From NCBI GenBank assembly GCA_027035575.1, contig JALVUQ010000072.1, positions 1 to 32,634 of the forward strand: a stretch of DNA of 32,634 nucleotides, read 5' to 3'. Below the pieces are notes generated by a model. The model did not search any database, had not been told where the DNA came from, and worked only from the letters and a program-made list of their open reading frames with translations. This stretch comes from Desulfurellales bacterium (GTDB lineage Bacteria; Campylobacterota_A; Desulfurellia; Desulfurellales; Hippeaceae). This document shows, in pieces, positions 1-32,634 of the stretch. Within the stretch, counting starts at the first letter, position 1, and each line of letters begins with the position of its first letter. A program made the position numbers and the translations under genes.

Positions 1-104
1 TGAAAAGTGCCGGCTCCGGCTTCAATATCGTACGGTTGCAAAATAATACATCCCTTTTTTTTCCAAAAATCAGACAGGGACAATACAACATCTTGATAGT
101 TCAT
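1..104 (-). CDS. glyQ: Glycyl-tRNA synthetase alpha subunit, N-terminal fragment (cut by window edge)
   Basis: Only the first 34 codons are inside the window. The translation starts [19 protein letters not shown] and continues through [14 protein letters not shown]. This is the characteristic N-terminus of the alpha chain of the heterotetrameric bacterial glycyl-tRNA synthetase, which charges tRNA-Gly in the cytoplasm. The ATG at 104 follows a strong ribosome site (GAGGAGG on the minus strand, about 107-113). The start lies 9 nt after the stop of the exonuclease gene, so the two are probably co-transcribed. The identification rests on recognising the conserved QPYDIE.GAGT segment. The beta subunit gene glyS would be expected further left, outside the window. 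Confidence 0.88.
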
Positions 105-113
105 TTCTCCTCC

Positions 114-887
114 TCAAATATCAAATAAGGCAACAACAGGAGCGTGGTCCGAAGGTTTTTGTTTTTTTCTTTCGCTCCTGTCTATGTAGCACTTGACGCA
201 CCTGTTTTTCAATTTTTTAGATATCCAAATGTAGTCAATCCTGAGCCCGGTGTTTTTTATGAACGATAAAGCTCGATAGTCCCACCAACTAAACGCCTGT
301 TCTTTGTTGAAAATACGAAAAGCATCAACAAATCCCCACTCGAAAAGGTAATTTAAAGCCTCCCTTTCTTTAGCGTGAAACCCTATTTTGCCTTCCATAG
401 ATTTGGTATCGTAAACATCTATCTCTTCCTTTGCCACGTTAAAGTCACCTACGATAATAAGCTCATCCTTGTTTGTATCAAAATGTTTATCGAGATATTC
501 CCTAAAGCCTACTATAAAATCGAGTTTGTATTGAAAATTTTCACTATCGGGCGATTGTCCGTTTGGAAAATACGAATTTATTATCGTTATGCCGTTTATT
601 TTAGATAAAATCGTCCTTTTTTGGTTTTTTTCATTACCTACAATATTTGTTTTAACCTCTTCAAACGGCAGTTTTGAAGCGACTGCAACCCCGTTAAATC
701 GTTTTTGCCCGAATACGGTTAAGTAGTATCCGAGTTGCTCAAAACGCTCTTTGGGAAACAGAGAGCCTTCCACTTTCGTTTCCTGCATACACAAAACATC
801 AGTGTTATTTTTTTTCAAAAAGTTAGCAACATTATCTATTCTCGCCCTAATGGAATTGACGTTCCAGGTAGCAATGGAAAATTTCAT
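114..887 (-). CDS. xth: Exodeoxyribonuclease III / AP endonuclease
   Basis: A 257-residue member of the exonuclease III family, the usual length. It cleaves DNA 5' to abasic sites and degrades duplex DNA 3'-5' in base-excision repair. Visible family signatures, in order, are the opening WNVNS (N9), QETK with metal-binding Glu36, the GDFNVA segment with the catalytic Asp and Asn, RIDYIWIS near residue 220, and C-terminal SDHAPV with the catalytic Asp-His pair. No catalytic residue appears to be missing. The ATG at 887 lies just 5 nt after the SemiSWEET-like gene stop, and glyQ follows after 9 nt, so this is a middle gene of a four-gene minus-strand run. Function is secure; the operon partners have no obvious link to repair. 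Confidence 0.95.
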   Translation of the reverse strand: MKFSIATWNVNSIRARIDNVANFLKKNNTDVLCMQETKVEGSLFPKERFEQLGYYLTVFGQKRFNGVAVASKLPFEEVKTNIVGNEKNQKRTILSKINGITIINSYFPNGQSPDSENFQYKLDFIVGFREYLDKHFDTNKDELIIVGDFNVAKEEIDVYDTKSMEGKIGFHAKEREALNYLFEWGFVDAFRIFNKEQAFSWWDYRALSFIKNTGLRIDYIWISKKLKNRCVKCYIDRSERKKQKPSDHAPVVALFDI

Positions 888-892
888 TTCAT

Positions 893-1162
893 TTACTCCG
901 CTTTCGAATATTTAAAATATGCAAGCAGTGTGGCTGTGACTATAATGAGTCCCACACCGTTAGCCGTAATTAGTACTATATCTTTCCTTAAAAGTCCATA
1001 GATAATCCACAAAATAAGACCTGCGGATATTTGCAGCATCATCAAAAGGCTTAATCCTTCCGTTTTTTTGGTTTTTATTATTTTGATAAACTGCGGTATG
1101 AAGCTGAATGTTGTTAAAGCAGCCGCACAAAATCCTATTATGGTGATTAATGATCTACTCAT
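893..1162 (-). CDS. SemiSWEET / PQ-loop small membrane transporter
   Basis: An 89-residue protein with three predicted membrane helices (about residues 5-25, 40-58 and 64-84). This is the size and topology of a bacterial SemiSWEET half-transporter, which dimerises to carry sugars. The PQ signature is seen as SFIPQ at residues 20-24 in helix 1, followed by a basic loop with KIIKTKKTEGLS that is typical of the family. Its ATG overlaps the stop of the upstream RACo-like gene by 4 nt, indicating translational coupling. The substrate cannot be read from sequence; the link with a corrinoid activator and DNA repair enzyme looks incidental. Confidence 0.82.
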   Translation of the reverse strand: MSRSLITIIGFCAAALTTFSFIPQFIKIIKTKKTEGLSLLMMLQISAGLILWIIYGLLRKDIVLITANGVGLIIVTATLLAYFKYSKAE

Positions 1163-2649
1163 ACGAAATCCATATATTTTATGTAAAGTTCCTGAAAGTT
1201 GCTTTGATTTGCTATCTCTATATATTCTATTTTATTGGACAGTTCTTCCAAATAAACCCGATTTTTTTTGCAGAACAACTTTAAAGCACCTTTAAGTGCA
1301 CTGTTGCCCAAAAAAACAAACTCTTTATCAATATTGAGCAGATTGGAAGCAGCTATATCTTGTTTTGTAAGTGATTTTGTAAATCCGCCGGATATGTAAA
1401 TTTTTTCTATGTTATTTATATCGGAATCGGTTTTTTTCAATAAAATATCGATACCTGCATTTAGCGCTCCTTTTACAAGTTGAAACTCCCTTATGGAATT
1501 TTGTGTCAGGTATATACCGTTTTCGAGCAAAAAACCCTCTTTTTTTATTCTATTTAACAGGTTAAAAGGTATATCTTCAACCTCCCAGGCTTCCTTTATT
1601 CTTCCGCTTCTATCAATTATTCCAAATCTATTGAGAAAAGCTATTGCGCTTATTAAGCCCGAGCCTGTTATTCCTTCAGGTTTTTTGTTTCCTATGGTGT
1701 GACACTTTAGAGTTTTATCAAATTCTACTTTATCTATTGCTCCCTCTTGAGCCGTTATACCGTAATCGATGCCGACACCCTCAAGGGCTGGTCCGCCCGG
1801 AATGCTTGCAGCATAAAAACTATCGTTTCGTTTAAGAATAAATTCACAATTTGTTCCTATGTCGATAAAAAGAAAGTTGCCTGATATATTAAGATTTATC
1901 AATCCTGCCGTAATATCAGACCCGATAAATGCGCTGATTACAGGCGGGATATAGATATCAAAACCGTTCCACTGCGTTTTCTTTTCTCCCTTAAACGGCG
2001 GTGTGTATGGATATTCCCCTATGGGTTTTGTGTCTATTCCCAAAAAATAGGAGAGCATTGTGGGATTTGCGCAAACTACGATTTCTTTTGCTTTTTTTGC
2101 GTTGCTTAAAGAAATTAGCTTGTCCGTTGTCTCTTTAATGGCTTTGTTTAATATTGAAGTAAGAATCTGTTGGGAATTTTTCTCCCTTTTGGCTATGCGC
2201 GTCATAACATCTCCGCCGAAAGATACCTGAGGATTTAGCATTCTTGTGGTTTTTATCTGCTTTTTGTCTTTTATCAAAGATGCGGAAATTGTTGTTGTTC
2301 CTATATCAACCGCAATGTAACTATTGTTATCGTCGGCACAAACAACGCCGCTATCCTCCGAAAAAACGGGCTTTGTCTCAAAAACCTCAACGTAATCATT
2401 TTCATTGAATTTATGCAGACAGGCAAGCCTGAAACCTTTTTCAAGCTCACTATCGGATAGTATCGATTTTTCCTTTTTTGCAGGCGTAGGCGGTGAGGAT
2501 AAATACCTGATTCTGCATTTGCCGCACAACCCCCTGCCGGAGCAGTATGCACTGACAAACAGGGAGTGTTGAGCCAGGGTTGTGAGAATGTCGCTGCTTT
2601 GAGCTTCTATTGAGATGATTTTATCTTTGTTTTTAACGCTTACCTTCAT
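1159..2649 (-). CDS. RACo/RamA-like ASKHA-domain iron-sulfur protein (reductive activator of corrinoid proteins)
   Basis: A 496-residue protein. The N-terminus is a [2Fe-2S] ferredoxin domain with C36, C42, C45 and C77 (YCSGRGLCGKC and ACLHK). An ASKHA-type ATPase follows, with the phosphate-1 motif around DIGTTT (residues 115-120), a second phosphate motif DIGTNCEF and the glycine-rich ISGGFTKSL near the C-terminus. Family members use ATP to return inactive Co(II) corrinoid to Co(I) in methyl-transfer systems, including the Wood-Ljungdahl corrinoid iron-sulfur protein. The linker between ferredoxin and ATPase seems short compared with typical RACo (usually above 600 residues). No corrinoid protein or methyltransferase is in the window, so the client is unknown. 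This is the first gene of the RACo-SemiSWEET-xth-glyQ run. Confidence 0.85.
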   Translation of the reverse strand: MKVSVKNKDKIISIEAQSSDILTTLAQHSLFVSAYCSGRGLCGKCRIRYLSSPPTPAKKEKSILSDSELEKGFRLACLHKFNENDYVEVFETKPVFSEDSGVVCADDNNSYIAVDIGTTTISASLIKDKKQIKTTRMLNPQVSFGGDVMTRIAKREKNSQQILTSILNKAIKETTDKLISLSNAKKAKEIVVCANPTMLSYFLGIDTKPIGEYPYTPPFKGEKKTQWNGFDIYIPPVISAFIGSDITAGLINLNISGNFLFIDIGTNCEFILKRNDSFYAASIPGGPALEGVGIDYGITAQEGAIDKVEFDKTLKCHTIGNKKPEGITGSGLISAIAFLNRFGIIDRSGRIKEAWEVEDIPFNLLNRIKKEGFLLENGIYLTQNSIREFQLVKGALNAGIDILLKKTDSDINNIEKIYISGGFTKSLTKQDIAASNLLNIDKEFVFLGNSALKGALKLFCKKNRVYLEELSNKIEYIEIANQSNFQELYIKYMDFV

Positions 2650-2687
2650 AGAAGGTTAAACTATCAAAATAGTCTTTCAAAATCAAT

Positions 2688-2726
2688 CTTATAACCGATT
2701 GACATATGTTGTCATAAAAATATAAG
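2688..2726. promoter_or_regulatory. Symmetric divergent promoter pair over a TGACA-N5-TGTCA palindrome
   Basis: On the plus strand TTGACA (2699-2704) is followed after 16 nt by TATAAG (2721-2726). On the minus strand ATGACA (2715-2710) is followed after 16 nt by TATAAG (2693-2688). The two -35 boxes are the arms of one palindrome centred on 2707. The minus promoter would drive the RACo-like gene at 2649. The plus promoter would transcribe towards the regulator pair at 3055, with a leader of more than 300 nt. The boxes are seen directly; the activity is inferred. Confidence 0.5.
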
Positions 2727-2853
2727 TTGCAAATGCCCTCGCTATATCTGCATAACAATGGCTTTTTGGAAGAGGTTTTGCGACAAAAGAAAAAGCAGCC
2801 TTGTTTTTTCCGATTAGATTGGTTGAGAGACTTTTTATAATTCGAATGTATAT

Positions 2854-3015
2854 TTACAATATGTATTTGCCGTGGCGCGATTTATCGAGAGTTAGCGGAA
2901 GTTTGATTGTGTATCTTCCTCCCAAACCACCCATAGAAGCTATGTACAAAGAATCGTAGTTTAAAGCTTTCCACTTGTTTTTGATGTTGACAGAAGCTAA
3001 GAGAATGATGTATTT
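2854..3015 (-). pseudogene. Possible remnant of a protein C-terminus
   Basis: This stretch is open for 53 codons on the minus strand between an in-frame TAA upstream (3016-3018) and a TAA at 2854-2856. It has no convincing start codon or ribosome site. The translation reads like a genuine protein end, with segments such as YDSLYIASMGGLGGRYTIKL followed by PLTLDKSRHGKYIL, and is less biased than a random frame. The parent family was not recognised. The best explanation is the tail of a decayed gene in the otherwise gene-free stretch 2650-3054. A 37-codon ORF on the other strand (2846-2959) overlaps it and is less protein-like. Confidence 0.3.
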
Positions 3016-3054
3016 TTAAAGAAGCTGCTATAAAGTTTAATCCGGTTGAGGTTT

Positions 3055-3444
3055 ATGGATAAAAAGGATTTGGTTAGGTTTAGCATATCCATTGATTGGG
3101 AGTTATTGAAGGAATTCGATGAGGTCATACGAAAAAAAGGATATGAAAACAGGTCTTTTGCTGCAAGGGCTCTGTTTAGGGAGTTTATACTGTCCTCAAA
3201 ACTGCAAAAACCGGAGGAAAAGAAAGGCTTATTTGTTATTTTAACTCTGTCAGATGAGGGAGCTTGCCAATATTGCAATGAACATTTTTCAACAGGCATT
3301 CCTCTCAAAAACGGTAAAAAATTATGTATTTGCCTGATAGAAGGGTTAAAATCCGAAGCCGAGGAGAAATTAAAGGAGCTTGCTTCAAACTCTGAAATCG
3401 AGTTTTGTAAGCTCATAGCAGTGGAAATTTGTAAAGATGATTAG
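3055..3444 (+). CDS. NikR-like ribbon-helix-helix regulator lacking the canonical nickel ligands
   Basis: A 129-residue protein when started at the ATG at 3055; an in-frame TTG at 3046 is the alternative. Residues about 5-48 form a ribbon-helix-helix DNA-binding unit of NikR type (VRFSISIDWELLKEFDE, then KKGYENRSFAARALFREF). Residues about 60-128 match the ACT-like ligand-binding domain of NikR in length and pattern. The HxH and Cys that bind nickel in NikR (H76, H87, H89, C95 in E. coli) align with non-ligand residues. Instead there is a CQYC-x2-H cluster and a CIC motif, so this may sense another metal or redox state. It overlaps the RcoM-like gene by 8 nt, and both sit upstream of a nickel-enzyme operon. 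Assignment to the NikR family is fair; the ligand is unknown. Confidence 0.72.
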   Translation: MDKKDLVRFSISIDWELLKEFDEVIRKKGYENRSFAARALFREFILSSKLQKPEEKKGLFVILTLSDEGACQYCNEHFSTGIPLKNGKKLCICLIEGLKSEAEEKLKELASNSEIEFCKLIAVEICKDD

Positions 3445-4165
3445 AGATATAGAATCGATAATTTCCATACTTCCTACAGGTATAGTTGTTGTGGATGCCG
3501 ATAAAAAAATAAAATATATGAATCCGTATGCAAGAGATGCGTTGATAGGAAGTGCTGCGTTTGATGAAAATATTGTTGATTTTCATCAAACGGATTACGA
3601 AAAAGAAAAAATCGAGGAATATTTCTCTACTTTAAAGACAAAAAGAAATGTGGAGTTGCCAATTGTTAAGATATTTGATTTTAAGGATAAGCAGTCGCTA
3701 TTTATTGTTAAATTGACCAAAGTTTTTGATTCTAAGGGTGAATTCGGTGGAATAGTTGCAATTTTTTATGATATGTCTCAACTGACGCTTTCAAAGGTCT
3801 ATGACGATAAACAAAAACCTCATACCGTAATAAATAAACTGCCGGTTATCTTGAATAACAAGATGGTTTTTCTTGATACCGACGAAATTATGTATATTAA
3901 AAGTCTCGGGAGTTCTTCCATTGTTTATGATGTTGAGGGTGTTAAGTATTTTTCAAATATAAAAATTTCCGAGCTGGAAGAAAACTTGCAAAACAAGGGT
4001 TTTTTCCGCTCGCACAAAAGCTATCTCGCTAATTTGGCATTTTTAAGAGAAATGATATCGGAAGAAGGAGAATGTAAAATACTCCTGAAGGCAAGAAAAA
4101 CCTTTTACATTCCTCTAAGCAGAAGAAACAAATCCAAGCTCAAAGATATTATGTCCGTTCGTTAG
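3437..4165 (+). CDS. rcoM: RcoM-like CO-responsive regulator (PAS domain + LytTR DNA-binding domain)
   Basis: A 242-residue single-component regulator. Residues 1-118 form a PAS domain (start LPTGIVVVDADKKIKYMN, end GIVAIFYDMSQLT), and residues 135-240 form a LytTR DNA-binding domain with the hallmark FFRSHKSYLANLAFLRE at 189-205. This is the domain order and length of RcoM, the haem-based CO sensor of Burkholderia xenovorans. From memory of that sequence, His50 in VDFHQTDYEKEK aligns with the RcoM proximal haem ligand His74. The RcoM distal Met104 position appears to be Ile/Phe here (KIFDF, residues 78-82). The gene lies 124 nt upstream of cooF with phased repeats between them. Architecture is certain; haem binding and CO response are inferred from family and context. 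A PAS-LytTR sensor of another ligand is the alternative. Confidence 0.8.
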   Translation: MIRDIESIISILPTGIVVVDADKKIKYMNPYARDALIGSAAFDENIVDFHQTDYEKEKIEEYFSTLKTKRNVELPIVKIFDFKDKQSLFIVKLTKVFDSKGEFGGIVAIFYDMSQLTLSKVYDDKQKPHTVINKLPVILNNKMVFLDTDEIMYIKSLGSSSIVYDVEGVKYFSNIKISELEENLQNKGFFRSHKSYLANLAFLREMISEEGECKILLKARKTFYIPLSRRNKSKLKDIMSVR

Positions 4166-4168
4166 AAA

Positions 4169-4195
4169 TTTATAACCGTTTATACTCTTTTTATA
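4169..4195 (+). promoter_or_regulatory. Three helically phased TTTATA repeats: candidate LytTR/RcoM operator
   Basis: TTTATA occurs at 4169-4174, 4179-4184 and 4190-4195, each followed by (A/C)C(C/T). The spacings of 10 and 11 bp place all three on one face of the helix. LytTR proteins are known to bind direct repeats separated by about one helical turn. The third copy overlaps the weak -35 of the cooF promoter, the position expected of an activator. The regulator gene ends 4 nt before the first repeat. Confidence 0.6.
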
Positions 4196-4216
4196 CCTAT
4201 TAACACATCTTATAAT
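4188..4216 (+). promoter_or_regulatory. Candidate activator-dependent promoter of the coo/hydrogenase operon
   Basis: A perfect TATAAT lies at 4211-4216, with a poor -35 (TTTTTA, 4188-4193) 17 nt upstream that overlaps the third TTTATA repeat. A good -10 with a poor -35 is typical of promoters needing an activator. A start near 4223 would give a leader of about 67 nt before cooF. Another weak possibility is TTGATA at 4232 with AT-rich sequence downstream. Confidence 0.5.
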
Positions 4217-4289
4217 TTAAGTATTATTTAATTGATATAAATTATAGTTTATATAAATTAGAATAAGGGTGAAAAGGAGGTGAAAAGAT

Positions 4290-4895
4290 ATGAAAAGTGT
4301 AATTGTTAATCCCGAGAAGTGCATAGGATGCAAACAGTGCGAAATTGCTTGTGCTGTTGCTCATTCCCAGACAAAAGACCTGTTCGGTATGTTGTCTGAG
4401 GATGTCTTGTCCAAACCGCGCATACATATCGAAACCGGTGTGGATTTGCTAACCTTTCCTAATAAGTGCAGGCACTGTAATCCTGCTCCTTGTGTTGAGG
4501 TTTGCCCCACAGGCGCTCTTTATCGTGATGATGATACAGACTCGGTTGTCATTGATTACGGTAAGTGCATCGCCTGCGGTATGTGTGCTATTGCTTGTCC
4601 TTTCGGTATTATCAGTTTCGGAAAGACATACAAGATTTTGGTTGACAGAGATGTCAATGTTAAATGCGATAACTGCATAGACAGGCAAAACGAGGGGTTG
4701 GAGCCGGCTTGCGTGGAGGCCTGTAAAACCAATGCTCTTGTTTTTGGTGATGTAAATGACATTATCAAGGAAAAGAGAAAGAGTGTTACTCTAAATGTAA
4801 CAAAATCTCCCGATGAACCGGAAAAGGTTGAAATACCGGCAAATATACAGCTTTGGAGAGATATGTTAAAAGAAATGAATCACGCAAATAGATAA
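4290..4895 (+). CDS. cooF: CooF-type polyferredoxin, electron acceptor of CO dehydrogenase
   Basis: A 201-residue protein with four cysteine clusters for [4Fe-4S] centres. The first is C11-x2-C14-x2-C17-x3-C21. The second follows HCNPAPCVEVCPTGAL, the third is CIACGMCAIACPFG, and the fourth comprises CDNCIDRQ and CVEACKTNAL. This is the CooF/HycB/DmsB pattern. CooF accepts electrons from CooS and passes them to a hydrogenase or oxidoreductase. The ATG at 4290 follows a very strong ribosome site (AAGGAGGTGA, 4274-4283). It is the first gene of the operon and lies 18 nt before cooS. No signal peptide is seen, so it acts in the cytoplasm. Here the likely next acceptor is the NuoEFG-like complex rather than an energy-converting hydrogenase. 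Confidence 0.93.
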   Translation: MKSVIVNPEKCIGCKQCEIACAVAHSQTKDLFGMLSEDVLSKPRIHIETGVDLLTFPNKCRHCNPAPCVEVCPTGALYRDDDTDSVVIDYGKCIACGMCAIACPFGIISFGKTYKILVDRDVNVKCDNCIDRQNEGLEPACVEACKTNALVFGDVNDIIKEKRKSVTLNVTKSPDEPEKVEIPANIQLWRDMLKEMNHANR

Positions 4896-4913
4896 AAAAG
4901 GAGGGCATATAAA

Positions 4914-6791
4914 ATGGCAAAGTGGAAAGCGGAAGATAAATCTATCGATGAAGCAACCCAGGAGATGATTAGAAAAGCAGAAAGAGACGGTGTTGAATTA
5001 GTTTGGGATAGGCTTGAAAAACAGCAGCCTCAATGCGGATACGGTCAGCTCGGTGTTTGCTGTAAAAACTGTATGGCAGGTCCTTGTAGAATTGACCCGT
5101 TTGGTGACGGACCTCAAAAAGGTGTTTGCGGTGCAACGGCGGATACAATAGTTGCAAGAACTGTTGATAGGATGATTGCAGCGGGAGCGGCAGCCCATTC
5201 AGACCACGGCAGACACGTTGTTTTGGCTCTCCATGAAGCATTGGAAGGTAATGCTCCATACCCGATTAAAGATGAGAAAAAGCTGAGAAGTGTAGCCAAA
5301 AGACTTGGTGTGGAAACCGAAGGAAGGGATGCGCAGGAGATAGCTAAGGATGTTGTGAAGATAGCCTTTGATGATTTCGGAAAACAAGATGAGAAACTGA
5401 TACACTTTGCAGACGCCTATGCCTCTGAAAAAAGAAAAGAGGTTTGGGAGAAGGTTGGCGTTTCTCCGAGAAACATAGATAGAGAAGTTGTTGAAATTAT
5501 GCATAGAACCCACATTGGCGTTGACCATGAGCCGCTCTCTTTGATTGCCCAGGGTTTGAGAGCCTCCTTGGGAGACGGCTGGGGCGGTTCTTTAATTGCA
5601 ACCGAGCTTCAGGACGTTTTATTCGGTACGCCGCAAATAAGCAAATCCGAGGCTAATCTCGGTGTTTTACAGGAAGATAAGGTTAATATCATTGTTCACG
5701 GACACGAACCTGTTATGGCTGAGAAGGTTGTCGAAGCGGCAATGGACCCCGAAATGATAGAATATGCAAAAAGTAAGGGCGCAGCAGGCATCAACCTTGC
5801 CGGTATGTGCTGTACGGGACTTGAATTGTTGATGAGGGATAATATTCCGATAGCCGGTAATTATCTGCAGCAGGAATTGGCTATCGTTACAGGCGCCGTT
5901 GAGGCTATGATTGTTGATGTCCAGTGCATTATGCCTGCTTTGGTTGACGTTGCAAGGTGCTATCATACGAAAATTATCGACACAAGCCCGATAGCCTCAT
6001 TCCCTGGAGCCACGCATATAAAGTTTGACGAATCAAGAGCCGATGAGATAGCAAGAGAAATAGTAAAAACGGCAATAGATAATTTTAAAAACAGAGTTCA
6101 AACAAAGGTTCGTATCCCCAAAGGTAAAAGTGAAGCCATAGGCGGTTTTTCCGTTGAAGCAACTCTTGAGGCTTTGGGCGGAAGCCTTGCTCCTTTGGAG
6201 GATGCAATAAAATCCGGTAAGATTAGGGGAATAGCCGGAATAGTCGGGTGTAACAATCCGAAGGTTAAACATAACTCAAACCATATAGCCATAGTCAATG
6301 AGCTCATTAAAAACGACATACTTGTTATAGGAACCGGATGTTGGGCAACTGCTTGTGCCGAATACGGAATATTTTTACCTGAATATGCCGAAAATGCCGG
6401 CGAAGGTCTGAAAGCGGTATGCAAAGCTTTGGGTATTCCTCCCGCACTCAATATGGGTTCTTGTGTTGACTGCTCAAGAATGCTTGTTATAGCAGATTTA
6501 ATGGCTAGGGATTTAGGCGTTGATATATCTGACTTGCCTCTTGTAGGCTCCGCAACCGAGGCAATGACGGAAAAAGCCGTATCCATAGGAACATACTTTG
6601 TTGCAAGCGGTATTTATACGCACCTTGGTGTTGTTCCGCCGGTTATGGGAAGCCAAGAGGTGATAAACATTTTAACCAAAGGAGCTATGGATTTGGTTGG
6701 AGGAGCATTCTTCATAGAGCCCAATCCTGTTAAAGCTGCCAAGATTATGGCGGAATATATAGAGAAGAAAAGGAAAGCTTTGGGTATATAA
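4914..6791 (+). CDS. cooS: Anaerobic Ni-Fe carbon monoxide dehydrogenase catalytic subunit
   Basis: A 625-residue CooS, the usual length. It oxidises CO with water to CO2, two protons and two electrons. The N-terminal cysteines fit the interface D cluster (C41-x7-C49) and the B cluster (C50, C53, C58, C72). Ligands of the Ni-Fe C cluster are all visible by family position: His in VHGHEPV (262/264), GMCCTG (299/300), VQCIMP (C338), VGCNNPK (C446), GTGCWATAC (C476) and GSCVDCS (C517). Residue numbers are my own count. A good ribosome site (AAAGGAGGG) precedes the ATG. It follows cooF by 18 nt and is separated from the diaphorase genes by an intrinsic terminator. The presence of cooF and cooC and the absence of acsB indicate a CO-oxidising rather than acetyl-CoA synthase CODH. 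Confidence 0.97.
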   Translation: MAKWKAEDKSIDEATQEMIRKAERDGVELVWDRLEKQQPQCGYGQLGVCCKNCMAGPCRIDPFGDGPQKGVCGATADTIVARTVDRMIAAGAAAHSDHGRHVVLALHEALEGNAPYPIKDEKKLRSVAKRLGVETEGRDAQEIAKDVVKIAFDDFGKQDEKLIHFADAYASEKRKEVWEKVGVSPRNIDREVVEIMHRTHIGVDHEPLSLIAQGLRASLGDGWGGSLIATELQDVLFGTPQISKSEANLGVLQEDKVNIIVHGHEPVMAEKVVEAAMDPEMIEYAKSKGAAGINLAGMCCTGLELLMRDNIPIAGNYLQQELAIVTGAVEAMIVDVQCIMPALVDVARCYHTKIIDTSPIASFPGATHIKFDESRADEIAREIVKTAIDNFKNRVQTKVRIPKGKSEAIGGFSVEATLEALGGSLAPLEDAIKSGKIRGIAGIVGCNNPKVKHNSNHIAIVNELIKNDILVIGTGCWATACAEYGIFLPEYAENAGEGLKAVCKALGIPPALNMGSCVDCSRMLVIADLMARDLGVDISDLPLVGSATEAMTEKAVSIGTYFVASGIYTHLGVVPPVMGSQEVINILTKGAMDLVGGAFFIEPNPVKAAKIMAEYIEKKRKALGI

Positions 6792-6797
6792 AAATTA

Positions 6798-6823
6798 AGG
6801 GGGTTTTGCCCCCTGTTTTTTTT
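6798..6823 (+). terminator. Intrinsic terminator between cooS and the NuoE-like gene
   Basis: AGGGGG (6798-6803) pairs with CCCCCT (6809-6814) around a five-base loop and is followed by a run of T (6816-6823). This is a textbook rho-independent terminator just 6 nt after the cooS stop. The next gene has its ribosome site immediately after the T run, so the element probably attenuates read-through, making cooFS mRNA more abundant than the downstream message. Confidence 0.85.
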
Positions 6824-6833
6824 GGAGTATGGA

Positions 6834-7325
6834 ATGGATAAAAGGTATATAGATGAAATACTATCCAAATATAATGAACCCTCCGGCAAACTGCTCGGAA
6901 TTTTGGAGGATATTCAGGAAAAAGAAAAATACTTATCTAAGGAAGCGCTCAAGTATGTCTCCGAAAAAATCGGTGTTTCTTTTTCTCAAATTTACAGCAT
7001 TGCAACGTTCTATTCTTTTTTTAACCTTCAACCTGTCGGTGAGCATATAATCAGCGTTTGTATGGGAACAGCCTGCCACGTAAGAGGCGCTGTTGAGATT
7101 TTAAAGAATGTTGAATATCTGCTTGGTGTCGGGGTGGATGAATCCACAGAGGATGGTAAATTTTTCTTAACGACCGAAGATAAACACTTTTCGGTTAATA
7201 CAGCCAGATGCTTCGGGTGCTGCTCTATGGCTCCGGTTATAAGAATAGATGATAAAATATACGGATACGTAAAAATAAAGGATTTACCGAAAATATTAAA
7301 GGAATACGGGTGGGACAAAAAATGA
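6834..7325 (+). CDS. NuoE-like [2Fe-2S] subunit of an NAD(P) diaphorase
   Basis: A 163-residue protein of the NuoE / HydC / HndA thioredoxin-like [2Fe-2S] family. Ligands are C76-x4-C81 (CMGTACH) and C126-x3-C130 (CFGCC). The N-terminal helical part contains VSFSQIYSIATFYSFF, which is typical of NuoE. The ATG at 6834 is preferred over a TTG at 6822 because GGAG (6824-6827) lies at proper spacing and the family does not need the extra residues. The stop overlaps the NuoF-like start by 4 nt (ATGA). With the next two genes it forms the peripheral NADH-oxidising arm seen in complex I and in bifurcating hydrogenases. Here no H-cluster hydrogenase subunit accompanies it; CooF/CooS stand in as neighbour. 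Confidence 0.9.
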   Translation: MDKRYIDEILSKYNEPSGKLLGILEDIQEKEKYLSKEALKYVSEKIGVSFSQIYSIATFYSFFNLQPVGEHIISVCMGTACHVRGAVEILKNVEYLLGVGVDESTEDGKFFLTTEDKHFSVNTARCFGCCSMAPVIRIDDKIYGYVKIKDLPKILKEYGWDKK

Positions 7326-9241
7326 GAATCACAACAAAAGAAGAACTGGAAGAAAAAGCCAAATTAGGTGTAAAAAAACTAAATCCTAAGGATAAAATAA
7401 GAATAAGCGTAGGACTTGCAACATGCGGCATTTCTGTTGGCGGAGATAGTGTTTATGATGAGTTTGACAGATTGATAAGAAAAAGAAAAATAAACAATAT
7501 TTTTCTGACTAAGACGGGCTGTATAGGCTTCTGCAAGGAAGAACCTTTGGTAAATATAAAGATACCGAATATGGCAATTGTAATTTTGCATAAGGTTGAA
7601 AAAGAAGATGTTGGTTTAATTCTTGATGCACTCGAAAAAGGAAGCGATAACTTTGAAAAAGTTCTGTGTCAGATAGATAAATGGGAACATATCACAAGCG
7701 ATGATTTTAAATACGGAAAAAGGTTTGATAATACGCCTTTGTGGAGCGAGCTTGAATTTTTTAAATATCAGAAAAAACTGGTTATGCGAGATGCAGGAAT
7801 AATTAACCCTGAGGATATAGACGAATATATAGCCGTAGGCGGATATCAAGCTTTATATAAAGCTCTGAATTCTATGAAACAGACAGATGTGATAGATGAG
7901 GTTAAAAAATCCGGTCTTCGGGGAAGGGGAGGAGCCGGCTTTCCTACCGGTTTAAAGTGGGAATTTGTATATAAAGAAAAAAGTGATGAGAAATATATAA
8001 TTTGCAATGCCGACGAGGGCGACCCCGGGGCGTATATGAACAGAAACGAGATGGAATCAGACCCGCACTCCGTTATTGAGGGTATGATTATAGGCGGATA
8101 TGCTGCGGGTGCGAATAAGGGCATAATTTATATAAGGGCTGAATATCCTCTGGCTTTAAATAGGCTGCAGAAAGCTATAGATGATGCAAAAAGTTACGGT
8201 CTGCTGGGTAAAAATATATTTAACAGCGGCTTTGATTTTGATATTACCATAGCAAGAGGAGCAGGCGCATTTGTCTGTGGTGAGGAGACTGCTCTGATTG
8301 CCTCTATTGAAGGCGAGATTGGAAGACCGAGACCAAGGCCGCCGTTTCCGGCTCAAAAAGGTCTGTGGGGCAAGCCTACAAATATAAATAACGTTGAAAC
8401 CTGGACAAACATACCGATAATTACACTCAAAGGCGGAGATTGGTTTAAGCAGTTCGGCTCAAAGGATAATAGCGGAAGCAAAGTTTTCTCTCTCGTAGGA
8501 AAGGTTGAAAATGTCGGACTTGTTGAGGTGGAGCTTGGAACGCACATAAGAACAATTGTCGAAAACATAGGCGGTGGCGGAGCAGGAGGTAAAAAAGTTA
8601 AAGCCGTTCAAACGGGAGGACCCTCAGGCGGATGTATCCCTTTTAACTTGTTTGATACGCCCGTTGACTATGTTAATTTGGCAAAAGTCGGGTCGATTAT
8701 GGGCTCAGGCGGTATAGTTGTTATGGATGAAGATACCTGTATGGTTGATACGGCAAGGTATTTTCTGGATTTTACGGTTGATGAATCGTGCGGAAAATGT
8801 GTTCCTTGTCGTGAGGGGTTAAAACATATGCTTAATATTTTGGACAGAATAACAAAGGGTGAGGGTGAAAAAGATGATATAACAACGCTTCTGGAACTTG
8901 CATCTACCGTTAAGGCTACATCTTTATGCGGACTCGGTCAAACGGCACCAAATCCTATTTTAACGACATTACGGTATTTCAAAGATGAATATGATGCACA
9001 CGTTGTTGATAAACGCTGTCCGGCAAAGGTTTGCACAAACCTTATAGAGTTTGTGATAGATGAAGATGAATGTACCGGATGCGCTGTCTGTGCCAAAAGA
9101 TGCCCCGTAAAAGCTATATACGGTGAAATAGGTAAATTTTATACCATTGACCAAGCGAAGTGTATCAAATGCGGCACCTGTTTGGATGTGTGTAAGTTTG
9201 ATGCCGTACTAAAAATATCGGAAGGGCTTAAAAATGAGTGA
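7322..9241 (+). CDS. NuoF-like FMN/NAD(P)-binding subunit with C-terminal ferredoxin domain
   Basis: A 639-residue protein, similar to HydB/HndC. Domains in order: a thioredoxin-like [2Fe-2S] domain (C35, C67, C71), then the NuoF flavoprotein core. The core shows the NAD-binding glycine-rich GRGGAGFPTGLKW, the acidic ADEGDPGA and the FMN segment GAGAFVCGEETAL. An SLBB region follows, then the [4Fe-4S] site SCGKCVPCREG. The protein ends with a two-cluster ferredoxin (CTGCAVCAKRCP and CIKCGTCLDVCK). It would exchange electrons between NAD(P)(H) and iron-sulfur carriers in the cytoplasm. The ATG at 7322 overlaps the NuoE-like stop; the alternative GTG at 7310 adds four residues. Next to cooFS the likely role is CO-dependent NAD(P) reduction. 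NAD versus NADP preference cannot be read here. Confidence 0.92.
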   Translation: MRITTKEELEEKAKLGVKKLNPKDKIRISVGLATCGISVGGDSVYDEFDRLIRKRKINNIFLTKTGCIGFCKEEPLVNIKIPNMAIVILHKVEKEDVGLILDALEKGSDNFEKVLCQIDKWEHITSDDFKYGKRFDNTPLWSELEFFKYQKKLVMRDAGIINPEDIDEYIAVGGYQALYKALNSMKQTDVIDEVKKSGLRGRGGAGFPTGLKWEFVYKEKSDEKYIICNADEGDPGAYMNRNEMESDPHSVIEGMIIGGYAAGANKGIIYIRAEYPLALNRLQKAIDDAKSYGLLGKNIFNSGFDFDITIARGAGAFVCGEETALIASIEGEIGRPRPRPPFPAQKGLWGKPTNINNVETWTNIPIITLKGGDWFKQFGSKDNSGSKVFSLVGKVENVGLVEVELGTHIRTIVENIGGGGAGGKKVKAVQTGGPSGGCIPFNLFDTPVDYVNLAKVGSIMGSGGIVVMDEDTCMVDTARYFLDFTVDESCGKCVPCREGLKHMLNILDRITKGEGEKDDITTLLELASTVKATSLCGLGQTAPNPILTTLRYFKDEYDAHVVDKRCPAKVCTNLIEFVIDEDECTGCAVCAKRCPVKAIYGEIGKFYTIDQAKCIKCGTCLDVCKFDAVLKISEGLKNE

Positions 9242-10049
9242 TAAAGTAAATGTTTATATAAACTCTAAAAGGTATCAAGCCATAAAAGGAGAACCGCTTT
9301 TAAACGTCGCGAGAAGAAACAGAGTGGATATTCCCGCTTTGTGCTACGAAGAATCTCTAAAACCCTACGGTGCTTGCAGATTGTGTCTTGTTGATGTCAA
9401 AGAAGGTGCAAAAAAAGGGCTTACAACCTCCTGCACGCTTGCCTGCAGCGAGGGTTTGAGCGTTGCAACAAACACAGATGAAATAAAAAGGCACAGAAAA
9501 GTTCTGTTTGAGCTTTATCTGTCACAGGCTCCAAACTCGGAAAAAATAAAGGATATGGCGGCTCGCTACGGAGTTTTTTCTACACGTTTTGAATTAAAAC
9601 ATCAAGAAAACGATAAACTTAACTCTAAATGTGTTTTGTGCGGTTTATGTGTAAGGACGTGTAATGAAATTATGGGTGCCGGGGTTATCAACTTCATTGG
9701 CAGAGGCCATAACACAAAGATTAACACACCCTATTTTGAATCAAGCGATGTATGTTTGGGCTGCCGTGCCTGCCTTGAGGTTTGTCCAACAAAAGCCATA
9801 ACAATTGAAGATAGGTCAAATATAAGAATTATGGCTTCCTGGAGTTATACCGAAGTAGAGTTAAAAAAATGTACTGTATGCGGCAAGTATTATGCTCCTG
9901 AAAAGCTTGATGCAAAGGTCGGTTCTCTGTTTTATTACAGAGATAAAGATGCAAAGTTAAAAAATATGTGCCCTGAATGCAGAAAAAAATATGCTGCCAA
10001 AAAACATACGCTTATTATGGAAGGAGAGGCGGAAAAGTATGCCAAGTAA
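9234..10049 (+). CDS. Short NuoG/HoxU-like iron-sulfur subunit with C-terminal zinc-ribbon-like motif
   Basis: A 271-residue protein. Residues 1-80 are a [2Fe-2S] ferredoxin domain (C37, C48, C51, with C67 or C71). Residues 130-190 carry two [4Fe-4S] motifs (C133/136/139/143 and C174/177/180/184). The His-Cys [4Fe-4S] motif usually found between these in NuoG is absent: residues 87-110 (HRKVLFELYLSQAPNSEK) hold no cysteine. The C-terminus adds two CxxC pairs (C213/C216 and C246/C249) resembling a zinc ribbon. There is no molybdopterin domain. It overlaps the NuoF-like gene by 8 nt and cooC by 11 nt, so the three subunits and cooC are translationally coupled. Probable role: electron wire between CooF and the flavoprotein. 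Confidence 0.85.
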   Translation: MSDKVNVYINSKRYQAIKGEPLLNVARRNRVDIPALCYEESLKPYGACRLCLVDVKEGAKKGLTTSCTLACSEGLSVATNTDEIKRHRKVLFELYLSQAPNSEKIKDMAARYGVFSTRFELKHQENDKLNSKCVLCGLCVRTCNEIMGAGVINFIGRGHNTKINTPYFESSDVCLGCRACLEVCPTKAITIEDRSNIRIMASWSYTEVELKKCTVCGKYYAPEKLDAKVGSLFYYRDKDAKLKNMCPECRKKYAAKKHTLIMEGEAEKYAK

Positions 10050-10929
10050 AGAAAAAGAAAAGCTGTTTGATACGGCTAATATGCTCAAAGAAAAGACTTT
10101 AAAAAGCTCGGATACAAATTTCAGGGTGGTTGTAACGGGCAAAGGAGGAGTAGGAAAAACGACGACAAGTGCCGTTTTATCTCATCTGTTTGCAAAAGAC
10201 GGTTATAATGTGCTTGCCGTTGATGAAGACCCGCAGATGAACTTGCCCTATGCTCTTGGGGTTGATAAGGACAGAGCAAAAAAGATAGTGCCTTTGTCTC
10301 AAAATCTGGATTATATTGAAGAAAAAACAGGCGCAAGACCCGGAACCTCTTGGGGTCTGTTTTTAAATCTGACACCGGATATAAGTGATGTTGTTGATAA
10401 GTTCGGTATAAAAGCCGCAGATAATATAAATATCCTTGTTATGGGAACTGTTGTTCAGGCTGCAACAGGCTGTTTATGTCCTGAAAATGCGCTGCTTGAT
10501 GCCGTTATGAAGTATATTGCTTTGAGAAAAAAAGAGATAATCATTATGGATACTCAGGCAGGCGTTGAGCACTTCGGAAGGGCTCTTGCAAAGGGGTTTA
10601 AACACTGCGTCGTTGTTACCGATTATACGTTTAATGCAATGGATGTGGCAAAACATACGGCAAACCTCGCCAAACAGATAGGAATACCCAATATATATCT
10701 GCTTGTGAACAGAGTTAGAAGTCAAAAAGATATTGATAAAGCCAGAATGTATATAAAAGATGACGATACCGTTTTTAAAAGCGTTTTTTTCTCTCCCTAT
10801 TCTGAAGAGATGCTGGATATAGAGCCACTGGTCACACCATTGATTGAAAAGGAGAGTGAGTATATGGAAACGATAAAAAAACTAAAGGAAGATATTGAAA
10901 AAAACAATAATTCACTTGAAAAAAAATGA
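10039..10929 (+). CDS. cooC: CooC-type nickel-insertion ATPase for CO dehydrogenase
   Basis: A 296-residue MinD/ArsA-like ATPase. Residues 32-43 hold the deviant Walker A KGGVGKTTT, followed by VDEDPQMN and the switch-like MDTQAGVEHFGR. The sequence GCLCPEN supplies the Cys-x-Cys pair with which CooC dimers bind metal. CooC loads nickel into the CODH C cluster using ATP. The ATG at 10039 has a strong ribosome site (AAGGAGAGG) inside the preceding gene, with which it overlaps by 11 nt. A charged 25-residue N-terminal extension precedes the P-loop. It lies 36 nt before a nickel permease, in line with a nickel supply role. Family assignment is firm. Confidence 0.93.
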   Translation: MPSKEKEKLFDTANMLKEKTLKSSDTNFRVVVTGKGGVGKTTTSAVLSHLFAKDGYNVLAVDEDPQMNLPYALGVDKDRAKKIVPLSQNLDYIEEKTGARPGTSWGLFLNLTPDISDVVDKFGIKAADNINILVMGTVVQAATGCLCPENALLDAVMKYIALRKKEIIIMDTQAGVEHFGRALAKGFKHCVVVTDYTFNAMDVAKHTANLAKQIGIPNIYLLVNRVRSQKDIDKARMYIKDDDTVFKSVFFSPYSEEMLDIEPLVTPLIEKESEYMETIKKLKEDIEKNNNSLEKK

Positions 10930-10965
10930 TAAACTGGTAAGTTATCTTGGTATTGGGAGGCTGTT

Positions 10966-11982
10966 ATGAATATTGCTCAAAGGTCTAAAGTTCTTATAGG
11001 TTTTCTTGTTGTTTTTAACATTGTCGTATGGGGTTTGTTGCTTTTTGCCACACATTTTTCATATTCAATGATTAGTTTGGGGGCTTTGGCTTATTTTTTC
11101 GGTCTAAGGCACGCATTTGATGCCGATCATATAGCTGCAATTGATAATGTAACAAGAAAACTTAGACAGGATAACAAAAAGCACGTTGCAGTGGGGCTGT
11201 TTTTTTCACTCGGACACTCGACGGTTGTTTTGCTTATGTCTATTGTAATAGTGATGATAGTCAGGGGCTTTTCACCTACTATTAAGATGTTTCAAAATAT
11301 AGGAGGTGTTTTTGGAACCGTTGTTTCGGCAGGTTTTTTGACAATAATCGGAATTATAAACCTGTTTATTTTAAAAGACCTCTATTCTATTTTTAAAACT
11401 TATAGAAAAAGCGGCAGGGTAGATGAGAGAGTAGATAAGATGACAGAAGAATTACTCGGCAAAAGAGGATTTATGGGTAGATTTTTCAATTTTATGTATA
11501 GAAAAATAGACACGAGCTGGAAAATGTATCCCGTGGGTTTTCTCTTTGGTCTTGGTTTTGATACTGCAACGGAAATTGCAATCTTAGGAATATCGGCAGC
11601 CCTTGCCAAAAACTCCCAAATTCCGTTGTGGGGAGTTATTTTATTTCCTCTTTTGTTTACAGCCGGTATGAGTCTTATGGACTCGCTTGACGGACTTGTG
11701 ATGATGAAGATATACGATTGGGCAATGGTTGATGCGTTAAGGAAGATATTCTTTAATATGATTATAACGGCAACGAGTGTGTTTGTTGCTCTCGCCATAG
11801 GAACTATAGAGTGGATACAGGTTATTTCTCTTAAAATCAATATTAACTCACCGTTTTTTAACTTTATCAACAACCTCAATTTTGAGGTGCTCGGTGTTGG
11901 TGTGGTTATTATAATGGTAGCAAGTTGGGTGTATGCCTTTGTTTACTATAAAAGAGTGTTGAGCTTAAAGCACAGTTCTTAA
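10966..11982 (+). CDS. NiCoT-family nickel/cobalt permease
   Basis: A 338-residue integral membrane protein with about eight hydrophobic helices. It carries the NiCoT signature RHAFDADHIAAIDN with the HX4DH motif (H49, D54, H55) in helix 2, FSLGHS in helix 3, GFDTATEI and LFTAGMSLMDSLDG further on. These transporters import Ni2+ (or Co2+) with high affinity across the inner membrane. The ATG at 10966 has a GGGAGG ribosome site. It sits between cooC and the hydrogenase genes, so it most likely supplies nickel to both CODH and hydrogenase. No separate nickel-responsive operator was recognised in the 36 nt upstream. Confidence 0.93.
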   Translation: MNIAQRSKVLIGFLVVFNIVVWGLLLFATHFSYSMISLGALAYFFGLRHAFDADHIAAIDNVTRKLRQDNKKHVAVGLFFSLGHSTVVLLMSIVIVMIVRGFSPTIKMFQNIGGVFGTVVSAGFLTIIGIINLFILKDLYSIFKTYRKSGRVDERVDKMTEELLGKRGFMGRFFNFMYRKIDTSWKMYPVGFLFGLGFDTATEIAILGISAALAKNSQIPLWGVILFPLLFTAGMSLMDSLDGLVMMKIYDWAMVDALRKIFFNMIITATSVFVALAIGTIEWIQVISLKININSPFFNFINNLNFEVLGVGVVIIMVASWVYAFVYYKRVLSLKHSS

Positions 11983-12021
11983 CTTGTGTGCTTTGGTATT
12001 TTATAAAATAGGGGGTGAATT

Positions 12022-13218
12022 TTGAATTCCAAACAGATGAGCGAATACTATTTAAGTATGCTTGATGATGTTGATGAGAGATTGAATAGTATGTGCGATA
12101 AGGAATCGGAAAAGGAATTTCAAAGAAAATTAGAGGAAAAAGGCTTTACAAGAAGAGATTTTTTGAAATGGACATCTTTTATGACGGCTACCTTAATGCT
12201 GCCCCCGGTTTTTGAATCACGCATTGCAAAGGCTGCTGCCATAAAACAAAGAACTCCGATTATCTGGCTTCATATGGCAGAATGTACAGGATGTACGGAA
12301 AGTTTTTTAAGAACAAGAGAGCCGGATATTGCCCAGCTTATTTTTGATAAGATTTCACTTGCCTATCACGATACGCTTATGATGGCATCCGGTGAGAGAG
12401 CCGAAAAGAGCTTGGAAGATGCTATCAAAAGATATAAGGGTCAGTATATATGTGTTATCGAGGGTGGAATACCCACAAAAGACGGCGGTATATATTTAAC
12501 AATAGGTTCAAAGGGTGAAACAGGATTATCCAAAGCAAAAAGAGTAACAAAGGATGCGAGATTGACACTTGCATTCGGCACTTGTGCGGCTTTTGGCGGC
12601 GTGCAGGCTGCCTATCCCAATCCTACCGGAGCAAAGGGTGTAAGAGATGCTCTTGGTATAGAAATTGTTAACGTATCGGGGTGTCCCCCAAGCAGTATAA
12701 ATATGGTTGGTACAATCCTTCATATACTTCTTTTTGATAAAATTCCACCTCTTGATGAAATTTACAGGCCCTTGTGGGCTTACGGCTCCAGGATTCACGA
12801 CTACTGCGAAAGAAGGGCTCATTTTGATGCCGGTGAATTTGTGGAAGAGTGGGGTGACGAAGGAGCTAAAAAAGGTTGGTGTTTATATAAAATGGGGTGT
12901 AAGGGACCGCTAACTTACAACAATTGTCCGAGATACAGGTTTAATCAGGGAACTAACTGGCCGATCGGTGCGGGGCATGGATGTATAGGATGTTCCGAGC
13001 CTAATTTCTGGGATACGATGACACCGTTTGAGGAGCCAAACGAAAAAGCTGGCATAAGAATTCCCGGAGGAAACGGTGTTGAGGCTACAAGCGACGAAAT
13101 AGGCAGTTTCTTGGCAGGCGCAACGGCAGCAGGTATAGGTGTTCACGCAGTAGGCAGTATAATTAGAGCCAAAGCCGAGAAAAAAACGGCAAAAACGGAT
13201 GATAAGGAGAATAAGTAA
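12022..13218 (+). CDS. hyaA: Tat-exported [NiFe] hydrogenase small subunit
   Basis: A 398-residue group 1 hydrogenase small subunit. A twin-arginine signal (TRRDFLKW, R44-R45) is followed by a hydrophobic stretch ending near AKAAA. The n-region of 43 residues is unusually long. Cysteines for the proximal cluster appear in ECTGCTES, GTCAAFGG and GCPPSS. The distal and medial clusters use HDYCERR, CKGPLTYNNCP and GCIGCSEP. A C-terminal hydrophobic segment (about residues 358-380) may anchor it to the membrane. The TTG at 12022 is chosen because GGGGGTGA lies at correct spacing; the next ATG, 15 nt on, lacks one. It is the periplasmic electron-transfer subunit, exported together with the large subunit. 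The gene symbol reflects family role only. Confidence 0.93.
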   Translation: MNSKQMSEYYLSMLDDVDERLNSMCDKESEKEFQRKLEEKGFTRRDFLKWTSFMTATLMLPPVFESRIAKAAAIKQRTPIIWLHMAECTGCTESFLRTREPDIAQLIFDKISLAYHDTLMMASGERAEKSLEDAIKRYKGQYICVIEGGIPTKDGGIYLTIGSKGETGLSKAKRVTKDARLTLAFGTCAAFGGVQAAYPNPTGAKGVRDALGIEIVNVSGCPPSSINMVGTILHILLFDKIPPLDEIYRPLWAYGSRIHDYCERRAHFDAGEFVEEWGDEGAKKGWCLYKMGCKGPLTYNNCPRYRFNQGTNWPIGAGHGCIGCSEPNFWDTMTPFEEPNEKAGIRIPGGNGVEATSDEIGSFLAGATAAGIGVHAVGSIIRAKAEKKTAKTDDKENK

Positions 13219-14912
13219 TGGCTGATAAAAAACATATTGTCATTGACCCCATAACTAGGATAGAAGGTCATTTAAGAATAGAGGTAGATGTAAAAAACGG
13301 TAAGGTTGAGGACGCTTGGAGTACAGGGACGCTTTGGAGAGGTATTGAACCGATATTGCAGGGCAGGGATATACGCGATGCAGGATTGCTGGTTCAAAGA
13401 ATCTGCGGCGTTTGCACCTGGTCTCACTATGAGGCAAATACTATGAGCGCGGAGGTGGCTTTGGGCATTAAGCCTCCTACAAATGCAAGACTGGTTAGAA
13501 ACTTGATAAATGCAAGTGAATTTATGCACGACCATACGGTTCACTTTTATGCTTTAGCTTCACTTGATTGGGCTGATGTAGGCGGAGCAATAAAGGCAGA
13601 CCCTCAAAAAGCGACTGATTTGGCTCATCAATTCTCAAAGCAACCCTACAATGCTTCGGCTGACCACTACAGAGAAATTATTGAAAAGTTAAAAAAGTTT
13701 GTTGCAAGCGGTCAGTTGGGACCCTTTGCCGGAGCTTACATTGGAAACAAACTTTACAAATTACCGCCTGAGGGCGATTTGATAATAATATCTCACTATT
13801 TGGACGCTTTATATACCCAGGTTATCTTGGCTCAAATGATGGCTATATACGGAGCGAAAAACCCGCACCCTCAAAGCCTTGTTGTGGGCGGTATAACAAG
13901 TGTTATGGATATGCTTGATGCCAGAAGGATAGGTCAATATACTTCAAAATTGGCAGAAGTAGGCAAATTCATACAACACGCATATCTGCCGGATATCGAC
14001 CTTGTTACATATTTCTATAAGGATGAATTTAAAGAAGGTATCGGATGCGGTGCAAAGAATTTTTTAAGCTACGGCGGATTTCCTGAGACCAATGATTGGG
14101 AAGCGGAATATAGATACTTGCCTCAGGGGGTAATATATGACAGGGATTTATCCAAAGTTGAAAAGGTAAATAAACAGTTCATAACGGAGAGCATAGCTCA
14201 TTCCTGGTACAAAGGACCAAATGAGGGTATCTATCCCGGTAAAGAGAATACAATTCCAGAATATACGGGCTTAAATGAGGATGGAAGCGTTAAAAAAGAT
14301 GGGAAGTACAGTTGGGTCAAGGCACCGAGATATAAAGGTAAAATGATGGAAGTAGGGCCTCTTGCCAGGCTAATGGTAGGATATGCTTCCAACCACAACA
14401 ATATGAGAGATATGCTTGATAATTTTTTGGAAAAGCACAAGGCAAACGTCAATCAAATGTTTTCAACTGTTGGAAGAACAGCTGCAAGAGCGTTGGAGAC
14501 GGCGTATATTTGGCACGGTGCTCACAAATGGGCTGATGATTTGGTTGCAAATCTAAAGCAGGGAGATGAAAGAACTTGGACGCGTTTTGAATATCCCGAA
14601 CAAGAAACTAATACATCAGTTGCTTTATATGAGGCGCCTCGAGGCTCGCTTGCTCACTTTGTTAGAATTAAAGGAAAGGATGTTACCCACTATCAGGTTG
14701 TTATTCCGTCAACCTGGAATGCATCTCCAAGAGACGAAAAAGGGCAAAGAGGAGCATATGAGGAAAGTTTGATTAATATACCGGTTCCGGATACGGATGA
14801 ACCTCTTGCTATTTTGAGAACGGTTCACTCTTTCGACCCGTGTATGGCGTGTGCCGTACATCTTATGGATGTGGACAAGGGCAAAGTTAAAAAATTTAAG
14901 GTAGAGGTTTAA
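13218..14912 (+). CDS. hyaB: [NiFe] hydrogenase large (catalytic) subunit
   Basis: A 564-residue group 1 large subunit. Nickel-iron site ligands are RICGVC (C63, C66) near the N-terminus and DPCMACAVH (C542, C545, H548) near the C-terminus. A 16-residue peptide follows H548 and should be removed by the endopeptidase encoded two genes downstream. The protein has no signal of its own and is co-exported with the small subunit by Tat. It splits H2 (uptake direction in this class). The start overlaps the small subunit stop by one base, and the cytochrome b gene begins 1 nt after its stop. Group 1 is well supported by motif and by the cytochrome b partner; the exact subgroup was not determined. Confidence 0.96.
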   Translation: MADKKHIVIDPITRIEGHLRIEVDVKNGKVEDAWSTGTLWRGIEPILQGRDIRDAGLLVQRICGVCTWSHYEANTMSAEVALGIKPPTNARLVRNLINASEFMHDHTVHFYALASLDWADVGGAIKADPQKATDLAHQFSKQPYNASADHYREIIEKLKKFVASGQLGPFAGAYIGNKLYKLPPEGDLIIISHYLDALYTQVILAQMMAIYGAKNPHPQSLVVGGITSVMDMLDARRIGQYTSKLAEVGKFIQHAYLPDIDLVTYFYKDEFKEGIGCGAKNFLSYGGFPETNDWEAEYRYLPQGVIYDRDLSKVEKVNKQFITESIAHSWYKGPNEGIYPGKENTIPEYTGLNEDGSVKKDGKYSWVKAPRYKGKMMEVGPLARLMVGYASNHNNMRDMLDNFLEKHKANVNQMFSTVGRTAARALETAYIWHGAHKWADDLVANLKQGDERTWTRFEYPEQETNTSVALYEAPRGSLAHFVRIKGKDVTHYQVVIPSTWNASPRDEKGQRGAYEESLINIPVPDTDEPLAILRTVHSFDPCMACAVHLMDVDKGKVKKFKVEV

Positions 14913-14913
14913 G

Positions 14914-15603
14914 ATGGCAGTTTATGATAGAAAATATGACTGGACAGTTGCCATAAGGATTCTGCACTGGGTAACATTTATAGCCATAGGAATTTTGACA
15001 TTTACGGGTTTTTATATAGCAAGCCCGTTTTGGTTCATACACACACCCGGAACAAAAGAGGCTTACAACATATTTTCTATGGCAAATGTTAGACTTATTC
15101 ACTTTATTACGGCTTATGTCTTTATTTTTGCCATAATTTTAAGGATATACTTAGCCTTTGTTTCCAGAGTAGATGCGGATTGGAAAGAATTTATGTTTAG
15201 ATGGCTCAATATAAAAGAGTGGATTGCAACGCTTAAGAATTATCTTACATTTAAGCCGTACGGGGTTGAGGGTTTAAAGAGCAAATATAACCCCGTTCAA
15301 TCTCTGGCATATTTTGCCTTTGTTTGTTTTTCTATTTTGCAGATAGTTACGGGAATAATTCTTTATACTATGAATGATAACTCCATAAGAGGCATGTCTG
15401 CCGTTCAAAAATTCCTATTTCCCGTAGTGCAACTGTTTGGCGGATATCCTTATATACGTTTAACGCACCATCTGCTCACCTGGTTTTTTATAATTTTTGT
15501 GTTAGCTCACGTATATATGGTAATTGCACACGATATAGGAGAAAAAAACGGTTCCCTTTCTTCGATGTTTACAGGTTACAAGTACGAAGAAGATAATGAA
15601 TGA
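14914..15603 (+). CDS. hyaC: Hydrogenase b-type cytochrome (quinone-reducing membrane subunit)
   Basis: A 229-residue membrane protein with four hydrophobic helices. Histidines suited to bind two haems b are in RILHWVTF (helix 1), RLIHFITAYVF (helix 2) and LTHHLLTWFF with LAHVYMVIAHD (helix 4). This is the HyaC/HydC cytochrome that anchors periplasmic group 1 hydrogenase and passes H2 electrons to menaquinone or ubiquinone. It directly follows the large subunit and overlaps the maturation protease start by 8 nt. Its presence makes the hydrogenase a respiratory uptake enzyme rather than the CO-linked H2-evolving enzyme of classical carboxydotrophs. Confidence 0.93.
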   Translation: MAVYDRKYDWTVAIRILHWVTFIAIGILTFTGFYIASPFWFIHTPGTKEAYNIFSMANVRLIHFITAYVFIFAIILRIYLAFVSRVDADWKEFMFRWLNIKEWIATLKNYLTFKPYGVEGLKSKYNPVQSLAYFAFVCFSILQIVTGIILYTMNDNSIRGMSAVQKFLFPVVQLFGGYPYIRLTHHLLTWFFIIFVLAHVYMVIAHDIGEKNGSLSSMFTGYKYEEDNE

Positions 15604-16087
15604 ATTGTGTATTGTCGGATTAGGGAATCTCATTCTCGGTGACGAGGGCTTCGGTGTTCATTTGATTAGATATCTTAGGCAAAATTATATTTTTGAAAAT
15701 GTTGATATTATAGACGGTGGGACCATAGGGTTTAGGTTGATAGAGTATTTTATGGAGTATGACAAATTGCTGTTTGTGGATGCTATAAAAACCGACGATG
15801 AACCGGGCACAATATACAGTTTTTCTTTGGAAGAGCTGCCGCCTAATATAACATTCGTGTCTTCCATACACGAAATAGGTTTGGGTGACGTTGTGCAGCA
15901 GATAAAATTTATGGGTAGGAACGTAAAAGCTTATGCAGTCGGCATTGTTCCTCTTAGTATATGTCCCAATAGCTTGACCGAGCATTTGAGTGATTTTATG
16001 AATTCAAAAATAGAGACTGTTGCCGATGTGGCTTTGAGAAATATTGAACAATTGGGTGGTATATTTGCACGAAGGAGCAATAGCTGA
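15596..16087 (+). CDS. hyaD: Hydrogenase large-subunit maturation endopeptidase
   Basis: A 163-residue member of the HyaD/HybD/HycI family. The nickel-sensing ligands of the family are visible: Glu17 in LGDEGFG, an acidic residue in VDAIKTDD, and His in SSIHEIGLGD. It removes the C-terminal peptide after H548 of the large subunit once the Ni-Fe site is complete. It overlaps the cytochrome gene by 8 nt, and its last 23 nt contain the start of hypA. Length and motifs are normal. Confidence 0.92.
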   Translation: MNELCIVGLGNLILGDEGFGVHLIRYLRQNYIFENVDIIDGGTIGFRLIEYFMEYDKLLFVDAIKTDDEPGTIYSFSLEELPPNITFVSSIHEIGLGDVVQQIKFMGRNVKAYAVGIVPLSICPNSLTEHLSDFMNSKIETVADVALRNIEQLGGIFARRSNS

Positions 16088-16418
16088 AAGTATTGTTGAT
16101 ATATTAAAAGAAACAAAAGAAGCCGAAAATATTGATAATATAGTGAAAGTTAGGCTAAAAATAGGTATTATGAGCGGTGTTATGGTTGATGCACTCTTGT
16201 TTGCCCTTACTGCATTGAAGGAAGAAGAAAGAATTATCAAGGATACCGAATTTGACGTTATAGAAACAAATGTCAAGGCTCACTGTGTTTTATGCAATAA
16301 AGACTTTTATTTTAAAAAGGGGGATGATATTTCGCTTTTGTGTAACAAGTGCGGTATGCCGTTAGATATTATCGAAGGTAAAGAGATGGAAATTATAGAT
16401 ATTGAGGCAGAACAGTGA
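16065..16418 (+). CDS. hypA: Hydrogenase nickel-insertion protein HypA
   Basis: A 117-residue HypA. The TTG at 16065 gives the obligatory N-terminus M-H-E, whose His2 and Glu3 bind nickel. The longer frame from TTG 16044 would bury that site, so it is rejected. A zinc site is present as CVLCNKDF and LCNKCGMP. HypA delivers nickel to the hydrogenase large subunit together with HypB. The start is inside the 3' end of the protease gene, with GGGTGG as ribosome site, and the stop overlaps the hypB start by 4 nt. Confidence 0.9.
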   Translation: MHEGAIAESIVDILKETKEAENIDNIVKVRLKIGIMSGVMVDALLFALTALKEEERIIKDTEFDVIETNVKAHCVLCNKDFYFKKGDDISLLCNKCGMPLDIIEGKEMEIIDIEAEQ

Positions 16419-17074
16419 AGCGTGTTGTAGTGGAGCGTAAAATTCTGGAAAGAAACGAATCATCGGCTCAAAAAATCAGGTCTATTTTAAAAAAGCAGGG
16501 TGTTTTTACTCTTAATCTTATGTCATCTCCCGGAGCGGGAAAGACAACAATTATTGAAGAAACAATTAGAATGCTAAAAGATGATTACGGCATATCCTTT
16601 ATAGACGGAGATTTGGAAACAGATAGAGATGCCGAAAGGATAAAGGCGCTTGGAATAGATACTGTTCAGATAAACACATCAGGAGCTTGTCATCTTGATG
16701 CCGATATGGTTTTAAGAGCTGTTGAGAAAATATCTTTGGACTGCGATTTGTTGATAATAGAAAATGTTGGAAATCTCGTGTGTCCAGCAACTTTTGATGT
16801 CGGAGCCGATAAAAATGTTGTTATTTTAAGCGTACCGGAGGGTGACGATAAGGTTAAAAAATACCCCGTGATGTTTAATGCTGCTGATGTGATTTTGATA
16901 AACAAGATAGATTTACTTGACTTTATGGACTTTGATATGAAAAAGGTAAAAAAAGAGGCAAAACAGATAAACCCTAAAGCCGAGATTATTGAGATAAGCG
17001 CCAAGACGATGAGCGGATTTGACAAATGGATATCTTTGATTGAGCGATGGATTAGTGAAGCCAATCAGTATTGA
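16415..17074 (+). CDS. hypB: Hydrogenase nickel-insertion GTPase HypB
   Basis: A 219-residue HypB with the P-loop SSPGAGKTT near residue 35, then GDLETDRDAERI, a Cys-His metal site in SGACHLDADMV, ENVGNLVCPA and the GTP-specificity motif NKIDLL. The N-terminal CxxCGC metal site and the histidine-rich nickel-storage stretch found in some HypB are absent. Nickel storage must therefore rely on the permease or other proteins. It is the last plus-strand gene of the block. The stop lies 18 nt from the convergent hypE stop, with no clear terminator between. Confidence 0.94.
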   Translation: MKRVVVERKILERNESSAQKIRSILKKQGVFTLNLMSSPGAGKTTIIEETIRMLKDDYGISFIDGDLETDRDAERIKALGIDTVQINTSGACHLDADMVLRAVEKISLDCDLLIIENVGNLVCPATFDVGADKNVVILSVPEGDDKVKKYPVMFNAADVILINKIDLLDFMDFDMKKVKKEAKQINPKAEIIEISAKTMSGFDKWISLIERWISEANQY

Positions 17075-17092
17075 ATTATCTCTGTGTAAAAA

Positions 17093-18058
17093 CTAACAGA
17101 TACGAGGCATTTTGTCGGCTACAGGCATTTTTAATATTCTTTTTGTATCGAATTTTGTGTGAAGTACTACTTTTTTTGGATTATCTTTTGTTATTTTTCC
17201 GATAATCGCAGCATTTTTGCCTAATTCGTTTTGCTTTAAAATATGTAGAACTTCATCAGCGCTTTCTGCCGATGCAACAATTATAACTTTGCCCTCGTTT
17301 GCGGAGTAGTAGGGTTCTATTCCGAGAATTTCAGACATAACACGAACATCTTCCCTAACAGGAATATCTTCTTCGTATATTTCAACCCCGAAATCGCGGT
17401 TATAACACAGTTCGTTAAGGCACATAGCAAGCCCGCCTCGCGTAGGGTCTCTTATAAATTTTATATCCGATTCCGATTCTATAAGGGGTATGAGCAGATG
17501 AGTTAAATTGGAGACATCACTTGTTAGCGACGATGAAAGATTGAGATTTTCTCTTTCGTTTAAGACTGCAAAGCCGTGGTCTCCGACGGTTCCGCTTACA
17601 ATAACAACATCTTTATCCTTAACCCTTTGTCCGTCTATGGGTTTTATGATTTTGCCTATGCCGGATGTATTTATATATACGCCGTCACACTTGCCGTTTT
17701 CCACAACCTTTGTATCGCCGCATACTATTTTTACATTTGCATTTTCAGCCTCTTTGGTCATAGATTCAACTATTTTTTCGAGTTTTTCCATATCAAAACC
17801 GGCTTCTATGATAAAAGCCGATGATAAATAAAGCGGTTTTGCTCCGACGCACAACAGGTCGTTCACTGTGCCCGATACGGACAGCTTTCCTATATCACCG
17901 CCTTTAAAAAAGAGCGGGTTTATCGAGTGTGAGTCCGTTGTAAAGGCTATATCTTCGATTATAGCGCTATCAAGACCGTTTTTCGCTTTAAATACGGTTT
18001 CTATGAGCTCTAAGGTCAATTTTCCGCCTGAGCCGTGGTCTAAGGTTATTTTATTCAC
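17093..18058 (-). CDS. hypE: Hydrogenase maturation protein HypE (cyanide-donor dehydratase)
   Basis: A 321-residue HypE of the PurM-like fold. It opens LDHGSGGKLTLELIE and ends in MPRIC; the C-terminal Cys is carbamoylated by HypF and dehydrated to thiocyanate, the source of the Fe cyanide ligands. The segment DPTRGGLAMCLNEL is characteristic. A GTG start at 18058 overlaps the hypD stop (GAGTGA) and has GGAGG upstream. It is the last gene of the minus-strand hypFCDE run and converges on hypB. Confidence 0.95.
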   Translation of the reverse strand: MNKITLDHGSGGKLTLELIETVFKAKNGLDSAIIEDIAFTTDSHSINPLFFKGGDIGKLSVSGTVNDLLCVGAKPLYLSSAFIIEAGFDMEKLEKIVESMTKEAENANVKIVCGDTKVVENGKCDGVYINTSGIGKIIKPIDGQRVKDKDVVIVSGTVGDHGFAVLNERENLNLSSSLTSDVSNLTHLLIPLIESESDIKFIRDPTRGGLAMCLNELCYNRDFGVEIYEEDIPVREDVRVMSEILGIEPYYSANEGKVIIVASAESADEVLHILKQNELGKNAAIIGKITKDNPKKVVLHTKFDTKRILKMPVADKMPRIC

Positions 18059-19143
18059 TCGATACCTCCGTCATACCAATTTTTACAGGTTCCCTCATCC
18101 GACACCATACAAGGTCCGACAGGGTTTTGAGGTGTGCATAGTTTTGCATATAAAGGGCATTGTGTCGGGCTTATATTTCCGAGAATGACTTCGTTACACC
18201 GACACCCCTTTTGATGTTCGATATAATTATCAGAATAAATTATGTCAAACTGTTTTTTTGCATCAAATCTTGCATATTCATTTCTTAGCTCATACCCGGT
18301 CGAGTCTATACTGCCAAGCCCTCTCCAGACCGCACTTGTTAAGTAGAAAACATCCTCCAAAGCCTTCTGTGCGTTTTTGTTTCCTTCGTAGTTTACGACC
18401 CGTTTGTAGCCGTTTTCTATTTTCGGTTTTTTATTGTTTATCTGTTTTAGAATCAACAAGACGGAAAGCAGAACATCAACCGATTCAAATCCTGCTGAAA
18501 CACACGGTATATTAAAATCCTCTACAAATCTTTCATATACTTTTAATCCTGATATGGCTGATGCATGCCCCGGCAAAATCAAGCCGTCCATATTTATCTT
18601 ACCGGATTTCAAAAGAGCATAAACCCCGTTTGGCGTGTATTTATGGGCGCTGTATATGAAAAAATTGCCGGGTATGTTAATATCCCTCAATGCACTTGCG
18701 GTTGGAGCAGCCGTTGTTTCAAATCCGCAGGCAAAGAATATGCAGGGCTTGGAGGCGCTTCTTGCCAACTCAATGGCATCAAAAACACTATAAACCATCT
18801 TGATGTCCGCACCGAGCGATTTTGCTTTGTAAAAAGACATCTCGGTGCCGGGAACTTTTAGCATATCTCCGAAGGTTAGAATTTTTACATTTTTACTTAG
18901 CGATAGGTTTATAACAGCATCAATGTCTTTTGAACTTGTAACGCAAACCGGACAACCAGGTCCGGCTATAACGGTAATGTTTTCAGGTAATAAATTCCTG
19001 ATGCCGTACCTTACTATGGAGTTTTCGTGGGTTCCGCATATATGCATTATTTTTATAGGTTTATTGAGCTTCTCAGATTCGTTTTTTATGGCAATTGAGA
19101 GCTTGTTAACCGTATCCGGGTTGTTAAAAAGCTCAAGATTCAC
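18055..19143 (-). CDS. hypD: Hydrogenase maturation iron-sulfur protein HypD
   Basis: About 362 residues. HypD works with HypC as the scaffold on which Fe(CN)2CO is assembled. Conserved cysteines are in HICGTHEN, GPGCPVC and FACGFETTA. The C-terminal [4Fe-4S] ligands lie in GCRCNE, CPLYAKLC and GTCKNWY. The GTG at 19143 is preferred because the N-terminus then aligns with family members and a GGTGA lies upstream. The longest frame starts at TTG 19170 and would overlap hypC by 38 nt. It overlaps hypE by 4 nt at its stop. The start is the only uncertain point. Confidence 0.93.
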   Translation of the reverse strand: MNLELFNNPDTVNKLSIAIKNESEKLNKPIKIMHICGTHENSIVRYGIRNLLPENITVIAGPGCPVCVTSSKDIDAVINLSLSKNVKILTFGDMLKVPGTEMSFYKAKSLGADIKMVYSVFDAIELARSASKPCIFFACGFETTAAPTASALRDINIPGNFFIYSAHKYTPNGVYALLKSGKINMDGLILPGHASAISGLKVYERFVEDFNIPCVSAGFESVDVLLSVLLILKQINNKKPKIENGYKRVVNYEGNKNAQKALEDVFYLTSAVWRGLGSIDSTGYELRNEYARFDAKKQFDIIYSDNYIEHQKGCRCNEVILGNISPTQCPLYAKLCTPQNPVGPCMVSDEGTCKNWYDGGIE

Positions 19144-19369
19144 TGTTTTCACCAAACAGACAGGTTTCAATCAGTGCAAGATTTTCTTTTGCCTCTTTTT
19201 CTTCCAATTTTTCTATTGCACACCCGGCATGGACAACCACATAATCGCCTATTTTTAAATCATCAATCATATGAAAAAAACAGTGTCTTTTAACGCCACC
19301 TGCTTCAACAACACCATTCAATCCTCCGTCGTATATTTCAACCACTTTCATAGCTATCCCAAGACACAT
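19133..19369 (-). CDS. hypC: Hydrogenase maturation chaperone HypC
   Basis: A 78-residue HypC/HupF. It begins MCLGIAMKVVEI, with the essential Cys2 that is exposed after Met removal and binds the Fe(CN)2CO precursor. GDYVVVHAGCAIEKL is the conserved OB-fold segment. The ATG follows AGGGGG. It lies 10 nt after hypF and overlaps hypD. Only one HypC is present, in keeping with one hydrogenase in the window. Confidence 0.95.
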   Translation of the reverse strand: MCLGIAMKVVEIYDGGLNGVVEAGGVKRHCFFHMIDDLKIGDYVVVHAGCAIEKLEEKEAKENLALIETCLFGENSES

Positions 19370-19379
19370 ATATCCCCCT

Positions 19380-21587
19380 TTACATCACCATATTGGCAAA
19401 ATAGACTTGACCTAACGCCAATCCTCCGTCATTAACGGGCGTTTCCGTATTGTAATATACCTTAAATTCGGCATTTTCAAGCATATTTTTCAGTTTAAAA
19501 AATATGATTTCGTTTTGGAAAACACCTCCGCTTAAAGCAACACTCTTTATTCCGGTAGCCTTTTTTATTTTTATTATGTTTTCAAAGAGCGCATTTGCAA
19601 ATGTGTTGTGGAAAGCACAGGCTTTGTCTATATTTGGTTTTTTAACTATACTCAACAACGTTTCCTTAAAATCTATCTCAAAATCCTTAATTGCATAAGG
19701 AAGAAGGCTGCTATTTTTATGCTTCATAGCCTCATATTGTAATTTAATAGCTGATTCGGCTTCAAACGAGCTGATTTTACCAATTCCCAATATGGCACTG
19801 ACAACGTCAAACAGCCTGCCTGCCGAGCTTGTTTTTATGGAATTTTTATGCGTAAATTCTATGGTTTTTATAACACCGTAATCGTTAGAGCATATATTTT
19901 TAGCAAAGTTCTCAAAATCACTACCCAATATATCGTACAGCCATAAAACGGCAAGTCTGTAAGGCTCTTTTATGGCTTTATCGCCGAATGCAAAAGGCAT
20001 ATATTTTATATGACCGATTCTTTCGATGTTTTTTGCTGTTTTTATAAAAAACTCCCCGCCCCATACATTGCCGTCGTCTCCATAGCCCGTACCGTCCATT
20101 ATTACGCCTATTGCCTCTTCTATATTTTTTTCATATAAAACGGAGCAGAAGTGTGCTGCGTGATGCTGAACCTCAACCACGTTTTTGAAGTTTTGTCTTG
20201 CATATTCGCTTGAGAAATAACCCGGGTGTTTATCACATACGACCGCTTCGGGTTGTATATTAAAAAAATTAATAAAATCTTCCACTTTTTCTTTAAACTT
20301 CTTGTAATTCGGGTAGTTCTCAAGATTAGGTGTGTATTGAGACATTATAATTCTGTCTTTATCCGTTAAAGCTATATTGTTCTTTAAATCACCGCCGACA
20401 GACAGTATGCCGGGTTTTGTTTTTTTAAAAAAATAACCCGGTGCAAAACCCCTTGCGAAGCGGTAGATTAGCCTTTGATTGTCTGTAATTTGCACAATGG
20501 AATCTTCAAGCGGTCTGACTATCTTTCTGTTGTTTGTAAGAATGCAGTCTGCACCCGCAAAATTTAATGCTGAAATATCTTGATAAATAAGACTCTCTTC
20601 GGATATGTTTGCACTTGTTGCAACAATAAACTCGAAGCTGCCAAAATGAAACAAAAGCATATGCAGAGGAGCATAAGGCAGCATAGCTCCGATATACGGA
20701 CTGCCAAAAACAGCACTGCCAAACCTGTTCGTTTTTGATTTTAATAAAACAATCGGTTTAATCTGTGATTGCAAAATTTTTTCTTCTTCACTGTTAACAA
20801 AGCACTGCTTTTTAATTGTTGACAAATCTCTTGCTATAAATGCGAAAGGTTTATTCTCCCTTTTTTTCAATAATTTTATTTTATCTATGGCTTTTTTGTT
20901 TAAAGCATCACATACAAGATGGTATCCGCCTATACCCTTTATAAGGATCACCTGACCGTTTTCCATAAATTTGGCGGTTTGTTTGATAGCTTCGATGTTT
21001 TTCGATATGACTTTTGAGCCTTTGATTAAGAAGTATGACGGACCGCAATCCTTACAGGCAATAGGCTCTGCGTGAAATCTCCTATTTTCAGGGTTGTTGT
21101 ACTCATCTTCACACTTTTTGCACATCTTAAAACCCTTCATTGTTGTTTTGTTTCTGTCGTATGGCGAGTCGAAAACAATGGAAAAACGAGGACCGCAATC
21201 CGTACAATTGATAAAAGGGTGAAGATAGCGCCTGTTTGTTGTCTCAAGCAGTTCAATTGAGCATTTGTCACATATCCCCAAATCGGGCGGTAAAAAAACC
21301 CTCTCTTTACCAAAGCTGCTTTTTCTTATAAAAAACCTATTAAAAGCTTGTCGTTTTATACTGTACCGTTTAATGTCCATATTTTCTATTTTTGCATTCT
21401 TTGGAAGATTTTCTATAATTTTTCGCTTAATAAAATCACTATCCTTTTCAGTCTCAATGTATAACTCAACGCCTTTTGCAGAATTTCTTACCCATCCGCT
21501 CTCTTTTGAAAAGAGTTTGTATATAAAAGGTCTAAAACCTACGGATTGTGTTATGCCGTTAATCCTGAAAAAATAAGCTTTTTTCAT
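19380..21587 (-). CDS. hypF: Carbamoyltransferase HypF
   Basis: A 735-residue HypF of normal length. Domains in order: an acylphosphatase-like N-terminus (SVGFRPFIYKLF); two zinc fingers (CDKCSIEL with CTDCGPRF, and CKKCEDEY with CKDCGPSYF, about residues 105-185); a YrdC-like carbamoyl-adenylate domain (residues about 200-370); and a Kae1-like domain with VQHHAAHF, MDGTGYGDDG, SGGVFQNE and NDGGLALGQ. It uses carbamoyl phosphate and ATP to carbamoylate the HypE C-terminal Cys. It is the first gene of hypFCDE. An 8-bp inverted repeat precedes it. No strong ribosome site was seen at the ATG. Confidence 0.95.
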   Translation of the reverse strand: MKKAYFFRINGITQSVGFRPFIYKLFSKESGWVRNSAKGVELYIETEKDSDFIKRKIIENLPKNAKIENMDIKRYSIKRQAFNRFFIRKSSFGKERVFLPPDLGICDKCSIELLETTNRRYLHPFINCTDCGPRFSIVFDSPYDRNKTTMKGFKMCKKCEDEYNNPENRRFHAEPIACKDCGPSYFLIKGSKVISKNIEAIKQTAKFMENGQVILIKGIGGYHLVCDALNKKAIDKIKLLKKRENKPFAFIARDLSTIKKQCFVNSEEEKILQSQIKPIVLLKSKTNRFGSAVFGSPYIGAMLPYAPLHMLLFHFGSFEFIVATSANISEESLIYQDISALNFAGADCILTNNRKIVRPLEDSIVQITDNQRLIYRFARGFAPGYFFKKTKPGILSVGGDLKNNIALTDKDRIIMSQYTPNLENYPNYKKFKEKVEDFINFFNIQPEAVVCDKHPGYFSSEYARQNFKNVVEVQHHAAHFCSVLYEKNIEEAIGVIMDGTGYGDDGNVWGGEFFIKTAKNIERIGHIKYMPFAFGDKAIKEPYRLAVLWLYDILGSDFENFAKNICSNDYGVIKTIEFTHKNSIKTSSAGRLFDVVSAILGIGKISSFEAESAIKLQYEAMKHKNSSLLPYAIKDFEIDFKETLLSIVKKPNIDKACAFHNTFANALFENIIKIKKATGIKSVALSGGVFQNEIIFFKLKNMLENAEFKVYYNTETPVNDGGLALGQVYFANMVM

Positions 21588-21606
21588 CGCTACATATTAT
21601 TCTTCT

Positions 21607-21630
21607 CGTATTTAAAAATCAATAAATACG
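21607..21630. promoter_or_regulatory. 8-bp inverted repeat upstream of hypF
   Basis: CGTATTTA (21607-21614) and TAAATACG (21623-21630) flank an 8-nt AT-rich centre in the 60-nt gap between msrA (stop 21648) and hypF (start 21587). No T run follows on the minus strand, so it does not look like a terminator for msrA. An operator for hypFCDE is possible but unproven. Confidence 0.3.
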
Positions 21631-21647
21631 GCAGTTGACAGGTACAG

Positions 21648-22259
21648 CTATCTCTGCGTTGAGTAAGTTTTGAAAAAATCTCTGAGTTTTAGCCACTTTT
21701 TACCAAAAGAAGCCCTTCCCGACAGATTATGATAAATTGCGTAGTCTTGCGGGCATTTCTTGTAGTATTTCTGGTGGTATTCTTCGGCTTTATAAAACTT
21801 TTGAGCCGGAAGGATAAGCGTTGTGATGGGTTTATTGAAAACGTCCGATTGTTCCACCTTTCTTTTTGATTTTTCGGCTGCAATCTTTTGTTCTTCATTC
21901 GTATAAAATATTGCGGTTTTATATTGGTTTCCCGTATCGCAAAACTGTCCTTCTTTATCTGTCGGGTCGATATTTGTCCAAAAAATCTCAAGCAGTTTTT
22001 CATACGATATTTTTTGAGCATTAAAAATAATTTTGATTGCTTCGTAGTGTCCGCTGTGTCCGTAACAAACCTGCTCGTATGTGGGATTTTCAAGGTATCC
22101 CCCGGTATATCCGCACTCTATGCTTAAAACCCCGTCAATTTTATCAAATGCAGCCTCCATACACCAGAAACATCCTCCTGCAAAAATCGCTACTTCAATC
22201 TTTTTGTTTCCCATATAATCAATTATAGGTTTTAAAGTGTTTTTTTCAAACAAACACAT
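21648..22259 (-). CDS. msrA: Peptide methionine sulfoxide reductase MsrA
   Basis: A 203-residue MsrA, which reduces methionine-S-sulfoxide in proteins. The catalytic motif GGCFWCMEAAF starts near residue 28. It is followed by GYTGGYLENPTYEQVCYGHSGHYEA and the EYHQKYY segment near the C-terminus, all family hallmarks. The ATG at 22259 gives a 15-residue leader; an internal ATG at 22214 (MGNKKIEVAIF) would give the more usual N-terminus, and neither has a strong ribosome site. No MsrB domain is fused. Same strand as hypF but probably unrelated to it. Confidence 0.93.
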   Translation of the reverse strand: MCLFEKNTLKPIIDYMGNKKIEVAIFAGGCFWCMEAAFDKIDGVLSIECGYTGGYLENPTYEQVCYGHSGHYEAIKIIFNAQKISYEKLLEIFWTNIDPTDKEGQFCDTGNQYKTAIFYTNEEQKIAAEKSKRKVEQSDVFNKPITTLILPAQKFYKAEEYHQKYYKKCPQDYAIYHNLSGRASFGKKWLKLRDFFKTYSTQR

Positions 22260-22311
22260 ACCTTTTAAGCAGTATAAACACGAGTGATTAAAATTAATCT
22301 TATAAGCCGTA

Positions 22312-22340
22312 TTGACAGCAGTGAGTTTTTATGGTACTGA
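22312..22340 (+). promoter_or_regulatory. Candidate promoter for the V4R-like gene and ald
   Basis: TTGACA (22312-22317), then 17 nt, then TACTGA (22335-22340), 39 nt before the ATG at 22380. The -35 is perfect and the -10 mediocre. It would drive the V4R-like gene, ald and miaA, which are nearly contiguous. Confidence 0.4.
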
Positions 22341-22379
22341 GTAATTTAAGTAAATTTGTAAGTATGTTGGAGGATTGTT

Positions 22380-22940
22380 ATGGTTGAAGAATTAAAACGT
22401 TCTGAAGGAGTGCTTGATAATCATAGCGCCGATGAGACAAAAAAAGAGCCGGATTCCTGCTCCGATATAGATGCCCGCTGTATAACATCTCATATTTGCT
22501 ATAAATACTCATCTATGGTTATGGCAGGACTTATCGAAGCAATAGACTACTTTGCAGGAAGCCAAGGACCAAAGGTTTTGGTTAGAATATTGGCAAAAAG
22601 CATACCTTCACAAATGATGGAGGCTTTGGGCGTTAAACCTGAGAATATGAAAGACTTTTCCGAAGAAGATATGATTAAGCTGCTACCCGAAATGATAGCT
22701 CAAAAAGGCGGACCTAAGATAAAGATTGAAAAAAGCAGTGAAGGTGAGTATAAATTCGAACTTGAAGAGTGTCATTTTTTGCCCTATTCAAAATCCGAAG
22801 GGTTTTGTAATGTTACTGCGGGATTAATGCTTGGGTTTGCTCAATTTTTATCAGGCAAACCTATGGATATAAAGGAGATTCAAACAATTGCACACGGCGG
22901 CAGCAGGTGTGAATTTATGGCAACCGTTAAGAAATTGTAG
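22380..22940 (+). CDS. V4R-like small-molecule-binding domain protein
   Basis: A 186-residue cytoplasmic protein with no membrane segment. The C-terminal third resembles the V4R (4-vinyl reductase) domain: ECHFLPYSKSEGFCNVTAG, then a helix LMLGFAQFLSG, then AHGGSRCEFMATV, with Cys residues at the positions typical of metal- or ligand-binding V4R proteins. The first 30 residues are charged and probably disordered. It has a GGAGG ribosome site and precedes ald by 29 nt. V4R proteins often act as ligand sensors or in tetrapyrrole or hydrocarbon metabolism; the function here is not known. The V4R call is from pattern recognition only. Confidence 0.55.
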   Translation: MVEELKRSEGVLDNHSADETKKEPDSCSDIDARCITSHICYKYSSMVMAGLIEAIDYFAGSQGPKVLVRILAKSIPSQMMEALGVKPENMKDFSEEDMIKLLPEMIAQKGGPKIKIEKSSEGEYKFELEECHFLPYSKSEGFCNVTAGLMLGFAQFLSGKPMDIKEIQTIAHGGSRCEFMATVKKL

Positions 22941-22969
22941 ATTAAAAACTTTTGAGGTATGGAGGTTTT

Positions 22970-24079
22970 ATGATTATAGGTGTTCCCAAGGAGATTAAGC
23001 CCAATGAAAACAGGGTAGGGCTGATACCTGCGGGTGTTCACGAGTTTGTTAAGAACGGTCACGAGGTTTTGGTCGAAAAGAATGCGGGTGTGGGAAGCGG
23101 AATTAGTGATGATGAGTACGTAAAAGAAGGGGCGCGTATAGTTAAAACAGCCAAAGATATTTTTGAATCGGCAGAAATGGTTATAAAGGTTAAAGAGCCT
23201 CAAGCAGTTGAGATTGATATGCTTAAAAAAGACCAGATACTTTACACATATCTGCATCTTGCACCGGATAAGCCGCAAACTTTAGGGCTGATGGAAAAAG
23301 GCGTTGTTGCTATCGCCTATGAGACCATCGAGGTTGACGGCAAACTGCCTTTACTTGAACCTATGAGTGAGGTTGCAGGTAAAATGTCGGCTATTATGGC
23401 TGCATACTATCTTGCCAAACCCTACGGCGGAAAAGGTGTGCTCTCTGGAGGAGTTACGGGAGTTCACAGCGCCAAGTTCGTTATTTTGGGAGGCGGAACA
23501 GCAGGGCTAAATGCTGCAAAAGTAGCCAGCGGAATGGGTGCCAATGTCTGCGTTTTTGATATTAATATAGAAAGAATGCGCTATCTTGAAGATGTTTTAC
23601 CGAAGAACTGTCAGATGATTATGTCAAATAAGGTAAATATTGAGCAAGAGATAAAAGGTGCCGATGCCGTTATAGGTACGGTTTTGATACCCGGAGCAAA
23701 GGCTCCTCATTTGATTACGAATGATATGCTTAAACTGATGAAAAAGGGAACCATCTTGGTTGACGTTTCGATAGACCAGGGCGGTTGTTTTGAAACGTCA
23801 CACCCTACAACGCATCAAGACCCTGTTTTTGAGGTTGACGGAATCTTGCACTACTGTGTTGCAAATATGCCAGGGGCTTATGCAAGAACGTCCACATTTG
23901 CGCTTATAAACGCTACAATGCCGTTTGGGCTTTTAATAGCCAATCTCGGATGGAAGAAGGCAGCCCAAAAACATAACTGCATAGCAAAGGGTATAAACGT
24001 TGTTGAGGGGAAGGTGACCTGTAAGCCTGTTGCCGAAGCTCATAATTTCGAATATACGCCCATAGAAAGCCTATTGTAA
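22970..24079 (+). CDS. ald: Alanine dehydrogenase
   Basis: A 369-residue NAD-dependent L-alanine dehydrogenase, which interconverts alanine and pyruvate plus ammonia. Family marks are the opening MIIGVPKEIKPNENRVGLIP, KVKEPQ with the substrate-binding Lys, YTYLHLAPD with the catalytic His, and the Rossmann motif LGGGTAGLNAAKVASGMG followed by VFDIN. The end segment VANMPGAYARTSTFALINA is also typical. The ATG at 22970 has a GGAGGT ribosome site; the frame extends 6 codons upstream but without support. miaA follows after 4 nt. Confidence 0.96.
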   Translation: MIIGVPKEIKPNENRVGLIPAGVHEFVKNGHEVLVEKNAGVGSGISDDEYVKEGARIVKTAKDIFESAEMVIKVKEPQAVEIDMLKKDQILYTYLHLAPDKPQTLGLMEKGVVAIAYETIEVDGKLPLLEPMSEVAGKMSAIMAAYYLAKPYGGKGVLSGGVTGVHSAKFVILGGGTAGLNAAKVASGMGANVCVFDINIERMRYLEDVLPKNCQMIMSNKVNIEQEIKGADAVIGTVLIPGAKAPHLITNDMLKLMKKGTILVDVSIDQGGCFETSHPTTHQDPVFEVDGILHYCVANMPGAYARTSTFALINATMPFGLLIANLGWKKAAQKHNCIAKGINVVEGKVTCKPVAEAHNFEYTPIESLL

Positions 24080-24083
24080 ACTT

Positions 24084-25001
24084 GTGAGAAAGCCCGTTAT
24101 AATTTTGGGACCGACAGCCATAGGGAAAACATCCGTTTCCATAGAGCTTGCAAAAAAAATAGATGCCGAAATTATATCGTCCGATTCCGTGCAGATATAT
24201 AAGTTTATGGATATAGGCAGTGCAAAGCCTTCTGCTGATGAACAAAAGCTGATTAAACACCATCTTATTGACATAAAGTATCCCGATGAAGTTTTTTCAA
24301 GCGGAGAATTTGTCAAATACGTTGAAAGCATAATTGAGGATATAAACAGAAAAGGCAAAAACGTAATTATTGTCGGCGGCGGAGGTTTTTACATAGACTC
24401 TCTTGTTTTTGGCATTGATAATGTAGGCAGGGTTGATGATAAAATCAAGAGATTTTTTGATGATATATGTTATGAACTTTCGCCGCCGTATCTCTACAAT
24501 TTTTTAAAAATAATAGACCCAAAGTGGGCAAATTCCATTAACGAGAGGGATTGTCAGAGAATCAAACGCGGTTTAAGCGTCTATTTTAATTCCAAAGCCC
24601 CTCTAAGCTCCCTGTTTTCTAAGAGTAAACAAAAAACAGGTTTAGAGAGGTTTAAAATCTTTGTCCTCTATGCTTCCAAAGAATTTATCAATAAACAGAT
24701 TGAAAAAAGGGTTGATAAGATGATTGAAAGCGGTTTCATAGAAGAGGTAAAAAGATTGGTAGATATGGGTTATGGCAATTCAAACTCTATGAAATCCATA
24801 GGTTATAAGGAAATTTTATCTTTTTTAAACGGTGAGACGGATAGAGAAACGGCAATTGAGCTTATCAAGAAAAACACCAAAGCATACGCTAAAAGACAGT
24901 TGACGCTTTTTAGAAGTCGTTTTTTGGATGCCGTATGGATTGATGTTGAAAAAGAGAACGCCCTTGAAGTTATGCTTGATTTTTGTAAGCCATCTGTTTG
25001 A
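24084..25001 (+). CDS. miaA: tRNA dimethylallyltransferase
   Basis: A 305-residue MiaA, which prenylates A37 of tRNAs that read UNN codons. P-loop GPTAIGKTS (residues 9-17), the substrate segment [24 protein letters not shown], and the C-terminal SIGYKEI and [13 protein letters not shown] are all present. A GTG start at 24084 lies 4 nt after ald. The 3' end overlaps the convergent htpX gene by 32 nt. No fault is seen. Confidence 0.95.
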
Positions 25002-25821
25002 GGCGTTCTATCCTTTTTTCCGTTGGTGGATGGGTAGAGAATAACGCCATCATACTTTTACCCTTAAACGGATTAACTATAAACAGATTTTCTGTGGCTG
25101 GCGAACCTCTCATCGGTATTTGCTGGGAATATGCTTCCAATTTTTCCAGAGCGTTTGCCAGAAACAGCGGATTACCCGAAAATTCGGCTCCCGCCTTATC
25201 CGCATCGTACTCCCTTGAACGAGAAATAGCCAACTGTATCAACATAGCGGCAATCGGGGCTACAATTGCCATAGCAAGCAAAATAAGAGGGTGTCCGTCA
25301 TCGTCGTCCTGAGACAGTCCGCCGAATATGGCAGCCCATTTGACCATATTCGATAAAAACATTATCGTCCCTGCAATTGTTGATGCAACCGTAGATATTA
25401 AAATATCCCTGTGTTTAACGTGACCCAATTCGTGACCCAAAACACCCATAAGTTCTTCTTTTGAAAGCAGTCTTAACGCACCTTCAGTAACTGCAACAGC
25501 AGCGTGTTTTGGATTTCTGCCTGTTGCAAAAGCATTGGGAGCTTCTTGCGGGATTATGTATAATCTCGGCATAGGAAGATTTGCCCTTTTGGTTAAAAAT
25601 TCAACTATTTCGTATAATTCCGGATATTCTTGTCTTGTTACAGGTTGAGCCCTATACATAGAAAGGGCGATTTTGTCTGAAAAAAAGTAACTTCCGAAGT
25701 TCATAATAAGTGCAAAAAAGAAAGCTATCTCAAGCCCGGTTCTCCCGCCGAGCATATTTCCTATAAGCAAAAACAGTCCGGTTAAAAGCGTAAGAAAAAA
25801 AGCCGTTTTAAGTGTGTTCAT
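24970..25821 (-). CDS. htpX: Membrane zinc metalloprotease HtpX
   Basis: A 283-residue M48 protease. Two N-terminal membrane helices (about residues 5-25 and 33-52) are followed by the cytoplasmic zinc site HELGHVKH and the third-ligand segment [14 protein letters not shown], with further hydrophobic segments between them. HtpX degrades damaged membrane proteins. The ATG at 25821 is selected for its strong ribosome site (GGGGAGGGG); the frame is open 23 codons further but the extension is not protein-like. The 3' end overlaps miaA by 32 nt in convergent orientation. Confidence 0.95.
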
Positions 25822-25860
25822 AGTAACCCCTCCCCACTTGAAACTTAAATACTCGAATAC

Positions 25861-25890
25861 ATAATATAGTTTGAATCGATGTAAAGTCAA
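25861..25890 (-). promoter_or_regulatory. Candidate sigma-70 promoter of htpX
   Basis: On the minus strand TTGACT (25890-25885) is followed after 18 nt by TATTAT (25866-25861). An overlapping TATATT gives a 16-nt spacing. It lies about 40 nt before the htpX ATG. Confidence 0.55.
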
Positions 25891-25954
25891 GGTAAAGAAT
25901 AATTCAATTTATGTACCGCAGTGTTAAAAACTGCATCATTTCCCACCCTATTTG

Positions 25955-26010
25955 TCAACTATTCACCAATCACTAACCACTATTCATCAATTCCCAGTTC
26001 GCCACTCAAC
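25955..26010 (+). repeat. Degenerate 7-bp tandem repeat, island 1
   Basis: Eight consecutive heptamers fit a loose ATYACYA pattern: TCAACTA, TTCACCA, ATCACTA, ACCACTA, TTCATCA, ATTCCCA, GTTCGCC, ACTCAAC. The region is not coding. Similar arrays lie inside both copies of the 274-bp repeat and at 32350-32412. Confidence 0.6.
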
Positions 26011-26084
26011 CATTTAACCGTTTTTCTTTTCCCAAACACAACAAAATTATATTGCTCATAATGTCATTCACTTTCTTTATTTGC

Positions 26085-26358
26085 TAGCAACACAATTTTA
26101 TTGTGTTATGGTTTTTGAAATATAGCTTTTTCTTTCAATTAAAAACAAAAGGATAAGTAAGGGTTTATTGCTCTTGCACCTCTTCGCTCTTTTATTGAAT
26201 CCAAAATTATCTTTTTGCCTGTGCGTTTCATATTTTACCAACCACTAACCACCAACTTCCAACCGCTAATTACAGCCACTATTTACTGCTCGCCCATTCG
26301 ACAACTTAACCCTTAATCATCTTTCACACTTCGTAGGTGTGAAAAAAAAGGGGGGGGG
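26085..26358. repeat. 274-bp long direct repeat, copy A
   Basis: This copy is identical to 31891-32164 except at three positions, with no gaps. It contains, in order: a hairpin with arms AACACAAT/ATTGTGTT (26089-26107), a non-coding middle, a heptamer array (26234-26310), a hairpin TTTCACAC/GTGTGAAA (26322-26344), and an A8 G9 tract (26342-26358). It lies just downstream of the five-gene minus-strand operon. The whole gap 25822-26419 holds no gene; it consists of the htpX promoter, heptamer island 1, this repeat, and an inverted repeat at 26362-26406. Confidence 0.95.
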
Positions 26359-26361
26359 AAA

Positions 26362-26406
26362 GAGAAGGTAAAGCAAGAAGACAACTCCCATTTGCAGTAC
26401 CTTCTC
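26362..26406 (-). terminator. Possible terminator of the five-gene operon
   Basis: GAGAAGGTA (26362-26370) and TACCTTCTC (26398-26406) form a 9-bp inverted repeat with a 27-nt loop, 14 nt beyond the stop of the TPR gene. On the minus strand it is followed by TTT, nine C and eight T. The loop is long for an intrinsic terminator, so the call is tentative. Confidence 0.35.
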
Positions 26407-26419
26407 ACCCCGTTATTTT

Positions 26420-27088
26420 CTATTTCACATTTTTTAATTTTTCAAAATAGTATATTTTTGCTATTACGTTTTGCGGGTCTAATACGAGAATGTTGCCAAA
26501 TACACTTTTTGCGTATTTTTTTCTACCCTCTGCGTAATAGATAAGCCCGAGCTGATCTAAAAAATTTACATCCGTAGGATAAAGAGCAAGCATTTTATTA
26601 ACAACCTTTTTTGCCTGAGTCAGTTTGTTCTCTTCTCTGAGTGCTATAGATAGTCTCAAATTAGCATAGTAGTTATAGTAATCAACCTTTATAACTTTAT
26701 ACATTAAGCTTTCAACGCTGCTCCATCTTTTTTGAGCCATCAACGGTAAAGCCATTCCGAGTGCAGGTTCTATTGAGGAAGGTATAATGTATTCGGCATT
26801 TTTATAGTATTTTATTGAATTAGCATATTTTTTATCTAAGTAGTACAGCCAACCGAGTCTTAAATTCACCGTGTATCCTTGCGGATATTTTTCATAAACA
26901 GGCATAATAGACCTAATGGCATCTTTACTATCCCCCATTTTTTCATAGTTGTATGACTGGTAGTAAGCTTTAACTACCTGCTTGTTGCTGAGATTAACAC
27001 ACGATGCCTGGAAAGGAAGCAGAGAAAAAATAAGCAGCCACACTAAAGATTTTTTGTGTTCAATTTGCGTTAAAATAGCTTTAGCCAT
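26420..27088 (-). CDS. TPR-repeat protein with N-terminal signal or anchor
   Basis: A 222-residue protein. Residues about 14-29 are hydrophobic after a Lys/His-rich start and end in LPFQASC, resembling a signal peptide. The Gln at -3 makes a lipobox imperfect, so lipoprotein processing is uncertain. The rest is helical TPR, with units around NLRLGWLYYLDKKYANSIKYY, ALPLMAQKRWSSVESLMYKV, NLRLSIALREENKLTQAKK and DQLGLIYYAEGRKKYAKSVF. Such proteins act as scaffolds, here probably periplasmic. It overlaps the UT/M23 gene by 8 nt and is the last gene of the operon bounded by the 274-bp repeats. No enzyme activity is expected. Confidence 0.75.
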   Translation of the reverse strand: MAKAILTQIEHKKSLVWLLIFSLLPFQASCVNLSNKQVVKAYYQSYNYEKMGDSKDAIRSIMPVYEKYPQGYTVNLRLGWLYYLDKKYANSIKYYKNAEYIIPSSIEPALGMALPLMAQKRWSSVESLMYKVIKVDYYNYYANLRLSIALREENKLTQAKKVVNKMLALYPTDVNFLDQLGLIYYAEGRKKYAKSVFGNILVLDPQNVIAKIYYFEKLKNVK

Positions 27089-29162
27089 TTTCGCACCTCC
27101 TCAAAATAATTTTTGTTTTTTTCGATTCTACCGCTAATGTTGAAAATCCTTTTGTTTCATGTAGTTTAACATAGGTTTTAATATCGTAGGAATCTATGAA
27201 GCCCGTGATTTCATCTTCACTTGTAAATTTATACATACCTTTTATGATACAATCCGAAGGTCTGAAGTAGCTTTTCAAAAGCATAATATCTTTTTTAACT
27301 CCCTTAAGTACCAAATGTGTCGGAAGACAGTCTTCCCACTTTATTCCCTGTTTGTAGCCTAAAGGTACCCTTGGAAGAGCAAGAAAAAGAGATTTGAGTT
27401 CTTGGTCTAATTTGCCCTCAATTCTGTTTATGTAGAATGTTCCTTCCCACTTGGTAAAGTATAATCTGCTATTTTCTCCTTTAAAATAGAACTCGCCGTT
27501 ACTGTCCATTTTTACGGATAATTGAATGTTTTTTAATTTAGAGCCGTTTTTCTCAACTTCAAACTCAATCTCTTCGTCCAATAAAAATGACATTTTAAAA
27601 TCCATAATTTTGTCTGTGAATACAGGTGTTAATTTTTCATTTTCTTTTGGAATATCATTGGAGTGATAGTTATTATCCGCATCGATGTATTGAACAAAGC
27701 TAAAAGGAACCGTAGGAGCACCTATGTTGTTTGCCAGTTGCGTATGTACATGCAGATGAGGCTGTGGGGAATATCCTGAATTACCGCATAAAGCCAATAC
27801 TTTGCCTCTTTCCACCCAATCACCCTCTTGTACCTTTACAGAGCCTTTTAACAGGTGGCACATCAGAACATAAAATCCTCTTTCATCATAAATCAGGATG
27901 AGATTTCCCCAGTTATTGTCCTTGTTTATTGTTCCTATAGGGTTGTCATCTATATCATTAACTATTTTAATCACTCTTCCTCTGACAGGTGAAAGAACAG
28001 GCTTCCTAAAACAGTAATAATTATCTGTAATTTTTTCATTTTCGCTGTATGTATCACCGTTTTCATCCGTTATTACGAAATCTACGGCATACATCCAGGC
28101 ACCTTTGTGAGTCCACTTACCGTTTATTCCCTGCCAGACGGACCACTCACCTGAGAAAGGCAGAAACAGTGTCCTGTATGTTCCCTGAAATCTATTATTG
28201 TAAGTTAAATAGTGGTCTAACGTTTTTTCGGGTGTTCCTCTATAGTATTTTGTTATTAATGGGAAATTCAACAATCCCAACACGTATAAAAACATCATAG
28301 AAACAGCATTAAAGGGTAGGGTAAAAACAGGGACACCGTATTGGTACCATATTTTCTCAATTGCGTATAAAAAAACGGAAGATGTTATCACGGCGGTCAT
28401 TGATATTGCATAACTTTTTATGTTAGGTATTAAAAATACCCCACCAAGAGCCATAGCTATCAGTATAAAGTTAAAAGAGTTTATATTGCTAAATGCTTGT
28501 GCAAAAGAGCCGGTAAAAGCGGCAACTGTTAAACTCCCCGCAAGATATCCTGATAAAGCCAGAAAAAACAGTATTCGTGATACGAATAATATGGCTACCA
28601 GTATAACAAAACCGCTTATAATGTTTGGAAGAAAAACAATAGCTCCCAAAGACCTCGTAAATCCGCTAAACCATAAAGGCAGTTGGTTTATCCAGCTAAA
28701 AAGCGGAGTTTGGGGATAAAATCCGTTCACAAACAGGTTGCTGTATTGACTTGATGCCAAATATACTACACAGCTCACAATAACAAAAGGCAAACTCAGT
28801 GCGGGTAGTCTTAAATACTGATACAATATGGTAGCCAAGCCAAATGTAATTAAAAATGTAACGACACCCGATATTGATACAAGGAAGAGGGTTAAAAGGT
28901 TAAACTTAAATAGATAACCTATGGATAAACCCACCAACAACGGATTGTATGTATAAAATCCCGATGAAAGAAATTGCTCTTGCATACCTAAAAATTTTGC
29001 AAAAATATAAGAACTGACAACGCACAGAAGACCTGAGATGCCGACATTCGGATTGATAAATGAGAGAATTAAAAGAAATATACCTACAAAATATTTATCT
29101 ACAAAGAAGATTCCCGCGTAGCTACCTATTATTGATTTTGTAAATTCTTTATAGTTTTTCAT
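27081..29162 (-). CDS. Urea-transporter-like membrane domain fused to M23 metallopeptidase domain
   Basis: A 693-residue fusion. Residues 1-305 are a polytopic membrane domain of the urea transporter (UT) family, seen in GFYTYNPLLVGLSIGYLF near residue 68 and VFTLPFNAVSMMFLYVLG near 280. Residues about 330-480 are an M23/LytM domain with HKG (about 351), an Asp in AVDF (about 360) and HLHVH (about 469-473) as zinc ligands. The core includes RGRVIKIV and GNSGYSPQPHLHVH. The remaining 210 residues are beta-rich and unrecognised. UT channels pass urea or small amides. M23 domains cut peptidoglycan cross-bridges or act as scaffolds. Substrate and activity are unknown. The start overlaps the decarboxylase stop by 4 nt. 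Confidence 0.8.
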   Translation of the reverse strand: MKNYKEFTKSIIGSYAGIFFVDKYFVGIFLLILSFINPNVGISGLLCVVSSYIFAKFLGMQEQFLSSGFYTYNPLLVGLSIGYLFKFNLLTLFLVSISGVVTFLITFGLATILYQYLRLPALSLPFVIVSCVVYLASSQYSNLFVNGFYPQTPLFSWINQLPLWFSGFTRSLGAIVFLPNIISGFVILVAILFVSRILFFLALSGYLAGSLTVAAFTGSFAQAFSNINSFNFILIAMALGGVFLIPNIKSYAISMTAVITSSVFLYAIEKIWYQYGVPVFTLPFNAVSMMFLYVLGLLNFPLITKYYRGTPEKTLDHYLTYNNRFQGTYRTLFLPFSGEWSVWQGINGKWTHKGAWMYAVDFVITDENGDTYSENEKITDNYYCFRKPVLSPVRGRVIKIVNDIDDNPIGTINKDNNWGNLILIYDERGFYVLMCHLLKGSVKVQEGDWVERGKVLALCGNSGYSPQPHLHVHTQLANNIGAPTVPFSFVQYIDADNNYHSNDIPKENEKLTPVFTDKIMDFKMSFLLDEEIEFEVEKNGSKLKNIQLSVKMDSNGEFYFKGENSRLYFTKWEGTFYINRIEGKLDQELKSLFLALPRVPLGYKQGIKWEDCLPTHLVLKGVKKDIMLLKSYFRPSDCIIKGMYKFTSEDEITGFIDSYDIKTYVKLHETKGFSTLAVESKKTKIILRRCENG

Positions 29163-30511
29163 TTATCAAACTTATATCTTTCAGGTAGAATTTCTTGTTC
29201 TATAATATTGTTTATATCTTCTTTTTTCCTGATAAGTTGAGCTTCTCCATCTTCCGATATCATACAGACAGCAGGCCTGTATGTTATAAACTGCATCCAT
29301 TGAGTTACATTGTAAGCACCCACCGGTGAAATTATCAGCTTCATTCCCCTTTCTAACGGCGGCAGATTGACAGATTCATCAATTACATCTATATTCATAC
29401 AAAGCGGACCGTTAATCATGCTGGGTTCTGCCGTACCGCTAACCTCTCTATCCATTTCTATATTGAATTTATACCAAAAAGAGGTGAACAGGCTGTTTAC
29501 ACCGGCATCGATAACATAAGCTCTCGTTCCGTCCGGCAGCCTCTTTATAGCATGCACTGTAGTTATTAAGTAGCCGGTTGTATCCACAATTGCTCTTCCG
29601 GTCTCTAAAATTAGTTTAGGAAAATCGTTTGGTTTTAAACTTTCAAGCAGTGTATCGCATACAGCTTCGGCAAACTCATCTATTGCTGGAACAACAACTT
29701 CAGGTGGAAGATACACGCCCTTTAATCTGTTTTTTGAAGGAAAACCTCCTCCAATATCCAAATACTCTATTTTATAGCTGAATTTATCCTCGATTTTGTA
29801 AGCGAAATCAACCATTTTTTTGACTTCTTGGGCATAGGCACTCGGTTCTAAAATAAAAGTACCTATGTGACAGTGCAGTCCGCTGAGTATTAAATGACCA
29901 CCGTAGCTTATCCTTTTTACGGCGTCCAATGCCTGCCCGCTTTCCAAATTGAATCCGAACCTTGACCATTGAGGGACAATCCCGGTATCCATATTTATTC
30001 TAATGCCGACCTTTATCTTTTTGTTCAGTTTTTTGGCAACATCTTCCAAATCCTGTATTTCTTCAAAGTGGTCTATATTTATCATAGCACCGTCTTCTGC
30101 TGCTTCCTCCAAGCTTTGCATAGATTTAAAAGGACCGTTGTATATTATGTTTCTGCCGTTTATGCCGAGTCTTTTGGCTTTTTTATATTCAAACTCAGAA
30201 ACCACCTCCGCAATAGCACCCTCCTGATGCAAAATGCTGCATATAGCATCAAGGTAATTTGTTTTATAAGACCAGCCGAAGAGTACATTCGGATAGCGAT
30301 TTGAAAATGAGTTATATAATTTTCTGTAACTTTTTCTCAATTCTTTTTCGGAAAAAACAAATAGCGGGCTGCCGTATTGTTCCGCCAATTCTTCAACGGC
30401 AACACCGTCAATATCCCTTCTTATATGTTTAAAAACTCCAGTACCAAATTTATTCATAAATCCTGTTTGTAATTTCTTAATTATGGGTTTTTCATAAATT
30501 TCACTATTCAT
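29159..30511 (-). CDS. PLP-dependent fold-type III decarboxylase (LysA / ornithine decarboxylase superfamily)
   Basis: A 450-residue alanine-racemase-fold decarboxylase. The Schiff-base lysine is K83 in GWSYKTNYL. Other family signatures are GLHCHIG, DIGGGFP, LILETGRAIV, the catalytic Cys segment GPLCMNIDVI and VGAYN near the C-terminus. The family decarboxylates diaminopimelate, carboxynorspermidine, ornithine/arginine or related amino acids; the specificity helix was not assigned. A 30-residue N-terminal extension precedes the barrel. Being wedged between an ATP-grasp ligase and a UT/M23 fusion by 4-nt overlaps on both sides, it is unlikely to be the housekeeping lysA. It may decarboxylate an amino acid or adduct made by the ligase. 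Confidence 0.85.
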   Translation of the reverse strand: MNSEIYEKPIIKKLQTGFMNKFGTGVFKHIRRDIDGVAVEELAEQYGSPLFVFSEKELRKSYRKLYNSFSNRYPNVLFGWSYKTNYLDAICSILHQEGAIAEVVSEFEYKKAKRLGINGRNIIYNGPFKSMQSLEEAAEDGAMINIDHFEEIQDLEDVAKKLNKKIKVGIRINMDTGIVPQWSRFGFNLESGQALDAVKRISYGGHLILSGLHCHIGTFILEPSAYAQEVKKMVDFAYKIEDKFSYKIEYLDIGGGFPSKNRLKGVYLPPEVVVPAIDEFAEAVCDTLLESLKPNDFPKLILETGRAIVDTTGYLITTVHAIKRLPDGTRAYVIDAGVNSLFTSFWYKFNIEMDREVSGTAEPSMINGPLCMNIDVIDESVNLPPLERGMKLIISPVGAYNVTQWMQFITYRPAVCMISEDGEAQLIRKKEDINNIIEQEILPERYKFDK

Positions 30512-31548
30512 AAACTCTCTCCTTTCATTGTGATTTTTTGGAATAAAGATAAATCAGTTACTATATCATATGTGTATCTGACATAAAGTTTACCGGCTTC
30601 ATACTTTTCGGTTTTTTCAAAGTCCATTTCAAATGTTTTTTTAACCATTTTAGCAGGGAGGTTGATGCCCACACCCGTAGCAAAATATATCCAAGCTGGA
30701 AATCTTGGATTTATCTCAATTAGATAAATGTCGTCGCTGTCAACTATACATTCCAGTTCAAATGCTCCTTTCCATTTAGTTTTTTCTGTGAAAGTTTTTG
30801 AAAGCTCAAATAATCCGCCATTTTTAACCGTAACACCTGTCCATATTTTTCCAAGGCTCGTTATCCAGAGCTTTTTTATCGCAACTATGCCTAAATCACC
30901 ACCATCTCCGTCTCCAACGCCAACCACATTCATCTCTTCTCCGCTTACGACCTGTTGAACAATAACCGGATATCCCCATTCCGCCACAATTTTTCTGAAA
31001 AATCCCGCTGCCTCCTGATGAGTGTATGCTCTATATGCTTTATAAAAAGCACCCTTCACCATTATCGGGAGCCCTAACTCCTCAATAGCTTTTGTAAGCT
31101 CGTCATAAGATGTAACCGTTTGGGATTTTGGCGTTTTTATACCAATTTTAGAGCCCATCTCTTTCAATTTTGCTTTGCTTCTCAAAGTGAACTGCTCTTG
31201 GGTAGGTATAAATGTTTTTATGCCCTGTAATTCCAGTTTTTCTTTTGATTTTATAAAAAGTGGCATTTCAGCATCAAGGGTAGGGATTATCATATTTATT
31301 CCCGTTTTATTTTTTATATAAAGCAATCTGCTTATGTATTCTTCTTCAGATGTTGACGGATAGGGTAGAATGAAGGAATTATCAACAAGCCAGTCCATAT
31401 ATATTCCAGGTTCCATTGCATCATAAGCTAATCCGACTATTTCGACATTTAAATCTTGACACTCTTTCAAACTTCTAATTACGCCCATACCCGGTCCGGG
31501 GTTGTCAATAGCATTTATTCCTGTTACGCCAATACATAGCTTTTCCAT
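30508..31548 (-). CDS. ATP-grasp ligase (carbamoyl-phosphate-synthase-like)
   Basis: A 346-residue ATP-grasp protein. The N-terminal pre-ATP-grasp Rossmann part has VTGINAIDNPGPGMGVIRSL. The ATP-binding region includes LPIMVKGAFYKAYRAYT and VIVQQVVSGEEMNVVG. The Mg-binding end is YLIEINPRFPAWIYF. Such enzymes join an acyl phosphate to an amine, making peptide-like or carbamoyl bonds. The ATG at 31548 is preferred to a GTG at 31557 because AAAGGTG is correctly spaced. It follows the PqqD-like gene by 19 nt and overlaps the decarboxylase by 4 nt. The substrate is unknown. Association with a PqqD-like protein hints at a peptide or carrier-bound substrate. Confidence 0.82.
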   Translation of the reverse strand: MEKLCIGVTGINAIDNPGPGMGVIRSLKECQDLNVEIVGLAYDAMEPGIYMDWLVDNSFILPYPSTSEEEYISRLLYIKNKTGINMIIPTLDAEMPLFIKSKEKLELQGIKTFIPTQEQFTLRSKAKLKEMGSKIGIKTPKSQTVTSYDELTKAIEELGLPIMVKGAFYKAYRAYTHQEAAGFFRKIVAEWGYPVIVQQVVSGEEMNVVGVGDGDGGDLGIVAIKKLWITSLGKIWTGVTVKNGGLFELSKTFTEKTKWKGAFELECIVDSDDIYLIEINPRFPAWIYFATGVGINLPAKMVKKTFEMDFEKTEKYEAGKLYVRYTYDIVTDLSLFQKITMKGESL

Positions 31549-31567
31549 TTTTTTCACCTTTACTTAC

Positions 31568-31804
31568 TTATAATAGAGAATGGGTTCTTAATTGTTCCAC
31601 GAAATCCCTGATATCTTTTAAAGCAGCTGAAGTCTCAATGTTAAACCGTTCCGATATAGTTTTTGCTATCTCCTCTTCGCTTTTTCCACTTTTTAACTCA
31701 TTCAATATTAAAACCCCTGTTTTATTCGTTGCATAGCTGCTTCCGGCATAAGGGTCAAAAATAAATCCCTCATCATTTATTGCAAGTTGTTTTAACCTCT
31801 CCAT
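31568..31804 (-). CDS. PqqD-like (RRE-fold) small protein
   Basis: A 78-residue protein that fits the PqqD family: a beta-rich start with FIFDPYAGSSYATNKTGVLI, then helices with LKSGKSEEEIAKTISERFNI and ALKDIRDFVEQL. PqqD-like domains (RiPP recognition elements) hold precursor peptides for modifying enzymes. The ATG at 31804 has a perfect GGAGGTGA ribosome site; the longer start at 31819 lies inside that site and is rejected. It is the first gene of the five-gene operon. No precursor-peptide ORF was found around it, so it may serve a different, non-peptide role. Confidence 0.78.
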   Translation of the reverse strand: MERLKQLAINDEGFIFDPYAGSSYATNKTGVLILNELKSGKSEEEIAKTISERFNIETSAALKDIRDFVEQLRTHSLL

Positions 31805-31843
31805 ACACATCACCTCCAAATTTATTGATATAAGTTTATAATA

Positions 31844-31865
31844 AAATTGTGAAAAAATTGTGAAA
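31844..31865 (-). promoter_or_regulatory. Two perfect 11-bp tandem repeats at the operon promoter
   Basis: AAATTGTGAAA is present twice head to tail (31844-31854 and 31855-31865, plus-strand reading). On the minus strand TTCACA-18 nt-TATAAA overlaps the repeats and would start the PqqD-like operon. TTGACA (31883-31878) lies just upstream as another -35. One-turn spacing suggests an operator. Confidence 0.45.
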
Positions 31866-31890
31866 AATTAAAGATACTGTCAACTTTTGA

Positions 31891-32164
31891 TAGCAACACA
31901 ATTTTATTGTGTTATGGTTTTTGAAATATAGCTTTTTCTTTCAATTAAAAACAAAAGGATAAGTAAGGGTTTATTGCTCTTACACCTCTTCGCTCTTTTA
32001 TTGAATCCAAAATTATCTTTTTGCCTGTGCGTTTCATATTTTACCAACCACTAACCACCAACTTCCAACCGCTAATTACAGCCACTATTTACTGCTCGCC
32101 CATTCGACAATTTAACCCTTAACCATCTTTCACACTTCGTAGGTGTGAAAAAAAAGGGGGGGGG
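31891..32164. repeat. 274-bp long direct repeat, copy B
   Basis: Same orientation and length as 26085-26358; the three differences are G/A, C/T and T/C substitutions. Internal hairpins, heptamer array (32040-32116), TTTCACAC/GTGTGAAA hairpin (32128-32150) and A8 G9 tract (32148-32164) are conserved. The repeat starts 7 nt upstream of the TTGACA of the PqqD-like operon, so it bounds the operon on its promoter side. Confidence 0.95.
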
Positions 32165-32227
32165 TGCGCAATACGCAAAGTTTCTTGTAGAGTAAATACT
32201 GTTTGCTCTATCAAAACTGTTTTATTC

Positions 32228-32444
32228 GTAATGTCATTTAATTTCTTTAAATGCTATCAAAACAATTTTGATACCGACATAACAGATATATTTGATATTT
32301 TTATTTTTCCGAAGAAAGTTGTTTCTGTAAAAACGTTCTTTATTTGTTAGTTACCATCCGCTATTCACCAATCACTAATTACCGGCCACCAATTCCCAAT
32401 TCACCACTCAACCTCTTTTCACACCTACGAAGTGTGAAAAGAGG
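32228..32444. repeat. Diverged relative of the 274-bp repeat (element C)
   Basis: The segment shares three parts with copy A and its left flank. First is AATGTCATT plus a T-rich stretch leading into an 8-bp-stem hairpin (TATCAAAA/TTTTGATA, 32255-32273). Second is a heptamer array (32350-32412). Third is a hairpin with a 13-bp perfect stem (32412-32424 with 32432-32444) whose core is the copy A hairpin in reverse orientation. The gap 31805-32577 contains no convincing gene; it holds the operon promoter, copy B and this element. Confidence 0.55.
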
Positions 32445-32577
32445 CGTTGATGTCAATGGAGTGTTGCTTTTAAAAAATTTTTTCTTGACAACTCCTTTAA
32501 ATATGGCGGTAATGTCAACTTAATTGTGTCACCCCCTCCTTTTTAGTAATTGCCTCTTTTTGAACAGTGTTTCCATT

Positions 32578-32634
32578 CTATTCAAATACCTCTCTTATAA
32601 TATCTGAATATCTCAATTTTCTTTCTTGATATTT
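32578..32634 (-). CDS. Possible C-terminal end of an unidentified protein (cut by window edge)
   Basis: The last 18 codons and a TAG stop on the minus strand are in the window, ending RKLRYSDIIREVFE. The composition is protein-like, but the stretch is too short to name a family. It could equally be chance. If real, the gene enters from the right. Confidence 0.3.
   Translation of the reverse strand, partial: KYQERKLRYSDIIREVFE

Follow-up and report, generated by a model that had tools for sequence, protein, structure and literature searches.

In the butirosin pathway, a ligase, BtrJ, partners the decarboxylase BtrK. BtrK is an AR-fold decarboxylase that works on a tethered amino acid, and together with FigC, SbnH, AcsE and MccE it belongs to a set of biosynthetic enzymes whose substrates are all conjugated amino acids (PMC7857480). 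It is from RiPP clusters that discrete RREs are chiefly known (PMC7470986), and those of lasso systems recognise the ligand motif [Y/W]xxPx[LVIFA] (PMC13381572). The locus described here lies in a window of 32,634 nucleotides (the whole stretch of DNA that was analysed) from a Desulfurellales bacterium, and its five genes, which join a peptide-binding fold, a ligase and a decarboxylase with a channel, constitute a conserved bacterial system that was previously undescribed. The open-access literature yielded nothing relevant on PqqD/ATP-grasp/decarboxylase or UT/M23 gene sets, and the statement of the preliminary description that no named system could be recognised is borne out.

Organisation and distribution of the five-gene locus

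The five open reading frames occupy positions 26420-31804 of the minus strand, where the preliminary description had placed them, and Pfam backs the family proposed for every one. The first gene (31568..31804) starts at the ATG at 31804, after GGAGGTGAT, and encodes a discrete PqqD-like RRE of 78 aa (PF05402, 46.4 bits against a cut-off of 23.4). It is followed by a 349-aa ligase (30508..31557) matching CPS/PylC-like ATP-grasp models of Pfam and NCBIfam (ATPgrasp_Ter, 33.7 bits against 29.1), a 450-aa AR-fold PLP decarboxylase (29159..30511; Orn_Arg_deC_N, 111.5 bits), a UT-M23 fusion gene (27081..29162) with matches to both UT (PF03253, 224.4 bits against 25) and M23 (PF01551, 43.7 bits against 28.7), and a secreted TPR protein of 222 aa (26420..27088; Pfam TPR) with a hydrophobic signal-like segment at its N-terminus. 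Three junctions overlap, by 4, 4 and 8 nt; the ligase may start at GTG 31557 or at ATG 31548, and the latter start reproduces the 19-nt gap to the RRE gene that had been reported earlier. Two copies of a 279-nt direct repeat, 99% identical, lie downstream (26080..26358) and upstream (31886..32164) of the operon; the repeat contains a 21-bp palindrome, with 13 occurrences in the genome at no more than one mismatch.

The gene order PqqD-like, ATP-grasp, PLP decarboxylase, UT-M23 and TPR recurs across many bacterial groups, including Desulfurellales, Aquificota, Thermodesulfobacteria, Campylobacterota, Calditrichota and Verrucomicrobiota. When some 85,000 species genomes were scanned, almost all sufficiently long loci had the ordered set, and it was present in further genomes as well, a recurrence far beyond chance; the TPR gene was a conserved partner in most complete loci. 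Two loci with broken decarboxylase and UT-M23 frames (L050 and L058) were left out as intact examples. The ligase and UT-M23 genes occurred together in 16 of 16 cases among 298 Campylobacterota genomes (p 8e-27) and in 6 of 6 among 241 Verrucomicrobiota genomes; among 136 Aquificota genomes, 40 carried both, 2 and 4 carried a single one, and 90 carried neither (p 2e-27). Co-occurrence in Aquificota holds even where the genes are unlinked, the two modules lying about 195 kb apart on a single contig in G460 and on different contigs in G458. The neighbourhood search that the preliminary description had called for, asking whether the five families rarely co-occur, thus returned near-perfect co-occurrence in these three phyla. 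In two Campylobacterota the cluster adjoins amt-glnK-like genes in convergent orientation. A role in anti-phage defence was rejected, as PADLOC matched the window system to none of its defence models.

The RRE and the leader-like tail of the decarboxylase

The nearest solved chains to the RRE are the lasso RREs TfuB1 (6jx3, E 4e-10) and TbiB1 (5v1u/5v1v), while its scores against the lasso PqqD model NF033530 (46 bits), the PQQ PqqD model TIGR03859 (17.3 bits) and the HPr-rel-A PqqD model TIGR04353 (30.5 bits) fall below the respective cut-offs of 70, 46 and 35. Its predicted YxxP-pocket residues, N27, D64, F68, L72 and L77, are conserved family-wide, and the first three match Asn33, Asp70 and Phe74 of LppB in alignment. 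The codons for D64-F68 (31601..31615, minus strand) span the predicted Tyr-binding Asp and the Phe predicted to divide the two pockets. In an ungapped HMMER alignment with PbaB1 (9x90), D64 corresponds to Q79 and F68 to F83; PbaB1 Q79 has itself been equated with LppB D70 (PMC13381572).

A candidate ligand is encoded two genes downstream. The N-terminal tail of the decarboxylase (Y6-K21, YEKPIIKKLQTGFMNK; 30449..30496, minus strand) carries a YxKPxI motif, which fits [Y/W]xxPx[LVIFA], was found in 43 distinct decarboxylase tails and was absent from the N-termini of the LysA sequences inspected. RRE Asp64 is kept in 46 of 46 loci with a Tyr tail and lost in all three loci that have Phe or Leu instead, a joint loss confined to one divergent clade, so that it may represent a single event. 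From these patterns we infer that the partner docked by the RRE is the decarboxylase itself, through its N-terminal tail, with Asp64 binding the motif Tyr by homology.

The preliminary description had instead envisaged a carrier- or peptide-bound amine. The decarboxylase tail is the most likely ligand, and no precursor was found: none of the short YxxP peptides lying up to 6 kb from the RRE was conserved across the 41 loci searched. Short YxxP ORFs near the RRE numbered 119, and those that recurred were either shadow frames antisense to conserved genes or fragments of the TPR gene, on which ground a separate precursor peptide was rejected. It is nonetheless conceivable that a precursor is encoded elsewhere and modified by the ligase and the decarboxylase in a RiPP-like pathway, the tail mimicking a leader or regulating the RRE; RiPP clusters are the familiar setting of discrete RREs, and RiPP pathways include ATP-grasp enzymes and decarboxylases. 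We regard this as distinctly improbable, given the outcome of the precursor search, ORF lists of the loci in which inspection showed no Asn-synthase-like lasso cyclase, and a near-invariant decarboxylase pocket, unlike those of enzymes serving variable cores.

The C-terminus of the RRE was also considered as a carrier and rejected, being neither conserved nor provided with a conserved attachment site. The tail itself could conceivably play that part: the RRE would present it, the ligase would load an amino acid onto it (e.g., on the Lys at +14/+15 after the Tyr), the attached decarboxylase would act on the tethered residue, and a cytosolic M23 domain would free the product where the UT channel opens. 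All 43 main-family tails have this Lys, and three divergent Verrucomicrobiota tails have Asn-Pro in its place, which weakens the strict form of the idea; we hold it to be very improbable. If true, it would mean an enzyme that is its own carrier, derived from RiPP leaders or having converged on them.

Catalytic and envelope components

The ligase residues E281/N283 and K168 are invariant in 20 homologues. K83 of the decarboxylase is the PLP lysine by homology, and the best solved homologue of this enzyme is the N-citrylornithine decarboxylase 7kh2 (1e-79), with DAPDC behind (4e-59). Its active-site signature, T343-W346-Y347-C371-M372-N373-I374-D375-Q404, differs from those of LysA and FigC and deviates in only 2 of the 40 members compared (L034, with CLTLA, and L102, with Phe for Tyr347). 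This near-invariance suggests one conserved conjugated amino-acid substrate, probably common to nearly the whole decarboxylase family. The preliminary description had raised the prospect of this enzyme being the genome's only LysA, which was rejected: a second, true LysA adjoins dapF, dapA and dapB in a dap cluster. The window enzyme scores 234.8 bits against TIGR01048 (LysA), below the cut-off of 297.9, and has Met372 and Thr343 at the places occupied, in each of 11 LysA sequences, by the Glu that follows the catalytic Cys (CES) and by Arg.

The UT-M23 protein comprises a UT channel domain (residues 10-294; 28281..29135, minus strand; AF2 pLDDT 88.8), whose top Foldseek match is dvUT (3k3g, 2e-15), an M23 zinc-peptidase domain (residues 340-495; 27678..28145) resembling LytM, lysostaphin and DipM in Foldseek, and a C-terminal beta-rich domain (residues 500-693; 27084..27665) with confident AF2 secondary structure and no Pfam match. 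In the preliminary reading, a carrier- or peptide-bound amine is produced and decarboxylated, then leaves by way of UT for the envelope, where M23 acts on the cell wall. M23 enzymes are normally extracytoplasmic, the zinc ligands and second active-site His (H352, D361, H436, H469, H471) are invariant in 17 of 17 sequences, and UT, M23 and TPR share a locus, usually with a porin, all of which favour this reading. Against it, there are about 5.5 K/R after TM10 versus 0.5 in the inter-half loop, an N-in/C-in pattern shared with UT homologues, so that the M23 domain is predicted, from charge bias and homology only, to be cytoplasmic. UT and OmpG-like porins are, moreover, passive channels, and the RRE lacks a conserved carrier site. 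A wall peptidase is unlikely, and we give this reading as a whole a low probability; export of an amine through UT is in itself conceivable.

Passive channels and a probably cytosolic M23 domain would also suit salvage, in which porin and UT would admit a small solute resembling an amide or urea, to be worked up by M23, ligase and decarboxylase, and the amt-glnK-like neighbours in two Campylobacterota, though convergent, point the same way. The named relatives of this decarboxylase branch are biosynthetic, however (PMC7857480), and inspection of the loci revealed neither catabolic nor urease genes, which makes uptake a rather doubtful proposition. A 14-strand OmpG/CymA-like outer-membrane porin usually makes up the sixth part of the system in its full form, but here it is missing: none was found in the window, elsewhere in its genome or in three relatives. 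Both TPR and porin are absent beside divergent Verrucomicrobiota clusters, which indicates that the envelope part can be dispensed with in some cases.

We favour a conserved small-molecule pathway assembled by the RRE. In its first step, strongly supported by sequence, the RRE would clamp the YxKPxI tail as lasso RREs clamp a leader, holding the decarboxylase in a complex, presumably with the ligase. The ligase would then conjugate an amino acid through an amide bond, probably by acylation of the side-chain amine, leaving the alpha-amino acid end free, and the decarboxylase, by analogy with its FigC-type relatives, would remove the alpha-carboxyl to give an amine. In the last and weakest step, the small product or a precursor may cross the inner membrane through UT, the M23 domain at the channel mouth hydrolysing or releasing it, and the TPR protein and (in most species, not here) the porin would complete a passive envelope route. 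Taken jointly, these four steps seem to us evenly poised between right and wrong. If right, RREs, known as RiPP leader-binders, also assemble metabolic enzymes through leader-like tails, and many "orphan" RREs could be read by searching the enzymes encoded beside them for YxxP tails. A further consequence would be that a chemically constant new small molecule, paired with a dedicated channel of urea type that bears a fused zinc-peptidase fold, is made across many bacterial phyla, among them several of chemolithotrophs from hydrothermal vents.

Comparison with known systems

The PqqD proteins of the HPr-rel-A (TIGR04353) and PQQ (TIGR03859) systems have the same fold as the RRE, and their partner genes were not seen here. 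dvUT shares the UT fold, with Ser/Thr at the positions of its T130 and T294, and is without the M23 and beta-rich C-terminal domains; its urea filter residues Q24 and E187 align with Glu and Ala here, and the Q24 site is acidic in 71% of sequences. BtrJ/BtrK likewise pair a ligase with an AR-fold decarboxylase, acting on a tethered amino acid; no acyl-carrier protein was found here. FigC/FslC of rhizoferrin synthesis lie on the same AR-fold branch and also have a ligase partner, a NIS synthetase there and an ATP-grasp enzyme here. The CM..D motif, PLP Lys, Glu, Arg and Tyr331 equivalents are kept, FigC T330 is replaced by Trp, and the score against NF041039 (FslC/FigC) is 246.9 bits, below the cut-off of 500. 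A citryl conjugate or siderophore was rejected, since Ile374 and Gln404 stand where FigC has its citrate-binding H357 and R387. The lasso RRE/leader pairs (TfuB1, TbiB1, PbaB1 and LppB of LPPs) come with a precursor, and with a cyclase and protease of which none was seen here, yet they share with this system a discrete RRE with the YxxP-pocket Asn, Asp and Phe and a YxxPx[I/L] ligand motif, carried there on a precursor peptide and here on a 450-aa decarboxylase.

Operon layout and conservation of gene order

The five minus-strand genes at 26420-31804 lie where the preliminary description had placed them, as confirmed by an ORF check that also reproduced its junctions. Three of these are overlaps (4, 4 and 8 nt), and the PqqD-like and ATP-grasp genes are separated by 19 nt with the ATG start and by 10 nt if the ligase begins at GTG. 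All five family assignments were backed by Pfam and NCBIfam. In this 1.72-Mb genome, of which the window is contig C72, the operon is bracketed by a 279-nt direct repeat (26080-26358 and 31886-32164, 99% identical, spacing 5806 nt); recombination across the copies would remove all five genes, which may bear on their patchy presence among relatives. A perfect 21-bp inverted repeat, TTCACACCTACGAAGTGTGAA, at 26323-26343, 32129-32149 and 32418-32438, belongs to an intergenic repeat family with 13 genomic copies at ≤1 mismatch, while a backward control gave none. Elsewhere in the window, ORF translations at 4290-18058 resemble a CooS-like CO dehydrogenase, a CooC-like ATPase, NuoE/F/G-like subunits, a nickel transporter, and a [NiFe] hydrogenase with Hyp maturation genes. 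A V4R/MetOD1-like protein (22380-22940; matches under the Pfam cut-offs) adjoins alanine dehydrogenase and is possibly a small-molecule sensor.

With the decarboxylase as seed, a genome scan recovered 30 loci, and the order PqqD-like, ATP-grasp, decarboxylase, UT-M23, (extra gene), TPR was found in almost all that were sufficiently long. According to record titles, these loci come from Desulfurellaceae, Desulfofervidaceae, Desulfurobacteriaceae, Hydrogenothermaceae, Aquificaceae, Thermodesulfobacterium, Nitrospinia, Calditrichota, Gemmatimonadetes, Lentisphaerae, Verrucomicrobia and Campylobacterales. The exceptions are a Nitrospinia locus (L032), where the UT-M23 gene lies apart from the enzyme genes, and a distant Methylophaga homolog (L042, 35% identity), where a tailless decarboxylase stands alone.

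The ligase and UT-M23 occur together almost perfectly. Both were found in the same 16 of 298 Campylobacterota genomes (two UT-M23 frames being broken), and among 136 Aquificota genomes 40 carry both, 2 and 4 carry a single one and 90 carry neither, with Fisher p-values of 8e-27 and 2e-27 that ignore shared ancestry. The identical six of 241 Verrucomicrobiota genomes carry both; four additional UT-M23 matches in Campylobacterota and seven in Verrucomicrobiota cover the M23 domain only. Together with the 30-locus scan, these profiles speak against the concern that the families might rarely co-occur. In one Aquificota genome (G460) about 195 kb of a single contig separates the enzyme module from the one with UT-M23 and the porin, and in another (G458) the two modules lie on separate contigs; this persistence without linkage argues that the association is functional rather than mere neighbourhood.

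Several neighbourhoods vary. In a relative's locus (L010, 5275-8430), polysaccharide-deacetylase-like, glycosyltransferase-like and hemB-like genes directly follow the operon, and the window lacks them there. Several Campylobacterota clusters (L052-L064) adjoin TAXI-TRAP transporter-like genes or guaB, and in L050 and L058 the ligase is intact and the decarboxylase and UT-M23 frames are broken, these being pseudogenes or sequencing errors. The divergent Verrucomicrobiota loci L099-L101 form a branch under different regulation: here the four core genes come after an ECF-sigma-like gene and a Ser/Thr kinase-TPR protein, in L099 also after an FHA protein, and no porin lies nearby.

The PqqD-like protein and the decarboxylase tail

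Among solved chains, the lasso RREs TfuB1 and TbiB1 are nearest to the PqqD-like protein. The motif bound by discrete lasso RREs is [Y/W]xxPx[LVIFA]; in LppB the Tyr is held by D70 and the Pro kink by N33, and F74, M78 and L83 form pockets, whereas PbaB1 has G42 and Q79 at the N33 and D70 positions, with pockets lined by F83, L87 and L92 (PMC13381572). An ungapped HMMER alignment to PbaB1 maps these positions to N27, D64, F68, L72 and L77; across 22 aligned members D64, F68 and L72 never vary, and N27 and L77 are nearly invariant.

Unlike LysA, the decarboxylases of this family begin with an N-terminal extension. It reads Y-x-K-P-x-I, followed three residues further by Leu/Ile/Val, in 43 distinct tails gathered with the pattern itself, and the motif was present in every intact N-terminus among the first 30 operon decarboxylases, an unselected set. 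Three divergent Verrucomicrobiota clusters have FEPPRL, LEPPRL and FEAPRI, which still fit the degenerate hydrophobic-xxP form (PMC12710340). Tail Tyr was paired with Asp64 in 46 of 46 loci and the three Phe/Leu tails with Gly, Ser or Ala, as would be predicted if Asp64 held the Tyr hydroxyl, and this joint change may represent a single evolutionary event. A search for a conserved short YxxP ORF near the RRE found none. The pocket and tail motifs, their pairing and this result lead us to infer that the RRE docks the decarboxylase through its tail.

Decarboxylase and ligase chemistry

The possibility, raised earlier, that this decarboxylase is the genome's only LysA is contradicted by contig C86, where a second decarboxylase adjoining dapF, dapA and dapB is LysA; most of 20 other system-bearing genomes likewise have a second LysA-like decarboxylase, complete or partial. 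The profile favours the N-citrylornithine decarboxylase FigC (7kh2, 1e-79) over DAPDC (4e-59), and in a tree the family clusters apart from LysA, with a single FigC sequence between them on a long branch. FigC, SbnH, AcsE, MccE and BtrK all take conjugated amino acids as substrates (PMC7857480). The family retains FigC's PLP Lys, Glu287, Arg290, Thr327, Tyr331, Met355 and Tyr383, but the citrate contacts His357 and Arg387 are replaced by Ile374 and Gln404, and Thr330 by Trp346; at positions 343 and 372, LysA enzymes of the same genomes have Arg and Glu, and this family Thr and Met. The active-site signature is identical in 38 of 40 members (L034 and L102 differ slightly). Given these altered contacts and the near-constant signature, meso-DAP and a citryl conjugate are both unlikely substrates, and one substrate is probably shared across phyla.

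The ligase, a distant relative of CPS- and PylC-like enzymes, retains the ATP-grasp Lys and Glu/Asn residues. PylC attaches an acyl group to the lysine side chain; by analogy, such acylation would keep the alpha-amino acid free for decarboxylation, and the two enzymes would carry out conjugate chemistry.

Envelope components and comparison with known systems

UT-M23 yielded a confident AlphaFold2 model (pLDDT 88.8) matching the urea transporter dvUT and M23 structures, with a C-terminal beta domain at residues 500-693 that has no Pfam match. The zinc and active-site residues of the M23 domain are all invariant in 17 sequences. Both termini are cytoplasmic in other UTs, and both UT-M23 ends are predicted to be so from the distribution of positive charge, with K/R counts of 5.5 after TM10 and 0.5 in the inter-half loop and a further cluster at the N-terminus. 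Of the dvUT residues that we take to be functional in the pore, Ser/Thr is retained at the T130 and T294 positions, whereas E187 is replaced by Ala, which makes urea itself a doubtful permeant. Computation establishes the conservation, the co-occurrence, the RRE and tail motifs with their pairing, the signature of the decarboxylase active site and the folds; binding of the tail by the RRE, conjugate chemistry, the side and role of the M23 domain, the direction of transport and the product are matters of inference.

Most loci also encode a secreted protein of 270-310 aa beside UT-M23 or near the cluster, without significant matches in Pfam or NCBIfam searches. AlphaFold2 confidently models a 14-strand barrel (pLDDT 90) that, among solved structures, best matches the porins OmpG and CymA, suggesting a porin-like sixth part of the system in most loci. 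It is fused to TPR repeats in L031, and searches showed that neither the window's genome nor any of three relatives has it. A protein of about 197 aa with an OmpR-type DNA-binding domain lies between TPR and porin in several Campylobacterota and is a cluster member in many (L052-L064).

Each part comes from a known family, but membership tests placed the set outside the lasso pathway, PQQ, HPr-rel-A, LysA and FslC. A search of the open-access literature found no description of the PqqD-like/ATP-grasp/decarboxylase/UT-M23 set.
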